A stretch of DNA of 64,000 nucleotides from Bacteroidota bacterium. Its GTDB lineage: Bacteria; Bacteroidota; Bacteroidia; AKYH767-A; OLB10. The stretch is from the NCBI GenBank assembly GCA_019136655.1, contig JAGVTU010000001.1:124001-188000 (forward strand), in the 5' to 3' direction. The notes beneath the pieces were generated by a model. That model was not told the DNA's origin, ran no database searches, and worked only from the letters and a program-made list of their open reading frames with translations. Below are positions 1 to 64,000 of the stretch, piece after piece; position 1 is the stretch's first letter; each line of letters begins with the position of its first letter. Both the position numbers and the translations under genes were made by a program.

Positions 1-188
1 TCCATGCCATAGGTAAACAGAATTAATAAGAAAGCAGAGTAGGAGTAGAGTTCAGATACAATACCATATTCAACTGGCGAAAAAATTCGTGTATAGAAAG
101 GCACCAACAGGTAATTGAGCATACGGCCTACTATACTGCTTAAGCCGTATATGGCTGTTTGTCCTGCAAGTTTGCGTATTCCACTCAT
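1..188 (-). CDS. Polysaccharide/lipopolysaccharide flippase, N-terminal fragment
   Basis: The first 62 codons of a membrane protein that runs off the left edge of the window. The visible N-terminus (MSGIRKLAGQTAIYGLSSIV, then a hydrophobic stretch and LLVPFYTRIFSPVEYGIVSE) matches the start of oligosaccharide flippases of the MurJ/Wzx (MATE-like) fold: a short cytoplasmic lead, a first membrane helix, then the conserved P-x-Y-T-R-x-x-x-P-x-E-Y-G signature. Such proteins move lipid-linked sugars across the inner membrane. The acylphosphatase gene lies 46 nt upstream on the same strand, so the two may be co-transcribed. The family call is firm, but the substrate cannot be read from this fragment. 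Confidence 0.7.
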   Translation of the reverse strand, partial: MSGIRKLAGQTAIYGLSSIVGRMLNYLLVPFYTRIFSPVEYGIVSELYSYSAFLLILFTYGM

Positions 189-234
189 TCCAGACTAATG
201 TTTTTGAGTTGCCTTAACTGATATGATTAATGTT

Positions 235-510
235 TCAAAAGTATTGTATGCGAAACGATTGTTGGTGCTTAGTAGAGATTTCTTTTACAGTAACGTCCTT
301 AACAACCGACAGAGGCGATCCGTCATGACACCATTGAATGAAAGGGTCAAGTACATTTTCTTCTCCCGTTGCTTCTATATAAACAGAGCCGTCATTTTGA
401 TTTCTCACGAATCCATTCAACCCTAATTCAATCGCTTTTTCTTTTGTAAATTTCCTAAAAAAAACACCCTGCACTTTCCCGCTTACAGTGATAGCATAAC
501 TTCTTATCAT
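235..510 (-). CDS. acyP: Acylphosphatase
   Basis: A 91-residue protein, the normal length for acylphosphatases, which hydrolyse the carboxyl-phosphate bond of acyl phosphates in the cytosol. The diagnostic N-terminal motif is present: GKVQGVFFRKFTKEKAIELG, with the phosphate-binding loop VQGVFFR and its catalytic Arg, followed by GFVRNQNDGSVYIEATG, whose Asn is the second catalytic residue. An in-frame extension upstream to position 633 would add a hydrophobic leader unlike any family member, so the start at 510 (MIRSYAITVSG) is chosen. It lies upstream of the flippase on the same strand. The divergent lemA gene begins 180 nt away. Confidence 0.93.
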   Translation of the reverse strand: MIRSYAITVSGKVQGVFFRKFTKEKAIELGLNGFVRNQNDGSVYIEATGEENVLDPFIQWCHDGSPLSVVKDVTVKEISTKHQQSFRIQYF

Positions 511-647
511 TTTGCTGTTTGTAAAGATTGCAATGTTACTAAATTTGAATGGCTTATGAAGCCTGTTAATCATCCATAAAAAAAGAATATTCACCAAAAA
601 AAATAAGCCATTAGCCGAATTGACCAAAATCATATATTAGCATCCGA

Positions 648-655
648 TACTTTTG
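648..655 (+). promoter_or_regulatory. Bacteroidota -7 promoter element for lemA operon
   Basis: TACTTTTG matches the Bacteroidota primary-sigma -7 consensus TAnnTTTG, 34 nt before the lemA start. A TTG lies at 620-622, slightly farther upstream than the usual 19-21 nt for the -33 element. It would drive lemA and the two TPM genes. Confidence 0.45.
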
Positions 656-689
656 GCACGTTAACTTACAAACCAATAAATCATTACGT

Positions 690-1280
690 ATGAAACGATC
701 ATTTATTATCATAGGAGTTATTCTCCTCATAGCATTTATCATCTATCGTTTGTTTGCCGGCACCTACAACCAAATGGTAACAGAGGATGAAAATGTAAAA
801 AACAAATGGGCGCAGGTTGAGAACCAATATCAACAGCGAATGGATCTGATCCCTAATTTGGTAAACACTGTTAAAGGTGCAGCCGAATTTGAGAAAGGAA
901 CACTTACTGCTGTTGTGGAAGCACGTGCAAGTGCAACACAGGTAAAAGTTGATCCAAGCCAACTTACCCCTGAAAATATTCAGAAATTTCAGGCAGCTCA
1001 GGGACAGTTGAGCACTGCTCTTGGAAGACTGCTTATGGTTGTGGAGAATTATCCAAACCTCAAAGCCAACCAAAACTTTTTGGAACTGCAGGCTACTCTT
1101 GAAGGAACAGAAAGACGCATTGCTGTTGCACGCAAGGATTTTAATGATGCTGCTCAGGCCTTCAATACTTATATTCGAAAGTTTCCGCAAACCTTGTTGG
1201 CAGGAATGTTTGGTTTCAGTCAGAAAGGATATTTTGAAGCTGAGAAGGGTGCTGAAAAAGCTCCTGAAGTTAAATTCTGA
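690..1280 (+). CDS. lemA: LemA family protein
   Basis: A 196-residue membrane-anchored protein of the LemA family. A single N-terminal helix (residues about 4-23) is followed by the alpha-helical LemA domain with the family's signature ENVKNKWAQVENQYQQRMDL and LIPNLVNTVKGAAEFEKGTL. The end, with FNTYIRKFPQTLLAGMFGF and PEVKF, is also typical. The biochemical role is not established. In many bacteria lemA is followed by genes for TPM-domain proteins, and here two follow at 2 and 4 nt, so the three form an operon probably acting at the cell envelope. Confidence 0.95.
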   Translation: MKRSFIIIGVILLIAFIIYRLFAGTYNQMVTEDENVKNKWAQVENQYQQRMDLIPNLVNTVKGAAEFEKGTLTAVVEARASATQVKVDPSQLTPENIQKFQAAQGQLSTALGRLLMVVENYPNLKANQNFLELQATLEGTERRIAVARKDFNDAAQAFNTYIRKFPQTLLAGMFGFSQKGYFEAEKGAEKAPEVKF

Positions 1281-1282
1281 TT

Positions 1283-1723
1283 ATGGCAGTTGCAGCTTCG
1301 TATTTTTCTGAAGAGCAACAAATGTTGCTGAAAAATGCAATAGCACGAAATGAGAAGCATACCACAGGAGAGATAAGAGTTTATATTGACAGCACCATAA
1401 AAGGTGATGTGCTTGACCGTGCAGCTGAAATTTTTGAGACACTGAAGATGCATGAAACACTTTTGCATAATGGTGTGCTTATTTATGTTGCTATTGAAAT
1501 GCGTCAGTTTGCAATAATTGGTGATAGTGGTATTCATCAGCATGTGAGTCAGAATTTTTGGGAGAAAGTAAAATCTGAGATGATTCCTTTCTTCAAAAGA
1601 CAAGATTATACCGGAGGCCTGCTGCATGCAATTGACGAAACAGGAAAGAAACTGAAGATGCATTTTCCTGTAACAAAAGATGATATAAACGAGTTGCCTA
1701 ACGATGTGATATTTGGAGAATAA
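1283..1723 (+). CDS. TPM domain protein, soluble
   Basis: A 146-residue protein formed almost entirely by a TPM domain (TPM_phosphatase family; named for TLP18.3, Psb32 and MOLO-1). It has no signal peptide or membrane helix, unlike the next gene. Family hallmarks are the N-terminal FSEEQQMLLKNAIARNEKHT, the strand GEIRVYID, and the segment HNGVLIYVAIEMRQFAIIGD with a glycine-containing loop. Some relatives are reported to have acid phosphatase activity, but that is not shown for this branch. It lies 2 nt after lemA and 4 nt before the second TPM gene, so translational coupling is likely. Confidence 0.9.
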   Translation: MAVAASYFSEEQQMLLKNAIARNEKHTTGEIRVYIDSTIKGDVLDRAAEIFETLKMHETLLHNGVLIYVAIEMRQFAIIGDSGIHQHVSQNFWEKVKSEMIPFFKRQDYTGGLLHAIDETGKKLKMHFPVTKDDINELPNDVIFGE

Positions 1724-1727
1724 ACTC

Positions 1728-2546
1728 ATGCTGAAACAAAAACTTTCATGTATGGTAGCAGTGTTGTTCGCAATGCTGTTTGCCCATCTCGTTTCAGCGC
1801 AGGAACTGCCTCCATTACCCAATCCTCCTAAATTAGTTAATGATTATGCCGGGGTACTTACTGATGAGCAAAGACAGTTGCTTGAAGATAAGTTGGTGGC
1901 TTTTGATGACAGCACTTCCACACAGATTGCCATTGTTTTGATTCAAAGTACAGGTGTTTATCCTGTAGATGATTATGCTATTGCACTCTTTCGCGAATGG
2001 GGCATAGGCCGAAAAGAAAAAAACAATGGAGCATTGATTCTGGCTGCAATGTCCGACAGGCGTATGACAATTATTACAGGTTATGGCCTGGAAGGCTCAT
2101 TGCCTGATGCAATTTGCAAGCGCATCATTGAGTTGGTAATTAAACCACGATTTAAAGAGCAAAATTATTACGAAGGTTTGGATGCTGCAACTACTGAAAT
2201 GATGCAGCGTGTAAAAGGAGAGTTCACTGCCGATGAAAGTTATAGCAGCAATGACACGAATTCTATATTGCCTGCTATTGTTATAGTCCTGGCAATATTT
2301 TTCTTGATTTTTTCTGTTCGTATAGCTCGCGTAAGACGCTATGCACAGCTCAACAACATTGGATTCTGGACAGCCTGGACACTTCTGAATGCTGCCGACA
2401 GAGCTAACCGTGGAAACAGAGGTAGCAACTGGAGTGGTGGATCATCTTGGGGAGGAGGTTCGTCATGGGGTGGAGGAAGCAGTGGTGGATTTGGAGGTTT
2501 TGGTGGTGGCAGCACAGGTGGTGGTGGTGCTACAGGTGGATGGTGA
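1728..2546 (+). CDS. TPM domain membrane protein with Gly/Ser-rich tail (YgcG-like)
   Basis: A 272-residue secreted or inner-membrane protein. Residues 1-25 form a signal peptide ending in VSAQ. A TPM domain follows (about 33-155: LVNDYAGVLTDEQRQLLEDK, TQIAIVLIQSTG, WGIGRKEKNNGALIL, ITGYGLEGSLPD). A membrane helix follows at about 180-200, and the last 45 residues are almost all Gly, Ser and Trp, as in YgcG-type proteins. A TTG at 1713 is also in frame, but the ATG at 1728 gives a clean signal peptide and lies just after the upstream stop. Together with lemA and the soluble TPM protein it looks like an envelope module of unknown function. Confidence 0.92.
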   Translation: MLKQKLSCMVAVLFAMLFAHLVSAQELPPLPNPPKLVNDYAGVLTDEQRQLLEDKLVAFDDSTSTQIAIVLIQSTGVYPVDDYAIALFREWGIGRKEKNNGALILAAMSDRRMTIITGYGLEGSLPDAICKRIIELVIKPRFKEQNYYEGLDAATTEMMQRVKGEFTADESYSSNDTNSILPAIVIVLAIFFLIFSVRIARVRRYAQLNNIGFWTAWTLLNAADRANRGNRGSNWSGGSSWGGGSSWGGGSSGGFGGFGGGSTGGGGATGGW

Positions 2547-2630
2547 TATTGATTATTTTATTCAGCAGAGTTTTCTTGTTTTTATTTACAGATTGAAATA
2601 TATCTGATACATTTACTTTAGAAATCTAAA

Positions 2631-2990
2631 ATGAATATTATGAGTGAACAAAAACAGATGGTCCAAAAATACATGGACGCATTCGCTGTGACTGATCATG
2701 AAAAAATTTTATCTTGCCTTACAGATGATGTAGAGTGGGAAATGCCGGGTTATTTTCATCATAAGGGCAAAGATGCATTCGACAAGGAAATTGAAAATCC
2801 AAATGCTGATGGCCACCCGGATATCATTGTAATCAGGTTAATTGAAGAGGGAAACATTGTTGTAGCAGAGGGAACAGTTCAGGCAAAACTTAAAGGAGGA
2901 AATAAAATTGATGCAATGTTTTGTGATGTGTTTCATTTCAGAAACGGGAAAATCAGCAAATTGACTTCTTATGTTATGTTTAAACAATAA
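2631..2990 (+). CDS. SnoaL-like (NTF2-fold) protein
   Basis: A 119-residue protein with the nuclear transport factor 2 fold of SnoaL-like proteins. The pattern is typical: an N-terminal helix (QKQMVQKYMDAFAVTDHEKI), then LTDDVEWEMPGYFHHKGKDA, and a C-terminal sheet ending in VFHFRNGKISKLTSYV. Members include ketosteroid isomerases, polyketide cyclases and many uncharacterised proteins, so no reaction can be assigned. A second in-frame ATG at 2640 is an equally plausible start. The VOC gene starts 7 nt after its stop, so the two are probably one transcript. Confidence 0.85.
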   Translation: MNIMSEQKQMVQKYMDAFAVTDHEKILSCLTDDVEWEMPGYFHHKGKDAFDKEIENPNADGHPDIIVIRLIEEGNIVVAEGTVQAKLKGGNKIDAMFCDVFHFRNGKISKLTSYVMFKQ

Positions 2991-2997
2991 TAATGAT

Positions 2998-3420
2998 ATG
3001 CGTCAGAAACTGAATTTAATTACTCTCGGTGTTGCAAATTTCGACAGAGCCTTAGCATTTTACGAGAAAGGACTTGGATGGAAAAAATCAGCAATGAGTT
3101 TGGAAGGTTTGGCTTTGTTTGATTTGGGAGGTATCATATTCGCATTGCATCCGCGTGATGAACTTGCTAAGGACACAACACTTGAATATCATCACTCAGA
3201 GTTTTCAGGTATTACCATTTCGCATAACACCAGATCGGAAAAAGAAGTAGATGACGTTTTGAAAAAGGTTAAAAAACTTGGTGCCACAATTGTTAAGCCT
3301 GCACAAAAAGTTTACTGGGGCGGATACAGCGGATATTTTAAAGATTTGGATGGATACCTGTTTGAAGTTGCGTACAATCCTTTTTGGGAATTCGATGAAA
3401 AAGATAACTTGAAGTTGTAA
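2998..3420 (+). CDS. VOC (glyoxalase/bleomycin resistance) family protein
   Basis: A 140-residue vicinal oxygen chelate protein. Two beta-alpha-beta-beta-beta modules are visible: LNLITLGVANFDRALAFYEK at the start, and the second ending in YSGYFKDLDGYLFEVAYNPF, with the Glu of the FEVAYNP motif placed as a metal ligand in this superfamily. Substrate is unknown; members include glyoxalase I, dioxygenases and antibiotic-binding proteins. The reading frame is open from 2971, but the ATG at 2998 fits the family start and leaves a 7-nt gap after the SnoaL-like gene. Its TAA is followed immediately by the ATG of a decayed gene at 3421. Confidence 0.9.
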   Translation: MRQKLNLITLGVANFDRALAFYEKGLGWKKSAMSLEGLALFDLGGIIFALHPRDELAKDTTLEYHHSEFSGITISHNTRSEKEVDDVLKKVKKLGATIVKPAQKVYWGGYSGYFKDLDGYLFEVAYNPFWEFDEKDNLKL

Positions 3421-3672
3421 ATGTCATTAGCAGAAGCAATGAATAATCCGAAGGTAATACCGTGTGTTTGAAAATCTATTGCAACAGATTTATATCATAT
3501 AGGTATCAGAAATGTAAATGACCTTAAAAGAAGAATTCCTCAGTAATTGTATGAGTTGTCGAATAAGTTTTTTGTAATGTTCGGAACAGTTGACTAGTCT
3601 GTATTTTACGATATGAAGTTTATTTTGTTGAAAGAATTAGTGAAGAGTAGAAGAGCTAAAAATTTAAAGTAA
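3421..3672 (+). pseudogene. Degenerate helix-hairpin-helix (Cdd1/pathogenicity-locus-like) gene with three in-frame stops
   Basis: Read from the ATG that directly follows the VOC stop, one frame continues for 83 codons without a frameshift but with three nonsense codons: TGA at 3469, TAA at 3544 and TAG at 3595. The residues between them (MSLAEAMNNPKVIPCV, KSIATDLYHIGIRNVNDLKR, LYELSNKFFVMFGTVD, SVFYDMKFILLKELVKSRR) look like small helix-hairpin-helix proteins of the Cdd1/'pathogenicity locus' type, where the first stop sits at the Gly of the IPGVGKSIA hairpin. The homology is from memory of the family. All three stop codons occur, so simple recoding is unlikely and a recently silenced gene is the better reading. 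Confidence 0.65.
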
Positions 3673-3679
3673 TATCAAA

Positions 3680-4243
3680 ATGAAAAAAGATAAAACTATT
3701 TCTGAAAACGAAAAAAAGCATTTGATAGCAATCCTTCAAGCACGTTTCGAAAATAATATGCAACGTCATAAGGGAATCAAGTGGAATGATGTTGAACAAC
3801 GACTGTTAAAGCAATCAGAAAAATGTTGGTCACTGAATGAAATGGAAATTTCAGGTGGAGAACCTGATGTGATTGGCTATGATAAAAAATCTGATAAATA
3901 TATTTTTTGTGACTGCTCACCTGAAAGTCCCAAAGGCAGACGAAGTTTGTGTTATGATGAGGATGCTTTGCAATCCAGAAAAGAACACAAACCTAAAGAC
4001 AGTGCAATGGCTGTAGCAAAGTGGATGGGAATAGAGATGATGGATGAAAAGCAATATGAGTTTCTGCAATCAATTGAAAATTTTGATTTAAAAACATCAA
4101 GTTGGTTGAAAACTCCTGAAAATGTTCGCGAACTTGGTGGAGCAATTTTTGGCGACTGCCGCTTTGGTCGTGTATTTATTTATCATAACGGTGCCGAATC
4201 GTACTATGCCGCACGGGGTTTCAGAGGGATTCTTGAAATATAA
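3680..4243 (+). CDS. DUF4256 family protein
   Basis: A 187-residue soluble protein that matches DUF4256 over its whole length. Recognisable blocks are ILQARFENNMQRHKGIKWNDV, SLNEMEISGGEPDVIGYDKK, FCDCSPESPKGRRSLCYD, KTSSWLKTPENVRELGGAIF and YHNGAESYYAARGFRG. The function is unknown. No signal peptide or membrane segment is seen. It begins 7 nt after the end of the decayed helix-hairpin-helix gene and converges with the cbb3 accessory genes, whose last stop codon is only 18 nt away; no intrinsic terminator is visible in that gap. Confidence 0.92.
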   Translation: MKKDKTISENEKKHLIAILQARFENNMQRHKGIKWNDVEQRLLKQSEKCWSLNEMEISGGEPDVIGYDKKSDKYIFCDCSPESPKGRRSLCYDEDALQSRKEHKPKDSAMAVAKWMGIEMMDEKQYEFLQSIENFDLKTSSWLKTPENVRELGGAIFGDCRFGRVFIYHNGAESYYAARGFRGILEI

Positions 4244-4261
4244 AAGAAGTAAACAACGCAA

Positions 4262-4987
4262 TTAATTTGCAGGCACAGAAGGATGCTGACACGATACCAT
4301 TGAAGGTGGTGATTTGGTAACATGACAAGCTGTTTTCATTTGGGTGCCACGATAAATTAAAAATAAAGCCAAAGCTATTGATACAATCGGAGTAGCTTTG
4401 CTGTACCAGTTACGCCATGATCCTTTGAGCAGTGATACCGAGAACGACATTGCCAGCATCACAGGGAATGTTCCCAGTGCAAAAAGTGCCATATACAAAA
4501 TGCTGCCTCCAATGCTTCCTGCTGTAACTGAACCGGCAGCTGCAAGATAAACGAGCCCACATGGCAGAAATCCATTTACCAGTCCGATGCCTAAATGTGC
4601 AGAAGGTGATTGTTGTGCGAATAAATTTTTCATCAATATTCTCACCGGCATTGTCATTCGAGCAATGAAAGCAGAAAAACGGTTTTGAAATTTTTGTGCA
4701 GCAGTAAAAAAAATAATTAGCAAAATAATTATTCCTGAAAGAATACTCAACTGTTTTTGATATCCGCTAATGGAAATTGCTGAACCAAGCAAACCAAATA
4801 CTAATCCAATCAGCATATAGGCAACAGCTCTTCCTGAATTGTAAAGCAACCTTGAGATGTTAGCTTTTCTTAGAAAAGTTTTATTGGCAGGCAGCATCAT
4901 TGCTATGGGGCCACACATTCCGGCACAATGCAAACTTCCGAAAAGCCCCAAAATAAATGCTGATAAGTAGAATGTCATTCCCTGCAT
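4262..4987 (-). CDS. Sulfite exporter TauE/SafE (CcoI/FixI-cluster) membrane protein
   Basis: A 241-residue polytopic inner-membrane protein of the TauE/SafE superfamily (older name UreH/DsbD-like domain). It starts with a helix carrying GLFGSLHCAGMCGPIAMMLP, a cysteine-containing motif typical of the cytochrome-oxidase-linked branch, and has about six helices, including FLPCGLVYLAAAG. Such proteins commonly lie in cbb3 oxidase operons of Bacteroidota and Proteobacteria and are suspected of helping copper delivery or cytochrome maturation; that is inferred from context. Its ATG overlaps the stop of ccoH by one base (TAATG), so the two are translationally coupled. Confidence 0.9.
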   Translation of the reverse strand: MQGMTFYLSAFILGLFGSLHCAGMCGPIAMMLPANKTFLRKANISRLLYNSGRAVAYMLIGLVFGLLGSAISISGYQKQLSILSGIIILLIIFFTAAQKFQNRFSAFIARMTMPVRILMKNLFAQQSPSAHLGIGLVNGFLPCGLVYLAAAGSVTAGSIGGSILYMALFALGTFPVMLAMSFSVSLLKGSWRNWYSKATPIVSIALALFLIYRGTQMKTACHVTKSPPSMVSCQHPSVPAN

Positions 4988-5424
4988 TATTGAACGTAAA
5001 TGCGAACTTCTTTAATATAGTCATTGGAATTATACTTCCACGAAGCCATCACATTCCAGTAACCTCGAGCTATATCGGGCAATGCAATTTCCTGATGGCC
5101 TTCATTGCTTGTTTGTAATGAAACACTGAAATCTTTTTCTGCATCATCAGGTTTATAAAAGAGTAAATTACCCTGAACAGCAATTTTGTCTGTAAGCCTG
5201 ATAACGGCCTTGCGCTCATCCGATAAAAATTTGAGTTCAAAATTATTGGCTTCAAGTGCATTTGCACTTGCATTAATTTTATCCTGAAAGTGAACTGCCT
5301 GCTCGTAATAACCTTCTGTTACCAAATCATTTTTCTGACGCGAAGCCAGTATTACCATCCCAATAATTCCAAGAGCAAATGCAGTATAAACCGCAGCAAT
5401 GCCAAATCCCCAGTTAAGTTTCAT
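4987..5424 (-). CDS. ccoH: CcoH/FixH cbb3 oxidase assembly protein
   Basis: A 145-residue FixH-family protein. One N-terminal membrane helix (residues about 5-27, WGFGIAAVYTAFALGIIGMV) is followed by VTEGYYEQAVHFQDKINA, in which the YY-E signature of FixH/CcoH is clear, then a periplasmic beta-rich domain. CcoH binds the nascent cbb3 complex and supports its assembly. It lies between ccoG and the TauE-like gene, 5 nt after ccoG and overlapping the next gene by one base. Confidence 0.92.
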   Translation of the reverse strand: MKLNWGFGIAAVYTAFALGIIGMVILASRQKNDLVTEGYYEQAVHFQDKINASANALEANNFELKFLSDERKAVIRLTDKIAVQGNLLFYKPDDAEKDFSVSLQTSNEGHQEIALPDIARGYWNVMASWKYNSNDYIKEVRIYVQ

Positions 5425-5429
5425 TCTGT

Positions 5430-6839
5430 TTAATTATTTGGACCGAGAAATGATGTTTCGTATGAACTCACCGTTTTGCCGTCTGATACTACTTCAAATT
5501 TTACTTCGGTCTTTGTTTTTAAAATTTTTGTTTTTGGTATAATGAGAAAGAATGTTCCATGTGCCACCGATTGTTCTTTAAGAATTTTCACTCCATCACC
5601 TACCCATTTAATTTCACCTTCAGGAGAAACTATTTTTAACTCTACAGGAATATCGCTGAAAGTTTTATTCACCAACTGGATATTGTACAAATTACTGATG
5701 TGGTTGTCGTCAGGTTTTTGAAACAACATGCCCGGTGTGCGAAGGATGGTAGTCTCCACATCGCTGCGCATAATCAGCAAAGCACCCAATACACTCATCA
5801 GCACCAATAGTACAGCTGAGTAGCCAATCACTCTCGGAGTAATCTTAAATTTCTCTTTCTTTTTAATGGCATTTTCGCTGGAATAACGGATTAGTCCATG
5901 TGGCTTGTGAACTTTATCCATAATTTCATTGCATGCATCAATGCATGCAGTACAGTTCACACATTCAAGTTGTGTTCCATTACGGATGTCAATACCTGTA
6001 GGACATACCTGAACACATTGATGGCAATCAATACAATCACCGGTGTGTTGCAACGCATCAGTTTTCAGTTTGCCACGTGGTTCGCCACGTTCGTAATCAT
6101 AAGCAATAACCACAGAGTTAGGATCGAGCAATACACCTTGCAAACGCCCATAAGGGCAAACTACAATGCATACCTGCTCACGAAATCTGGCAAATACACC
6201 ATAGAATACTCCTGTAAAAAGTAGTAAAGCAAACAGACCACCTAAATGTTCGGAAGGATCATCGGTAATAATTTTTTCAAGTTCATCTATACCAATGATG
6301 TAAGCAAGAAAAGTGTTGGAAATAAGAAAAGAAATCAGAAAGAAAATTGTATGCTTCGTTGCTTTAATTCTTATTTTCTCTGCATCCCATCCGCGTTTAT
6401 TGAGTGCTTTTTGTTTCATGGAGTCACCTTCAATCCAGTATTCAATTTTGCGGAAAACCATTTCAAGGAATACGGTTTGAGGGCAGGCCCATCCACACCA
6501 CAACCTGCCGAACAGGGCAGTAAACAACGCAATGAATACGACAAAGGTGAGCATGGCAAGCATAAACAGAAAAAAGTCTTGCGGAAAAAAGGCAACACCA
6601 AACAATACAAACTTACGCTCAATGATATTGAGCATAAAAAACGGATGACCGTTTATTTTAATTAGCGGTAACGCAAAAAATACAATCAGAAATCCAATAC
6701 TTACCCAAGTACGTGCATTATAAAATCGCCCTTTTGGTTTCTTAGGATAAATCCATGCACGCTTTCCTTCCTTTGTGATGGTAGCTATACTGTCGCGAAA
6801 CGATTCATCAAGATGAGGATTATGCTTGTTGTTTTCCAA
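5430..6839 (-). CDS. ccoG: CcoG/FixG iron-sulfur protein of cbb3 assembly
   Basis: A 469-residue membrane protein of the CcoG (FixG/RdxA) family, which in other bacteria reduces copper for insertion into the cbb3 oxidase. It begins with the family block AWIYPKKPKGRFYNARTWVS, has several helices and the W-C-G-W-x-C-P-Q-T motif, then two 4Fe-4S clusters in CIDCHQCVQVCPTGIDI and CVNCTACIDACNEIMDK. A further helix near 335-355 leads to a C-terminal immunoglobulin-like periplasmic domain (IG_C, about 380-465). Length and order are normal. It follows ccoP by 31 nt and precedes ccoH by 5 nt. Confidence 0.97.
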   Translation of the reverse strand: MENNKHNPHLDESFRDSIATITKEGKRAWIYPKKPKGRFYNARTWVSIGFLIVFFALPLIKINGHPFFMLNIIERKFVLFGVAFFPQDFFLFMLAMLTFVVFIALFTALFGRLWCGWACPQTVFLEMVFRKIEYWIEGDSMKQKALNKRGWDAEKIRIKATKHTIFFLISFLISNTFLAYIIGIDELEKIITDDPSEHLGGLFALLLFTGVFYGVFARFREQVCIVVCPYGRLQGVLLDPNSVVIAYDYERGEPRGKLKTDALQHTGDCIDCHQCVQVCPTGIDIRNGTQLECVNCTACIDACNEIMDKVHKPHGLIRYSSENAIKKKEKFKITPRVIGYSAVLLVLMSVLGALLIMRSDVETTILRTPGMLFQKPDDNHISNLYNIQLVNKTFSDIPVELKIVSPEGEIKWVGDGVKILKEQSVAHGTFFLIIPKTKILKTKTEVKFEVVSDGKTVSSYETSFLGPNN

Positions 6840-6870
6840 CTCGTCTTCAAATTTAATCTAAAAGTAATAA

Positions 6871-7821
6871 TTATTCTTTTGTTTGTGCAGTTGCACTGGA
6901 ATCAGCATTTGCCGAGGCAGCATTTGACTCTACCCATTTTTCTCCTTCCTTTTCTTTTGGTGCTGCAGGCTTTGTTCCTTGCATACTCCAGACAAAAGAT
7001 GATACTTCCTGAATTTGTTTAGGCGATAATTGCGATTGCCAGCTAATCATTCCTTTTGCAGGAACTCCATAAGTAACTGTTTTGAATACATTTTTGATGC
7101 CTCCACCATGAAGCCAGTATTCATCTGTGAGATTTGGACCAACCATACCACCTCCATCAGCAGCATGACAGGCAGCACAGTTCTTGATATAAATTTCTTT
7201 TCCTTTGTTTAGTTCACCGGCATCTGTAAGCATTGTTACATTATCTTCAGTAATGTTTTCTGCAGAATTTTTCATTCGCTCCTCTTTTGCTTTTGCTGCT
7301 ATTGCCATTTCTTCATTATATTCTTCTAACTGCAGTTTGCCTGTACCTGTTACGTGGTAGCCTATCAGATAAAAAAAGGAAAATATGATGGTGGCATAAA
7401 AACCCCATTTCCACCAAGGCGGAAGGTCGTTGTCTAACTCTTTAATTCCGTCATAGTCGTGATCAAGCATGATGTCTTTTTCCTTTGAAACCGGAACACT
7501 GCCTGTCAGGCGATCATAGATTTTGCCCAGTAAGGTTGGGGCTTTTTCTTCAGATTCAACTCCGTCTTCTGTTTGAATTCTTGGTTTTGCAAAAGCTTTT
7601 GGAGAAATGGTTGTTATAAGTTTTACATTGATTTTATAAAGTACTGTGATAGTTGCAACAAGAATAAGAACAAGAAACCCTATCAGATATGTGTTTCCAT
7701 CCATTGCCCATGCAGGAGGTTGTGGTGCTTTAACGGCCTCCTGTGTTTCCTGTGCTGTTGCATATATGCTTATAAGATTTAAAAGAAATACTGCATTAAT
7801 GGTTTTTATTATGTGTTTCAT
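6871..7821 (-). CDS. ccoP: cbb3-type cytochrome c oxidase subunit III (CcoP)
   Basis: A 316-residue subunit with a signal-like N-terminus, two membrane helices (about 43-63 and 150-175), the FixP_N motif NDLPPWWKWGFYATIIFSFF, and one class I cytochrome c domain near the C-terminus with heme motif C215-A-A-C218-H219 and the axial Met in AKGMISW. Proteobacterial CcoP carries two hemes; this single-heme form with an extended N-terminal part is usual in Bacteroidota. The reading frame opens 19 codons earlier, but the ATG at 7821 gives a proper leader and starts 7 nt after the ccoQ stop. CcoP relays electrons from soluble cytochromes to CcoO/CcoN. Confidence 0.95.
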   Translation of the reverse strand: MKHIIKTINAVFLLNLISIYATAQETQEAVKAPQPPAWAMDGNTYLIGFLVLILVATITVLYKINVKLITTISPKAFAKPRIQTEDGVESEEKAPTLLGKIYDRLTGSVPVSKEKDIMLDHDYDGIKELDNDLPPWWKWGFYATIIFSFFYLIGYHVTGTGKLQLEEYNEEMAIAAKAKEERMKNSAENITEDNVTMLTDAGELNKGKEIYIKNCAACHAADGGGMVGPNLTDEYWLHGGGIKNVFKTVTYGVPAKGMISWQSQLSPKQIQEVSSFVWSMQGTKPAAPKEKEGEKWVESNAASANADSSATAQTKE

Positions 7822-7828
7822 ATTCGTC

Positions 7829-8002
7829 TTATTTATTTTGGTTAACATCATCCAAAGGCATTTTGCTTTGGGATTCAAAGTCTTCTTTTTTAGTGCGTAT
7901 TACCCAGAGTGACATTACAGTGAAAAATGCAAAGAATACTACAACTGTAAATACCGGATAAATATCAATGTCTTTTATTGTTCTTAAAATTTCTTTATAC
8001 AT
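7829..8002 (-). CDS. ccoQ: CcoQ-like small cbb3 oxidase subunit
   Basis: A 57-residue single-helix protein between ccoNO and ccoP. The sequence MYKEILRTIKDIDIYPV leads into a membrane helix (about 15-37), then a charged tail with KKEDFESQSKMPLDD. This is the expected size, topology and position for CcoQ, which stabilises the oxidase. It is notable for a perfect Shine-Dalgarno sequence, AGGAGG at 8010-8015, 7 nt before the ATG; Bacteroidota genes rarely use one, and its neighbours here do not. The start is thereby well supported. Confidence 0.88.
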   Translation of the reverse strand: MYKEILRTIKDIDIYPVFTVVVFFAFFTVMSLWVIRTKKEDFESQSKMPLDDVNQNK

Positions 8003-8020
8003 ATTCAGTCCTCCTTAGTA

Positions 8021-10150
8021 TTAATTCATTGCTGCTGTATTTGGTTTCTCTGCTTTGATATCTACTCCAAGGCGTTGCAGATAAGCAATCATAGCAATGA
8101 TTTCTTTATTGCTCATCACTTTAATTCCGTCTTTTGCAAGATCTGCAGCAATGTGGTCTGCCTGTTTCATCAGGTCTTTATTTGCCTGTGTATCGTAACC
8201 ATCAGGATAAGGCACACCTAATTTTTTCATTGCTCTGATTTTAGCTGCCGTAGTTGTCGTGTCCAAATCGTTTTCAATCATAAAGGCATACGGAGGCATG
8301 ATACTTCCCGGTGACATAATTTGTGGATCGAGCATGTGGTTATAATGCCATGAGTTAGGATATTTTTTCCCTACACGCTGCAAATCCGGACCGGTGCGTT
8401 TACTTCCCCACTGGAAAGGATAGTCATAAACAAATTCTCCGGGTTTTGAATATTCACCATATCTCTCGGTTTCATATCGGAATGGACGAATCATCTGTGA
8501 GTGACAAGTGTAACATCCTTCGCGCACATATATATCTCTTCCTTGCAGTTCGAGTGGTGTGTAAGGTTTGACACTCGCAATTGTGGGTACATTTGATTTT
8601 ACCATGAATGTAGGTATCATTTCTACAGCACCACCAATGAGTATAACTATCAAACTTACCACAAGCATCTGAACAGGTTTTCTTTCAATCCAGCGATGCC
8701 AGTGACCGTCACGTCCGGTATATTTCTTTTCAAGTGCAGCAGCCTCAGCAGCTTCATCAGCAATAAGACTTCCGGACTTCATTGTCTTAACAAGGTTATA
8801 GAACATCACCAATGCCCCTACGAGATAAAGGAATCCACCCAAGGCACGCAGTTTGTACATTGGTAATATCTGAACTACTGTTTCGAGGAAATTGGGATAA
8901 CGCAATACACCGTCTTCTGTAAATTCCTTCCACATAAAATGCTGTGTGAAACCAGCCCAGTAAAGTGGTATGGCATAAAAAGCTATTCCTAAAGAACCTA
9001 TCCAGAAGTGAAAGCTTGCAAGTTTTTTAGAGTGTAATTTTGTGTTGAATATTTTCGGTATAAGCCAATACAGAATTCCGAATGTCAAGAATCCATTCCA
9101 TCCCAATCCACCGATATGAACGTGACCGATTGTCCAGTCGGTAAAGTGACTTACTGCATTCACTGATTTGAGTGAAAGCATAGGTCCTTCAAATGTTGAC
9201 ATACCGTAGGCTGTAACAGCAATCACAAAAAATTTAAGCTCAACATTATCTCTTACACGATCCCATGCACCACGCAGTGTGAGCAAACCGTTAATCATAC
9301 CTCCCCATGATGGAGCTATGAGCATGACTGAAAATACTACGCCAAGTGACTGAGCCCAGTCAGGCAATGCAGTATATAACAAATGGTGTGGACCGGCCCA
9401 GATATAAAGAAAGATAAGTGCCCAGAAGTGTATGATAGATAATCGGTATGAATAAACAGGTCGGTTGACAGCTTTGGGAAGAAAGTAATACATCAGTCCC
9501 AGATAAGGTGTTGTAAGAAAAAACGCAACTGCATTATGTCCATACCACCATTGCACAAGTGCATCCTGCACACCTGCGTAAATAGGATAACTTTTAAATA
9601 ATGTAACCGGTATCTCAAGAGAATTTACAATATGCAGCACTGCAACAGTTACTAAAGTGGCTATGTAAAACCAAATGGCAACATACAGATGCCGTTCGCG
9701 CCTGCGCATGATGGTTCCAAACATGTTGATGCCGAAAATGACCCAAATTATGGTAATGGCAATATCAATAGGCCATTCCAGTTCCGCATATTCTTTGCTT
9801 GATGTAATTCCAAATGGCAATGTAAGTGCAGCACTCACAATAATAAGTTGCCAGCCCCAGAAGTGGATACGGCTTAACATATCACTGTACATCCTTGCCT
9901 TCAGCAACCGTTGAAGGGAATAATACACACCCATAAAAATACCATTACCCACAAAGGCAAAAATGATGGCATTGGTGTGCAGCGGACGTAGCCTGCCGAA
10001 AGTTGTGTGGGCATCAAAATTGAGCGAAGGGTAGGGAAGTTGCAAAGCAACCAGCAAGCCTACCAGCATTCCTACTATGGCCCAAATGATAGTAGCCCAT
10101 GCAAACATGGCTACTATACGGTTGTCATAACTGTACTTTTCAATTGTCAT
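8021..10150 (-). CDS. ccoNO: Fused cbb3-type cytochrome c oxidase subunits I and II (CcoN-CcoO)
   Basis: A 709-residue fusion. Residues about 1-480 form CcoN, the catalytic heme-copper subunit: twelve or so helices with the histidine ligands in RPLHTNAIIFAFVGN, WWYGHNAVAFFLTTPY, GPHHLLYT and DWTIGHVHIGGLGWNGF. After a linker (AAALEKKYTGRDGHWHRWIE) and a helix comes CcoO, a monoheme cytochrome c with C546-Y-T-C549-H550. Such fusions are the rule in Bacteroidota. The complex is the high-affinity terminal oxidase of the inner membrane and pumps protons. It starts 3 nt after the ccoS stop with no Shine-Dalgarno sequence. Confidence 0.98.
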   Translation of the reverse strand: MTIEKYSYDNRIVAMFAWATIIWAIVGMLVGLLVALQLPYPSLNFDAHTTFGRLRPLHTNAIIFAFVGNGIFMGVYYSLQRLLKARMYSDMLSRIHFWGWQLIIVSAALTLPFGITSSKEYAELEWPIDIAITIIWVIFGINMFGTIMRRRERHLYVAIWFYIATLVTVAVLHIVNSLEIPVTLFKSYPIYAGVQDALVQWWYGHNAVAFFLTTPYLGLMYYFLPKAVNRPVYSYRLSIIHFWALIFLYIWAGPHHLLYTALPDWAQSLGVVFSVMLIAPSWGGMINGLLTLRGAWDRVRDNVELKFFVIAVTAYGMSTFEGPMLSLKSVNAVSHFTDWTIGHVHIGGLGWNGFLTFGILYWLIPKIFNTKLHSKKLASFHFWIGSLGIAFYAIPLYWAGFTQHFMWKEFTEDGVLRYPNFLETVVQILPMYKLRALGGFLYLVGALVMFYNLVKTMKSGSLIADEAAEAAALEKKYTGRDGHWHRWIERKPVQMLVVSLIVILIGGAVEMIPTFMVKSNVPTIASVKPYTPLELQGRDIYVREGCYTCHSQMIRPFRYETERYGEYSKPGEFVYDYPFQWGSKRTGPDLQRVGKKYPNSWHYNHMLDPQIMSPGSIMPPYAFMIENDLDTTTTAAKIRAMKKLGVPYPDGYDTQANKDLMKQADHIAADLAKDGIKVMSNKEIIAMIAYLQRLGVDIKAEKPNTAAMN

Positions 10151-10153
10151 ATA

Positions 10154-10333
10154 TTATTTATTATCAGTTGTAGTTGATTTGTTTTCAGTGATGGTTTCGT
10201 TATCAAACAGCATGCGTACTCCGGGAGCAAAATCGTCATCATATTGCCCGCTCCTGACAGCCCAAAAAAACGCTGCCAAAAAGCTAATAGCTACCAGCAG
10301 ACTTACTGCGATAAGTATGATTAAAACACTCAT
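10154..10333 (-). CDS. ccoS: CcoS, cbb3 oxidase maturation protein
   Basis: A 59-residue protein with one N-terminal helix (MSVLIILIAVSLLVAISFLA) followed by FFWAVRSGQYDDDFAPGVRM, the family's W-A-V-x-S-G-Q-Y-D-D signature. CcoS is needed for insertion of heme and copper into cbb3 oxidase. The start at 10333 is chosen over an in-frame upstream extension because it gives the normal CcoS length. It is the first gene of the cluster. In many bacteria the copper ATPase gene ccoI lies just upstream; here none is present in the window. Confidence 0.95.
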   Translation of the reverse strand: MSVLIILIAVSLLVAISFLAAFFWAVRSGQYDDDFAPGVRMLFDNETITENKSTTTDNK

Positions 10334-10501
10334 AAACGGACGCAAAACTATTTTACCCGTTTGCCTGCTGAAATGACAGCAATTAACGGGCTGACTGATA
10401 AAAATCACCTTTCCTTTCAATTATAAATTTTCAGGAGTTGAAATAAAGCAGAGCCCGGATTTTGAATAGAATAAATTCATCGTTTAAAGGGAGAATAGTT
10501 T

Positions 10502-10509
10502 TATATTTG
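10502..10509 (+). promoter_or_regulatory. -7 element (TATATTTG) upstream of the DUF4920 operon
   Basis: TATATTTG matches TAnnTTTG exactly and ends 22 nt before the ATG at 10532. No good -33 TTTG is seen. The region 10334-10531 is the divergent intergenic stretch between ccoS and this operon, so it must also hold the cbb3 promoter. Confidence 0.5.
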
Positions 10510-10531
10510 TGTTCTCAAAATCAGTTATCAC

Positions 10532-10990
10532 ATGCAAAAAATTTTAATGATTATTGCCGCAGGTTTTTTATGCCTCAGTTCCTATGCACAGGATAAAAAA
10601 GAATCCTATTACGGAAAAAAAATAACAGCAGATAATGCACGTCCTGCTTCTGAAGTGCCTGCATTGCTTTCGAAAAAAGATACAGTAACGGTGAAACTTA
10701 CTGGAAAGATTAACAGTGTGTGCCAGAAAAAAGGCTGTTGGATGATGATGGAAACTGCCGATGGCAACACCATGCGCGTACGGTTTAAGGATTACGAATT
10801 TTTTGTTCCGAAAGATTGCGCAGGAAAAACTGCTGTGATTGAAGGAATCGCTTTCAATGACGTAACCTCCGTTGCCGAACTTCGCCATTATGCTGAAGAT
10901 GCAAAAAAGTCGAAGGAAGAAATTGAGAAAATTACCGAACCTGAAAAAAGTCCTGCATTTGAAGCAGAGGGAGTTATTATCTATGAATAA
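10532..10990 (+). CDS. DUF4920 domain-containing secreted protein
   Basis: A 152-residue protein with a signal peptide (MQKILMIIAAGFLCLSSYAQ) and a DUF4920 domain, an OB-like beta barrel. Key features are LTGKINSVCQKKGCWMMMET, with a Cys pair spaced C-x3-GC that could bind metal, then MRVRFKDYEFFVPKD and the AELRHYAEDAKKS helix. The function is unknown. It lies next to the cbb3 genes and ahead of a cytochrome-like gene, which hints at a role in redox or metal handling, but that is only context. It overlaps the next gene by 8 nt. Confidence 0.9.
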   Translation: MQKILMIIAAGFLCLSSYAQDKKESYYGKKITADNARPASEVPALLSKKDTVTVKLTGKINSVCQKKGCWMMMETADGNTMRVRFKDYEFFVPKDCAGKTAVIEGIAFNDVTSVAELRHYAEDAKKSKEEIEKITEPEKSPAFEAEGVIIYE

Positions 10991-11429
10991 AATTATTGCC
11001 ATTATTGTTGTAGGTGTTTTTATTTCCATAACATCCTATAACTACAATCCCGACTGGAGCAATACGGCTTCGGCTGATACTACTGATATCAACCCCAACA
11101 AAAGCAGCGAACTATCGTTGCTGATGCGCAAAATGTATGACCATGCTGCTGAAGCACGTCAGGCACTGGCAAATAATAAAAAGGTTTCTTATCCAAAATC
11201 TTTTCTTGCAATTAATACTGCCACTCCAACGGATGATCATACAAAGAATGAGTATTACACAACATTTGCGGATTTATATCTTCAGGCATTGGATAATTAT
11301 GAATCTTCTTCCGATGTCAACAGGGTTAAGAGTTACAATAATATTGTGAACGCATGTCTGGCATGTCACAGCAGCCATTGTCCGGGGCCTGTTCCAAAAA
11401 TCAAAAAACTTTTAATTACTGATAAGTAA
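10983..11429 (+). CDS. c-type cytochrome-like exported protein
   Basis: A 148-residue exported protein: N-terminal hydrophobic segment (MNKIIAIIVVGVFISITSY), then a mostly helical domain with SLLMRKMYDHAAEARQALAN and NNIVNACLACHSSHCPGP near the end. The C-L-A-C-H motif is a c-type heme attachment site, and the four-helix look with a late CxxCH resembles cytochrome c' or similar monoheme proteins. The start at 10983 overlaps the DUF4920 stop by 8 nt; the longer frame from 10872 would add a non-signal region read out of the neighbour's sequence. Six nt separate it from the next gene. Confidence 0.82.
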   Translation: MNKIIAIIVVGVFISITSYNYNPDWSNTASADTTDINPNKSSELSLLMRKMYDHAAEARQALANNKKVSYPKSFLAINTATPTDDHTKNEYYTTFADLYLQALDNYESSSDVNRVKSYNNIVNACLACHSSHCPGPVPKIKKLLITDK

Positions 11430-11435
11430 AAGCGG

Positions 11436-12206
11436 ATGTGTTTTCTTAAAACTTGTTTCATAAGTGTTGTAACATTGCTTGTGCTTACTACGGCAGCACC
11501 ATGTGTAAGAGGTCAGGCTTTGGTTCGCGATTCTGCAATTATAGTTCCGTTTTTCGGATTGGGTGCTGAAGGACATATTCCCGGTGGCGATATGAAGGAA
11601 CGTTTCGGAAACGATTATGGTGTGCAGGCAGTGGTTGGTGTCAAAACAGCCAAAAACTGGACGTATTCAGTTCAGGGTGGATTTATTTCAGGAAACACCA
11701 TTAAGGAACATGGTTTGCTTGGAGGCATTTCCACAAGCAGCGGCACCATTATCGGTCAGGACGGACGTACTGCCGATGTGAGATTGTTTGAGCGTGGCTA
11801 CCACATCAGCGTAAGTTTCGGCAAAGTTTTTTCGTTTAAAAAACCCAACCCCAACAGCGGCATCTGGATCAATGGTGGAGTAGGATTTCTTCAGCATAAA
11901 ATACGCATCGAAACAATTGGAAACAATGTAGTAGAGTTGAAGAAACCCTATCGCAAAGGATACGACAGGCTGACCAATGGAATTATTGCTGAAGAATTTT
12001 TAGGTTATGTGTATTATGGCAACAGAAAGCTCGTAAACTTTTATGCAGGTTTTAATTTCATTCAGGGATTTACTGCCGGCAGACGCGATTATCAGTTCGA
12101 CACCATGCAACCTTATAATGAAAAAAGACTCGATTTACTCTATGGGATAAAATTAGGATGGATACTCCCGTTTTATACCAATCCCGATAAGTATTATTAC
12201 TACTGA
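11436..12206 (+). CDS. Probable outer-membrane beta-barrel protein, unknown function
   Basis: A 256-residue protein with a signal peptide (about 1-28, ending CVRGQA) and a body of alternating polar and aromatic segments typical of a small outer-membrane barrel: NWTYSVQGGFISGN, GYHISVSFGKVF, SGIWINGGVGFLQHKIRI, KLVNFYAGFNFIQGFT, LDLLYGIKLGWILPFY. The last strand ends close to the C-terminus with aromatics. I do not recognise a named family. The gene sits between the cytochrome-like gene (6 nt) and waaA (1-nt overlap, TGATG), so it is co-transcribed with an LPS gene. Confidence 0.75.
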   Translation: MCFLKTCFISVVTLLVLTTAAPCVRGQALVRDSAIIVPFFGLGAEGHIPGGDMKERFGNDYGVQAVVGVKTAKNWTYSVQGGFISGNTIKEHGLLGGISTSSGTIIGQDGRTADVRLFERGYHISVSFGKVFSFKKPNPNSGIWINGGVGFLQHKIRIETIGNNVVELKKPYRKGYDRLTNGIIAEEFLGYVYYGNRKLVNFYAGFNFIQGFTAGRRDYQFDTMQPYNEKRLDLLYGIKLGWILPFYTNPDKYYYY

Positions 12207-13450
12207 TGATGCTGTTGTTTTATTCCATTGGAATACGACTCTATCATTTTGCGGCATGTGTTGCAGCACTGTTCAATGCCAAGGCAAAACTTTTTTGTGA
12301 TGGAAGAAAAGATGTTTTCGAAAAACTCCTGAAAGAAGTTGAAGAGAACCACTCACCGCGCATCTGGTTTCATTGCTCTTCGTTTGGCGAGTACGAGCAG
12401 GGTCGCCCTGTATTGCACAAACTCAAATCATCCTATCCCAATCACAGAATAGTACTTACTTTTTTTTCGCCATCAGGCTATGCACAGGGCGTTAAAGATG
12501 CTGCTGCCGATTGCGTGCTTTATTTGCCTTCCGACAGTGTGGCTCATGCACGCAAATGGATTTCGTTGCTCAACCCTTCGCTGGCAGTATTCGTAAAATA
12601 CGATTTCTGGTTTCATTACATGAATGAGCTGAGCCGTAAAAAAATTCCATTCGTTTATGTTTCTGCTATTTTCCGAAGCAATCAGTTTTTCTTTAAGCCT
12701 TGGGCAAAATCATTCCTCAGCATCCTCAATAAAGCTTCTGCGTTTTATGTTCAGAATCATTCATCAGCCGAATTGCTCAGGCAGCATGGCATACATCAGG
12801 TTGTTGTTACTGGCGACACTCGTTTCGATCGTGTAGTGCAGCTGCCAAACACTCCTTTCTCCGATGCTGTTATCCAAAATTTTTCGAGTGGTGATGCACC
12901 ATTAATTGTTGCCGGAAGCACCTGGCCGCAGGATCATAAGCTGCTTGCAGAGTATATCAACAAAGGTCATGCAGCAAAAATGATTCTCATTCCTCACGAG
13001 GTCAATGAAAGCAGCATTTCTTCTTTTACATCGCTCTGCAACAAAAAATATATTCGATACTCTCAGGCAAATCATCTGCAACTTCCTGAAGCATCTGTTC
13101 TCATCATTGACCGCATTGGCATGCTTTCAAAAATTTACCGTTATGCCACATGGTGTTATATTGGCGGAGGATTTGGCAAAGGCATACACAACATACTTGA
13201 AGGTGCTGTTTATGGCAAACCTGTTGTATTTGGCCCGCAGTATCAGAAGTTTGCCGAAGCGGTAAGGCTTATTGAACTGGGAGGAGCCTTTGCCGCAGCA
13301 GATGCAGCACAGTTGCAAACCATTTTTAATAAATTCATTCACACAAAAGAGTTTACAGAGCATGCAGGTGCCGTCAGCAAAAAATTTGTATTCGAAAATG
13401 CAGGAGCTACAGATGCTGTAATGAGTCAGTTGCAACACATCATTTCATAA
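12206..13450 (+). CDS. waaA: 3-deoxy-D-manno-octulosonic acid (Kdo) transferase WaaA/KdtA
   Basis: A 414-residue glycosyltransferase of family GT30 that adds Kdo to lipid A precursors at the inner membrane. It has a short N-terminal hydrophobic anchor, then the WaaA signature IWFHCSSFGEYEQGRPVL, the VLTFFSPSGY and FVKYDFWFHYMNEL blocks, and the C-terminal donor-site region GGGFGKGIHNILEGAVYGKP with VVFGPQYQKFAEA. The length is normal. Its start overlaps the preceding stop by one base. Together with lpxB in this window it shows a standard Kdo-lipid A pathway. Confidence 0.96.
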   Translation: MMLLFYSIGIRLYHFAACVAALFNAKAKLFCDGRKDVFEKLLKEVEENHSPRIWFHCSSFGEYEQGRPVLHKLKSSYPNHRIVLTFFSPSGYAQGVKDAAADCVLYLPSDSVAHARKWISLLNPSLAVFVKYDFWFHYMNELSRKKIPFVYVSAIFRSNQFFFKPWAKSFLSILNKASAFYVQNHSSAELLRQHGIHQVVVTGDTRFDRVVQLPNTPFSDAVIQNFSSGDAPLIVAGSTWPQDHKLLAEYINKGHAAKMILIPHEVNESSISSFTSLCNKKYIRYSQANHLQLPEASVLIIDRIGMLSKIYRYATWCYIGGGFGKGIHNILEGAVYGKPVVFGPQYQKFAEAVRLIELGGAFAAADAAQLQTIFNKFIHTKEFTEHAGAVSKKFVFENAGATDAVMSQLQHIIS

Positions 13451-13491
13451 CGAAATTTCCACATTTTACTTTCAGATATCAATCGGAATGC

Positions 13492-13499
13492 TACTTTTG
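13492..13499 (+). promoter_or_regulatory. tRNA-Met promoter -7 element
   Basis: TACTTTTG fits TAnnTTTG and ends 14 nt before the tRNA 5' end. A TTTC at 13470-13473 lies 18 nt upstream and could be a weak -33 element (consensus TTTG). Confidence 0.5.
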
Positions 13500-13513
13500 C
13501 AGCCTCAAAATCA

Positions 13514-13587
13514 GGCGAGGTAGCTCAGGTGGTTAGAGCGCAGGATTCATAACCCTGAGGTCGGGGGTTCGATTCCCCCCTTCGCTA
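13514..13587 (+). tRNA. tRNA-Met (anticodon CAT)
   Basis: A 74-nt cloverleaf can be folded by eye. The 7-bp acceptor stem pairs GGCGAGG with CTTCGCT (two G-U pairs), the D-arm has GCTC/GAGC, the anticodon loop is TTCATAA, and the T-arm is GGGGG-TTCGATT-CCCCC. CCA is not encoded. The closing pair of the anticodon stem is an A-C mismatch. The 5' G-U pair and D-stem look like an elongator rather than an initiator, but CAT could also be modified to read Ile; the distinction needs family comparison. A promoter and a terminator flank it. Confidence 0.93.
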
Positions 13588-13593
13588 CTGCCG

Positions 13594-13631
13594 AAGGCTG
13601 CTTTATTCAATTAAGGCAGCCATTTTTTTTT
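13594..13631 (+). terminator. Intrinsic terminator after tRNA-Met
   Basis: GGCTGC (13596-13601) pairs with GCAGCC (13616-13621) around a 14-nt loop, and a run of nine T begins at 13623. It ends the tRNA transcript. Confidence 0.8.
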
Positions 13632-13690
13632 GAAACAGTCTGTAATTATTGTACTGCGTGATGTCGGGTGTCAGGATAAATATTCTCAGT

Positions 13691-13883
13691 TTTTTGTTTG
13701 GAGCGCAAGCGTTTTCATGTAGTGGTTTTTTCCTGTCCTGCTCTCGCCCCGGTGCATGGCACCGCTCACCCGCTAAATCCTTGCAGGTCTCCATCAGGGC
13801 TAATTTTTATACGTTCTGTTTTTCAATCAATCCACCACCACCAACTTTTTATTTACCCGTTGGTTGTTGCTTGACTCAATACC
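13691..13883 (+). repeat. Left copy of ~190-bp flanking repeat
   Basis: This stretch is nearly identical to the reverse complement of 22146-22340, with only about ten scattered differences seen by eye. It begins TTTGGAGCGCAAGCGTTTTC and contains GGTGCATGGCACC, a self-complementary core, and a run of CCACCACCACCAA. The two copies stand in opposite orientation on either side of the restriction-modification operon. ORFs within them show no protein-like features. Its style resembles dispersed intergenic repeats of Bacteroidota genomes that contain an 'AGCCCTGATGG...TTTAGCGGG' pattern on the other strand; that comparison is from memory. Confidence 0.85.
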
Positions 13884-13975
13884 CGACAGTCCCGCAGTAT
13901 TGCGGGATTGCCGAGTGTCAGAAACTCCACCATCAAAAACAAAAACACACTAATCAAACAAAACCAAACCGCCCT

Positions 13976-14097
13976 ATGAAAAATCAACGTTAAGAAATAG
14001 CAGTTCATTTCAAAGCGAAAGGAACAAGTAAGCAACCCCGAGCGAAGCGACCTTGGGTTGCGTGCTGAAATGAACAATATTTTAGTTGATTTTTCAT
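13976..14097. repeat. 122-bp nested palindrome (MITE-like or RNA hairpin)
   Basis: The ends ATGAAAAATCAAC (13976-13988) and GTTGATTTTTCAT (14085-14097) are perfect 13-bp inverted repeats. Inside them GTTCATTTCA (14003-14012) pairs with TGAAATGAAC (14066-14075), and GCAACCC (14032-14038) with GGGTTGC (14055-14061). The whole stretch therefore folds into one long interrupted hairpin. No protein-coding signal is present. It lies between the left flanking repeat and hsdR. Confidence 0.8.
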
Positions 14098-14113
14098 CAG
14101 GCTTGACTTTTTG

Positions 14114-14139
14114 GTTCTTTTGTGTCAAGACAAAAGAAC
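14114..14139. repeat. Short perfect inverted repeat
   Basis: GTTCTTTTGT and ACAAAAGAAC form a perfect 10-bp stem with the six-base loop GTCAAG. It lies 17 nt after the 122-bp palindrome. It could be a weak transcription terminator or part of the same dispersed element. Confidence 0.7.
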
Positions 14140-14193
14140 ATAAAGAAGTAATAGAAACATTGCGACATTCGATTGCGCAGAAGAATCTTAATT

Positions 14194-14227
14194 ACAACCC
14201 GGCAAGAGCTTGCCTCTTGTTGGGTGT
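14194..14227. repeat. REP-like palindrome, left copy
   Basis: ACAACCCGGCAAGAG and CTCTTGTTGGGTGT form an imperfect stem around the loop CTTGC. Two related palindromes at 22046-22080 and 22091-22119, at the far end of the island, have the loop sequence GCAAG, so the core is inverted between the two ends. The rest of 14228-14439 holds further small hairpins (CTCCGCCA/TGGCGGAG at 14277-14297, AAGGCT/AGCCTT near 14319) and no gene. Confidence 0.75.
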
Positions 14228-14439
14228 ATGACGAAAACATTGATGCTATCTCATTTCAACATCTCCTCAAAACATAACTCCGCCATTTATGGCGGAGACT
14301 AAACCATCAAACAACAAAGGCTTTAGCCTTGACCAAATTCCAACCGCGCGTTTGCGCCCTTTATGGCCACGGGTGCGCGGAGGAAAGAATCTGCACTTAA
14401 TAATTATACATCAAACTTTTTTTAGGACGAGTCACTCTC

Positions 14440-16935
14440 TTATGCTACCCTTTGTTTGTACAGATGTTCTTGAAATTCTATAAACAGTCTGCTGATGTTT
14501 GCAACGTCTCCCAAAATTTCTTTTGCGTCTTCCAATGATTGATACTTGTTTGTCAGCAAGATTGGTAGTTTCTCTTGGTCGAGTTCGTCCACGCCTGTTT
14601 CAATATATTTGCTCAGCACGAAAGTGATAAACTCTTTTTGTTTGTCGTTGAGTAATGCAAATATTGTCGCTTCGGCTGCTTTTGCCCTTTCTTCTCTTGT
14701 CATGGCAATGTAGTCGCCATTGAAAACATATTCCAACACATCATACAGGTCGCTTTTTTCCATATCTACCAACTTTTGCAAAGTCAGTAAATCGCCTTTC
14801 GGGAAACCTGCCGCTTCTAAATTCTCCAATAAGGTTTTTCTGGTTAATGGATTGCTCCACAATTTCCGCAATTCTTCTTCGTCTTTGAAAAGTTTGGGCA
14901 ACTCACCAAAAAGACTATTCAAAAATTCTTCTGCTGAAATAGGCTTTCCGTCTGCACTCCAAAACGATGTTTGAATCATTACATCAATCATTCGCTCCTT
15001 TCCATTTTTCAGTTTTACCTTAGCCATTTTCTTACACACACATGGCCACTGTCCACATTTATAACAGGGTCCTGGAGGTTCTATGATGCATATACATGGT
15101 CTTTGCCCACATCTTACACATGGTTGTGGCTCCCTATAGTCACACTCACATGGGTTCTTGCCACATCTCTTACAAGTTTCTATTTCACTTGGCGGGCCAT
15201 CCCATTCAGGGTCGCTAAATCTTTTATACGCTTCTACAAAGTCGTAAATGGTAAAAAACTCTTTGCCGTCAAACAATCGTGTGCCACGCCCTATTATTTG
15301 TTTAAATTCTATCATTGAATTTACAGGCCGAAGCAAAACTATATTCCTGATATTTCTTGCATCCACTCCTGTAGAAAGTTTTATCGAAGTAGTCAGAATC
15401 GTTGGTATCGTTTTTTCATTGTCCTGAAATTCTCGCAATAGTCTTTCACCTTCTTCACCGTCATTCGCTGTTACACGAACGCAATAAAATGGGTCTTTGC
15501 TATTTGCATTCTGGTTTACTAAATCTCTTATCAATGCTGCATGTGCTTGATTGGCACAAAAAATAATTGCCTTTTCGTTTTGGTTGGCTGCATCTAAATA
15601 GATGTTTACTCGTTTGGTCTCGCGTTCTACAATTTCAATGGTGCGGTTAAAGTCTTTTTCTTCATAGAGTTTGCCTTCTTCTACTTCTCCTTCTAACACT
15701 GTATCGTCTGAGGTATATACATAATCATCCAAAGTGGTTTTAATGCGTTTTACTTTAAATGGTGTTAAGAATCCGTCATTGATACCTTCTTTCAGCGAAT
15801 AGATATAAACCGGTTCACCAAAATATTTATAGGTGTCCACATTGTCTTTTCGCTTTGGAGTTGCAGTTAAACCTAACTGCACTGCCGGACTGAAATATTC
15901 TAAAATGCCCCGCCAATTGCTTTCGTCATTTGCTCCGCCACGATGACACTCATCTATGATGATGAAATCAAAATAGTCGGCTGGGTATAATTGATAATTG
16001 ACAGTGGATAATTGAGAATTGTTTTCTTCATCTCCTTCTGATGATGTTGAGAATGTTTGGAAGATTGTGAAGAAAATATTTCCATTGGTAGGAACACGAT
16101 TTTGGTTTTGCTTTGAGTTTGTTAGAAAAGTATTGACTTTTATTTTTTTTCCATTCTCATTCAAATCACGGATTGCTTTTGGGCTGATACGAACCAATGC
16201 ATCATCCTTAAAGGCTGCATACTTAGTAAACTCTCCATAAGCTTGGTCTGCTAAAATATTTCTGTCTGCTAAAAATAAAATTCTTGGCCTTCTACTTCCA
16301 TCCCATTTAATATTCCATCTTGCTTGAAAAAGTTTCCAGGCTATATGGAAAGCAATAGTGGTTTTCCCTGTTCCGGTTGCCAGTGTAAGCAATATTCTGT
16401 TTCTCTTTTTTACCACAGCTTCCATTACGGCATTTACAGCGCTTTCTTGATAATATCTTGGGGGTTTGGTTTTGTTGATATCTTCAAACGGCACATTGGC
16501 AAATTTTTCCCGCCACTCATTTTCAATTGTCAATTTTCCATTGTCAATTGCATACGTTTTATTCCAAAGTTCATCAGGGCTTAAAAAATCTGTAACCAAA
16601 CCCTCTTCGCCTGTTTTCATACAAATTTGGTAAATCTCTTTACCGTTGGTGCTGTAAGTGGTTTCTAATTGAAGTTTTTGAGCATACTTCTTGGCTTGCA
16701 TTACGCCTTCGCCAACTTCCTGTTCATCACTTTTAGCTTCCACAATTGCCAACTTGATGCCTTTGTAAACCAACACATAATCTGCAATCTCTTTTTTTCC
16801 ACGCCCACCGCCTGTTTGTATTTTCCCTTGTGTAATGTGGTATTCACGAAGGACTTTAGAGTCTTCCACAATGCCCCAACCACAAGCCTTTAGCTTTGGG
16901 TCTATGAGTTCCGCTCTTGTTTCTGATTCGTTCAT
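14440..16935 (-). CDS. hsdR: Type I restriction endonuclease subunit R (HsdR, EcoEI-like)
   Basis: An 831-residue HsdR subunit, the motor and nuclease of a type I restriction system. The N-terminal nuclease domain holds EIADYVLVYKGIKLAIVEAK (PD-(D/E)xK-type D and ExK). The SF2 translocase follows with Walker A TLATGTGKT, DECH box IIIDECHRGG, GLTATPKR and the late arginine motif QIIGRGTRLF. The C-terminal EcoEI-type domain (from about 635) has FWSADGKPISAEEFLNSLF. Unusual features are three C-x2-CG-x2-P-C-x-C zinc-knuckle-like repeats at about 585-633, and two stretches (residues about 128-138 and 304-316) read from low-complexity repeat DNA. It is the last gene of the hsd operon and follows a small repeat ORF by 2 nt. 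Confidence 0.95.
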   Translation of the reverse strand: MNESETRAELIDPKLKACGWGIVEDSKVLREYHITQGKIQTGGGRGKKEIADYVLVYKGIKLAIVEAKSDEQEVGEGVMQAKKYAQKLQLETTYSTNGKEIYQICMKTGEEGLVTDFLSPDELWNKTYAIDNGKLTIENEWREKFANVPFEDINKTKPPRYYQESAVNAVMEAVVKKRNRILLTLATGTGKTTIAFHIAWKLFQARWNIKWDGSRRPRILFLADRNILADQAYGEFTKYAAFKDDALVRISPKAIRDLNENGKKIKVNTFLTNSKQNQNRVPTNGNIFFTIFQTFSTSSEGDEENNSQLSTVNYQLYPADYFDFIIIDECHRGGANDESNWRGILEYFSPAVQLGLTATPKRKDNVDTYKYFGEPVYIYSLKEGINDGFLTPFKVKRIKTTLDDYVYTSDDTVLEGEVEEGKLYEEKDFNRTIEIVERETKRVNIYLDAANQNEKAIIFCANQAHAALIRDLVNQNANSKDPFYCVRVTANDGEEGERLLREFQDNEKTIPTILTTSIKLSTGVDARNIRNIVLLRPVNSMIEFKQIIGRGTRLFDGKEFFTIYDFVEAYKRFSDPEWDGPPSEIETCKRCGKNPCECDYREPQPCVRCGQRPCICIIEPPGPCYKCGQWPCVCKKMAKVKLKNGKERMIDVMIQTSFWSADGKPISAEEFLNSLFGELPKLFKDEEELRKLWSNPLTRKTLLENLEAAGFPKGDLLTLQKLVDMEKSDLYDVLEYVFNGDYIAMTREERAKAAEATIFALLNDKQKEFITFVLSKYIETGVDELDQEKLPILLTNKYQSLEDAKEILGDVANISRLFIEFQEHLYKQRVA
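15988..16025 (-). repeat. Low-complexity ATTGACAATTG-type repeat inside hsdR
   Basis: The DNA is made of variants of ATAATTG/CAATTAT and is read in frame as SQLSTVNYQL, a peptide seen wherever this common Bacteroidota intergenic repeat is translated. A second tract of the same type lies at 16521-16551 (TCAATTGTCAATTTTCCATT). Both keep the hsdR frame open. Confidence 0.65.
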
Positions 16936-16937
16936 TT

Positions 16938-17159
16938 TTACTCTTTTATCAAATGACCATCAAATAAAATCGGGCTGCCAATCACATAACTATCACATAA
17001 AAAATCATTGAATATCAATGATTTGAGTTGATTGTTGGCGCCATCTATCACATAACCATCACATAAGAATTCTGAGTTGGTCAAACAACCATCAAATAAG
17101 TTTTTAAGCCCAAAATGGAATATAGCTGGCATATTTTCTTGATTTACTGTCTGGGTCAT
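16938..17159 (-). CDS. Small ORF with 11-residue repeats between the AlbA_2 gene and hsdR
   Basis: A 73-codon frame that starts inside the 3' end of the AlbA_2 gene (another frame) and stops 2 nt before the hsdR ATG. Residues 21-73 are built from an 11-residue unit: LFDGCLTNSEF, LCDGYVIDGAN, a degenerate NQLKSLIFNDF, LCDSYVIGSPI, LFDGHLIKE. The DNA beneath has four 20-bp copies at 16948, 16981, 17047 and 17080, that is 33, 66 and 33 nt apart, each copy itself two tandem ~10-bp halves. It may encode a small repeat protein or be a cis-acting repeat array before hsdR. No family is recognised. Confidence 0.4.
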   Translation of the reverse strand: MTQTVNQENMPAIFHFGLKNLFDGCLTNSEFLCDGYVIDGANNQLKSLIFNDFLCDSYVIGSPILFDGHLIKE

Positions 17160-18549
17160 CTTCTTTAATTACTTTATCATCAATGGCATCTCGAATAATG
17201 CGTGAAGCAATTGAATAGTTATGGTCTTCAATTTTGAATCTTTCTCTTAGACTTTGATTTGTCATTTTCTCATTGGATACATATTTCAAACAAGCGTGCT
17301 GATAACAGGCTCTGATTTTTTCTTTTTTATCTAAATCGTTCAATGTTTTGTAACAATACATTGTTACACGTGTTCTATTCTCTGAAACGACAACATTTAT
17401 GGCAGGCAGTTGATACAATTCATTGTAAAAAATTACCTTGTCCAATCCACTGCCTTTTTCCTCGCAAAACCCCATTCTTCGCATAAGGTCTGCTAATTTT
17501 TCATTTCGGGATAAATAAGCATCAATAAATCGGTCTGGTGTAACCAAAGGCGTTCCGGGATTTGATATTTCAATTCTGTCTGCGAAAATCTCTATCATCG
17601 GGAAACCTTTTTCAGTTAAGTCCTGATGGATAAGAGCATTGGCAACCAACTCTCTGATTGCAATTTCAGGATACATTCGAGTTTCTTTTCTTAATGCTTT
17701 CCCTATTTCTTCATTGGCAGGCAATTGGCTGTTTATCCAATCTACTAAGCCTTCAAAACCTAAAGCATAGCCTTTGGCTCCTATTTGTTCCCTTTCTGTT
17801 TCAACTTTGTTTTTACCCTTGTAAACGATAACTCGAACTGATTTTCGTTCCACACTTTCAAAATCTTTCAACTGCTTTGAAAAAAGCAATGCCCCTAATT
17901 TGGTTATTGCATAACCATTGTTTTTTACAACTAAACCTTCATCCATAAATTTATCAATCACACCTTGCTGATTGGATGGATAAGGCAATTTCAACAAATC
18001 AAAATAAGTTTCAGTGCTTAAATACTTGGTAATATCTGATGTACTTAGATTGTCCTTGGCGATTTCTTTTTCAAAAGTTATAGTGTCTTTCTTCCAAATT
18101 TTCGCTTGTTTCTGCGGAAACTCATTTAACTTTCTCGTGATACTACTTACACGAATATATGCCTGGTGAAGAAATTCAACAGGTTGGTTTTTAGTGGCTG
18201 GAATTACATAAATGGAGATATGCCTTGAATCGTCATAATCAAATTCATAAACAGCAAAATCTATTCTTGGATTTAATCGGGTAAGCAACCAATGTTCTAA
18301 GTCTTCATTTCCTTTTTTGGCAACTTTGGCTTTAAAGGCTGTGCCTTTGATGATTTGCGTTTTGTCTTCTACACCAAACACCAAATATCCGAATGGCTGA
18401 TTGTGAATGCAAGCACCGTTAGATAAAGCCGAAATTCCTTCTCCAATTTCTTCGGCAGAATGATAATTGAGTTTGAACTCCACCCATTCACTTTCGTGAG
18501 GCTGTTTTACAAGCTCGTTCAATAATTCTATCAATTGTTGTTCATTCAT
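17104..18549 (-). CDS. AlbA_2 (Schlafen-like) and HATPase domain protein in the hsd operon
   Basis: A 481-residue protein common as an extra gene in type I restriction loci. The N-terminal AlbA_2 putative nucleic-acid-binding domain has HESEWVEFKLNYHSAEEIGE, GACIHNQPFGYLVFGVED and VSSITRKL. A RecG-like/GHKL ATPase part follows with the N-box PEIAIRELVANALIHQDL, the FADRIEISNPG motif and EEKGSGLDKV. A winged-helix-like C-terminus ends KYASYIPFWA. The role in restriction is unproven; regulators and defence effectors both occur in this family. Its ATG overlaps the hsdS stop (ATGA), and its 3' end overlaps the small repeat ORF by 56 nt. Confidence 0.92.
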   Translation of the reverse strand: MNEQQLIELLNELVKQPHESEWVEFKLNYHSAEEIGEGISALSNGACIHNQPFGYLVFGVEDKTQIIKGTAFKAKVAKKGNEDLEHWLLTRLNPRIDFAVYEFDYDDSRHISIYVIPATKNQPVEFLHQAYIRVSSITRKLNEFPQKQAKIWKKDTITFEKEIAKDNLSTSDITKYLSTETYFDLLKLPYPSNQQGVIDKFMDEGLVVKNNGYAITKLGALLFSKQLKDFESVERKSVRVIVYKGKNKVETEREQIGAKGYALGFEGLVDWINSQLPANEEIGKALRKETRMYPEIAIRELVANALIHQDLTEKGFPMIEIFADRIEISNPGTPLVTPDRFIDAYLSRNEKLADLMRRMGFCEEKGSGLDKVIFYNELYQLPAINVVVSENRTRVTMYCYKTLNDLDKKEKIRACYQHACLKYVSNEKMTNQSLRERFKIEDHNYSIASRIIRDAIDDKVIKEDDPDSKSRKYASYIPFWA

Positions 18550-19853
18550 ACTGCAATTGCTTTTTCAGTTTTTGGTTCGGCAGGCTCACCACCACGCAAT
18601 TCTCCTGCAAATGCCTTTTGCAAAATAGATTTTTTCAGTTCTTCTAAATCCGCAATTTTCTTTTGATAAACCGCTTCCAACTTTTGCGTTTCAGCTCGCA
18701 GGGCATCTAATTGGCGGACGATGGTTTGTTGAGCTTTTTTTGAAATAAAAGGGACTAATGCTTCTGTAATCGCTCCAATACCAACATTCCCTTGCCCAAC
18801 TGTTCCTGTTTCATTTGCAAAATATTGGTCTTTGAAGATGTTTGTCCACGAAAAATAAAGAAAAAACTTTGGAAGATACTTTTCCGAAAACCTAATCGAA
18901 GCAATTCGTTGATTAAGTAAATAATTTCCCTTTTCAATTATTACAGTGAAACCATAATCTCTTTTATTTTTTGTTCCCGTTTGAGTAATGATTACATCAT
19001 TGATTTGTAGCAATGCTTTTGAAAGAAGTTTTTCGTCCGTTGTATCAATGAAAACAGGACTTTCATTTTCTCTTATCATTGCAGGACGAATATTCCCCAT
19101 TCTTAATACTTGATATTTTCCTTGATTTTTGAAATCTGTACTTTTGAAGGAGTATCCACCGATAACTTTTGCAACTTCTGAAATCTTCTTTTTTTCTTTT
19201 TCCTGAAACAAATTCTCAAACACTCCCTGCAAATAACTCTCAAAAAGTTCTTTGGCGTTTTTGAGGTTTTGTTCGGCATTGGCTTTTGCTTTGTCTATTG
19301 CCGCAAATGCCTTGTCTAAAATGGAAACTATGCGTTGTTGTTCGGGGAGGGGGGGAAGGGGAATTTCATAATCCCTAATCATTGGAACTGTTAGTTGAGG
19401 AATTGAAGAACCACTATGTTTGAAATCTATTTTTCTTAAAGCATAATCTAAAAAGTCTAAACTTAATTTCTTTAAATCAATTGGTGATACGACAATTAGC
19501 CTTACAATAGGAAAGAATGGTTCAAGTCTTTTTATTGAAAACCCAATTGTTCCCCTTGCAGAAACAGTAATACTTGGTTTTACTATTTTTGCAATAGTTG
19601 TATATCCGTAAAGTCCATCATTTTTTTCTCCATTTGCATAAATAGGAATTTGATACTTTTCAGTTTGTATTTCTGAAAAGTAATCTTTCGGAACATCACC
19701 TCCTGCTGATAATTCACAAACTTCCCCCAACTTTTTTATTTCCCATTTGTCTGAATCACGGATTTGCTTAGATTGCTCAGATGACACAGATTTTTCATTC
19801 GTGTAATCCTTTAATCCTACTAATCCGTGATGCTGACTTTTCTTTTGTTTCAT
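18546..19853 (-). CDS. hsdS: Type I restriction-modification specificity subunit (HsdS)
   Basis: A 435-residue HsdS that gives target recognition to both the methylase and the restriction complex. Target recognition domain 1 starts at WEIKKLGEVCELSAGGDVPK, and the central conserved region IPLPPLPEQQRIVSILDKAF leads into a long coiled coil. Domain 2 starts near ISEVAKVIGGYSFKSTDF, and the distal coiled coil ends KKSILQKAFAGEL. The first ~35 residues, SQHHGLVGLKDYTNEKSV and SSEQSKQIRDSDK, are not HsdS-like: they are read from a dispersed repeat duplicated upstream at 19890-20044. The start is therefore uncertain; the frame is open back to 19931. The stop overlaps the AlbA_2 gene. Confidence 0.92.
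   Translation of the reverse strand: MKQKKSQHHGLVGLKDYTNEKSVSSEQSKQIRDSDKWEIKKLGEVCELSAGGDVPKDYFSEIQTEKYQIPIYANGEKNDGLYGYTTIAKIVKPSITVSARGTIGFSIKRLEPFFPIVRLIVVSPIDLKKLSLDFLDYALRKIDFKHSGSSIPQLTVPMIRDYEIPLPPLPEQQRIVSILDKAFAAIDKAKANAEQNLKNAKELFESYLQGVFENLFQEKEKKKISEVAKVIGGYSFKSTDFKNQGKYQVLRMGNIRPAMIRENESPVFIDTTDEKLLSKALLQINDVIITQTGTKNKRDYGFTVIIEKGNYLLNQRIASIRFSEKYLPKFFLYFSWTNIFKDQYFANETGTVGQGNVGIGAITEALVPFISKKAQQTIVRQLDALRAETQKLEAVYQKKIADLEELKKSILQKAFAGELRGGEPAEPKTEKAIAV
19747..19849 (-). repeat. Duplicated 'AATCCGTGAT/ATCTGTGTCATCTG' unit, copy at hsdS 5' end
   Basis: This unit forms the 5' coding part of hsdS. On the coding strand it has AAAAGTCAGCATCACGGATT, a variable middle, then AAATCTGTGTCATCTGAGCA and AAATCCGTGATTCAGACAAA. 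A second, longer copy follows at 19890-20044 with the same order of blocks. Confidence 0.8.
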
Positions 19854-19889
19854 ATCAATTCCAAAATTGAGTTTAATATTTCGGCACTT

Positions 19890-20044
19890 TTTGTCTGAAT
19901 CACGGATTTGCTCGGATTGCTCAGATGACACAGATTTTTTGATTGTACAGATTCATAATCCGAGCAATCATTTAACCCTTCTAATCTGTAATTCAGATAC
20001 TTTAATTTTTCTAATCCGTGATGCTGACTTTTTATTTCATTCAT
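19890..20044 (-). repeat. Second copy of the duplicated unit, between the GxxExxY gene and hsdS
   Basis: Begins on the coding strand with an ATG and AAAAAGTCAGCATCACGGAT and ends with AATCCGTGATTCAGACAAAA, parallel to the copy at the hsdS start. It contains a 64-codon frame (19850-20044) that is only repeat sequence. A related block, ATCACTGATGAGCACAGATT, lies at 20422-20465 on the other side of the GxxExxY gene and supplies the hsdM stop codon, so the GxxExxY gene is bracketed by pieces of the same repeat. Confidence 0.75.
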
Positions 20045-20421
20045 AATACCAATCTCTTAAAGGTTAAACTCTTACTGCCAAAGTTGATGAGCAAACCAAC
20101 TTCTAATTTGTATGCTTTCAAGTAATTTAATGCTTGAGCCAAATGCACATCTTCAAGCTGTATAATTGCTTTTAATTCAACCAATACTTTTCCTTCCACC
20201 ACAAAATCAGCCCTTCTTGTACCTATAGGCTCTTCCAAATCTTTATAAAAAATATTCTGTTCTATTTCTCTGGCAAATTCCAATCCTGCTTTTCGCATTT
20301 CATAAGCCAATGCACGCTGATAAATCACTTCCTGAAAGCCATTACCTAAAAATTTATGCACTTCAAATGAAGCCCCAATTATTTTTTCGGTTATGTCTTT
20401 GTATTTTAAATCTACATTCAT
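20041..20421 (-). CDS. GxxExxY protein (PD-(D/E)xK superfamily)
   Basis: A 126-residue member of the GxxExxY family (PF13366-type). The name motif is present in FLGNGFQEVIYQRALAYEMR. A restriction-nuclease-like core follows: RADFVVEGKVLVELKAI gives the D and ExK of the PD-(D/E)xK fold, then QALNYLKAYKLEVGLLINFG and the family ending SLTFKRLVL. The real activity is unknown. It is inserted between hsdM and hsdS on the same strand and is bracketed by AATCCGTGAT/ATCTGTGT repeats, as such genes often are, so it looks like a mobile passenger rather than a native part of the restriction operon. Confidence 0.92.
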   Translation of the reverse strand: MNVDLKYKDITEKIIGASFEVHKFLGNGFQEVIYQRALAYEMRKAGLEFAREIEQNIFYKDLEEPIGTRRADFVVEGKVLVELKAIIQLEDVHLAQALNYLKAYKLEVGLLINFGSKSLTFKRLVL

Positions 20422-20458
20422 AATCTGTGTTATCCTTTAATCTGTGCTCATCAGTGAT

Positions 20459-21949
20459 TCAGACAATAAGGTTTGCAATGCTCTCCAACACTTCATCCGC
20501 TTCTTCGTCCAATGCTTTCATTTCTTCCAAAATGGCTTGTGGTGAGCGCAGTCGAACCACTTCTTTCTTGTTCGGGTTCTTTACGCTTAAGTCGTAGGTG
20601 GCTGAGTCTATCGAAGCCACATTTACCGTCCAAGAGTTTTCGCTATCGGCAAAGGTTTTTTGCAGCTCTATAAATTCAGCCAAATCGTTTTCGTTAAGTG
20701 GGTTGGTTTTACCCAAATTGCGGTCGAGGTTCAGCTGGTAAAACCAAACCTTTTGAGTGGGTTTTCCTTTTTCAAAAAACAATACAACTGTTTTAACTCC
20801 TGCACCGGTAAATGTTCCACCCGGCAAATCTAATACAGTATGCAGGTTGCAATTTTCCAACAAAGTTTTGCGTATGGCAACTGTGGCATTGTCGGTATTG
20901 CTCAGAAAAGTGTTTTTAATAACTACACCTGCCTTACCGCCTGCTTTCAGAATTTTAATGAAGTGCTGCAAAAAAAGCGAAGCGGTTTCGCCTGTTTTAA
21001 TCGGGAAGTTTTGTTGCACTTCTGCTCTTTCTTTTCCACCAAAAGGCGGATTGGCAAGCACTACATCATAGCGGTCTTTTTCCTGTATGTCGGCAAGGTT
21101 TTCGGCAAGTGTGTTGGTGTGTATGATGTTTGGGGCTTCCACACCGTGCAAAATCATATTCATAATGCCAATGATATACGCCAATGATTTTTTCTCTTTG
21201 CCGTAAAAGGTGCGTTTTTGAAGTGTTTCCCAATCTTTACTTGACAAACCGTTCCCTGAGCCTGTCGAAGGGCGGTTTTTCAAATAGTCAAACGCTTCGC
21301 ACAAGAAGCCTGCTGAACCCACAGCACCGTCATAAATTTTGTCGCCAATTTTTGGAGCAACCACTTTTACAATGGTGGTTATGAGCGGTCGGGGCGTGTA
21401 GTATTCGCCACCGTTTCGCCCTGCGTTGCCCATGTTTTTGATTTTGTCTTCATACAGATGGCTCATTTCGTGCTTCTCTGCGTGGGTGCGGAAACGCAAC
21501 TCGTCAATGCGGTTAATCACTTCACGCAAATTGTAGCCGCTTTGTATGCGGTTTTTCAGTTCGCTGAAAATTTCGCCAATTTTGTATTCAATCGTGTCGG
21601 CACTGTCGGCACTCTGCTTAAATGTTTTGAGGTAAGGGAAAAGATTGTTGTTTACAAAGTCGGTGAGGTCGTCACCTGTCAGGGCGTTGTGGTGGTCCAG
21701 TTCGACAAGCTCACTGCCCGCTTTCTTCTTTTTGGGCATTGCCCACACTGTCCATTGGTAATCTCTTTCAATGATGGGTGTGTAAGTCTTACCTGTTAGT
21801 TCGGCTGCTGTGGCACGGTCTTTCTCTAAGTCGTCCAAATATTTGAGGAACAAAATCCAAGAGGTTTGCTCCACATAATCCAATTCACTTCCGCAACCTG
21901 CGTCTTTGTGCAGTATGTCGTCTATATTTTTAAAAGTCTGCTCGAACAT
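20459..21949 (-). CDS. hsdM: Type I restriction-modification DNA methyltransferase (HsdM)
   Basis: A 496-residue N6-adenine methyltransferase. The N-terminal helical domain (FEQTFKNIDDILHKDAGCGS, WILFLKYLDDLE) precedes the catalytic fold with a SAM-binding loop at YDGAVGSAGFLCEAFDYL and the catalytic motif N300-P-P-F303 in VVLANPPFGGKE. The GEYYTPRPLITTIVKV block is typical. Three REP-like palindromes lie in the coding sequence: RPSTGSGNGLSS (21254-21272), ASIDSATYDL (20598-20620) and EVVRLRSPQ (20539-20560), all in frame. It is the first gene of the operon; its TGA lies in a dispersed repeat next to the GxxExxY gene. Confidence 0.96.
   Translation of the reverse strand: MFEQTFKNIDDILHKDAGCGSELDYVEQTSWILFLKYLDDLEKDRATAAELTGKTYTPIIERDYQWTVWAMPKKKKAGSELVELDHHNALTGDDLTDFVNNNLFPYLKTFKQSADSADTIEYKIGEIFSELKNRIQSGYNLREVINRIDELRFRTHAEKHEMSHLYEDKIKNMGNAGRNGGEYYTPRPLITTIVKVVAPKIGDKIYDGAVGSAGFLCEAFDYLKNRPSTGSGNGLSSKDWETLQKRTFYGKEKKSLAYIIGIMNMILHGVEAPNIIHTNTLAENLADIQEKDRYDVVLANPPFGGKERAEVQQNFPIKTGETASLFLQHFIKILKAGGKAGVVIKNTFLSNTDNATVAIRKTLLENCNLHTVLDLPGGTFTGAGVKTVVLFFEKGKPTQKVWFYQLNLDRNLGKTNPLNENDLAEFIELQKTFADSENSWTVNVASIDSATYDLSVKNPNKKEVVRLRSPQAILEEMKALDEEADEVLESIANLIV
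20539..20560. repeat. REP-like palindrome a in hsdM
   Basis: On the coding strand GTGGTTCGACTGCGCTCACC: stem GTGGT/ACCAC around the core TTCGACTGCGCTCA. Confidence 0.75.
20598..20620. repeat. REP-like palindrome b in hsdM
   Basis: On the coding strand GTGGCTTCGATAGACTCAGC: stem GTGGCT/AGCCAC around a TTCGATAGACTCA core, a variant of palindrome a. Confidence 0.75.
21248..21278. repeat. REP-like palindrome c in hsdM
   Basis: Contains CCCTTCGACAGGCTCAGGG on the coding strand (21254-21272), with outer arms AACCG/CGGTT that extend the stem. Read in frame as RPSTGSGNGLS, absent from ordinary HsdM proteins as far as I can judge. Confidence 0.8.
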
Positions 21950-22045
21950 AATTTAATATTGTTTTCCTCAACGATTTGCTAAAGTATAATCTTTTATCCA
22001 ATTCATTTATGATACCCTCTCTACAAATTAAAACATATCATAATT

Positions 22046-22119
22046 ACAACCCGGCAAGAGGCAAGCTCCTGCTGGGTTGTTTACGTTATACACCCAGCAA
22101 GAGGCAAGCTCTTGCCGGG
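22046..22119. repeat. Pair of REP-like palindromes, right end of island
   Basis: Two imperfect hairpins in tandem. The first (22046-22080) has arms ACAACCCGGCAAGAG and CTCCTGCTGGGTTGT around GCAAG. The second (22091-22119) has arms CACCCAGCAAGAG and CTCTTGCCGGG around GCAAG. They match the single palindrome at 14194-14227 with the loop inverted. They lie about 100 nt upstream of hsdM and just inside the right flanking repeat. Confidence 0.8.
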
Positions 22120-22145
22120 AGTCAGGAAGAGCCAAGATATTGCAT

Positions 22146-22340
22146 GGTGTTGAGTGAAGCAACAACCAACGGGTAAGTAAAAAGTTGGTGGTGGTGGATT
22201 GATTGAAAAACAGAACGTATAATAATTAGCCCTGATGGAGACCTGCAAGGATTTAGCGGGAGAGCGGTGCCATGCACCGGGGCGAGAGCAGGACAGAAAC
22301 AAACCACTACATGAAAACGCTTGCGCTCCAAACAAAAAAA
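22146..22340 (-). repeat. Right copy of ~190-bp flanking repeat
   Basis: Reverse complement of the stretch at 13691-13883, nearly identical over its whole length; the shared block runs from TTTGGAGCGCAAGCGTTTTC to GGTTGTTGCTT-ACTCAA. It contains the same GGTGCATGGCACC self-complementary core. It closes the restriction-modification region on the right. Confidence 0.85.
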
Positions 22341-22380
22341 ATAGGCAAGCTTTTGCTGAGTCGTTTGAATTATTTTTTTC

Positions 22381-22515
22381 TATATTTGTTCCTGAAGACG
22401 GGTACGCCTGTGAGAGCAACGATGCGAAATAAAAACGTGTTCTTTGACTTTACCGCTGGGTTTATCCGTTTTTCTTTTTAGGTAAATAACACGCTAAGGC
22501 AACCTGCCTAATTTT
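22381..22515 (+). ncRNA. Candidate structured small RNA
   Basis: A perfect -7 element TATATTTG (22381-22388) is followed by about 120 nt with no ORF but clear pairing: CGTGTT (22436-22441) with AACACG (22488-22493), and nested inside it TTTACC (22449-22454) with GGTAAA (22481-22486). An upstream small hairpin is possible at ACGGGTACGCCTGT. AGGC/GCCT near 22496-22508 followed by AATTTTT could be a weak terminator. I do not recognise a known RNA family. The 3' end would run into the antisense strand of the lipoprotein gene. Confidence 0.35.
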
Positions 22516-23047
22516 TCTTAAACGAAATTCTTTTAAACTGCCCGTTGGTAATATGAACCGTATCAGGTGGTGCAACACTTAAGTTTATTGCATCAAACTC
22601 AAAAGTTCCTGCAGCTACACTATCAATAAAATTGAAAGAAGTAAAAGTAACAGTGGCATTGTTTGTTGTATAACTCTGAGAAGTAGAGCTGCTGGTAAAC
22701 ATCCCCTGGCAGTTGGCATAAGTTCCGGTGGTTAACGGTCCTGAATAAATCAACGACAATGAACCCGGAGTAGAAGTGCCGGTCATAAACAAAGCAGAGT
22801 TGTTGTAAAAACTGGATATAGTTCCTGAGGCTGCATTAAAATCAGCACCATCAACTCGGGCTGTGATATTGCCCAGACAAACAGGGCAGGGGCCACCGCA
22901 GTCAATATCTGTTTCGCCCTGATTCATGATGCCGTCATTGCAACTTGCAGCGGCCTGCGGAATATTATCTGTTTCGGCTTCCTGTTTCATGCAGGATGTG
23001 CCTGACAAAATCATGGCTGCGAGAATGAAATATATTTTAGTTTTCAC
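22508..23047 (-). CDS. Lipoprotein with a Cys-rich DCGGPCPVC motif, unknown function
   Basis: A 179-residue predicted lipoprotein: signal peptide with lipobox LSGTSC (Cys at about 19), then CNDGIMNQGETDIDCGGPCP, a short Cys-rich motif found near the N-termini of many secreted Bacteroidota proteins, and a beta-rich C-terminal domain (ITARVDGADFNAASGTISSF, LSLIYSGPLTTGTY, VAAGTFEFDAINL) resembling DUF6252-type domains. The function is unknown. It begins 32 nt after the lpxB stop and may be the last gene of the surE-lpxB operon. Confidence 0.82.
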   Translation of the reverse strand: MKTKIYFILAAMILSGTSCMKQEAETDNIPQAAASCNDGIMNQGETDIDCGGPCPVCLGNITARVDGADFNAASGTISSFYNNSALFMTGTSTPGSLSLIYSGPLTTGTYANCQGMFTSSSTSQSYTTNNATVTFTSFNFIDSVAAGTFEFDAINLSVAPPDTVHITNGQFKRISFKKN

Positions 23048-23079
23048 AAAAATTATTTTAGCATAAAAATAAATATTAT

Positions 23080-24195
23080 TTATTTAGCCTGAGTACTGTG
23101 AAGCAAATTGTACATTTTTTGTGCAGCTTTGGCCGAAGCTCCCGCACTGCCAAGCAATTGAATAAGTTCATCAAATCCTTTCAGCATATTGTTGCGATAA
23201 TCTTCATCTTCGAGCAGTAACTTCATTTCTGCAACAAGCGATTGTTCATTCATGTCTTGTTGTATAAGCTCCTTCACAAGCATTCTGTCTAAAATAAGAT
23301 TCACCAGCGAAATGTATTTTACCTTCACCAACTGGCGCGCAATAAGATAAGAAAAGTGATTCCCTTTGTAGCATACCACTTCCGGCACTTTGAAGAGTGC
23401 TGTTTCAAGTGTTGCAGTGCCACTGGTTACCATTGCTGCATACGATTGCTGAAGCAAACTGTAGGTTTTGCCTTGCACCAGAGGAATATTTGCTGCCAGC
23501 GACTGATAAAATGATTCGGGAATGGTAGGTGCTGCCGCTATCACCGGCTGATAGTTTTTGAAATGCCTTGCAGCATGCACCATCACAGGCAACATTTCTT
23601 TTATTTCCTGCATGCGGCTACCGGGCAGCAATGCAATTATTTTTTTATCAGTATGCACAACAGGAGCAGCTGTTGCAGAAGAATTTTTAATGCGTTTGAT
23701 TTCATCCAGCAGCGGATGACCTGTGAATTCAACATCGTAATCAAACTTTTTATAAAAATCTTTTTCGAATGGAAGAATGACAAACATCTTGTCAACGGTA
23801 CGTTTAATTTTATGTACGCGCGATTGCTTCCATGCCCATATTTGTGGTGAGATGTAGTAAAATACTTTTATTCCTTTTTGTTTTAAAAACTCAGCCAGCC
23901 TCAGGTTGAATCCCGGATAATCTACCAATATGACTACGTCAGGATTAAATTTTAATATGTCTGTTTTGCACGCTTCAAGATTTCGGAAAATAGTTCTCAG
24001 ATTTTTCACTACCTCAATAAATCCCATAAATGCCAGCTCGCGATAATGTTTTACCACTTCAACTCCGGCAGCCTGCATTCTGTCGCCTCCCCATCCGCGC
24101 ATAACTGCTGCAGTGTCGGCCTTATGCAATTCTATTGCAAGATTTGCAGCATGCAAATCGCCCGAAGCTTCTCCTGCAACAATGTAATACCTCAT
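23080..24195 (-). CDS. lpxB: Lipid-A-disaccharide synthase
   Basis: A 371-residue GT19 glycosyltransferase that joins UDP-2,3-diacylglucosamine and lipid X into the lipid A disaccharide at the inner membrane. The start MRYYIVAGEASGDLHAANLA is diagnostic, with AGEASGD. Other family blocks are MRGWGGDRMQAAGVEVVKHY, the FMGFIEVV loop, VILVDYPGFNLRLA, KVFYYISPQIWAWKQSRV, LLPGSRMQEIKEMLPVM and the late SGTATLETALFKVPEVVCYK. The length is normal. It is preceded at 5 nt by a small membrane protein gene and belongs to the surE operon. Confidence 0.97.
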   Translation of the reverse strand: MRYYIVAGEASGDLHAANLAIELHKADTAAVMRGWGGDRMQAAGVEVVKHYRELAFMGFIEVVKNLRTIFRNLEACKTDILKFNPDVVILVDYPGFNLRLAEFLKQKGIKVFYYISPQIWAWKQSRVHKIKRTVDKMFVILPFEKDFYKKFDYDVEFTGHPLLDEIKRIKNSSATAAPVVHTDKKIIALLPGSRMQEIKEMLPVMVHAARHFKNYQPVIAAAPTIPESFYQSLAANIPLVQGKTYSLLQQSYAAMVTSGTATLETALFKVPEVVCYKGNHFSYLIARQLVKVKYISLVNLILDRMLVKELIQQDMNEQSLVAEMKLLLEDEDYRNNMLKGFDELIQLLGSAGASAKAAQKMYNLLHSTQAK

Positions 24196-24200
24196 TTTAC

Positions 24201-24488
24201 TCAGAATAATTTAAGGTAAAGTATATAAAATCCATAGATAAAAGTAGCGGCAATAACTCCCTGTTCTGCTCTCAGTTTTCCAAAACGGTCCAAAATAAAA
24301 AACAGAGCAAGGTTAGCCAGCAAGCTCAGGCTGATGGCAGCAGCAAGGGTGTTGTTGTTTTGCAGTGCATGAAAAAATGCAACAATGTCCATCTGCCTGA
24401 AAAATGAAATATAATAAAGATAAAATCCGAGCAAGGGTGCCAGCAGTCCGCCTGCAAATCCTGCTAAAAACTGATTTCGTTGTGACAT
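24201..24488 (-). CDS. Small membrane protein, unknown function
   Basis: A 95-residue protein with three predicted helices: FLAGFAGGLLAPLLGFYLYY, a central AAAISLSLLANLALFFILDR, and VIAATFIYGFYILYLKLF at the end. No known family is recognised. It sits between another small membrane protein gene (1 nt) and lpxB (5 nt) in the surE-lpxB operon; conserved neighbours of this kind occur in Bacteroidota but have no assigned role. Confidence 0.8.
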   Translation of the reverse strand: MSQRNQFLAGFAGGLLAPLLGFYLYYISFFRQMDIVAFFHALQNNNTLAAAISLSLLANLALFFILDRFGKLRAEQGVIAATFIYGFYILYLKLF

Positions 24489-24489
24489 G

Positions 24490-24774
24490 TTATCTTTTTT
24501 TTATCAGATAAAAAATAAATAATGCAAAGATAAACACCGTGAATATCCAACCCTGTGCAAAACGGTGCTTATGCCAGTTGACCATTGCTAAACGCAATAC
24601 AAAAATCTGCAGTGCAAACACCATGAAATACAATCTCGGAAAAGCAATGTATTTAGACGCTGCTGAATGTTGTATCATCGGCTCTGCCCATTCAATTAAA
24701 AAATATGAAAGTGCTGATACAACTGCGGCAATCCACACACCGGTATGAAAATTATCGGGGATGCGTTTATTCAT
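24490..24774 (-). CDS. Small membrane protein, unknown function
   Basis: A 94-residue protein with three hydrophobic helices (HTGVWIAAVVSALSYFLIEW, PRLYFMVFALQIFVLRLAMV, GWIFTVFIFALFIFYLIKKR). The start at 24774 (MNKRIPDNF) overlaps the surE stop by 8 nt and gives a compact membrane protein; the in-frame upstream extension to 24825 lies entirely in surE and is unlikely. The family is not recognised. Confidence 0.78.
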   Translation of the reverse strand: MNKRIPDNFHTGVWIAAVVSALSYFLIEWAEPMIQHSAASKYIAFPRLYFMVFALQIFVLRLAMVNWHKHRFAQGWIFTVFIFALFIFYLIKKR

Positions 24775-25537
24775 TCCATGACAGTTTGTTGAGGCGCGGA
24801 ATGGCATGGTGTGCCGTGAAATCAAATTCTATCGGAACAACCGATACATAACCATTTGCCAAAGCCCATTCATCGGTGTCTTCGCCCAGGTCAGGATTGA
24901 TAAACTTTCCTGTGAGCCAGAAATATTTTTGTTTGCTCGGATCCTGTCTTTCTTCAAACTCTTCTTTCCACTTGGCCATTGCCTGACGGCAGATTTTTAT
25001 TCCTTTCATTTCTTTCAGTGGCAGATTGGGGATGTTTACATTCAGCAACAACTCCTTCCAGTGAACCCCTTTGAGCACTGCACGTGTAATAATTCCTGCA
25101 TAATGTTTGGCAGCAGTGAGGTCAGCATCCAGATTGAAATCTACCAGTGAAAAACCTATACTCGGAATTCCTTCAATGGCTCCTTCCATAGCTGCCGACA
25201 TGGTGCCTGAGTAAATTACGTTGATTGAAGAATTGCTGCCGTGGTTGATGCCACTTACACAGATATCAGGTTTGCGGTTGAGAATTTTGTTCACTGCAAG
25301 TTTAACACAGTCAACAGGTGTGCCGCTACATTGCCAGGCATCCACATCTTTGAAAATATCAACTTTGTCCAGTCGCAATGGATTATGTATGGTGATGGCA
25401 TGCCCCATGCCCGACTGAGGGCTGTCGGGAGCAACCACAGTTACGTCTCCGATTTCTTTCATGGCTTCAACCAGCGCACGTATGCCGCGTGCCGAAATAC
25501 CATCATCATTAACAACTAAAATAGTAGGTTTTGACAT
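24767..25537 (-). CDS. surE: 5'/3'-nucleotidase SurE
   Basis: A 256-residue SurE, a metal-dependent phosphatase of nucleoside monophosphates. The N-terminal metal site is ILVVNDDGISARGIRAL with the Asp-Asp pair. VVAPDSPQSGMGHAITIHNP, CSGTPVDCVKLAV, CVSGINHGSNSSINVIYSGT and SAAMEGAIEGIPSIGFSL are all family blocks. The length is normal. It is the first gene of the operon leading through two membrane proteins to lpxB. A -7 element lies only 4 nt ahead of the ATG, which suggests a leaderless transcript. Confidence 0.96.
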   Translation of the reverse strand: MSKPTILVVNDDGISARGIRALVEAMKEIGDVTVVAPDSPQSGMGHAITIHNPLRLDKVDIFKDVDAWQCSGTPVDCVKLAVNKILNRKPDICVSGINHGSNSSINVIYSGTMSAAMEGAIEGIPSIGFSLVDFNLDADLTAAKHYAGIITRAVLKGVHWKELLLNVNIPNLPLKEMKGIKICRQAMAKWKEEFEERQDPSKQKYFWLTGKFINPDLGEDTDEWALANGYVSVVPIEFDFTAHHAIPRLNKLSWNE

Positions 25538-25541
25538 GGCG

Positions 25542-25549
25542 CAAAGATA
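25542..25549 (-). promoter_or_regulatory. -7 element directly before surE (likely leaderless mRNA)
   Basis: TATCTTTG on the minus strand is a full TAnnTTTG match ending four bases before the surE ATG, so initiation would fall at or next to the start codon. Confidence 0.55.
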
Positions 25550-25622
25550 CGGTAATTATGCAGGTGCAATTCTGCAGTATGAATAATACAGGAAGGAGAT
25601 TATACTTTATTGATGAAAAATT

Positions 25623-27287
<1,665 letters not shown>

Positions 27288-27462
27288 TTATTCAGCTTAA
27301 TGATTTTTGTTGATTACTTTACACAAGTGTTTAAAAGTTTCCGCGAAAACATCAGCTGTTTGATTTTTTGTGGCGAAAAAAATAATTGAAATTCAAAAAC
27401 TATCACAACAATTGAAAATATGCTGAAACCAACCGGTTATGCAGTTTTTCAGCATAACGTTT

Positions 27463-28131
27463 TCAGAATGCTTCGTGCACGATATAATCTTTGGCAATAC
27501 CCAGCGATGCCAAATGTTTTTCAATGGCTTCCATCATGGGTGGTGGCCCGCAGAGATAGAAAAACACATTTTCAGAGCCTTTATGTTTTTTCAGCAGTTC
27601 GGCAGTAATAAAACCATGCTCATATCCTGCAATTTCTTCGTTAGACAGAACATTGATAAAGTTTTCACCCAAAAGGTTATTGAATTTTTCTTCAAGGATG
27701 ATATCTGATTTGGTTTGGTTGGCGAAAATGAGTTTGTTTTTTCCTATTTTTTTATTTTTCTCCAGATGTTTCAGAATGGCAATGAAGGGAGTTACACCCG
27801 CACCGCCTGCAATAAATATTCCTTCGCCTTTGTAATGAATATCTCCGAAAACATCACCTACAATAAGTTCATCACCTGCATGCAGCGACAGCAGCTGATT
27901 GGTTACCCCATTATGCGAAGGGTATGTTTTGATGGAAAATTCAATGTGATCATCTTCAGGTAATGAAGTGAATGTAAATGCTCTTAATTCTTTTTCCCAG
28001 CCGGGTTTGTTAATGGAAATGTCAACTGCCTGTCCCGGTTCGTAACTGAGGTTAGCCGGTTTTTCTGCAACGATGCGCAAAACATCATGTGTGAGGTGTT
28101 CAATAGATTTTATTTTTACAATTTGTCCCAT
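27463..28131 (-). CDS. FAD/NAD(P)-binding ferredoxin reductase-type oxidoreductase
   Basis: A 222-residue flavoprotein of the ferredoxin-NADP reductase superfamily. The FAD-binding barrel (about 1-95) has YEPGQAVDISINKPGWEKEL and the R-x-[YF]-[ST] type site LRAFTFTSLP. The NAD(P)-binding half starts at IFIAGGAGVTPFIAILKHLE and ends VFFYLCGPPPMMEAIEKHLA with the terminal VHEAF. There is no fused 2Fe-2S ferredoxin domain, so an external partner is expected. It is the last gene of the sigma-folE operon, 9 nt after folE. Confidence 0.92.
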   Translation of the reverse strand: MGQIVKIKSIEHLTHDVLRIVAEKPANLSYEPGQAVDISINKPGWEKELRAFTFTSLPEDDHIEFSIKTYPSHNGVTNQLLSLHAGDELIVGDVFGDIHYKGEGIFIAGGAGVTPFIAILKHLEKNKKIGKNKLIFANQTKSDIILEEKFNNLLGENFINVLSNEEIAGYEHGFITAELLKKHKGSENVFFYLCGPPPMMEAIEKHLASLGIAKDYIVHEAF

Positions 28132-28140
28132 GTAATGAAA

Positions 28141-28782
28141 TTAGTTGCTGATGTACGCTAAAAACTCTTGCTTGATTTCCTGTTTTTCAAACAATCCCGA
28201 ATAGCTGCTTGTCAGAGTTCTGCTGTTGGTATCTTTAATGCCTCGTGAGGCCACACATAAATGATCGGCATCCACATAAACAGCCACATCATCATGCCCC
28301 AAAACTTCTTTCATCGCTTCGGCAATCTGAATGGTCAAACGTTCCTGCACCTGTGGCCGTCTGGCATGATACTGTACCAGACGGTTAATTTTTGAAAGGC
28401 CGATGACATTTTTACCGGGGAAATAAGCAACGTGCACTTTACCGATTATCGGAACAAAATGATGTTCGCAACTTGAATAAAGTGTGATGTCCTTTTCCAC
28501 GAGCATGCGTTTGTAAGAGTATTTGTTTTCAAACAAACTAATTTGCGGTTTGTTTTCAGGATTCAAGCCACTGAAAATTTCTTTCACATACATCTTTGCA
28601 ACGCGCTCAGGTGTACCTTTAAGGCTGTCGTCCGTCAGATCAAGGCCAAGGGTGTCCATTATTTCTGAAAAGTGATATTTTATCTTTCTTATTTTTTCCT
28701 CATCAGTAAGATTGTTTTCTGTTTTTGTAAGTGCGGTGTCAGAGGAGTTATCACCGGTTTCAAGTATTAAAATCTCTTTCAT
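28141..28782 (-). CDS. folE: GTP cyclohydrolase I
   Basis: A 213-residue FolE that makes 7,8-dihydroneopterin triphosphate from GTP, first step of folate/pterin synthesis. The core has TPERVAKMYVKEIFSGLNPE, zinc ligands in YSSCEHHFVPIIGKVHVAYF and HLCVASRGI, and the substrate block LVQYHARRPQVQERLTIQIA. A ~30-residue polar N-terminal extension precedes the catalytic part. Its ATG overlaps the ECF sigma stop by 4 nt (ATGA), so the two are translationally coupled. Confidence 0.97.
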   Translation of the reverse strand: MKEILILETGDNSSDTALTKTENNLTDEEKIRKIKYHFSEIMDTLGLDLTDDSLKGTPERVAKMYVKEIFSGLNPENKPQISLFENKYSYKRMLVEKDITLYSSCEHHFVPIIGKVHVAYFPGKNVIGLSKINRLVQYHARRPQVQERLTIQIAEAMKEVLGHDDVAVYVDADHLCVASRGIKDTNSRTLTSSYSGLFEKQEIKQEFLAYISN

Positions 28783-29432
28783 ATTTCAGTTTCTTTTATA
28801 ATTTTCATTACTCTGTCCACCATGGCATCGCAATACACCAGGTTGAATTCAAATATCTCATCAGGTGAGTAGGTTTTTTCAATTTGTTTTTTAAGCATCG
28901 TTTTTGCGCGGTTCAGTCTGACTTTTACATTGGATTCGCTGATGTTTAATACTGCTGCAGTTTCGGCAACATTCAATCCGTTTATATTTCGCATGGTGAA
29001 AACCAAACGGTAGTCGAGTGGAATTTTTTCAAGAGCAGTTTCTATTACACGACCCAGTTCGCGGTTTTGATAAATCTTATCGGTGTCGTTGCTTCTTGTG
29101 GTAAATGCCGGTTGCGAATGTTCAGGAGTGTCTTTCATTATTTCGTTTTTAAAACTTGATTTTTCTTTTTTTCTGTAGCAGTTGTTCAGCATGATGCGGA
29201 TAATCCATGTTTTGAAATCGGCTCTGCCTTCATACTGCGACAAACTTTTGTATGCATCAATGTAGGTGTCCTGCATGAGGTCCTGCGTGTCGTCATGATT
29301 ATAGTTGTATGCTCTCCCAACTTTATACAGACAGGGATTGTATCTTCTGACTATAATTTCATAAAGTGCTTTTTCTCCTTTTAAAATGCGATCAATAATT
29401 TCTGTGACGTGTAACTTTTCAATTGCCTGCAT
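28779..29432 (-). CDS. ECF-family RNA polymerase sigma factor
   Basis: A 217-residue extracytoplasmic-function sigma factor. Region 2 is clear in HDDTQDLMQDTYIDAYKSLS followed by YEGRADFKTWIIRIMLNNCY, and region 4 in LDYRLVFTMRNINGLNVAET with AAVLNISESNVKVRLNRAKT. A C-terminal extension (EIFEFNLVYCDAMVDRVMKI) is typical of one Bacteroidota ECF group. No anti-sigma gene is adjacent: upstream is a DoxX-like membrane protein at 7 nt, downstream folE with 4-nt overlap. Control must be transcriptional or by another partner, possibly the DoxX-like protein. Confidence 0.95.
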   Translation of the reverse strand: MQAIEKLHVTEIIDRILKGEKALYEIIVRRYNPCLYKVGRAYNYNHDDTQDLMQDTYIDAYKSLSQYEGRADFKTWIIRIMLNNCYRKKEKSSFKNEIMKDTPEHSQPAFTTRSNDTDKIYQNRELGRVIETALEKIPLDYRLVFTMRNINGLNVAETAAVLNISESNVKVRLNRAKTMLKKQIEKTYSPDEIFEFNLVYCDAMVDRVMKIIKETEI

Positions 29433-29439
29433 ATTGGAA

Positions 29440-29829
29440 TTAATTTTGATTTACAATTTTAGCTAACTGAGCCATTGCGAATGCCGAAATAGCCATCACC
29501 ACATCGCGCACTGCAACATCCAGATAGTTGAGATAGGTAAGTAATGTTATTGCAATCAGCATAAGCCATGCAGCAACAATATTACCACCAATCTCAGGTT
29601 TTTTAAAAACAATTATTCCCGCAATAATTTCAATAACACCAACAATCATCATAAAAGTTGTCTGCGGAACAGGAAGTAAACCTGCTATTGCCGGATTCAG
29701 ATAATGCTCCCAGTTGGTAAGCAGGTTAGAAAACTTGTCTAAACCTGCTGCAATGGGCAGGATTACAAATGTGTATTTAAGTAAGTTGAAGGTCTGTTGT
29801 AAAATTTTATTTTTTTCTGCTGTTTCCAT
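29440..29829 (-). CDS. DoxX-like membrane protein
   Basis: A 129-residue protein with four predicted helices, of the DoxX/DoxD-like superfamily: LLKYTFVILPIAAGLDKFSN, TTFMMIVGVIEIIAGIIVFK, GGNIVAAWLMLIAITLLTYL and VRDVVMAISAFAMAQLAKIV. The A-G-x-D-K-F motif in helix 1 and a V-R-D block before helix 4 are typical. The function is unknown. It is the first gene of the operon with the ECF sigma factor, folE and the flavin reductase, which makes it a candidate membrane sensor or target of that sigma factor (inference). Confidence 0.85.
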   Translation of the reverse strand: METAEKNKILQQTFNLLKYTFVILPIAAGLDKFSNLLTNWEHYLNPAIAGLLPVPQTTFMMIVGVIEIIAGIIVFKKPEIGGNIVAAWLMLIAITLLTYLNYLDVAVRDVVMAISAFAMAQLAKIVNQN

Positions 29830-29857
29830 TTTATTATTTTTTTTACAGTTGTTTAGT

Positions 29858-29889
29858 GATTAGAGGCAATGACATTTAAAAAGGTTACA
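29858..29889 (-). promoter_or_regulatory. Possible ECF-type promoter of the sigma operon
   Basis: On the minus strand TGTAACC is followed after about 16 nt by GCCTCTAATC. A GTAAC -35 box with a TCTAA-like -10 is the look of ECF-dependent, often self-regulated, promoters. No TAnnTTTG element is visible here. The rest of 29890-30054 shows no gene. Confidence 0.35.
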
Positions 29890-30054
29890 AAAATTGTTTA
29901 ACAACTTAAAAGTCAGTTGTTCCTACCTCTATTAAAGGAACGCTTTAAAAGATTCAGAGACTAAACAAAACAGCCTGCAGTAAGGTTTAAAAAATATTAT
30001 CTCCGTTGAGCAGAAGGATAAATATTGTGATTGATTCTACAATCAAAAAGATAA

Positions 30055-31326
30055 TCAGGATGTAGTTTTTTCAAGTGCCTGATTGAGGTCGAAAATAATG
30101 TCTTCGTAATTTTCTACACCGATAGAAAGCCTGATCATTTTCTCGGTAATTGAAAATTCTTTTTTTAGTTCGGCATCCACATCTGCATGTGTCATAGTAG
30201 CGGGATGTTCTGCAAGACTTTCTGTACTGCCGAGGCTAACTGCAAGTTTTATAAGTTTAAGTGCATTCAAAAAACGAAAGGCTTCTTTTTCGCCACCTTT
30301 CACATCAAAAGAAATCATTCCACCATTGGTGAGGCACTGTTTGTTTTTAATAACAAACTGTTCTCCGTCTTTCTCAGTAAGATTACCGGGGAAATAAACT
30401 TTCTCTACACGTGGATGTCCGGTGAGAAAAGCAGCAACTTTATTGGCATTAAATGCCTGAATGTCCATTCTTGCTTTTAGTGTTTCGAGGCTGCGCAACA
30501 AAAGCCATCCGGTATTTGGGCCTGCCATGCTGCCAAGAAAAGTTCGCAAACCTTTCACTCTTTTGATAAGAGATTTTGAACCCAGACAGGCACCTGCAAT
30601 AACATCACTGTGGCCGCCTATGTATTTTGTTGCAGAGTATAACACCAAATCAGCACCATGTTTCAGCGGATGTTGCCACAGCGGTCCCATATAGGTGTTG
30701 TCAACTGCCAGATAAATTTCTTTTTGATATTTTGCAGAATAATGCATTGCAATTTCTTTACTGCAAGCTATATCAATAAGGTCGTTGGTTGGGTTTGCAG
30801 GAGTTTCTATGTAAACAAAAGCAAGTTTATCGGCATGACCGGATGCATCTATAATCTTAATAACATCTTCTTTACATTGCCCAACTTTAAAATCTACTAC
30901 TTCTATTCCGAATTTCGGGAGAATTTTTTTTATAAAATGATCGCTTCCTCCATAGAGCGGATTACTTATCAGCAGCATGTCTCCCGGTTTTAAAAACTCT
31001 AATAATACCGTTGTGATGGCCGACATACCACTTTCAAAAACGGCACAGTCTTCAGCACCATCCCAAAGGGTAAGTCTGTTTTCAAGAATTTCGAGAACAG
31101 GATTGTTTATCCTGCTGTAGATTAATCCAAGCTCTTCGCCTTCCTGTGCATTTCGCAATCCGTAAGCTACCTCAAAAAATGCTTTTCCTTCTTCTGCACT
31201 TTTGAAAACAAATGTGGATGTCTGAAAAATCGGGCATTTCACTGCTCCTTCTGAAAGTTCAGGTTTATAACCGTACGACATCATCAGACTCTCGGGTTTC
31301 ATATTTTTTGCTGTTTCAGAATCCAT
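30055..31326 (-). CDS. Cys/Met metabolism PLP-dependent enzyme (cystathionine gamma-synthase/methionine gamma-lyase family)
   Basis: A 423-residue PLP enzyme of the trans-sulfuration group. Visible are the N-terminal VKCPIFQTSTFVFKSAEEGK, YSRINNPVLEILENRLTLWD, FESGMSAITTVLLEFLKPGD (phosphate-binding GMSA), the Asp in YLAVDNTYMGPLWQHPLKHG, and the PLP lysine in LVLYSATKYIGGHSDVIAGA. The late SLGSTESLAEHPATMTH and RLSIGVENYEDIIFDL are standard. An insertion near residues 50-65 (GLRNAQEGEELG) marks the subgroup often labelled 'cystathionine gamma-synthase family protein'. Synthase and lyase activities cannot be told apart by eye. Confidence 0.93.
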   Translation of the reverse strand: MDSETAKNMKPESLMMSYGYKPELSEGAVKCPIFQTSTFVFKSAEEGKAFFEVAYGLRNAQEGEELGLIYSRINNPVLEILENRLTLWDGAEDCAVFESGMSAITTVLLEFLKPGDMLLISNPLYGGSDHFIKKILPKFGIEVVDFKVGQCKEDVIKIIDASGHADKLAFVYIETPANPTNDLIDIACSKEIAMHYSAKYQKEIYLAVDNTYMGPLWQHPLKHGADLVLYSATKYIGGHSDVIAGACLGSKSLIKRVKGLRTFLGSMAGPNTGWLLLRSLETLKARMDIQAFNANKVAAFLTGHPRVEKVYFPGNLTEKDGEQFVIKNKQCLTNGGMISFDVKGGEKEAFRFLNALKLIKLAVSLGSTESLAEHPATMTHADVDAELKKEFSITEKMIRLSIGVENYEDIIFDLNQALEKTTS

Positions 31327-31351
31327 CCTGTAAAATTTTTAAATCACTATA

Positions 31352-31359
31352 CAAAGTTA
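31352..31359 (-). promoter_or_regulatory. -7 element of the PLP enzyme gene
   Basis: TAACTTTG on the minus strand matches TAnnTTTG 25 nt before the ATG. Confidence 0.45.
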
Positions 31360-31491
31360 ATGAATCCGCATGTCAGAACAGGTTAAAATATTTCCAACTT
31401 CCTGAATAAATGTACACCCTAATGTCAGGGACGATATTGAAAATGCACCCCTGCTGCTTAATGTCATTTTCTGTGATTCCCTGCCTTTATT

Positions 31492-31499
31492 TATCTTTG
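31492..31499 (+). promoter_or_regulatory. -7 element of fbp
   Basis: TATCTTTG matches TAnnTTTG 23 nt before the fbp ATG, in the divergent region shared with the PLP enzyme gene. Confidence 0.5.
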
Positions 31500-31522
31500 C
31501 ATGATAATCTGATAACGAATTT

Positions 31523-32548
31523 ATGTACACTCCCCAACGAGTAATTACCTTAGGACAATTCATTATAGAGCGCCAGTCTGATTTTCCTTATGCAAAAGGC
31601 GAACTTTCAAGATTGCTGCGCGATATTGGTATAGCAGCCAAGATGGTCAACCGCGAAGTAAACAAGGCAGGACTTGTAGATATTCTTGGTGACTATGGCA
31701 GCACCAATGTGCAGGGCGAAGAAGTAAAAAAACTGGATGTTTACGCCAACGAACAATTTATATCAGCATTGAGCAGCGGTGGCGAAACATGTGCAGTTGC
31801 AAGCGAAGAGGTGGAGGAGATGGTTCCTATCAATACTGAAATTTCAAAAAATGCAAAGTATGTGGTAGCCATTGACCCGTTGGATGGTTCGTCAAACATT
31901 GATGTGAATGTTTCAATAGGAACAATTTTTTCTATTTACAGACGCACCACACTTTCAGGTGCGAGCAACCTTACTGATTTTATGCAGAAAGGTACTGAAC
32001 AGGTAGCTGCGGGTTATGTCATTTACGGCTCATCAACGATGATGGTTTACACCACAGGAAAGGGCGTGAACGGATTTACACTCGATCCTTCAATAGGTGA
32101 GTTTTGTCTGTCGCATCCTGATATGAAAATTCCAAAACAGGGATACATTTATTCTATTAACGAAGGCAACTACGCACATTTTCCTGAAGGGGTAAAAAAA
32201 TACATCAAGTTTTGCCAGGAAGAAGATGATAAAACCAAACGACCGTATTCATCACGTTACATAGGATCGCTGGTAGCTGATTTTCACCGCAACCTGCTCA
32301 AAGGGGGAATTTACATTTATCCTGCAACAGCCAAGGCTTCCAAAGGCAAGCTGAGGCTGATGTATGAGTGTAACCCACTGGCTTTTATTGTAGAGCAGGC
32401 CGGAGGTAAGGCTTCCGATGGTTTCACACGGATTATGGATTTACAGCCATCCTCATTGCATCAGCGTACACCATTGTTTATCGGCTCATCTGATATGGTT
32501 TCGAAAGTGGAAGAAATGATGATGCGTTATTCGCAAATGGGAAGTTAG
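31523..32548 (+). CDS. fbp: Class I fructose-1,6-bisphosphatase
   Basis: A 341-residue class I FBPase of gluconeogenesis. Signature blocks are [20 protein letters not shown], the metal site [60 protein letters not shown] with a phosphate-binding Arg, and [20 protein letters not shown]. Length and order are normal. The next gene, pdhB, starts 55 nt downstream with its own -7 element. Confidence 0.97.
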
Positions 32549-32569
32549 TTTTTTCAAAACTGTTTTACC

Positions 32570-32577
32570 TATTTTTG
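32570..32577 (+). promoter_or_regulatory. -7 element of pdhB
   Basis: TATTTTTG matches TAnnTTTG 26 nt before the pdhB ATG; no convincing -33 box. Confidence 0.4.
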
Positions 32578-32603
32578 TTATTCTAAATTTTTAAAAGCCA
32601 GAT

Positions 32604-33584
32604 ATGCGGGAGATACAATTTCGTGAAGCATTGCGCGAAGCTATGAGCGAAGAAATGCGCAGAGATGAATCGGTATTTTTAATGGGAGAGGAAGTAGCTG
32701 AATATAATGGTGCCTACAAAGTGTCGCAAGGTATGTTGGATGAGTTTGGTGTAAGAAGAGTGATTGATACACCCATTGCCGAACTCGGTTTTGCAGGAAT
32801 AGGAGTGGGCGCTGCCATGAACGGACTCAGACCTATCATTGAATTTATGACGTTCAACTTTTCTCTTGTTGCAATAGATCAGGTCATCAACTCTGCTGCT
32901 AAAATAAAAAGTATGAGCGGTGGTCAGTATCATGTGCCCATTGTTTTTCGCGGACCTACTGCTTCTGCAGGCATGTTAAGCTCGCAGCATTCTCAGGCAT
33001 TTGAAAGCTGGTATGCAAACTGCCCGGGACTTAAAGTAATTGTACCCTCCAATCCCAAAGATGCAAAAGGTCTTTTGAAATCTGCCATTCGCGACAACGA
33101 CCCGGTGATATTTATGGAGAGTGAACAGATGTATGGCGATAAAGGAGAAGTGCCCGAAGGCGAATACCTGATGCCCATAGGAGTTGCTGACATCAAGCGT
33201 CCCGGAAAAGATGTTACCATTGTGTCGTTCGGAAAAATCATTAAGACAGCATACAAAGCTGCTGAAGAATTGGCCAAAGAAAATATTGATGCAGAAATTA
33301 TTGATTTGCGTACTGTGCGTCCTATTGATTATGCAACAGTTATTGAATCGGTAAAGAAAACAAACAGAATGGTATTTGTTGAAGAGTCGTGGCCACTGGC
33401 AAACATTGCCACTGAAGTTGCTTTTAAAGTACAACGTGAAGCTTTCGACTATTTGGATGCTCCTGTGCTAAGAGTTACTGGCGGAGATGTGCCTTTGCCC
33501 TATGCACCAACATTAATTGATGCATACCTGCCTAATGCAGAACGAATCATTAAGGCAGTGAAAAAAGTGATGTATCTGGATTGA
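32604..33584 (+). CDS. pdhB: Pyruvate dehydrogenase E1 component, beta subunit
   Basis: A 326-residue E1-beta subunit of the pyruvate dehydrogenase complex. It begins [20 protein letters not shown], has the thiamine-binding [18 protein letters not shown] region, [20 protein letters not shown], the [20 protein letters not shown] loop, and the transketolase C-terminal domain [20 protein letters not shown] ... [16 protein letters not shown], ending with ADVPLPYAP-like [20 protein letters not shown]. The E1-alpha gene is not adjacent, so the subunits are split. It converges with ctpA; 51 nt lie between. Confidence 0.95.
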
Positions 33585-33635
33585 GATACTTCTCTTTTTG
33601 AACAGCAAAGTTTTTGTCCAATAAACTTTTAATAA

Positions 33636-35213
33636 TTACCTCACTGCAATTTTCATTTTCTCAAAGGTATTGTCCTTGATAGACTGAACTGCTTTTTGGA
33701 ATGTATCATCCATTTTGTTGATGATGTAGAAGTAAGCACTGATGTTATACAGATCTCGTGCTATTAATGCTTTAATCTGTGCTTTTATAATTTCTTCTGA
33801 ACGTTTAAGTGCTTCTTCGTCTTTGGCAACTCCTTTTTTGTCTGCATAAGCATAAAAGTCCTGCATCATTGCATCATCCATTACAAAACCTTTGTCAAAA
33901 GCAACCACATCAGCATATTTCGTTTTAAGTTTTGCACGGTTGTTATCGGCATAGGTGAGGGAGTATTCACTCATCACAGCTTTGCGTATCAGGTCTGAAT
34001 AATACTTGGTACTGAAAGTGGTATCTAACGGAACAAACACATCAGGCATAATACCACCACCGCCATAAACCACTCTTTTGTCATTAGTGAAATATTTCAG
34101 TGAGTCGTTAAACTTAATACTGTCGGCATGGTAAAGCTCTCCGTGCTTAAAACGGTTGCTGATGTCTTCGCTATACAGTTCATCACCTTCCTGATAAGAT
34201 TTTTGAATACATCTGCCGGAAGGAGTGTAGTAGCGTGCAACAGTAAGTCGCACAGCGCTGCCATCAGGAAATGAATAGGGCTTTTGTACCAATCCTTTTC
34301 CGAATGAGCGTCTGCCAACAACCAAACCTCTGTCCCAGTCCTGAACGGCACCTGTAACAATTTCGCTTGCTGATGCAGAGTATTCGTTAATCATTACAAC
34401 CAGTTTGCCTTTTTCCCATCCTCCCGTTGCAGTGGAGTAATAGTCTTCGCGCGGTTGCGAACGCCCTTGTGTGTAAACAATTAATTTGCCATCACTGAGA
34501 AATTCATCAGCAAGCTGATGTGCACGATTGAGATATCCGCCTCCATTACTGGACAGATCAAGAATAAGATTTTTTATTCCCTGACTTTTCAGTTTTGCAA
34601 GAGCTTCTTTAAATTCTTCAACCGTGTTGTCGGCAAAGCGGCTGATTTTGATGTATCCAATATCAGGTTCAATTTTGTACGAAGCATCTACACTGAACAA
34701 AGGAATTTTATCGCGTGTAATTTCAAAAGTCACCAGTTCGGGTTCTCCTCTGCGATAGATGTCAACTTTAACTTTAGTGCCTTTATCGCCACGTAACTTC
34801 GATATCACATCTTTATTGGTAATTTTAATTCCTGCAACTTTATTTCCGTCAATATTTACAATACGGTCACCGGGTCTTATCCCTAATTTTTCTGACGGAC
34901 CACCTGCAATGGTTTGTGTCACCATGATGGTATCATCTAATATGTTGAACTGAATACCCACACCTTCAAACTTTCCAACCAAAGGTTCATTCATTTCTTT
35001 GAGTTCGTTTGCAGGAATATATTGCGAATGAGGATCGCAATCTTTCAGAATAGCACGGATACCATCATCCACCAGTTTGCTTTTGTTTACTGTATCCACA
35101 TAATAATAATCTATCATCTGCATCAGTCCACCCAGTTTTTGTATCTCCATATTTTGTGCATACATAATATGGCTGATGGCGGCAAGTAGAAATAGTACCA
35201 GTGTTTTTTTCAT
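33636..35213 (-). CDS. ctpA: S41 family C-terminal processing peptidase (CtpA/Tsp-like)
   Basis: A 525-residue exported serine protease. A signal peptide (about 1-20) is followed by an N-terminal helical domain, a PDZ domain (about 70-160: GIRPGDRIVNIDGNKVAGIK), and the S41 catalytic domain with LDLSSNGGGYLNRAHQLADE, the nucleophile Ser in MINEYSASASEIVTGAV and the Lys in RRSFGKGLVQKPYSF. A long helical C-terminal part follows. It trims C-termini of envelope proteins in the periplasm. The divergent region 35214-35439 separates it from the adenosyltransferase gene. Confidence 0.96.
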   Translation of the reverse strand: MKKTLVLFLLAAISHIMYAQNMEIQKLGGLMQMIDYYYVDTVNKSKLVDDGIRAILKDCDPHSQYIPANELKEMNEPLVGKFEGVGIQFNILDDTIMVTQTIAGGPSEKLGIRPGDRIVNIDGNKVAGIKITNKDVISKLRGDKGTKVKVDIYRRGEPELVTFEITRDKIPLFSVDASYKIEPDIGYIKISRFADNTVEEFKEALAKLKSQGIKNLILDLSSNGGGYLNRAHQLADEFLSDGKLIVYTQGRSQPREDYYSTATGGWEKGKLVVMINEYSASASEIVTGAVQDWDRGLVVGRRSFGKGLVQKPYSFPDGSAVRLTVARYYTPSGRCIQKSYQEGDELYSEDISNRFKHGELYHADSIKFNDSLKYFTNDKRVVYGGGGIMPDVFVPLDTTFSTKYYSDLIRKAVMSEYSLTYADNNRAKLKTKYADVVAFDKGFVMDDAMMQDFYAYADKKGVAKDEEALKRSEEIIKAQIKALIARDLYNISAYFYIINKMDDTFQKAVQSIKDNTFEKMKIAVR

Positions 35214-35397
35214 CTGTTTTTATTTTTAATCAATAAAATTTTGTACGTTAACCTTTTCAAATTAAAGAATTTTAAACAACTATAACAGCATTAAAATTGC
35301 CTGTTTAACAAAGATTAACTAATCACTTACCAAAGAAATAAACCCTGAGTGTTAGCATTTTTAATCTCTGAAATATTTATCAGTAACAAAATGTTGA

Positions 35398-35405
35398 TAG
35401 GTTTG
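35398..35405 (+). promoter_or_regulatory. -7 element of the adenosyltransferase gene
   Basis: TAGGTTTG matches TAnnTTTG, 34 nt before the ATG at 35440. The stretch 35214-35397 shows no gene. Confidence 0.4.
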
Positions 35406-35439
35406 TTGCCTAAGTAACATTTATTCAGATAAAAAATCA

Positions 35440-35991
35440 ATGAAAATATACACTAAAACCGGAGATCAGGGCAAGACCTCTCTCATCGGTGGAACAAGGG
35501 TAGAAAAGCATCACATCAGAATAGAAGCTTATGGCACGGTAGATGAGCTTAATTCTTACATCGGTTTAATAGCAGATTTGGTTGAAGAAAAAGATCAGTG
35601 CCTGCATGTTCTGCGCGAAATTCAGGACAGGCTGTTTACTATTGGCTCTTCACTTGCATCAGACCCTGAAAAATCAAGAATGAAAATACCTGACTTGCAC
35701 GATAGCGATATTGAGTTGTTGGAAAAAGAAATGGACAGAATGAATGAACAATTGCCTGTATTGAAATCGTTTATTCTCGCAGGGGGCAATGCCGTGAACA
35801 CCCACAGCCATATTGCGCGTTGTGTATGCCGCAGAGCAGAGCGTTTGGCCACGGCCTTGCAGCAACAGGAGTGGGTAGAGCCCAAGGTGCTGATTTACCT
35901 TAACAGGCTGTCGGATTATCTTTTTATGGTAGCCCGCTACTCCAGTTTTGTCCGCAATACACCTGAAATATCCTGGAAACCAAGACTTTAA
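35440..35991 (+). CDS. Cob(I)alamin adenosyltransferase, PduO type
   Basis: A 183-residue ATP:corrinoid adenosyltransferase that makes adenosylcobalamin. The N-terminal ATP site TKTGDQGKTSLIGGTRVEKH and RIEAYGTVDELNSYIGLIAD are diagnostic, as are FILAGGNAVNTHSHIARCVC and RRAERLATAL near the C-terminus. Length is typical of the single-domain PduO type. It shows that the organism has, or salvages, vitamin B12. Confidence 0.96.
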   Translation: MKIYTKTGDQGKTSLIGGTRVEKHHIRIEAYGTVDELNSYIGLIADLVEEKDQCLHVLREIQDRLFTIGSSLASDPEKSRMKIPDLHDSDIELLEKEMDRMNEQLPVLKSFILAGGNAVNTHSHIARCVCRRAERLATALQQQEWVEPKVLIYLNRLSDYLFMVARYSSFVRNTPEISWKPRL

Positions 35992-36018
35992 TATGTATCT
36001 AATTGTGTAAAAAAAGAC

Positions 36019-36050
36019 TTGTTTTTTCTGTTTTTATTTACATATTTTTG
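36019..36050 (+). promoter_or_regulatory. Promoter of the DUF2795 gene
   Basis: TTG at 36019-36021 and TATTTTTG at 36043-36050 are 21 nt apart, a good match to the Bacteroidota -33/-7 pattern. The leader then has a CCCTTaaaaaAAGGG stem just before the gene. Confidence 0.6.
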
Positions 36051-36108
36051 CAGCCCCTTAAAAAAAGGGATTAAAATCAGAGTAAAACTTTAAATTATAG
36101 ATTAGTAA

Positions 36109-36330
36109 ATGTATTGGACACTGGAATTAGCTTCGCATCTTGAAGACGCACCCTGGCCTGCTACCAAAGACGAATTAATTGATTATGCCATCCGTTCAGG
36201 CGCACCTGTTGAGGTTGTGGAGAACTTACAGGAGTTGGAGGATGAAGGAGAATCGTATGAAAGCATTGAAGAAATCTGGCCCGATTATCCTACCAAGGAT
36301 GATTTCTTTTTCAACGAAGATGAGTATTAA
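36109..36330 (+). CDS. DUF2795 domain protein
   Basis: A 73-residue acidic protein with the DUF2795 pattern: MYWTLELASHLEDAPWPATK, then DELIDYAIRSGAPVEVVENL and LEDEGESYESIEEIWPDYPT. Nearly identical small proteins are found throughout Bacteroidota, usually as single genes; the function is unknown. It has its own promoter and intrinsic terminator. Confidence 0.93.
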   Translation: MYWTLELASHLEDAPWPATKDELIDYAIRSGAPVEVVENLQELEDEGESYESIEEIWPDYPTKDDFFFNEDEY

Positions 36331-36356
36331 GAAATAGAGTAAACATATTGAATGAG

Positions 36357-36386
36357 AAAGGCTGTACTTGTTGGTGCAGCCTTTTG
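36357..36386 (+). terminator. Intrinsic terminator after the DUF2795 gene
   Basis: AAAGGCTG pairs with CAGCCTTT across a 12-nt loop, followed by a short T stretch. It lies between this gene and the convergent asnS. Confidence 0.75.
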
Positions 36387-36416
36387 TTATTTATAAATTA
36401 ATCTTGCTTATCAGAA

Positions 36417-37802
36417 TTAGAATTCTGCATTCTTAGGGGTGCGTGGAAACGGAATAACATCACGTATATTATTCATTCCTGTTACAAACAAAATCAAACG
36501 TTCAAAGCCTAATCCAAATCCTGAATGTGGGCACGTACCAAATTTGCGTGTGTCCAGATACCACCACATTTCCTTTTCGGGAATATGCATTTCTTTCATT
36601 CTGCTGCTTAGTTTTTCGAAATCTTCCTCACGCTGCGACCCGCCAATAATTTCGCCAATCCAGGGGAACAAAACATCCATGGCACGAACGGTTTTGCCAT
36701 CATCATTTTGTTTCATATAAAACGCTTTTATCTGTTTGGGATAATCAGTGAGAATAACAGGCCCTTTGAAATGCTCTACAAGATAATTCTCATGCTCTTT
36801 CTGCAGGTCCGAACCCCATTCAACCTGATATTCGAATGTTGCATTATTGGGTGCCAGTACTTCTATAGCTTCGGTATAAGTAAGACGTGTAAATGGTTTA
36901 TCAATAACACTGCGTAAACGCGCAATCAGTTCCTTGTCGTACATGTTGTTAAGGAACTCAATATCATCATAACAGTTTTCAAGTGCATAGCTGATCAGAA
37001 ATTTGAGCATGTCTTCAGCCAGATCCATGTTTTCTTTCGCCTCATAAAAAGCCATTTCAGGTTCTATCATCCAGAATTCGGCAAGGTGCCTTGGTGTGTT
37101 GCTGTTTTCAGCACGGAAGGTAGGGCCGAAGGTGTAAATTTTACCTAATGCAAGTGCTGCAAGCTCGCCTTCAAGCTGACCAGAAACAGTGAGGTTGGTT
37201 TCTTTTCCAAAAAAATCTTCTTTATAGTTTATTTCACCATCTTCAGTGCGTGGCAGTTTGTTCATGTCGAGGGTTGTTACTCTGAACATTTCGCCTGCAC
37301 CTTCTGCATCACTTCCTGTGATGATGGGAGTGTGTATGTAATAAAATCCGTTCTTATTGAAATAATGATGTATGGCATAAGCCATTGCATGACGTATGCG
37401 AAATACAGCACCAAAAGTGTTGGTACGCGGGCGCAGGTGTGCAATTTCGCGAAGGAATTCCATGGTATGACCTTTCTTTTGCAGCGGATAACTTTCAGCA
37501 TCTGCTGTTCCATATACCTGTATTTCTTTAGCCTGTATTTCTACCTTTTGCCCTTGCCCCTGAGAGGCTACCAGAACGCCTGTGACAGCCACACATGATC
37601 CGGTAGTAATCTGTTTCATCAAATCATCGCTGAATGCTGCCAGTTCAGCTACTGCCTGAATGTTATGAATAGTACTTCCGTCATTTAATGCTATAAACGA
37701 AATATTTTTATTTCCTCTTCGGGTACGTACCCATCCTTTTGCTGTTACAGTTTGCCCCGAAGGGGAAGTTTTTAAAAGTTCTTTTACGGAAGTGTGATGC
37801 AT
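36417..37802 (-). CDS. asnS: Asparaginyl-tRNA synthetase
   Basis: A 461-residue class IIb aminoacyl-tRNA synthetase. The N-terminal OB-fold anticodon domain has [20 protein letters not shown]. The catalytic core shows [20 protein letters not shown], motif 2 around [20 protein letters not shown] with WMIEPEMAF, and motif 3 in [20 protein letters not shown] followed by VIPFPRTP. These place it with AsnRS rather than AspRS. Length is normal. A -7 element TAACTTTG (37821-37828) precedes it. Confidence 0.97.
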
Positions 37803-37820
37803 TAGAATTTAAATTTTCGG

Positions 37821-37828
37821 CAAAGTTA
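37821..37828 (-). promoter_or_regulatory. -7 element of asnS
   Basis: TAACTTTG on the minus strand matches TAnnTTTG, 18 nt before the asnS ATG. Confidence 0.5.
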
Positions 37829-37893
37829 TTAGAATGAATAAAATGGTTATTGGCTTTTGTTTAGTTTACAACTTAACCGGTAATCTTTTGACC

Positions 37894-37927
37894 TAAAAAA
37901 AGAGGCTGCTTGATTAAGGCAGCCTCT
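37894..37927 (-). terminator. Intrinsic terminator of the susCD operon
   Basis: A perfect 9-bp stem, AGAGGCTGC (37901-37909) with GCAGCCTCT (37919-37927), and a run of seven T on the minus strand just after it. It separates susD from asnS. Confidence 0.88.
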
Positions 37928-37948
37928 CAAAGTTGGATATTTTAAATA

Positions 37949-39469
37949 TTATGGTTTGTCCCACCACATACGTGTATCCTGTTCGTCAGCACCCTGAGCA
38001 GCTACAACTGCACTATAATTTGCTGAGTTAAGGGTTTGTTCCAAAACAGGATATTTCATTCTTCTTGGAATGTCAGTACCATCAATTATGCCATCAGCAG
38101 GTTGCTGAAGTTTGGTAAAACCAAGTCTTCTCCATTCAACCCAACCCTGAACACCTTGATTAAAAAGAGCAATCCATTTCTGTACGCCAATTTTTTGTTT
38201 CCAGTCACCGGGTGCTGTTGTATAATCTACATCAGGCTGTGCAAGATAAGCAGCTGCATCACCTGTAGTACCGTTTAGACCAGTCCAAAAGTCAATACTT
38301 GCAGTAACACCATTGTTATAGTGATCCTGAGCAGTTCCTGTAACATTCCAGCCACGTTCAACAGCTTCAGCAAGCATAAATTCTACCTGCGCATAATCCA
38401 TGAAAATACCGGGAAGAGATGCTGACAGTGTTAAAGCTGAACGCTGAGAGATTTTTGAATTTGGAGTTTGTGCACCATTAGCTTCAGATAATCCATAAAC
38501 TTCACCTGTCCACAATCCGGTAGCACTGGCTGGATTGAAGAAACACTCTCTGCGTGGGTCGTTTAATGGAGTAAGTGTGCTGTCAAGGAATGTGTTACTT
38601 GCACAATAGTCATTACGACCTGAAATGTAACGGTTATAGTAAATCGGATTTGCACTTGGGTATGTGCCATATTGAAGTAATGCATTATCGCTATTAGACG
38701 TAAATGCTCCATCAGTATTAGCTGCTTCAAAAGCTGCCTGAGATGCAGCAGCATCTTTATCAGCAGTTCTTAGTGCAAGACGCATTTTCAGGGAGTTGCC
38801 AAACTTTTTCCATAATGAAATATCTCCATTATAAACAACATCACCATGTGGACCTGATGCAGCTACATCAATAAGGCTTAATGCATTGTTCAAATCGTTC
38901 ATTAGTCCTTTGTAAATATCCTCCTGTTTATCATACTTAGGCGTAGTAATTTTTTCAGCCTGTAATGCTTCAGAATAAGGAATATCACCCCAGGTGTCAG
39001 TCATATTTTGATATAACCATACCTTAAGAATAGTAGCAACGGCAATCTGATTATTTACATCACCATCTACAGAAGACAAATCAGGCTCTTCTGTACATCT
39101 TTTAATAATCTGATCTAATTCATAAAGACCGCCAACATTTACCAATTGATCGTTATTGGCACCTCCATAAAAACGTGACCAATAATTATTGGTAACATTG
39201 GTACGGAAGAAATAACGGCTTTCAGAAGTATATTGGTTTGATGACCAGTATTGACCTAACTGATTACCAACCTGGCCGCCCCACCATACATCAATGGTAT
39301 TATCCATAATACCACGCTGAGCTCCTGTAAGGAGATAAGAGTTTGGCACTTCTTTCGGATTGTTTGGATCTTCATTGATGCGTTCAAAATTCTTTCTGCA
39401 CGATCCAAGCAGCAGTGATCCTATCATTACTACTGCAATTGCTTTATGATTTATTTTTATTTGTATCAT
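37949..39469 (-). CDS. SusD/RagB-like nutrient-binding outer-membrane lipoprotein
   Basis: A 506-residue SusD-like lipoprotein of the SusD-like_2 type. The lipobox LLLGSC gives a lipidated Cys near residue 22, then NFERINEDPNNPKEVPNSYL, the usual start of this subgroup. The TPR-like core includes ISLWKKFGNSLKMRLALRTA and IFMDYAQVEFMLAEAVERGW. The late segment EWRRLGFTKLQQPADGIIDG and RMKYPVLEQTLNSANYSA is also typical. It sits on the cell surface as the lid of the SusC transporter, which is encoded 19 nt upstream. No enzyme genes follow, so the glycan or peptide substrate cannot be guessed. Confidence 0.95.
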   Translation of the reverse strand: MIQIKINHKAIAVVMIGSLLLGSCRKNFERINEDPNNPKEVPNSYLLTGAQRGIMDNTIDVWWGGQVGNQLGQYWSSNQYTSESRYFFRTNVTNNYWSRFYGGANNDQLVNVGGLYELDQIIKRCTEEPDLSSVDGDVNNQIAVATILKVWLYQNMTDTWGDIPYSEALQAEKITTPKYDKQEDIYKGLMNDLNNALSLIDVAASGPHGDVVYNGDISLWKKFGNSLKMRLALRTADKDAAASQAAFEAANTDGAFTSNSDNALLQYGTYPSANPIYYNRYISGRNDYCASNTFLDSTLTPLNDPRRECFFNPASATGLWTGEVYGLSEANGAQTPNSKISQRSALTLSASLPGIFMDYAQVEFMLAEAVERGWNVTGTAQDHYNNGVTASIDFWTGLNGTTGDAAAYLAQPDVDYTTAPGDWKQKIGVQKWIALFNQGVQGWVEWRRLGFTKLQQPADGIIDGTDIPRRMKYPVLEQTLNSANYSAVVAAQGADEQDTRMWWDKP

Positions 39470-39488
39470 GTTCAATCGTTTTTAATAG

Positions 39489-42400
39489 TTAAAATCTAAC
39501 ATTCAGGTTAATACCAAAGGTACGTGCAGTTGGTAATTGTCCGCCTTCAAAACCCTGTACGTTGCTGGTTGACAAACCTGATTCAGGATCGATATTAGGT
39601 GCATTCTTGTGAAGGATGGCAAGGTTACGACCGTAAATTCCTACAGAAACTCCACGGATTCCTTTCTTGAATAATGAACTTGGAAGTTCATAAGAAAGTG
39701 TCATTTCACGTAATTTAACAAACGAAGCATCATAAACATCAGCAGCAGTAATAACATAACCACCATCAAGGAAATAATGATCTACGGCAGCAACAACAGT
39801 AGTGTTTTGTTCACCTGTTTCAGTTACACCTTCGTTTATTAAACCATTTTCACGGATATCACCTTCTGCTGTTTCAGCAAAAAGTCCGGAGTATTTACCC
39901 CAAACATTGGTAAGAGAATAAACTTTGCCACCTTTTTGGAAGTCAATCAAACCGCCTAAACGAATACCTTTAAAAGATATATAGGTGTTTACACCTCCTG
40001 TATAGTCAGGTAATACAGAACCTAAAGGTTTCACTACATCTGAACGTAAATAGAATCCGTCTGCATCAACAACTTTATTTCCATTATCATCATAAACAAA
40101 ATCATAACCCACAATTTGTGATGCTTCCATTCCTTTATACATCTGAAGTGTGGCAGAGAAAGGAGCAGTACCAATTTGTACACTTTCAGTTTCATTGCCA
40201 TTTTCATCAGTAAAGAGTTTCTCAACTCTGTTTTTTGTTTTAGCCCAGTTGAATCCTACACCCCACTCAAGACCATTCTTAAGTTTAACCGGAATAACAT
40301 TTAACATTAACTCCACTGTTTTATTTGAAATTTCAGCAGCATTGTAAATTTTAAAATTAATTCCACTGGCACCTGATTGCTGAACATTGAAGATAACGTC
40401 TTTAGATATAGAAGAACTGTATGCCACATCCATAGAAATGCGTTGATTCAGGAATCGTGCTTCAATACCTGTTTCAAAACCTGATGTAAATTCAGGCTTC
40501 AAAGTAGTGTTATTAAATGTTCCTGGGTGCACACTTGTAGGAACACCATTGAAGTTATCTGAAATTAATGCTGGTGTGGCTGTTGCACGGTATGCAGGAG
40601 GATCAATAGCTGTTTGTGCCCAACCTGCTCTTAATTTACCATAGTTTAACCATGCTAAATTGAGTTTCTCTGAGAATACAAAGCTACCGCTTACAGAAGG
40701 ATAGAAATAAGAGTTATTGTCTTCCGGAAGAGTAGAACTCCAGTCATTACGTCCTGTTATATCTAAATAAAGGAAACTCTTATAACCCAATGATGCACTG
40801 GCAAACACTGAGTTCTTACGCAGTTGTCTTACTTGAGAGCTTTGAATCAATTCACTGCTTTGTGAGTTACTGATGCTATAGAAATTAGGAACTTTCAAGC
40901 CACCTTGGGTTGCAATAAATTTATTGCTGAACTTCTGATCCATTCTGTTTGCACCTACAAAACCATTAAAGTCAAAGTCGTCAGAAATTCTGTGTTTGTA
41001 GTTCAACATCATTTCATAGTTGTTCTCATTAAACTGGAGAGTATTCTCAGAATAAGAAGGGATGGCTGTTGCAATGGCACTTCCAACAGCAACGCGCTCC
41101 TGACGGAAATCGTCATAATAGTCTGTTTTGCCTGATGCTATTACAGAAAACCCTTTTCCTAAATCATAAGTAAAATTTAATGCACCATATAAGCGGTTAC
41201 GCTGATCGGTTTCATAATTTTCATAAGCAACCCAATATGGATTATCCCAATAAAGCGGTGATGGATCATCTTCTGCATTCATGTTCCATGCACGTTGAGA
41301 ACCATCAGGGTTTTTATAATCTTCAAGTTGATGTATATCTAACTGACGTTGCCACCATTGGTTAAAGTTTGAAGCAATGCTGTTATATCCTGTTGCTGCA
41401 CGTCCTTTACCTCTTGAAACCACATAGTTCATACTGATATCAGCAGATAGGCGATCAGTAAATTTATTAGAACCCGAGAAACTTACAATATTTCTGTTGA
41501 GTTTCTCATTTGGAATAACACCTTTTTCGTCATAATTTGTATAGCCTAAACGGAAAAGAGATTTTTCATTTCCTCCATCAAGAGATATGCTGTTGTTTTT
41601 AACAATACCTGTCTGGAAGAAATCTTTTACGTTATCAGGATGTGCAACCCATGGAGTTTTTTTATTGTAGTTAGGCATAGATGGATAGTAGCTGTCCCAC
41701 TGATAAACTTCCTGACCTAGCAATTCAGGTCCCCAACTTCCGTCATATTCAAATTCTGAACGAGGTTCACCCGGGTGAATATCACTTTCAATAAAATCAG
41801 GTGAAGCACCTCCACCATAACGGTTTTGATATTTAGGCAGGTTATAAATCTTTTTCATTCCGAATCCTATATTCAGGGTAACACCAATTGGAGAATATTT
41901 TTCACTTTTCTCTCTTGCTACTCCTTTTTTGGTGGTGATAATGATCACACCGTTTGAACCACGTGAACCATAAAGAGCAGTTGCTGATGGTCCTTTAAGT
42001 ACGTTGATAGATTCAATATCATCAGGGTTTATATCCTGAATTGCATTACCGTAGTCATATCCTAATGCACCCCGTGCCTGATCTACGGTTGTTACGTTTT
42101 CGTTATTCATCGGAATACCATCTACCACAAAAAGTGGTTGGTTTTCAAAGTTGATTGAACGTAATCCTCTGAGCAATATTCTTGATGAACCACCAAGATT
42201 GCTGGAACCTGTGATTGACACACCTGCAACTCTTCCCTGTAAGGAGTTGATAAAGTTTGCTTCTTTTGCATCAGATAATTCTTCAGCACTTACTTTTTGC
42301 GTTGAGTAACCAAGTGATTTTTCTTCACGCTTAATACCTAATGCTGTAACCACTACTTCGCCAATTTTCTGAACATCCTGACTCATTGTTACATCCAAAC

Positions 42401-42668
42401 TGTTGGATGCAGGAATGTTTAGTGTTTGTGTAACCAACCCTGTACCTGAAAACCGCAGTTGGGTTGTTGTTGATTTGACCATGATGGAATATTTACCGTC
42501 TATATCTGTAACGGCTCCATTGGTAGTACCGGGTTCTACCACGCTAACGCCCGGTATCCCCAGCTTGTCGGAAGACGAGATTACCTTTCCGGTAACTGTT
42601 CTGTCCTGTGCAAGTGCTGCTAATGACAGCACAAACAAGCTTAAAAACAATGTGATTGTTTTCCTCAT
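39489..42668 (-). CDS. SusC/RagA-family TonB-linked outer-membrane transporter
   Basis: A 1059-residue TonB-dependent transporter. A signal peptide (to about 20) precedes a carboxypeptidase-D-like domain (TVTGKVISSSDKLGIPGVSV), a TonB box region, the plug (FINSLQGRVAGVSITGSSNL, RGLRSINFENQPLFVVDGIP), and a 22-strand barrel ending in the aromatic TFGINLNVRF. It imports a nutrient together with the SusD-like partner downstream. Length is normal for the family. It has a strong promoter and a ~150-nt leader with possible hairpins. Confidence 0.97.
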   Translation of the reverse strand: MRKTITLFLSLFVLSLAALAQDRTVTGKVISSSDKLGIPGVSVVEPGTTNGAVTDIDGKYSIMVKSTTTQLRFSGTGLVTQTLNIPASNSLDVTMSQDVQKIGEVVVTALGIKREEKSLGYSTQKVSAEELSDAKEANFINSLQGRVAGVSITGSSNLGGSSRILLRGLRSINFENQPLFVVDGIPMNNENVTTVDQARGALGYDYGNAIQDINPDDIESINVLKGPSATALYGSRGSNGVIIITTKKGVAREKSEKYSPIGVTLNIGFGMKKIYNLPKYQNRYGGGASPDFIESDIHPGEPRSEFEYDGSWGPELLGQEVYQWDSYYPSMPNYNKKTPWVAHPDNVKDFFQTGIVKNNSISLDGGNEKSLFRLGYTNYDEKGVIPNEKLNRNIVSFSGSNKFTDRLSADISMNYVVSRGKGRAATGYNSIASNFNQWWQRQLDIHQLEDYKNPDGSQRAWNMNAEDDPSPLYWDNPYWVAYENYETDQRNRLYGALNFTYDLGKGFSVIASGKTDYYDDFRQERVAVGSAIATAIPSYSENTLQFNENNYEMMLNYKHRISDDFDFNGFVGANRMDQKFSNKFIATQGGLKVPNFYSISNSQSSELIQSSQVRQLRKNSVFASASLGYKSFLYLDITGRNDWSSTLPEDNNSYFYPSVSGSFVFSEKLNLAWLNYGKLRAGWAQTAIDPPAYRATATPALISDNFNGVPTSVHPGTFNNTTLKPEFTSGFETGIEARFLNQRISMDVAYSSSISKDVIFNVQQSGASGINFKIYNAAEISNKTVELMLNVIPVKLKNGLEWGVGFNWAKTKNRVEKLFTDENGNETESVQIGTAPFSATLQMYKGMEASQIVGYDFVYDDNGNKVVDADGFYLRSDVVKPLGSVLPDYTGGVNTYISFKGIRLGGLIDFQKGGKVYSLTNVWGKYSGLFAETAEGDIRENGLINEGVTETGEQNTTVVAAVDHYFLDGGYVITAADVYDASFVKLREMTLSYELPSSLFKKGIRGVSVGIYGRNLAILHKNAPNIDPESGLSTSNVQGFEGGQLPTARTFGINLNVRF

Positions 42669-42824
42669 AATGTTTCAATTTGAATTTAACTTATTTAGTT
42701 GATTTGTATTCCAGACATGGCGGTCAATCCTGTCTTTCAAAAAGCAGAAAAGACATTGCGTCTTATTCTTGGTTTTATGATTTGGTAATACTTTAACCAT
42801 AACTGGTTTCAGAATATCTTCATG

Positions 42825-42854
42825 CAAAGTTATAAATTAAATTAACTCTGCAAA
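42825..42854 (-). promoter_or_regulatory. Promoter of the susCD operon
   Basis: On the minus strand TTTG (42851-42854), 18 nt, then TAACTTTG (42825-42832): an almost perfect primary-sigma promoter of Bacteroidota. The ~150-nt leader to the susC ATG can form AAGAC/GTCTT and TGTCTTT/AAAGACA stems that share the GTCTT segment. Confidence 0.7.
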
Positions 42855-42902
42855 TTTTTTTTAAAATAAGTAGAGTATTTAGAAAAAAATGTATGAGGCC
42901 TA

Positions 42903-43976
42903 TTATCGCCTTCCTATTTGCTTAAGATGAACGATGTGCGAATAGAGAGCCTGCCTTAATGTAGGAAATTCTTTGTAAGTGATATTGAATTCCCTACAAG
43001 TGTCTTTTACAATTGCATTAAGGGCAGGATAATGAATGTGGCTGATTCGGGGAAACAAATGGTGTTCAACCTGAAAATTTAGACCACCTAACAACCAGCA
43101 GATAAATTTATTCTTGGTGGCAAAGTTGCTTGTTGTCTGTAACTGATGTATTGCCCATTCAGATTCAATCTTCATTGATTCACCTTCAGGGTTAACAAAC
43201 TCCATATCTTCTACAATATGTGCAAGCTGAAATACAACAGAAATAGTTATTCCTGTGACAACTACCATTACAACGTAGCCAATTATAGTATCTGCAAGAC
43301 CCACATTGTAAATAGGAAATACGATGAATGCTGCTACATAAAATAATTTTGTTGCCCAGAAAACAACATGTTCCCACCAGGCGAGCTTTTGCATCTTCGT
43401 ATGTTCAGCAATTTTACCTGAAAAATATTTCTTGAAATCGTTATAAAAAACCCAGAAAAAATAAGTGATTCCGTAAAGCAACAGACCATAAATATGCTGA
43501 TAGCGGTGAAACCAATATTTCTTTTGGCCTTCATGGACGCGGATAAAAGGTTTAATGTCTATATCATCATCCATTCCTTCTACATTGGTATATGAATGAT
43601 GGTTGATATTATGTTTTTGCTTCCAGATAAATGAAACACCTCCTAATAAATTTAATGAATGTGCCATGGATTCATTAACCCATTTGCGACTTGAATAACT
43701 TCCATGTGCTCCATCGTGCATCACATTAAAGCCTATTGCTGCTACCACCACACCCATCAGTGCACACAAAGCCAATGACAACCAGCCATTTGAAGGTGTA
43801 AAAAACACTAGTATGACATATAGTGCAATCAGCAATGTGAAAAGTATGATAGTTTTTGAGAATAGTTTGAAATTACCGGTTGAAGGTATTTGATTTTTTT
43901 CAAAATATTCGTTCACACGCTGTTTTAAAGAAGGAAAAAATACTGCGTCTTTATTATTGAATTTTACTGTTGCCAT
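42903..43976 (-). CDS. Membrane fatty acid desaturase
   Basis: A 357-residue membrane di-iron desaturase. The three histidine boxes are HDGAHGSY, KHNINHHSYTN and QVEHHLFPRISH; the Q-x-x-H-H form of the third marks the front-end (delta-5/6-type) branch. Four to six helices surround them. No cytochrome b5 domain is fused. It acts in the inner membrane on acyl chains of lipids or acyl-CoA. It has its own promoter (43996-44003) and lies between susC and rlpA. Confidence 0.95.
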   Translation of the reverse strand: MATVKFNNKDAVFFPSLKQRVNEYFEKNQIPSTGNFKLFSKTIILFTLLIALYVILVFFTPSNGWLSLALCALMGVVVAAIGFNVMHDGAHGSYSSRKWVNESMAHSLNLLGGVSFIWKQKHNINHHSYTNVEGMDDDIDIKPFIRVHEGQKKYWFHRYQHIYGLLLYGITYFFWVFYNDFKKYFSGKIAEHTKMQKLAWWEHVVFWATKLFYVAAFIVFPIYNVGLADTIIGYVVMVVVTGITISVVFQLAHIVEDMEFVNPEGESMKIESEWAIHQLQTTSNFATKNKFICWLLGGLNFQVEHHLFPRISHIHYPALNAIVKDTCREFNITYKEFPTLRQALYSHIVHLKQIGRR

Positions 43977-43995
43977 TATCTTTGCTTATGGTTGG

Positions 43996-44003
43996 CAAAT
44001 ATA
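43996..44003 (-). promoter_or_regulatory. -7 element of the desaturase gene
   Basis: TATATTTG on the minus strand matches TAnnTTTG 19 nt before the ATG. Confidence 0.5.
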
Positions 44004-44078
44004 GTTATCCGTCAGTATGGTATATCAGTTATAAAATATTTTATGCTATGCTTCTGTTTATAAACATATTGGAATTTG

Positions 44079-44109
44079 TTTGTAATACAATGCTTTATAT
44101 ATATGTTTG
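44079..44109 (+). promoter_or_regulatory. Promoter of rlpA
   Basis: TTTG (44079-44082), 19 nt, TATGTTTG (44102-44109): a full match to the -33/-7 pattern. Transcription would begin near 44113-44116, which supports the internal start at 44159 over the in-frame ATG at 44114. Confidence 0.7.
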
Positions 44110-44158
44110 AGAAATGATTTATATCAGTTCAATAAATCTTCAGCAGAAATTTACTGTA

Positions 44159-44833
44159 ATGGCAATTAAATGGTCAGTCTTGTTGCTTTTTGGTTTGCTG
44201 CTATCGGTAAATTCTTCATCTGCACAAACCATAACAGGAGGAGCATCTTATTATGCACGGTCATTCGAAGGAAGAAAAACAGCAAACGGTGAAAAATTCA
44301 GCAACTATGATATGACCTGTGCCAGCAGAAAACTTCCTTTTCATACATTTCTTAAAATAACTAATCTGAAGAATAATCTGACCACAATTGTCAGGGTAAA
44401 TGACAGAGGCCCGTATGCAAAGCAGAGAGTTGTTGACCTTTCAGAACAGGCAGCCAGAATAATTGGAATTTACAAAAGAGGAATCACCCGTGTGAAGATG
44501 GAAATAATTAAGCCACCCTCGGATGCAGATTCACTGAAAAAAGTGATGAATGAAAATGATATTGTGGATGCTGATGGAAAAAAAATGGTCAGTAATGGTT
44601 ATATGTTAAGTATCTGGCGAACCAGAGATTTACCTCATGCATTATTACTAATTAATCAGCTGCATGAACTGGAATATATTCAGAATTTTTATGTGCTGAA
44701 AAAAATGAATGACCATCGTCCTTTATATCATATTCTCATAATAAATATTGACAGTACTCCGGAAGCTGAAAAGCTGAAAAATTATTGGGAAAGAAAAGGA
44801 TTTTTGAGGGTGAAAATTTTGGAAAAGGCTTAA
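44159..44833 (+). CDS. rlpA: RlpA family septal ring lytic transglycosylase-like protein with SPOR-like domain
   Basis: A 224-residue exported protein. The signal peptide runs from MAIKWSVLLLFGLLLSVNSS to about SSAQ. The double-psi beta-barrel of RlpA follows (ITGGASYYARSFEGRKTANG, KFSNYDMTCASRKLPFHTFL, VRVNDRGPYAKQRVVDLSEQ, AARIIGI) with the GPY/DLS motifs. The C-terminal GYMLSIWRTRDLPHALLLIN region looks like a SPOR peptidoglycan-binding domain. Such proteins cleave denuded glycan strands at the septum; activity varies among species. It has a clear own promoter and converges with pbpC. Confidence 0.93.
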   Translation: MAIKWSVLLLFGLLLSVNSSSAQTITGGASYYARSFEGRKTANGEKFSNYDMTCASRKLPFHTFLKITNLKNNLTTIVRVNDRGPYAKQRVVDLSEQAARIIGIYKRGITRVKMEIIKPPSDADSLKKVMNENDIVDADGKKMVSNGYMLSIWRTRDLPHALLLINQLHELEYIQNFYVLKKMNDHRPLYHILIINIDSTPEAEKLKNYWERKGFLRVKILEKA

Positions 44834-44837
44834 GTGT

Positions 44838-47144
44838 TTACAGTGCACCTACTGTAATATGAATATCAGAATTGCGGCCCTTGTCATCCGCACATGATAT
44901 TTTAATACTTCCTTTTTGAGGGGTGAAAAATAATTGCTCACCGGCACCGGCAGCCCTGTAAAAAATATCATTGATATACCAGTAAACTGTTTGTACGTCA
45001 GAGTTGGCATGACAACTCAGCATTAATTTATCTCCTGATTTTAAGTCAATGAGATATTCACCGGCATCAGCAGGAGAAGTAATTTTTGGTGGTGAGTCAT
45101 TGAAAATTCGTGAGCAAGCGATGTTATGTGGTGGAGGCATTTTGATATTGATGTGTTCACTTTTATAAAATGCCAGTAAATCAGGGTCAGGATTTGGATA
45201 CAGAATTTTCTTATAACCCGCAGCCGGTGCACAGGAGGTGCAATAACTGACTTTTTCATCGGGCGATACCATTATTTCTTTTGCATGAGTGCAAATGGCA
45301 TTTGAAGAAATGCCCGGGATAAACTCATCCATCACCTGCTTATCACAAAATGTATTCGGAATTTTTCCTGACTCACTGCAAACCAATCTGAAGTTAACTG
45401 CTTTGGGTGTTGAAAACCATTCTGCTTCCGAACTATAATCAATGGTGTTAAAAATATCAAACAACAATGGTGTGGCCATGTCTGCACCGGTAAGTTCGGC
45501 AATGCCGCTACCGTCAAAATTGCCAACCCAGACACCAATAGTATATTTTTTGTTATATCCTATACTCCATGCATCACGTCTGCCATAGGAGGTTCCGGTT
45601 TTCCATGCAATTTTGGGAATACGAAGGCTGTTTTCATAATTATTCGGCATGTCAGGGCGTACTAATTTACTTAGCATTTCAGTAGTAAGATATGCTGCAG
45701 CATCAGATATTAAAGGAAATGAATAACTGACCGTATCATCATCAGTATATTTCAATGGTACATAATTTCCATTATTGGCAAATGTGGAGTACAGGTTTGA
45801 GAGTTCTGATAATTTAACTCCGCATCCGCCTAATACAACTGACAAACCTAATTTTTTCTGTTGTGCTGCTATTGACTGAAACTGACTTTGTGCCAGTGCA
45901 TCAGTGAGCGTGTTAACGCCCAGTTTGTTTAGAGTTTGTACAGCAGGAATATTTAAGCTGTGCGATAATGCAAATTCAACTGTAACCGGTCCGTTAAATT
46001 TCGAATTAAAATTTTCAGGTGAATATCCCATATAATTTACCGGAATATCATTTATTATTGTCATCGGTGTGAGTAAACCTTTGTCAATTGCAAGTGCATA
46101 TACCAAAGGTTTTAATGTACTGCCCGGAGAGCGTACTGCATTTACACCATCAACCTGTCCCTGATGTAAATTATCAGTTGCATCATTGGAGCCGATATAA
46201 GCGAGAACTTTTCTTGTTTTATTATCAATGACAATTGCAGCTGCATTATAAATATTTTTCAGTGCAAGTCTTTTGCTGTAATTATAAACCAACACCTGAA
46301 GTTTATGCTGCATAGCAGTTTTGATGGTTGTATGAATTGAATTTTTTTGAGGATATTTTTCTTTCATCCTGAATGCCAGCTGAGGAATTAGTGCAGGAGC
46401 TTTCTGCCTTTGCATGTCTGCAGGTTCGTTTAATGCATCATTGATGTCGCTGTCAGAAAACAAATGTTGTTTCTTAAAACGGTGCAACCATTTATTCCTT
46501 TCTCTTTTAATCACATCATTATATCTTCCGGGTCGTAATGAATTAGGCCTGTTGGGAATGATGCACAATGTTGCACACTCAGCCAATGAAAGTGCTGAAG
46601 GTAACTTACCGAAATAAAAAACAGAAGCAGCTTTTACTCCTTCGATATTTCCACCATAAGGAATTAGGTTCAAGTAGAGATTAAGAATTTCATCCTTACT
46701 GTATTGCCATTCCAGTTCAGTTGCTCTGAATGCTTCGGTCATTTTATTTGTCCATGTACGCGGAGCAGGGTAGAGGAGTCTTACAACCTGCATGGTGATA
46801 GTAGAGGCTCCTGATGTCTTGCGCTGATGCAATAGGTTGTAGAACAATGCACGTATAACGGCAACGGGATTTACACCGTAATGAAAATAAAAGTACTTGT
46901 CTTCTTTATTCAGTATTGCTTTTATGAGCTGAGGATTGACTTCTTTTTCGGTTACAGCCATTCTCCATTTTGAGTCTTTTGAAAGATAGGCATGCAACAC
47001 AGTACCATCATCTGCAGAAATAACGGTGGAATATGGTACTTCAACCTGCAACGGAAAACACCACCGGAGAAAAAGAAAAACAGCAAAAAGGGCAACAGTG
47101 CTTATCAGTATAAACCTGAAACTTTTTTTAATCAGCCTAATCAT
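44838..47144 (-). CDS. pbpC: Penicillin-binding protein 1C
   Basis: A 768-residue bifunctional peptidoglycan synthase. After an N-terminal membrane anchor comes the GT51 glycosyltransferase (ILNKEDKYFYFHYGVNPVAV, GASTITMQVVRLLYP, EWQYSKDEILNLYLNLIPYG). The transpeptidase has the nucleophile in SPGSTLKPLVYALAID, the SxN motif in SHSLNIPAVQ and KTGTS. The C-terminal BiPBP_C domain (from about 690) ends the protein. It overlaps the alpha-2-macroglobulin stop region by 4 nt: its ATG is at 47144, so the two proteins are made together, as in many Gram-negatives where they are thought to form a defence-and-repair pair. Confidence 0.96.
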   Translation of the reverse strand: MIRLIKKSFRFILISTVALFAVFLFLRWCFPLQVEVPYSTVISADDGTVLHAYLSKDSKWRMAVTEKEVNPQLIKAILNKEDKYFYFHYGVNPVAVIRALFYNLLHQRKTSGASTITMQVVRLLYPAPRTWTNKMTEAFRATELEWQYSKDEILNLYLNLIPYGGNIEGVKAASVFYFGKLPSALSLAECATLCIIPNRPNSLRPGRYNDVIKRERNKWLHRFKKQHLFSDSDINDALNEPADMQRQKAPALIPQLAFRMKEKYPQKNSIHTTIKTAMQHKLQVLVYNYSKRLALKNIYNAAAIVIDNKTRKVLAYIGSNDATDNLHQGQVDGVNAVRSPGSTLKPLVYALAIDKGLLTPMTIINDIPVNYMGYSPENFNSKFNGPVTVEFALSHSLNIPAVQTLNKLGVNTLTDALAQSQFQSIAAQQKKLGLSVVLGGCGVKLSELSNLYSTFANNGNYVPLKYTDDDTVSYSFPLISDAAAYLTTEMLSKLVRPDMPNNYENSLRIPKIAWKTGTSYGRRDAWSIGYNKKYTIGVWVGNFDGSGIAELTGADMATPLLFDIFNTIDYSSEAEWFSTPKAVNFRLVCSESGKIPNTFCDKQVMDEFIPGISSNAICTHAKEIMVSPDEKVSYCTSCAPAAGYKKILYPNPDPDLLAFYKSEHINIKMPPPHNIACSRIFNDSPPKITSPADAGEYLIDLKSGDKLMLSCHANSDVQTVYWYINDIFYRAAGAGEQLFFTPQKGSIKISCADDKGRNSDIHITVGAL

Positions 47145-50100
47145 TTTATGATATGCACTCTGCCTGCACCACTGTATGAATGTATTTCTCCGTTATACAT
47201 AGCATCAGCACTTACTGGTCCCATAATGAAACTTCCGGTGCTTACGGCTCGGACAGTGTAATAATAATAGCGTGTTGTTTTGCCTGAAGAAGTATAGAGA
47301 TTGATACGGTCATCACGGATATCGAAATAATCAGGTGTCTGCTGGTTTTTTATCCATGTCATTTCTCTTTCATCAGTAATACGAGGATTCTCAATTTCAA
47401 AACCGGAAGGAATCATATCAGTTACAACAATATTATCTGCTTCCATTCCACCCTGTGAAGTGAGTGCTATTTGCACAACAATCAGTTCGCCTTGTTTAAA
47501 TGTATTGAGCAAAGGTTGACCGAAACGGTTGAAAAAAGACTTGCGTACCATGATTTTACTGTCTTCTTCTTTTACGGGAGTATTTTCTTTAATACCACTC
47601 ACTTCCAAAAACCAGTAAAGTTTGCCTTCGCCCTGTGTCTTTATTTCAAGGGTTTTTCCGACAAGATTTTTGTCTTTCAGAATAAGGTCCTTTCCCGAAA
47701 ATTCAGCAATTTGTTTTCCTCCGGAAAACAGAGTTCCTTTTACATTCTTACTTACATTTTTGTTCACAAATTTTCCAAGAGCGAGGAAAGAAAATGCACG
47801 TTCCTGAGTACTCATCCATTTCTCTTTTTGAATAATCTGAGAGAGGGTTCTTGCCATCTGAGGAATCTGCGGATTACCGGCATCTGTTTCCAAAAGACAG
47901 TTGAGCGAAAGAGCATAATCACGAATATAGGAATGGAAATTTCCATTTGTACTCCGTATGGATTTTTCATCACCAAACTTTTCAGGCATCAGTGCAATAC
48001 TGCTTTTTGTATCACCAATAGCCTGATATGCACATGCCAGCATATATCTTGAATCGGCAGTGAGAAGTGTATGATTCGATTTGTAATAATTCATGGATGA
48101 CAAATCCTGTTTTCCGTTGAGTGCAAGCAAATAGAGAGAATAAATAATTTCACGTTTTGCTCGAGTGTTTTTTATGATGACATTGTCTTTGTTTAATTCG
48201 TAAACCGTTTCTACCTCACGCAGCTTAACTTTTTGTTTAAGGTATTCAAAAATTTTATTCACTGTATTGTTGTTAACGTCATAGCCTGCTTTATCTGCTT
48301 CGGTAAGAAAATGCAGTGCATAGGCAGTGGACCACCAGTTTTCAATTACACTACCCGGCCAGTATGTAAGAGAGCCATTATAAATTTGCATGCTTTCTAT
48401 TTTACGTATTGCTTCCTGCACATTGCTATGTGCATCGTAGGTAAAGTTGGTTTTTGTTGTAATTGTTTTTGCCAAATCGCCATAATAAATCTGAGGAAAT
48501 GCAATAGATACTGTTTGTTCCAGACATCCATGAGGATAATCAAGTAAGTAGCTGAGTTCATCACTGAATTGTACCAATGGCGAATTACTCACTACTAATT
48601 TCATGGCAGCACTTGATGGAATAAAATCTGAAGCAATGGTAAGTGATTTCGTGCCGCTCAATTCTCCCGAAGAAGTTTCTTTGACAAGCGAAGAGGGCGG
48701 ACGAATGGTAATGTTGGTTTTGTCAGTAAAATTATCAATACCACTTTTTGCTGAAATTATAATATCAGCATTACCAATAGTTGAACCTGCTACCAGTGTC
48801 CAGTTTGCAACAAATTCAGTTCCTGCAGCTATTGTAGTTTGAAGGTTTGCAGCATTAAGCAATTTCAGATTACCGGTAACTGAACATGCAGTGTTGCATT
48901 TCAGAGGAGCGTTGGTGCTATTGGTAAATGTCACAGGCATTTGAAGCGTATCGCCCGGACTCAGAAATCGCGGAATGGAAGGACTGATGACAACAGGATC
49001 AGCAACTTTAATATGTTTGTCGGCACTGCCAAAACGATTATTGCTCCATACACATGCCATCACACGTAGGTCGCCACTGAACTGTGGAATATCAATATTG
49101 TAATAAGCTTCACCGGCAGCATTTGTTTTAAGAATGCCACTCCATAATGCCACTAACTGAACGCGTTTGTTTGTAAGCGGATTTATTCTGCGTGAGAGGT
49201 CGTAGCCATCACCGCCTGTCAAAGATGATTTCATTTGCAGATCAGGGAGGAGTTTGGCATACATATCATAGGAGTTTACCTGCAAAGCCTGTTTCTGATA
49301 AAAGTATCCGTAAGGGTCAGGTGTTTTTTGATTTTTAAGAGCAAGAATTCCTTCATCCACAACGGCAATCGTAACTTCTACATCACCTCTTACAGGAGTT
49401 TTTATTTTGATGGACTGTTTTGTTTTACTTCTTGATTTATCAGCACATTCTATCGTTACCGGAATTTTCAGATCCGGTTTAGAAACCATCAGTGGCATAA
49501 AACCATGTGCTACAGTTAAAGGCATTGAACCGTCATCCAATGGTCTGAATAATGTGGCAGTGACATAAACGTTGGGCAGATATGATTCTTCTATCGGCAA
49601 ACTGAGCATGGCAGAACGTTTATCGGTATTGATATAATAGTAATGCAAAAGTTTATCGGATTCTACAGTCACAAGCAGCTTTCCCTGAAAAGGTGTTTTA
49701 AAAAGGATGTTTGCTTTTTCACCCGGCAAAAAAGTATCCTTATCAGCCTGAATAGTTACCTGACCTTCCGTATTGATGTTGAACGATGAGTTGGAGGTGT
49801 AACCATATCCATATGCCCAGAATGATGAAGCAGAATAATTCTCACCTTTATTACGCGATACTCTTACTTCGTATTCTCCGGAGTTAGAAGGAATAAAATT
49901 TAATTTACTTCCCTGTGCAGAAATGGACATTTTTTTGCTGAGTACAACCACTTCACGTTTTTGCGAAACATATCGGTAATTTCCGTTATCGGTTTTTTCA
50001 ACAACATTATACCAGTCATTATTTACAACTTCCACAAATGCTTCTGCGTTAATGCCGTTACCGTTTTTGTTGCAGGCCGCTAAATCAACAGTCATGTTGC

Positions 50101-52549
50101 TGCCTCTTGTTGCATAGTAGTCATTAATCCGTATTCCATAATACACATCCTGAGTATTGACGTTGCCTGTTATAAGTCTGTTTACGGGTCGCCCGGTTTC
50201 GTCAAATACAGTTGCATAAATTTTTGCCTGTAACAAACCTGATTGAGCATATTGTGCAGGGACAGAAAATTTAGCTGAGGCTTCTCCTTTGTCATCGGTC
50301 TTACCCTGTTCAACTTTTTTCTCAAACTGAAGATTGTTGGCTGTTGTAACAGAAAAATTATAATCAGTAAATTGTTTGGAATAAAAATTCTTACGCACCA
50401 GATTAAATTCAAACTCATAGTTGCGACCTGCAGCCGGTGGCCCAAACAAACTTGTAGCTTTGATGTGTGTGATTATGGTATCACTTACACTGTATTCCTC
50501 TTTGTTACTCGTGAGTTTTACGTCAATTCTGTCGGGCATAAACTCTTCCACATTTATTGTTCGGGAACCAAGTAACACATCATTGGCAGTATAAACATCA
50601 ATCACATAATTTCCCGTTACAGAAGAAGCAGGCAACTGAAACTCTGCAGTTGCAGCTCCTTGTTTATTCAATGTTTTTCGCAGCGATTTAAACTCATGTC
50701 CATTCGGCAACAACATTTTTATTTTCACCTGCATATCAGCAACAGGTTGCCATGAAGCATTTCTTACAATGGTATTCTGATAAATAGTTTCTCCGGGACG
50801 ATAAATATCTCTGTCGCCATATAAGTATGCCATATATCCTCCGGGAATATTCGTTCTTCCTCCTGTTTCAAATCGGCTGGTGCTTACCCGTGTATCGTTA
50901 AGAATAAGCATGTTATAATCTTTGCCGTAATGAGACGTAATCATTCCTGTTCTGAAATTTTGTGATTTGGATTTGATATTGGAAAAAGTTGCCTTACCAT
51001 CACCATCAGTAGTTGCTGAATACATCACCTGATTGTTGGTGGAAATAAATTTTACCTGCACTCCGGAAGCCGGTTCGGCAGTTTTAATAAAATTAGCGAA
51101 TACCGTTATTTCATCTTCACCTTGTTTTGCAATCAGTCCAATATCTGACAAGGCAATTACCTTAGTATCACGCAGCCAGTAATCATCAGAAGACGATACA
51201 TTAACTACGTAAATGCCTTTATAGGTGTTAATCTCATCCAACGATAAATTAAGCAGATTCACACCTTTAGATTTTGGTAGATTCTTAGTGTCGTACACTC
51301 GCTGAAAAGCCAGATCACCGAGATTTTCTATTCCATAAATGTTGTAATGCAAAGCACCCTGACTGCTTTCATTTCCTTCCTCATCATACTCATAATCATG
51401 ATAACTGTTTTGTCGCATGAAAGCAAGAATATTGTTTTCATAAAGTTTATAAATGGAAACTTTTACCTGAGGAACATTGGTAATGTTGATGGCAATATTT
51501 TTATTGCTTTTAGACGAAAGGTATAGTCCGTTGCTGTATAAAAATGAGATGGAAGGTTGCATTTCACCAAAAGGAATCACAGAAGTGAAATCATTTTCAA
51601 GTGTTCCACCAATCAACCCTCTGCAATTTTTAAGAAGTGTAAAACGATAACTCTGTCCCGGGTCGAAGGATGCTTTTACAAGAAAACCATCCAGTGTTGA
51701 TTCAGTCGTAAAATTCAGTTTAGGTTCAAGTTGAATAAAGGAGTTGAGGTCTTTCATATCCACAGCCTGATTGGTATAAACATGAATGACAGGTTGAGTT
51801 CCATCATATTCTCCTGTTGTATTAAATATCGTCAGTTTGTCGGGCAGAGGAATTTGCGTGCTTCTTTTCAGCAATTCAGTGGTTTTGTAGCTGCTGCCAA
51901 CACAGGGAAGCCCTTTTTCAATTTGCACTTCAAGATTTACATTTTTCAGTTGTTGCCAGTCGGTAACACTTACTGCCAAAACCACATCAGAAGTAGCTTC
52001 GTTGCTTTGTAATGTAAATGGTACCTGTTTGCCATCGAGAAAAATTTTTGTGAGTGATTGCAATTGCACAGGATTGGTTGAGTAGTTAAAGTTGAGTGTT
52101 GCAAGCAAACCTACTGCATTGTCTGTTGTATTGACAGTCCAGTGTGCAAGTAAATCGGTTAATGCAAGATAAGGAGTGTGAAAACTGAACTGCTGCAATC
52201 CGTCAAGCGTTAGGGCAGGAGTGTTTTGAAGAATTTTTGATGTGACATCAGCTTTATAATCGGTAGCAGGAGCAAATCCTGTTTCGGGCGAAAACAACAA
52301 CTCACGTTTTGTATTCCATTTAAAAAGACCTCTTACTGCGGGAGTAAAAGAAAAATAGGACGTACTGTCCCAGCGGTTGAGTACACTGTCATTCACCAAG
52401 TCCTTGTCGAAGGTGAAAACTAAATTCTGTTTCAGTTCAATTTCTTTATCAAAATTTTTATTTACTACAGAAACGGTGTTTTGATTGGTACAGGAACTTA
52501 AAAGCAGAACAGCTACTGCTGCCAGGCAGATATACTTCAACGGGTACAT
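47141..52549 (-). CDS. Bacterial alpha-2-macroglobulin (YfhM-like) lipoprotein
   Basis: An 1802-residue lipoprotein: signal peptide with lipobox VLLLSSC, then macroglobulin-like beta domains, the YGDRDIYRPGETIYQNTIVR start of the MG block, the A2M domain with FSGDLRVMACVWSNNRFGSA, and a thioester motif G-C1342-L-E-Q in DYPHGCLEQTVSIAFPQ. The C-terminal thioester-containing alpha/alpha fold and receptor-like domain (VTDMIPSGFEIENPRI) complete it. Such proteins trap attacking proteases in the periplasm. An intact thioester shows it belongs to the trapping type. Its stop overlaps the pbpC start. Confidence 0.96.
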   Translation of the reverse strand: MYPLKYICLAAVAVLLLSSCTNQNTVSVVNKNFDKEIELKQNLVFTFDKDLVNDSVLNRWDSTSYFSFTPAVRGLFKWNTKRELLFSPETGFAPATDYKADVTSKILQNTPALTLDGLQQFSFHTPYLALTDLLAHWTVNTTDNAVGLLATLNFNYSTNPVQLQSLTKIFLDGKQVPFTLQSNEATSDVVLAVSVTDWQQLKNVNLEVQIEKGLPCVGSSYKTTELLKRSTQIPLPDKLTIFNTTGEYDGTQPVIHVYTNQAVDMKDLNSFIQLEPKLNFTTESTLDGFLVKASFDPGQSYRFTLLKNCRGLIGGTLENDFTSVIPFGEMQPSISFLYSNGLYLSSKSNKNIAINITNVPQVKVSIYKLYENNILAFMRQNSYHDYEYDEEGNESSQGALHYNIYGIENLGDLAFQRVYDTKNLPKSKGVNLLNLSLDEINTYKGIYVVNVSSSDDYWLRDTKVIALSDIGLIAKQGEDEITVFANFIKTAEPASGVQVKFISTNNQVMYSATTDGDGKATFSNIKSKSQNFRTGMITSHYGKDYNMLILNDTRVSTSRFETGGRTNIPGGYMAYLYGDRDIYRPGETIYQNTIVRNASWQPVADMQVKIKMLLPNGHEFKSLRKTLNKQGAATAEFQLPASSVTGNYVIDVYTANDVLLGSRTINVEEFMPDRIDVKLTSNKEEYSVSDTIITHIKATSLFGPPAAGRNYEFEFNLVRKNFYSKQFTDYNFSVTTANNLQFEKKVEQGKTDDKGEASAKFSVPAQYAQSGLLQAKIYATVFDETGRPVNRLITGNVNTQDVYYGIRINDYYATRGSNMTVDLAACNKNGNGINAEAFVEVVNNDWYNVVEKTDNGNYRYVSQKREVVVLSKKMSISAQGSKLNFIPSNSGEYEVRVSRNKGENYSASSFWAYGYGYTSNSSFNINTEGQVTIQADKDTFLPGEKANILFKTPFQGKLLVTVESDKLLHYYYINTDKRSAMLSLPIEESYLPNVYVTATLFRPLDDGSMPLTVAHGFMPLMVSKPDLKIPVTIECADKSRSKTKQSIKIKTPVRGDVEVTIAVVDEGILALKNQKTPDPYGYFYQKQALQVNSYDMYAKLLPDLQMKSSLTGGDGYDLSRRINPLTNKRVQLVALWSGILKTNAAGEAYYNIDIPQFSGDLRVMACVWSNNRFGSADKHIKVADPVVISPSIPRFLSPGDTLQMPVTFTNSTNAPLKCNTACSVTGNLKLLNAANLQTTIAAGTEFVANWTLVAGSTIGNADIIISAKSGIDNFTDKTNITIRPPSSLVKETSSGELSGTKSLTIASDFIPSSAAMKLVVSNSPLVQFSDELSYLLDYPHGCLEQTVSIAFPQIYYGDLAKTITTKTNFTYDAHSNVQEAIRKIESMQIYNGSLTYWPGSVIENWWSTAYALHFLTEADKAGYDVNNNTVNKIFEYLKQKVKLREVETVYELNKDNVIIKNTRAKREIIYSLYLLALNGKQDLSSMNYYKSNHTLLTADSRYMLACAYQAIGDTKSSIALMPEKFGDEKSIRSTNGNFHSYIRDYALSLNCLLETDAGNPQIPQMARTLSQIIQKEKWMSTQERAFSFLALGKFVNKNVSKNVKGTLFSGGKQIAEFSGKDLILKDKNLVGKTLEIKTQGEGKLYWFLEVSGIKENTPVKEEDSKIMVRKSFFNRFGQPLLNTFKQGELIVVQIALTSQGGMEADNIVVTDMIPSGFEIENPRITDEREMTWIKNQQTPDYFDIRDDRINLYTSSGKTTRYYYYTVRAVSTGSFIMGPVSADAMYNGEIHSYSGAGRVHIIK

Positions 52550-52696
52550 ATCGTTTTAATTTGAGAATGATTTGGAATTGCTAAAGATAACGGTTTCTGT
52601 TTTATAATAGTATTAACAAAAAGCAACTGCCGGAAAATAGAATGGAGAATTAAAAACCGTAGTCAGTTGCAGCATGGGAGTATGCCGGCAAGATCT

Positions 52697-52730
52697 ATAA
52701 AAAAACAACCAACAACCGGAGAGGGTTGTC
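52697..52730 (-). terminator. Probable terminator of the DUF4175-rsbW operon
   Basis: ACAACC (52714-52719 region) and GGTTGT (52724-52729) form a short stem on the minus strand, followed after three bases by TTGTTTTTTT. The stretch 52550-52696 has no gene and probably holds the promoter of the alpha-2-macroglobulin gene. Confidence 0.5.
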
Positions 52731-52759
52731 TTAAAGGAATAAAAGGAAAAAAACCAGGT

Positions 52760-53179
52760 TTACTCTACGTGTCCCGTTTTGAAAAACAATTCTACCGTTG
52801 CACCATTGTTGGAGAAAATTACCTGGTCGGCAAGATGTTTCATCAGAAATACGCCACGTCCTGTAGGTTTTTCAATATTTTCAGGAGCAGTAGGGTCGGG
52901 GAGGTTGTAATAATCAAAACCACTGCCCTGGTCAGTAACCACAAATGATATGGTATCACCTTCCAGTTCGTAAGCAACATTTACCTTTTGGTTAGGGTTG
53001 TATTTATTTCCATGCTGAATGGCATTATTTACAGCTTCGGTCACGGCAACTAAAATATTTCCATAGGCATCCTCATGTATGTTATGGTCGCTGCGTAAAT
53101 TATCTATCAAGCGCTCTATGATGCTGATGCTTTCCGGTTTAGAGTCTATCACTAAAGACTGGATGTTTTTTGTTGTCAT
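52760..53179 (-). CDS. RsbW-like anti-sigma regulatory factor (serine kinase, HATPase_c_2)
   Basis: A 139-residue GHKL-fold ATPase of the RsbW/SpoIIAB type. The N-box is VAVTEAVNNAIQHGNKYNPN, and the ATP-lid motifs are FVVTDQGSGFDYYNLPDPT and GRGVFLMKHLADQV. Relatives bind a sigma factor and phosphorylate an anti-anti-sigma protein; in Bacteroidota, which lack sigma-B, the partners are unclear. It follows the DUF4175 gene by 6 nt. Confidence 0.92.
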   Translation of the reverse strand: MTTKNIQSLVIDSKPESISIIERLIDNLRSDHNIHEDAYGNILVAVTEAVNNAIQHGNKYNPNQKVNVAYELEGDTISFVVTDQGSGFDYYNLPDPTAPENIEKPTGRGVFLMKHLADQVIFSNNGATVELFFKTGHVE

Positions 53180-53185
53180 TATTCC

Positions 53186-56100
53186 TTAATATTGGAGTCC
53201 CTGAAAATAATTATTTACTAAATTTTTATAAAATGTATTTAACCCCGGAGGTACAGTATTGAGTAACTCCGTTTGTTTTTCTTTTAGCTTTTTATACTCC
53301 TCAAAAGCGGCAGGGTTTCGCAAAAATTGCTCTTTTGCTTGCTCGGCCTTACGGGTCTGATCCTGCTCTCTTTCGCGCTGGGCATTTTCGGCTTCGAGCA
53401 ATCGTGTAAGTATTTCCTGCTGTCGTTTAAGCGTTTCTTCCGTGATGCGTTTGTTGACAATATCGCGCTCATTTTGCTCCATCTGATTGGCTAATTGTCC
53501 GAGATTGCCAAGGCTGTTTTTACCGTCCTTGTTTTCCTGCTGATTGAGTTCGTTCAGTCCGTTGCGTATAGCTTCCTGTTGTGCTGCCATCCTTGCAAGT
53601 TCTTCGCTCATTCCTTTGTCGCCCTTACCTCCGTTTTTCTTCATTCCTTCCAGTTTTCCTTTCATATTTTTCATCTGCTCGGTAAGTTGTTGCTGCATCA
53701 TTTTCAGTTTTTCTGCCGAAGGTCCGGGTTTGCCTTTGCCGGGTTTTTTGCATGAGCCGTTGCCTTGTTTTTGCTGCTGCTGTTGCTGTTGCATTTGCTC
53801 CAGAGCTTCACTTAACAGAAGTGCGAGGTTGTTGGCTGATGTCATAACGTACTGTTGTGAACTGCGTGCTACAGGTACTTGTCTTTCCTGCAAAAATGCA
53901 ATAGATTTTTGAATATTCGACTCAATAGCCGAAATTTCTGTGTTTACTGTATGTTGTATCTGAACCACACGTTTGCTCAGAGCAAACAGCGAATCTTCAA
54001 TGATTTTGAAATCATCCTGCAGTTTTTTCTGCTGCTGGCCGGATTTTATATAGGAAGGGTTGTTCACATCCACTGTCCGTAAATCTTCCATCAGAGCTTC
54101 CTGATCAAATGAAAAACGCAACAGGTTTTCAAGCAGATACCGCAATGAAGCCATGTCTTCCTCAGCCTGTTCCTGCTCGCTCTGCGCCATCTGTTGTTTC
54201 ATTTTGTTAGACATACTCTGCATTTTTTCAGAAGCCTTTTTTTGAGATTCAGAAGCTTTTGATTTGTTGTTTTGATTTAACTCCTGCTCACTTTGCTGCA
54301 TGTCCTGTTCAATATCTTTCTGTTCCTGCTCGGTATTGGCAAGTTCCTGCGGGAATTCCATCTCCTGATTTTTCTTTTCAAGTTCGGCAATATCTTTCTT
54401 TAGTTCTTCAAACTGTTTGTTCAGCTCATTCTGTTTTTCTTTCAGTTTCTGACTGTCTGCATTTTTTTCCTTGCTCTTATCCGAAAGTTTTTTCTGATCC
54501 TCTGCCAGTTTATCGAGGTTGGTGATGGCATCCTGCAGTTTTTGTTCCAGTTCCAGTTGTTTGAACAGTTCCAGGGTTCTGTCCATTTGTTTCTCCAAAT
54601 CTTTGTTCGACATTTTCATCTTGTCGAGCATGTCCTGCACTTTTTGTTTGTCGAGTTGTGCCATCATCTGTTCCAACTGACGCATCAACTCTTTCAGTTC
54701 AGGGTTTTGCAATTTGTCAAACAATTCCTGAATCTGCTGTTGCTTTTCGGCCAACTGACTTTCATTGTTTTTATATTCATTCTGACGAGCCAGATTCTGT
54801 TGTTGGTCGTTTTTAATCTGATTCAGCTTTTCGTCTAATTCTTTTTGTTGACGCAACAGTTCTTCAACACGCTTTTTATCTTCGTAATCAGGATTTTTTT
54901 TGTCTAAAAGTTTTCGCGCTGCTTCTGCAATCTGCTTCTGAATTTTCTGTGCCTGCTTCAGACTTTCCTGCAAATCTTTCTTTACGTTTTCATTGGTTTT
55001 CTCGGTGTTTTCAGCTAATTCTTTCAGCGTTGGTGCTTTGAATATTTGTGTTTGCGAACGGGCAGACTTAGGTCCACTCACACCATCATTATCCCACACT
55101 TCAAAATAATATTCTAACTGATCGCCCGGTGTTACGCCCAAAGTAGAAGCATCCCAATAGTGAAAGAATTCATTCTGTGTTGTATTTTTATTGATGCTAA
55201 TCAACTCACTCATCAGTTTGTCGGAGCGCGAAGTGGTGTCATTGCTGCTTTTCAGAAAATGGTAATGAAATGCCAGTTTTGAAAAACCATAATCATCTTT
55301 TATCAGCCCTCTGAAAAATAAACGCTGAGTGGAAAGAGAGTCTTTTTGCTCTTCAACACTGATGGTAGGATATTGGTCGGGAATAACATTGATGCTGTAA
55401 CTCAACGTATCCTTATTGGCAAGAAAATCGTTGGCTGTTGCAATGCTGTAAGTAGCACTGTGCAACATTCGTTTCGAAAACTGATAGCTTCCACCTTCTT
55501 CAGCAGTTGCAGGATATACACTGTCATTCATGGTTACTGAAAATTTGTTGGTGTTTTCAGTTTTAAAATTCCATTTAAGATAGGTGCCTGCCGGTATCTG
55601 AAGGTCACCGGTATTTTTCAGTGTTTCGTTTTTGCGTCCCAAATAAGCCGGATAATTTATTTCAACGTTAAAATTCAATACTGTAGGGTTGGGAACAGCT
55701 TTCAGTTCAAAGTTGTCGGAGTAAAAACCATCAGCAAAAAACTGAAATGGTGTATTTTTTATGACATGATGAAATGTGTAGGTGAAGGATTGTTTGTCTT
55801 CTTTATCCATCTTAAACTGGCGGTTGCCTGTTTTCAGATATACCTGATCGGGCAATTCGGCACCACTGACTTTTAGTGTAAGCGTAAAATCATTTTGTTG
55901 TATTACAGTCAGCTCTTTATTCTTAATCTCAAAAACAAATGGCGCAGGTTTATGATAGGTTTCGTTGTAATGTACCAGTCGTGTTGTGCCGTCTTTAATA
56001 ACATTGGGTGCGGCAAAAAGTATAAACACCAAAACTCCCAGCGGAAGCAATGCATAAGGAAGATACTTTTTGTTTTTGCTTAGGTCAATTGCTCCTGAAA

Positions 56101-56527
56101 AAGGAACTGGATTCAGGTCTTTTATCTTCTGTTCGATACCTGCTCTCAGTAATTCGCTGTCGTGTTGCTGAAGCTGTTCATTGAGTTGAAGCGTATTGAG
56201 GAGTTTGTCTTTTACCTCTGAAAAATGATTACCGATAATGGCAGAGGCTTGCTGATAGGATATCACTTTGCCCAGGTGCAGCATTTTAAGCAATGGAATT
56301 ATTACCAACTTGACAAGAACTGCAATAACCACTGCCAGATAGAGATAGAAAAATACCGCCCGCATTACAGGACTCATCCAGGCAAAGTGTTCTGCAATGG
56401 TTATAAACAAAAAGAAGGCAACAGAAATTCCTGTAGCATAAATACACCCTTTGATTACCTGATTGCGGTAATACTTGCGGATGAACTCATCCAGTTTTTG
56501 AATCAGTATGAAATAGTTACCTGACAT
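53186..56527 (-). CDS. DUF4175 giant membrane/coiled-coil protein
   Basis: An 1113-residue protein. Two or three helices at the N-terminus (FFLFITIAEHF, AVFFYLYLAVVIAVLVKLVI, LPYALLPLGVLVFILFAAPN) are followed by beta-rich extracytoplasmic segments, and from about 510 to 1090 by a very long Gln/Glu/Lys-rich coiled coil (ELAENTEKTNENVKKDLQES and QQKELDEKLNQIKNDQQQNL), with a poly-Gln tract near 890. This matches the DUF4175 family, common in Bacteroidota. The function is unknown. An RsbW-like kinase follows at 6 nt and is likely functionally linked. Confidence 0.9.
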   Translation of the reverse strand: MSGNYFILIQKLDEFIRKYYRNQVIKGCIYATGISVAFFLFITIAEHFAWMSPVMRAVFFYLYLAVVIAVLVKLVIIPLLKMLHLGKVISYQQASAIIGNHFSEVKDKLLNTLQLNEQLQQHDSELLRAGIEQKIKDLNPVPFSGAIDLSKNKKYLPYALLPLGVLVFILFAAPNVIKDGTTRLVHYNETYHKPAPFVFEIKNKELTVIQQNDFTLTLKVSGAELPDQVYLKTGNRQFKMDKEDKQSFTYTFHHVIKNTPFQFFADGFYSDNFELKAVPNPTVLNFNVEINYPAYLGRKNETLKNTGDLQIPAGTYLKWNFKTENTNKFSVTMNDSVYPATAEEGGSYQFSKRMLHSATYSIATANDFLANKDTLSYSINVIPDQYPTISVEEQKDSLSTQRLFFRGLIKDDYGFSKLAFHYHFLKSSNDTTSRSDKLMSELISINKNTTQNEFFHYWDASTLGVTPGDQLEYYFEVWDNDGVSGPKSARSQTQIFKAPTLKELAENTEKTNENVKKDLQESLKQAQKIQKQIAEAARKLLDKKNPDYEDKKRVEELLRQQKELDEKLNQIKNDQQQNLARQNEYKNNESQLAEKQQQIQELFDKLQNPELKELMRQLEQMMAQLDKQKVQDMLDKMKMSNKDLEKQMDRTLELFKQLELEQKLQDAITNLDKLAEDQKKLSDKSKEKNADSQKLKEKQNELNKQFEELKKDIAELEKKNQEMEFPQELANTEQEQKDIEQDMQQSEQELNQNNKSKASESQKKASEKMQSMSNKMKQQMAQSEQEQAEEDMASLRYLLENLLRFSFDQEALMEDLRTVDVNNPSYIKSGQQQKKLQDDFKIIEDSLFALSKRVVQIQHTVNTEISAIESNIQKSIAFLQERQVPVARSSQQYVMTSANNLALLLSEALEQMQQQQQQQKQGNGSCKKPGKGKPGPSAEKLKMMQQQLTEQMKNMKGKLEGMKKNGGKGDKGMSEELARMAAQQEAIRNGLNELNQQENKDGKNSLGNLGQLANQMEQNERDIVNKRITEETLKRQQEILTRLLEAENAQREREQDQTRKAEQAKEQFLRNPAAFEEYKKLKEKQTELLNTVPPGLNTFYKNLVNNYFQGLQY

Positions 56528-56701
56528 CTCCTCCCTTTGTTATCACTAACGCTGAAAACAGCACATTAGTTATAAGCAAATATACAATAATGATAAGCCC
56601 TAAAATTACTGAAAAATGATGACTTATAACATTGCTTCCAATAAAAATTCCATGAAGAAACCAACAGAATTTTATCAGTCAAAAAGTAAGGTAATGAAAT
56701 A

Positions 56702-58039
56702 TTAAAGCAATTTAAAATTCTCTAAAAACTTGGTGGTGTAATTTCCTTTTCGGAAGTCTTCGTTTTTCATCAATTGAGTATGAAATGGAATGGTGGTTTT
56801 TACACCTTCAATCACATATTCACTTAATGCACGTTCCATGGTATTGATTGCCTCTTCGCGCGTCTGCGCTATGGTGATTAGTTTAGAAATCATGCTGTCG
56901 TAATTTGACGGAATGGTATAGCCGGCATACACATGAGAGTCAACACGCACACCATGTCCGCCCGGTACGTGCAGGTTGGTAATTCTTCCAGGTGAAGGCC
57001 TGAAATTATTATAAGGGTCTTCAGCATTGATACGACACTCGATGGCATGCATTGCAGGGAAATAATTCTTACCCGAAATAGGGTCGCCTGACGCAATTTT
57101 TATCTGCTCTTTTATAAGGTCGTAATTAATTACTTCTTCTGTAATGGGATGTTCCACCTGAATACGGGTATTCATTTCCATGAAATAAAAATTCCTGTGT
57201 TTGTCCACCAGAAATTCTACCGTTCCCACACCTTCATATTTCACAGCGAGGGCAGCTTTTATAGCGGCTTCGCCCATTTTTTCGCGAAGGTCTTTTGTCA
57301 TAAATGGTGATGGCGTTTCCTCCAATAATTTCTGATGTCGCCTTTGAATAGAGCAATCTCTCTCTGAAAGATGGCATGCCTTGCCATACTGGTCGCCTGC
57401 AATCTGAATTTCAATATGACGGGGTTCTTCAATAAATTTTTCAAGATACATACCATCATTGCCAAAAGCAGCACCGGCTTCCTGACGGGCAACATTCCAT
57501 TCTTCTTCAAAATCTTCGGGTTTCCACACAATGCGCATTCCGCGACCACCACCTCCGGCAGTTGCTTTCAGAATAACTGGATATTTAATTTTTTCGGCAA
57601 CACTCAGCCCTTCCTCTACACTACTTAGTAAACCTTCAGAGCCGGGAATGGTGGGAACACCTGCAAGTTTCATGGTGTTTTTAGCATTGCTTTTATCGCC
57701 CATGCCGTCAATTTGCTCAGGAGTGGCTCCAATAAATTTGATTTTATTTTTTGCACATATTGCGCTGAACTTGGAGTTTTCAGAGAGAAAACCATATCCC
57801 GGATGTATGGCATCAGAATTGGTAATTTCAGCAGCAGCAATGATGTTAGGAATATTCAGATAGGAACCTTTACTTGGAGGAGGGCCTATACACACTGCTT
57901 CATCAGCAAAACGTACGTGCAGACTTTCGCGGTCGGCAGTAGAATAAACAGCTACCGTTTTGATGCCCATTTCCTTGCATGTGCGAATGATTCGCAGAGC
58001 TATTTCACCACGGTTGGCAATAAGTATTTTCTTGAACAT
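56702..58039 (-). CDS. accC: Acetyl-CoA carboxylase, biotin carboxylase subunit
   Basis: A 445-residue ATP-grasp biotin carboxylase, first subunit of acetyl-CoA carboxylase. N-terminal [20 protein letters not shown], the ATP loop [40 protein letters not shown] (with the CS-x-QRRHQK site next to it) and the catalytic [16 protein letters not shown] are all present, and the C-terminal domain is normal. It lies 67 nt after accB. The carboxyltransferase subunits are not in this window. Confidence 0.98.
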
Positions 58040-58106
58040 ATTCTTCTATAAATAAATATTCGAATATCCGTTTAACGGAAAAAAATCCTGAAAAAACGAA
58101 AACAGA

Positions 58107-58595
58107 TTAAGCGGGGTCAATTAAAAATAATGGCTGATCGTACTCTACCGGTGTGGAGTGTTCTACCAATACTTTCACCACTTTTCCTTTGATATCGCTT
58201 TCAATTTCATTGAAGAGTTTCATTGCTTCAATGATGCAGATCACCTGACCTTCTTTTATTTCATCACCTACATTCACAAAATTGGGTTTGTCAGGAGTAG
58301 GGGTGCGATAAAATGTGCCTATCATTGGCGACTTAATGGTTTTATATCTTGCTTCATCACCTTTTGGAGCTTCTTTGGCCGGAGTTGGTGCCGGTGCCGG
58401 TGCTGCAGCTACAGCAGCGGGTGCAGGAGCCGGAGCCACTGCCACAGGTGCAGCCAAAGGAGCTGCTATATGTACCATTTGTTCGCGGTGAGGATTTTTA
58501 ATGGTGATTTTAAAATCCTTTTGTTCGAGGTGAACTTCACTCACACCTGCCTTTGCTACAAACTTTATAAGTTCTTCAATTTCTTTCTTGTTCAT
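58107..58595 (-). CDS. accB: Acetyl-CoA carboxylase, biotin carboxyl carrier protein
   Basis: A 162-residue BCCP. The N-terminal helix (KKEIEELIKFVAKAGVSEVH) and EQKDFKITI are typical; a mobile Ala/Pro linker follows (residues about 45-80), then the biotinyl domain with GTFYRTPTPDKPNFVNVGDE and the biotin lysine in CIIEAMKLFNEIESDIKGKV. It is the first gene of the accBC operon; a TACTTTTG -7 element lies at 58679-58686. Confidence 0.97.
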   Translation of the reverse strand: MNKKEIEELIKFVAKAGVSEVHLEQKDFKITIKNPHREQMVHIAAPLAAPVAVAPAPAPAAVAAAPAPAPTPAKEAPKGDEARYKTIKSPMIGTFYRTPTPDKPNFVNVGDEIKEGQVICIIEAMKLFNEIESDIKGKVVKVLVEHSTPVEYDQPLFLIDPA

Positions 58596-58678
58596 ATTTC
58601 TTCTTTTAATTAACCTTCTTTCATTACTACCTTAACAAGTATTGCTTTTTTAAGTTAAGGATTCATAAAGGAAGGTTT

Positions 58679-58686
58679 CAAAAGTA
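58679..58686 (-). promoter_or_regulatory. -7 element of accBC
   Basis: TACTTTTG on the minus strand matches TAnnTTTG; it implies a leader of about 75 nt before accB. Confidence 0.5.
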
Positions 58687-58890
58687 GAAACTTTTTTAAT
58701 AATGAAAAAAAATAAGGCTAAAGGGTTGAAATAAAAGATATTTAGATTAATATTGGGTTCTAAATGGAGTTTAAGATTAAAAATTTGAATTCGTTTGGAG
58801 AATTTATCTTCTTAATAGTATCATAATAATATTTAATAATTCTTTTTAAAATAAAAACTATGACATAATAAAAGTAAATAAATAAAAAAA

Positions 58891-59044
58891 TTGCGTTAGC
58901 GATTTCTTGGTTTCTAAATCCGCGAAATTTTATTACAGTCAAGAATGAGCACAACGTCTGCGATTAGCGCGGGCTTGGCTTATTTGACTGTGGGTGCTTC
59001 GCGGTACCTCAACTCTGATAACTAAGTACCGCGCGATTTTTTTT
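58891..59044 (+). ncRNA. Candidate structured RNA ending in an intrinsic terminator
   Basis: ACAGTCAA (58935-58942) plus ATGAGC (58945-58950) pair with GCTTAT (58978-58983) plus TTGACTGT (58984-58991), a 14-bp stem with one two-base bulge. It is followed by CGCGGTAC (59000-59007) paired perfectly with GTACCGCG (59026-59033) and eight T at 59037-59044. No ORF explains this. It could be a small RNA or a leader/attenuator of the giant gene that starts at 59111. No promoter was identified. The rest of 58687-58890 is AT-rich and shows nothing. Confidence 0.45.
59000..59044 (+). terminator. Strong plus-strand intrinsic terminator
   Basis: A perfect 8-bp GC-rich stem (CGCGGTAC/GTACCGCG) with an 18-nt loop and an eight-T tail. 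There is no annotated plus-strand gene upstream; the nearest gene, accB, is on the other strand. Confidence 0.75.
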
Positions 59045-59110
59045 ATCCCACCACCTACAAATCACAATAAAATATTATAATTTAGTATCACCTTTCAAAA
59101 ACCAAACACA

Positions 59111-62100
59111 ATGAAACGACTAACAACTATAGTAGTGTTGCTGATATTAGCAGCCAATACGGTATGGGGACAACAAAGTGTCAATATCAATCTGACAGTG
59201 CCCGATACCTTAGGAGGATGCATGCCCAATCGTTTTACGGCAAAAGTAAAGTCGCCCGGGGCTATATTTACCATCACCCAACAATTGTTGATGGGCACCA
59301 ATGTAGCTTCCTGTAATGATATAGGACTTTATGTAATAACAGACAGTGTTCAGGGCAATGTGACAAACATAAATTATGATACCCTCACAAAAAAATGGTC
59401 GGCAAACATAGTTGATACTGATACAGTGACCATCTATTACAGAGTAGCAATATCATGCAGCAACATTCCACAGAACAGCGACTCTATCAACAATATCAAG
59501 TTAAGACAAATATTCGAGGACACGCTTGGTGGATTTACTTACACAATAAATCCGCTGTCAACTTCCAATCAAATCACCCAAAACCTGTCCTTACCATTGA
59601 TCATAGACCGTTCTCCCGCAACGTGGCAGTCGTCCTATGGCGATGAGGTGGATATTTACTATTACTATTACAACGGAGGCAGCGCAAACGCAAGAATCAG
59701 ATTTACATTCTTAGACGACCCTTCACATTACTGCGATGTGCTGCAACAACAAAGCCTGATGTATCGCAATGGCAACACCAACTACGTAAGTTATGTTTCA
59801 GGCGATACAACAGGAATAATACTGAAAGCTAATGACACACTGGTATTCCGTTCGCACAATATTGTTGCAAAGTGTTTGACACAGTGCAACAAATATGTAC
59901 AATTTTCATGGAGTTGTGATACAGCCCCGCCAGCAACCGATTATTTTTGCAAAAGCTGTAAGGTATCAACAGATTCTACTTCTTACAGTGTACAGTTAAC
60001 CAACCAGCCCGGTGTAGGATACACAAGAGTGTTGCCTGCCACCTTGCCTGATATGAGTTGTATGAACGACAGTGTTCACTGGCGTTATGTGGTCGCCAAC
60101 ACGGGCATAGGAGCACTGGACACATTAAGTATCACCTTGAAAGCACTGCTTGCATATACGTTTCAGAACCTTTCGCTCATAGATACTTCCACCTTTGAGG
60201 TAAGGGCGATAAACTGCAACAACTGTCATCTGAAAGTAAACAAACTCATTAATCAAAACAACCTTTGCAGCACAGTCGTACCGGTATCGCTTCAACAGGC
60301 CGTTATACAAACAGATGATTTTGGAAAAACAGATACGCTGGTGATAGATTTTACCACGTACCGCTGCGTACAGGATACACCGGTGCTGCTGAATACAGGA
60401 AAATATTACGACCGGTGGGAATTTGAAACAAAGGCAGGAGTATGTGGAAAAAGCCAACAGGTGAATCTTTCCATCACCAACAACCCATTGCTTCCTGATG
60501 CCGACATAGACCAACAACTGATATTTGTACCCTTAGTAAGCGATTTAAGTGTTCCACCGGGCATGAATACCATTTGGGGCGACAGTACTACAATGGAAAT
60601 AGAAATGAAAGGATTGATGGGCGATGATTATGATTATACGCTGTTGCATTGCCCTTCAGGAGCCACAGGATGTATAGCAGATGGATGGATAAGAGCAACG
60701 GTACATTGCGAACAGAACTTAACAGTGCCAACACTTGCCACAGGACTGCGCCTGCGGTGGCTAAATCCTGCAACTAATCAGTATGTTTATAAAACACCGG
60801 ATTTTTATCATACACCCAATGATTCAGGATTATGTATAGCATCAGACTATTACTATTATTTTGATTTAAGCGATTCACTCATGCGCCTGATGTTAGACAG
60901 CGGGGTGTGTGAATTTACATTACGCGCCTGCTGCAATGCAGATATAGGACGAACTCCCTACAGTGTAACATTTCATCTGCTTGCCGACCCATCAGGCAAT
61001 TGCAACAACCTGAGCATGACAAATGGAATTGCCCAGTGTACAGGGGCAGGATGTACGTGGCTACCGCTGAGTGCCAAAGGCGGAAGCATAGCAGTACACT
61101 GTCCGGGCTGCAAACATACTGGCCCCATATCATTCAGATATCTGATGGAACGCACCAGCTTAGGACTTGAAGATACAGACAATAACGGCATAGCCGACAC
61201 ATCGGCACAGGTAATAGACCCTGCAGGGCAGTGGTATCAGACCTATGGAAACAGGCTTCGGCTAAATGTGAGCAGCTATGGCGACCAACTGCGCGACCGT
61301 TTGGTGGCACACACTCAGGAGGGCGATCCCACCAACGGAGGTTATGATATGAACATGCTCAACCAGAAGGGCGCTTATCTTAAATACATGCAGGTATCAC
61401 GCAATATACCTTCTGCATTTGATACCATGAAACTAACGGTGACAGGATTTACGCTGTATATAGACAAACCCAATTCAACGCAAACTTCGTGCATCAACTG
61501 CAGCGATTTTAATGTAGGAGTAAATTACCGCACCCAGCATATCATCAGCGTAAGCGGAAATAACATGTACCATTTTCTGGATACCATCATCGGCCACAAC
61601 AGTTTTCTGTTCACCTTCAGCGCGTATGATTCGGCAGGAGCGGTTTACGGAAATTTGTTCGACTATAACTACATGAGCAGTTATTATACCGATACGATAG
61701 ATACACTAAAAAACTTTTTTGAAGGACAACGTTACCGTCTTGAAGTAACCTATCGCGAATGTGGAAGTTTTGAAGCCCCTAACAGCATCAACCTTTCGGT
61801 GGATGACTACCTGCACCAAAAACTCATATCAAACAACCTTTGGCTGAGCGGCAAAAAACAAAGTTACGATGCATTTGACATGAACCTTTCCGCACCCAGA
61901 GATACGCTGGATGTAAAAGCACATGGATGGACTTTTAACGCCAATGACCTTACACTGATGCAAATCAATCAGCAGTTTGCGGATTCATTTATTTTTATGT
62001 GCGAAAATTTTTCGGGATATCACTATGTTTTTTCACAGGAAGGATACAACAGCACAAGCATAACAGCCGACACCTCTTGCAGAAGACAGGTAAAACTTAC

Positions 62101-64000
62101 GGCACTCATGCAATCGGCAGGAGGCAAGACTGACTTTTATCCTTACGAATACCGATTGCCAGCTTATGAGCCGGAGAGCTATACGGTAAAAATTCCGCAG
62201 GGATATCACACCGTGTCGGGCAGTGGACGCATGAGCTATTTATCGTTTACGGGAATACATAGCCAAACACCCCAATACCGTCCATGGATACCGGTATCAA
62301 TACCATCGGGAGGAGGCAGCATCATAATTCAGGACAACAACACAGGGCAAGCTGTGTGCTGGAGCGAAGACAAATATCCGGCACCGCAGAATGACAACAG
62401 CCAGTATGTAGGCGGATACAAAATATATAAGTATATCATTTTTGATATAGAACCTGATGACTGCCCATTAGACTCGGTAAACTTCTATGCCGACTCTGTA
62501 AACATAGCCTTTGAAGCTTCGGACTATGGCTGTTATCCTGCAACGGCATGCGATACGGTATTTATCAAAAACATGCAGCAGAACTATCTCTTTCCGGCAC
62601 GGCCCAACCTGAGCGCCCTGCTCAACCCTGCCAACGTTACAGCCACAGGACATCATGTTTGCATGAATTTAGATTTTCAAAACAGCAAAACCTCAGGCAT
62701 CAGTTACGCTGGTGCTTCCCATGTATTTGTAGTTATACCCGCAGCACCATATCTTAGCAACTGGAGCTATGCGATTAACTCAGGAGCTATGCAACCAGTA
62801 ATCAACGGAGTGGTTCCGGTGGTGAGCAACCTGTTGCTCGATAGTGCGGTAAACGTTCAGTTATGTGCCGATTATGATTCGTGCATAACCGATACGGTAA
62901 AAACATTTATGCTTCAATACGGATGGAACTGCGATGGATTTCCTGCTTCTAATATGCAGGTTCCCGATTCGATGTGCTATGCCGACAGTATAGAAGTAAC
63001 TTTTAAACGGGAGCAAGAGCAGTTGAGTTATTCATTTAAAGAGCATGACAGCACGTATGCGCTTTGCCGCAATTTTGAAGTAAGCATGACGGTGAATAAT
63101 GCAGGTCTTGGAGCGGTGTATCCGTTGCAGGTATTTATAGATAGTTTGGTATCTTCGCTGCAGGTGCAGAGCGTAATTATATCCAACTGCAGCACCCAGG
63201 CAAGCGACACGCTCATGGTATCAGGAATAAACACATGGAATATAACAGGAGCAAATATGGCAGCGATAGGTTTTGCCGACAGCTCGCTTGCAGCAGAATG
63301 TATGCTGGTGAGGGTAATACTGAACCCTACGTGTGCCTACCGCAATGTGAATATATTGCCGAACCTGATAGTTATTATGCAAAACCTTTGCAATGATACC
63401 ATAGTGCAAACAGCCAGCAGAATACACAACTTCACAGGCCAGAGCGCAGGAGACACCATAGTGTGGAACGGACAGAGTGATTGTATGGACTGCTTTACAC
63501 TCACCAAAACGGCAAGTGTGGGTAGTACAGCAATAGGCGACACTATTACATTCAACATACAAGTGTGCAGCCACAATGCCACTGCTGATACGGTGGTAAT
63601 ACAAGAACTTTTACCTTCTGTATTTACAATGACGGCAAGCAGTGTTGGATTTCCTTACACCAACACAAATTTCCCTGCCGACACTTGTTTGAATTATTCA
63701 GTATCGGGCTATTATACTGCCGTAGGCAGCTGCCCCGACAGCACATTTACCAACCACGCAACTCTGCTAACAACAACGGTAAATTATTTGGACAGCGTGT
63801 GTGTGGAGGTAACTTATCCCTGCACAGACAGCACAACATTTATCATTCCCGCCAACACCTACAGCACAACATTGGCTTACCGATATGATACATTGAACAT
63901 TTACATTGCAGGAACGCTGTATGTTAACGACACACTTAAACTGATGCGTTGCACGGTGTATATGGATGCACAGGCACAGATAGTGGTAATGAATGGCGGA
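59111..64000 (+). CDS. Giant secreted cysteine-rich repeat protein, 3' end outside window
   Basis: An ORF open for 1,630 codons up to the window edge, so its true length is unknown. A signal peptide (MKRLTTIVVLLILAANTVWG) is followed by long beta-rich extracellular sequence rich in Asp, Thr, Ser, Tyr and Asn. C-x2-C pairs recur at residues 280/283, 369/372, 664/667, 794/797 and 1458/1461, several opening a new segment (HCPGCKHTGPISF, SCINCSDFNVGVN, DCMDCFTLTK). Residues about 1465-1570 resemble a DUF11/SdrD-like repeat. The gene is unlike its neighbours in base and codon look. It is probably a cell-surface or type IX-secreted protein; the sorting signal, if any, would be beyond the edge. The homology family is not recognised. 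Confidence 0.9.
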   Translation, partial: MKRLTTIVVLLILAANTVWGQQSVNINLTVPDTLGGCMPNRFTAKVKSPGAIFTITQQLLMGTNVASCNDIGLYVITDSVQGNVTNINYDTLTKKWSANIVDTDTVTIYYRVAISCSNIPQNSDSINNIKLRQIFEDTLGGFTYTINPLSTSNQITQNLSLPLIIDRSPATWQSSYGDEVDIYYYYYNGGSANARIRFTFLDDPSHYCDVLQQQSLMYRNGNTNYVSYVSGDTTGIILKANDTLVFRSHNIVAKCLTQCNKYVQFSWSCDTAPPATDYFCKSCKVSTDSTSYSVQLTNQPGVGYTRVLPATLPDMSCMNDSVHWRYVVANTGIGALDTLSITLKALLAYTFQNLSLIDTSTFEVRAINCNNCHLKVNKLINQNNLCSTVVPVSLQQAVIQTDDFGKTDTLVIDFTTYRCVQDTPVLLNTGKYYDRWEFETKAGVCGKSQQVNLSITNNPLLPDADIDQQLIFVPLVSDLSVPPGMNTIWGDSTTMEIEMKGLMGDDYDYTLLHCPSGATGCIADGWIRATVHCEQNLTVPTLATGLRLRWLNPATNQYVYKTPDFYHTPNDSGLCIASDYYYYFDLSDSLMRLMLDSGVCEFTLRACCNADIGRTPYSVTFHLLADPSGNCNNLSMTNGIAQCTGAGCTWLPLSAKGGSIAVHCPGCKHTGPISFRYLMERTSLGLEDTDNNGIADTSAQVIDPAGQWYQTYGNRLRLNVSSYGDQLRDRLVAHTQEGDPTNGGYDMNMLNQKGAYLKYMQVSRNIPSAFDTMKLTVTGFTLYIDKPNSTQTSCINCSDFNVGVNYRTQHIISVSGNNMYHFLDTIIGHNSFLFTFSAYDSAGAVYGNLFDYNYMSSYYTDTIDTLKNFFEGQRYRLEVTYRECGSFEAPNSINLSVDDYLHQKLISNNLWLSGKKQSYDAFDMNLSAPRDTLDVKAHGWTFNANDLTLMQINQQFADSFIFMCENFSGYHYVFSQEGYNSTSITADTSCRRQVKLTALMQSAGGKTDFYPYEYRLPAYEPESYTVKIPQGYHTVSGSGRMSYLSFTGIHSQTPQYRPWIPVSIPSGGGSIIIQDNNTGQAVCWSEDKYPAPQNDNSQYVGGYKIYKYIIFDIEPDDCPLDSVNFYADSVNIAFEASDYGCYPATACDTVFIKNMQQNYLFPARPNLSALLNPANVTATGHHVCMNLDFQNSKTSGISYAGASHVFVVIPAAPYLSNWSYAINSGAMQPVINGVVPVVSNLLLDSAVNVQLCADYDSCITDTVKTFMLQYGWNCDGFPASNMQVPDSMCYADSIEVTFKREQEQLSYSFKEHDSTYALCRNFEVSMTVNNAGLGAVYPLQVFIDSLVSSLQVQSVIISNCSTQASDTLMVSGINTWNITGANMAAIGFADSSLAAECMLVRVILNPTCAYRNVNILPNLIVIMQNLCNDTIVQTASRIHNFTGQSAGDTIVWNGQSDCMDCFTLTKTASVGSTAIGDTITFNIQVCSHNATADTVVIQELLPSVFTMTASSVGFPYTNTNFPADTCLNYSVSGYYTAVGSCPDSTFTNHATLLTTTVNYLDSVCVEVTYPCTDSTTFIIPANTYSTTLAYRYDTLNIYIAGTLYVNDTLKLMRCTVYMDAQAQIVVMNGG

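What the first reader, a model, noticed from the sequence alone, without database searches (positions are those of the whole stretch)
59111..64000. Giant Cys-rich secreted protein with recurring C-x2-C segment starts
At least 1,630 residues of extracellular protein, unusual in its many cysteines for a surface protein and in the regular recurrence of C-x2-C pairs where new beta segments begin. No known family is recognised except a DUF11-like part near the visible end. It may be an adhesin or type IX-secreted matrix protein, and may have a partner under the control of the upstream hairpin.
Basis: partly seen in the sequence, partly recalled or inferred. Interest (0 to 1): 0.55.

Follow-up and report, generated by a model that had tools for sequence, protein, structure and literature searches.

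The report
Giant surface protein with RNA leader
The gene makes a very large cysteine-rich protein that carries export signals for the surface of a Bacteroidota bacterium and is paired with a smaller partner gene, and it is preceded by a strongly conserved folded RNA, without a match in the standard RNA library, that also sits in front of many other surface and DNA-modification genes.

Summary
The ORF is real but cut by the window: the whole protein has 2,463 residues. It has a signal-peptide-like start, Cys-rich beta-sandwiches (Cys is the best conserved residue), a beta-helix (Z 28.1 in a homologue's model), helices and a type IX secretion (T9SS) sorting domain. C-x2-C pairs are enriched (5; 1.8 expected) but not regularly spaced. 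Of 49 complete family 3' ends, 48 are followed by a partner gene, 36 with a 4-nt overlap; partners are PD40 propellers with a T9SS tail. No described family covers the protein; an adhesin or matrix role is inferred.

The 'upstream hairpin' (58892-59044) is the larger find: a ~160-nt RNA whose fold covaries strongly, also in 45 copies not used to build the model; in 72 of 295 Bacteroidia genomes; no Rfam match; on the strand of the next gene in 69 of 71 cases, median 55 nt before it, ahead of surface, lipoprotein and restriction-modification genes. Most likely it is a cis-acting leader with a switchable terminator; transcription and mechanism are untested.

The parts
58892..59044 (+). Structured leader RNA element (model R2 positions 1-170): rod-like hairpin ending in a T-run
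58967..58972 (+). Apical 3' strand of the leader (GCGCGG): can pair with the apical 5' strand or with 59029-59034
   Evidence: read from the sequence; the alternative helix was counted on 25 other copies, this copy not among them
59029..59044 (+). Terminal strand CCGCGC (59029-59034) followed by eight T (59037-59044): terminator-like end of the leader
   Evidence: sequence; 63 of 70 copies have a run of 4 or more T in the last 15 nt
59111..64000 (+). Giant T9SS cargo gene, codons 1-1630 of 2463; continues outside the window to G000:C5:190502, where the partner gene overlaps its end by 4 nt
59111..59170 (+). Signal-peptide-like start (residues 1-20)
   Evidence: crude hydrophobic-core test; sequence
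59570..60496 (+). Two Ig-like beta-sandwiches (residues ~154-462), Cys-rich
   Evidence: AF2 model of low overall confidence; VIA-align Z 10.7, rmsd 5.0, 254 aligned, to integrin alpha-V leg domains
63497..63676 (+). DUF11-like domain (residues ~1463-1522), placed by alignment to relatives
   Evidence: DUF11 24.9 bits in the C25 paralogue, 19.6 and 19.8 bits in L058 and L074; no match in this protein itself at E <= 1
63820..64000 (+). Start of the right-handed beta-helix (residues ~1570 to ~2040; most of it beyond the window), placed by alignment to the homologue L078
   Evidence: AF2 model of L078, pLDDT mostly 80-94 there; VIA-align Z 28.1, rmsd 3.1, 417 aligned, to 7eea tailspike

Best explanation
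The gene encodes the large member of a two-gene T9SS cargo module. The protein is exported by Sec and then T9SS, through its C-terminal sorting domain. On the surface it forms a long, disulfide-braced stalk: Cys-rich Ig-like sandwiches, a DUF11-like linker, a beta-helix and a helical part next to the sorting domain. It is encoded with a 4-nt overlap next to a PD40 beta-propeller that is also a T9SS cargo, and the two probably work together as a surface or matrix adhesion/recognition complex. Expression is probably gated by the ~160-nt leader RNA. As the RNA is made, the conserved RCGYGGGC strand at the tip of the rod can pair within the rod, or with the terminal CCCRCG strand next to a U-run; choosing between the two would decide between read-through and termination. 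Shown here: gene structure, sorting domain, predicted folds, partner linkage, multicopy family, RNA structure by covariation, orientation and distance of the RNA. Inferred: adhesion, disulfides, complex formation, transcription of the leader, and the switch.
For: T9SS tail and SP-like start; SprA and 7 PorP/SprF proteins in the genome; 48 of 49 complete family 3' ends followed by a partner, 36 with the 4-nt overlap, partners SP-like 48 of 52; partner = PD40 + Por_Secre_tail in two of three scanned; a partner-like stretch inside one relative (L074); Cys conservation; beta-helix in the homologue's model. Leader: compensatory changes in 16 of 54 pairs over five copies; eight copies from outside the training genus, aligned by sequence alone, give a like rod with 12 of 48 pairs compensated; 25 copies; 45 copies not used to build the model: 546 double-change cells against 159.2 +- 10.6 shuffled, score 0.598 against 0.178, slid 0.070-0.094; competing helix 94.1% paired, 13 double-change cells against 3.6 shuffled; 69 of 71 on the strand of the gene on the 3' side; T-run in 63 of 70.
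Against: No binding or expression data. N-half model poor. The window's own partner is cut by the contig end and its 206 residues match no family. The leader is not a defining part of the protein family: no R2 match at E <= 0.01 in G005, G012, G016 and G019, whose giants are in the family, and in the own genome and G003 the giants on C3, C15 and C41 have none (L066). A TAnnTTTG-like promoter is seen by eye upstream of several leaders, but a TA(A/C)TTTAG box also lies between leader and start codon, so the giant may be transcribed without the leader. In the 45-copy count the outermost short helices of the model are weakly supported (helices 1, 8 and 9: 71.1, 67.7 and 50.7% paired; helices 2-7: 85.6-98.1%). 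RNAalifold's own covariation term on the five copies is small (-0.39 kcal/mol). The competing helix uses well-conserved letters (88.3% pair even when shuffled) and its strand also pairs within the rod, so the two signals are not independent.
Confidence: 0.5

Rival explanations
1. The giant is a surface enzyme: the beta-helix is a polysaccharide lyase or epimerase and the N-half a carbohydrate-binding array.
For: The beta-helix ranks with lyases, epimerases and tailspikes among the solved structures.
Against: No lyase or glycosidase family is listed for the protein in Pfam or NCBIfam at E <= 1; the same fold list holds the surface adhesin PfbA and the passenger protein Vag8. No active-site test was made.
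Confidence: 0.12
2. The leader element is an independent small RNA gene that ends at its own terminator; its place before surface genes reflects co-regulation in trans, as with FopS sRNAs and SusC genes.
For: A TAnnTTTG-like promoter upstream (by eye) and a second promoter-like box after the element; terminator-like end; multicopy sRNA families acting on surface genes are known in Bacteroides (PMC11697453, passages).
Against: The gene on the 3' side is on the same strand in 69 of 71 cases, at a median of 55 nt, whereas the 5' side is 36 same and 27 opposite; FopS sRNAs are 65-70 nt with a single-stranded seed.
Confidence: 0.25
3. The element is a mobile hairpin (MITE-like) or a recombination site inserted in front of accessory genes.
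For: Rod-like inverted repeat, 11 matches in one genome (G034), some copies near ORFs that look like integrase, excisionase-type or IS110-type genes (my reading of ORF starts), and two on plasmids.
Against: Compensatory changes through the rod, fixed orientation and spacing, 0 of 70 with attC-type ends. Target-site duplications were not examined.
Confidence: 0.1
4. The giant family is an antigenic-variation reservoir: arrays of 5'-truncated giant copies and intact partner genes recombine into the full-length locus.
For: Arrays of truncated giants alternating with partner genes; 5'-shortened giant-type ORFs SP-like in only 8 of 37 while partners are SP-like in 48 of 52; exact 114-bp repeats at two pairs of contig ends (C5/C3 and C8/C15) and 13 of 54 contig ends of the genome inside this family (my reading).
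Against: No recombinase or switching was sought; repeats at contig ends are expected from assembly of any multicopy family; truncated copies may simply be decaying.
Confidence: 0.15

Closest known systems
T9SS type A cargo with Por_Secre_tail (PF18962 / TIGR04183)
   Same: Sec-type start, C-terminal sorting domain, modular protein; SprA and PorP/SprF in the genome
   Different: 2,463 residues, 50 Cys columns kept in 9 or more of 11 rows, N-half without a family match, closely linked partner gene
Right-handed beta-helix proteins (tailspikes, PfbA adhesin, AlgE/AlgG epimerases)
   Same: Same predicted fold (Z 21-28)
   Different: Embedded in a long T9SS protein; no beta-helix sequence family listed for the window protein
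PD40 beta-propellers (PF07676)
   Same: Two of three partner-type proteins scanned have PD40 above cut-off
   Different: The partner is a T9SS cargo with its own tail and is tied to the giant
Structured 5' leaders with competing terminator (riboswitches, attenuators, protein-bound leaders)
   Same: Cis position, covarying fold, T-run, two mutually exclusive helices
   Different: No Rfam match; precedes surface and restriction-modification genes rather than one pathway; ligand or binding protein unknown
FopS sRNAs of Bacteroides (PMC11697453, passages read)
   Same: Multicopy RNA family linked to surface genes
   Different: 65-70 nt, trans-acting, single-stranded seed plus terminator hairpin; ours is a ~160-nt rod in cis position

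Membership tests
T9SS type A cargo | C-terminal sorting domain | tested here: met
   Por_Secre_tail 36.8 bits, Pfam cut-off 27, residues 2386-2461; TIGR04183 19.5 bits, under its cut-off of 23
T9SS type A cargo | Sec signal peptide | tested here: met
   crude hydrophobic-core test only
T9SS type A cargo | T9SS machinery in the genome | tested here: met
   SprA 2487 bits; seven PorP/SprF above cut-off; other T9SS components not searched
T9SS type A cargo | T9SS-dependent surface location | not testable with these tools
   needs proteomics in wild type and T9SS mutant
Right-handed beta-helix | parallel beta-helix fold | tested here: met
   on the model of the homologue L078, not of the window protein: Z 28.1, rmsd 3.1, 417 aligned to 7eea; by sequence Beta_helix is above cut-off in the relative L073 and not listed for the window protein
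Ig-like adhesin modules | beta-sandwich fold with described adhesin function | tested here: inconclusive
   Z 10.7 to integrin alpha domains, about 8 to pilins, ClfA and Als3, in a model of pLDDT 58.9
PD40 propeller (partner) | PD40 repeats | tested here: met
   PF07676 30.0 and 25.9 bits, cut-off 20.9, in two of three partner-type proteins scanned; L026 has none; the window's own partner fragment (206 aa) has no match
Any Rfam 15 family (leader) | match at gathering score | tested here: not met
   none for window 52000-64000; in 20 loci holding leaders only one tRNA; permissive scans of two copies gave only matches far below gathering scores or none
Cis-regulatory leader RNA | covarying structure | tested here: met
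Cis-regulatory leader RNA | same strand and close upstream of a gene | tested here: met
   69 of 71 with an ORF on the 3' side, median 55 nt
Cis-regulatory leader RNA | transcribed with, and controlling, the gene | not testable with these tools
   needs RNA-seq and reporter assays
attC recombination site | RYYYAAC ... GTTRRRY ends (motif recalled) | tested here: not met
   0 of 70 copies, both strands

The most novel reading that the evidence does not exclude
The leader is a new class of bistable riboregulator, used across Bacteroidia to gate phage-facing and environment-facing genes: surface proteins, T9SS cargo, TonB receptors, lipoproteins and restriction-modification enzymes. It senses a common signal (a metabolite, a stress or a specialised anti-terminator protein) and switches transcripts such as this 7.4-kb giant on or off by choosing between a rod and a terminator.
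Probability: 0.3. Interest if true: 0.88.

Novelty: new variant of a known kind. Interest (0 to 1): 0.68.

Why it matters
The protein alone is a new family of a known kind (T9SS surface giants), notable for its partner and its arrays of shortened copies. The leader matters more. An RNA spread over the class, with this much covariation, no Rfam match and a consistent place before surface and DNA-modification genes, would be a missing layer of gene control in Bacteroidota. It is open to test at once, since named strains of Chryseobacterium and of a Chitinophagaceae genus carry it on plasmids.

Tried and rejected
Regular C-x2-C periodicity: rejected. Full-length match to a known family: none in Pfam, NCBIfam or solved structures beyond the tail domain and short partial matches. 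Relatives by single-protein scan of genome contigs: nothing; the alignment scan gave 10 loci, MAG records titled Bacteroidetes/Bacteroidota, Bacteroidia or Chitinophagaceae, one of them weak. Family outside the order: 1 of 395 phylum genomes, G000 itself, at E <= 1e-15 with at most two candidates scored per genome, so relatives could be missed. Antigenic switching: kept only as a rival. attC site: rejected. FopS sRNA: rejected. IS110 bridge RNA (idea recalled): considered because one copy (L164) lies near an IS110-type ORF; dropped because I noticed no other such neighbour; no dedicated test. Phage records: no blastn match to one copy. Viral fold library for the C-half: tailspikes and other beta-helix proteins, nothing added. 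Rows beyond the Ig-like pair in the N-half look were not informative. Papers: listings, and passages of PMC8040213, PMC9723704, PMC11697453, PMC7366714 and PMC4596501, showed me no description of this RNA; I saw titles, starts of abstracts and passages only. PMC8040213 names palindromic Bacteroidetes candidates whose sequences I could not see, and PMC9723704 mentions 5' elements without Rfam hits before other genes (pheA, hisG and others), so an overlap cannot be excluded. Listings for the protein gave nothing that I used.

Full report
WHAT IS THERE. The ORF at 59111 is open to the window end. The window is G000:C5:124001-188000 of a 2.96-Mb, 27-contig genome. The gene ends at C5:190502 and encodes 2,463 residues. 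Parts in order: signal-peptide-like start; a Cys-rich half to about residue 1560; a DUF11-like domain near 1463-1522; a right-handed beta-helix from about 1570 to 2040; helices from about 2140 to 2365; the T9SS tail at 2386-2461 (beta-helix and helices placed by alignment to the homologue L078). The next gene begins inside the stop codon (4-nt overlap) and is cut by the contig end after 206 codons; this fragment matches no family.

CYSTEINES. Cys makes up 2.72% of residues and is the best conserved residue in an 11-row alignment (0.80, next Trp 0.47). Five C-x2-C pairs against 1.77 expected (19 of 500 shuffles reach 5) is a modest excess; the spacing is irregular. Conserved Cys in an exported protein suggest disulfides; this is inference.

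FAMILY. In the own genome there are copies on C25 (88 and 79% identical parts; the frame is interrupted and the contig ends inside it), C13 (C-part plus partner), C3 (2,644 aa plus partner) and N-terminal pieces at contig ends on C8 and C15. With one sequence, 12 of 120 relatives match at E <= 1e-6 (these counts include the own genome). With a 7-row alignment, 23 of 42 genomes of the order match at E <= 1e-15, several only by the C-half or the tail, and 1 of 395 genomes drawn from the phylum, the own one (at most two candidates scored per genome). Named records are MAGs titled Bacteroidetes/Bacteroidota, Bacteroidia or Chitinophagaceae.

PARTNER. Of 49 giant-type ORFs complete at the 3' end, 48 are followed on the same strand by a partner-like ORF, 36 with exactly 4 nt of overlap; the exception is L129. 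These 49 include shortened copies and relatives with another N-half. Of three partner-type proteins scanned all have a T9SS tail and two have PD40 repeats. In L074 a partner-like stretch lies inside the giant, near an M43 peptidase domain. Tandem arrays of shortened giants and partners occur in G001, G002, G003, G012 and G019. By a crude hydrophobic-core test, N-terminal giants are SP-like in 13 of 17, 5'-shortened giant-type ORFs with their own start in 8 of 37, partners in 48 of 52. Five of those eight (L025, L075, L129, L131, L132) are relatives with a different N-half rather than shortened copies. By my reading, 13 of the 54 contig ends of the genome lie in this family.

FOLDS. The N-half model is weak (pLDDT 58.9, 10 sequences). 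Its best part, residues ~154-462, is two Ig-like sandwiches (Z 10.7, rmsd 5.0, 254 aligned to integrin alpha-V; pilins, ClfA and Als3 near Z 8). The C-half model, made on the homologue L078, is better (70.2); its beta-helix matches tailspikes, the passenger protein Vag8, epimerases and the adhesin PfbA (Z 21-28). A shared fold shows no function.

THE LEADER. Upstream of most giants of the window's genus lies a rod-like RNA (z -4.84, -6.30 and -7.44 in three copies). A model from five copies (16 of 54 pairs with compensatory changes) found it in 18 of 42 order genomes at E <= 1, with the stricter filters of large searches; the window copy itself gave only a partial 22.5-bit match with that first model. 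Eight copies from genomes outside the training genus, aligned by sequence alone, give a like rod, 12 of 48 pairs with compensatory changes. On 25 copies: 269 double-change cells against 79.3 shuffled (the five training copies are among them, and the alignment is fitted to the model). On 45 further copies, none used to build model R2 although some come from the same genomes: 86.6% of cells paired against 62.4 shuffled, 546 double-change cells against 159.2, score 0.598 against 0.178, and 0.070-0.094 when slid (also fitted to the model, and inherited changes count more than once). There helices 2-7 are paired in 85.6-98.1% of cells, while the short outer helices 1, 8 and 9 reach only 71.1, 67.7 and 50.7%, so the ends of the model are less certain. 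R2 matches 72 of 295 class genomes at E <= 0.001, with at most nine candidates scored per genome; three of the 72 belong to the order. In ten loci of 179 kb R2 gave three matches at E <= 1, two on named plasmids and the window copy at 62.4 bits, and none elsewhere.

CONTEXT OF THE LEADER. 73 copies were examined: the nearest ORF on the 3' side is on the same strand in 69, opposite in 2, none in 2; on the 5' side 36 same, 27 opposite, 10 none. The median distance to the start is 55 nt (50 of 69 within 100 nt). 45 of 69 downstream proteins are SP-like against 31 of 118 other ORFs (crude ORF calling, and the control contains spurious ORFs). Eight of the 69 are giants of this family, all SP-like; without them 37 of 61. 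I scanned 20 downstream proteins of my choice: DNA methylase or HsdR domains in five, PLD-like in one, TonB plug in two, LamG plus T9SS tail in two, SBBP propeller in one, nothing above cut-off in nine (the protein of L139 is the second gene after the leader, not the first). Two named plasmids carry it: Rhizosphaericola mali pB3-10, 60 nt before a hypothetical protein, and a Chryseobacterium shandongense plasmid about 850 nt before an annotated T9SS cargo (the plasmid gene tables are incomplete). No Rfam match.

MECHANISM. The conserved apical strand can pair in the rod or with the terminal strand before the U-run. The alternative helix pairs in 94.1% of cells (88.3 shuffled) with 13 double-change cells (3.6 shuffled); slid versions give 0 to 5. 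This is the layout of a transcription attenuator. What would flip it is unknown: a metabolite, a NusG-type factor (literature listing only) or another RNA-binding protein are all open. The genomes G005, G012, G016 and G019 have giants but no R2 match at E <= 0.01, so leader and protein family are separable.

KNOWN OR NOT. The protein is a T9SS cargo by the features tested, in a family I found in no library searched. The leader is a structured cis-element by the features tested, with no described family found in the searches named. Whether it is among the palindromic candidates of PMC8040213 could not be checked.

Noticed in passing
window 58892-59044 and 72 further copies: Leader RNA spread over the class without an Rfam match, before surface, lipoprotein, T9SS, TonB and restriction-modification genes.
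   Followed up: yes
L115, L116, L123, L124, L125: Arrays in which giant copies shrink to 3' stubs (down to 143 codons) while the following partner genes stay mostly full-length and often overlap the stub; stubs of 143 codons occur in two genera (G003, G019).
   Followed up: partly
G000 contig ends: C2, C3 (both), C5, C8, C10, C13, C15, C19, C21, C23, C24, C25: 13 of 54 contig ends fall in the giant/partner family, so the true copy number is probably under-counted by the assembly.
   Followed up: partly
L004 (G000:C25) 1-4658: Paralogue with 77-88% identity whose frame is interrupted between 1966 and 2043; real damage or assembly error cannot be told.
   Followed up: no
L074 2916-10169: Relative with an M43 peptidase, PKD and a partner-like stretch in front of the shared C-half, which suggests that the C-half is a reusable display module.
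   Followed up: partly
L197, L198, L199, L206: Leader lies between a divergent ORF that looks like an XRE-type regulator (read by eye) and a downstream gene, a TonB-dependent receptor in L199 (Pfam) and a similar-looking ORF in L206.
   Followed up: no
residues 685-697 of the giant (near window 61163-61201): Conserved GLQDSDNDGxAD-like stretch that resembles a calcium-binding DxDxDG loop (motif recalled).
   Followed up: no
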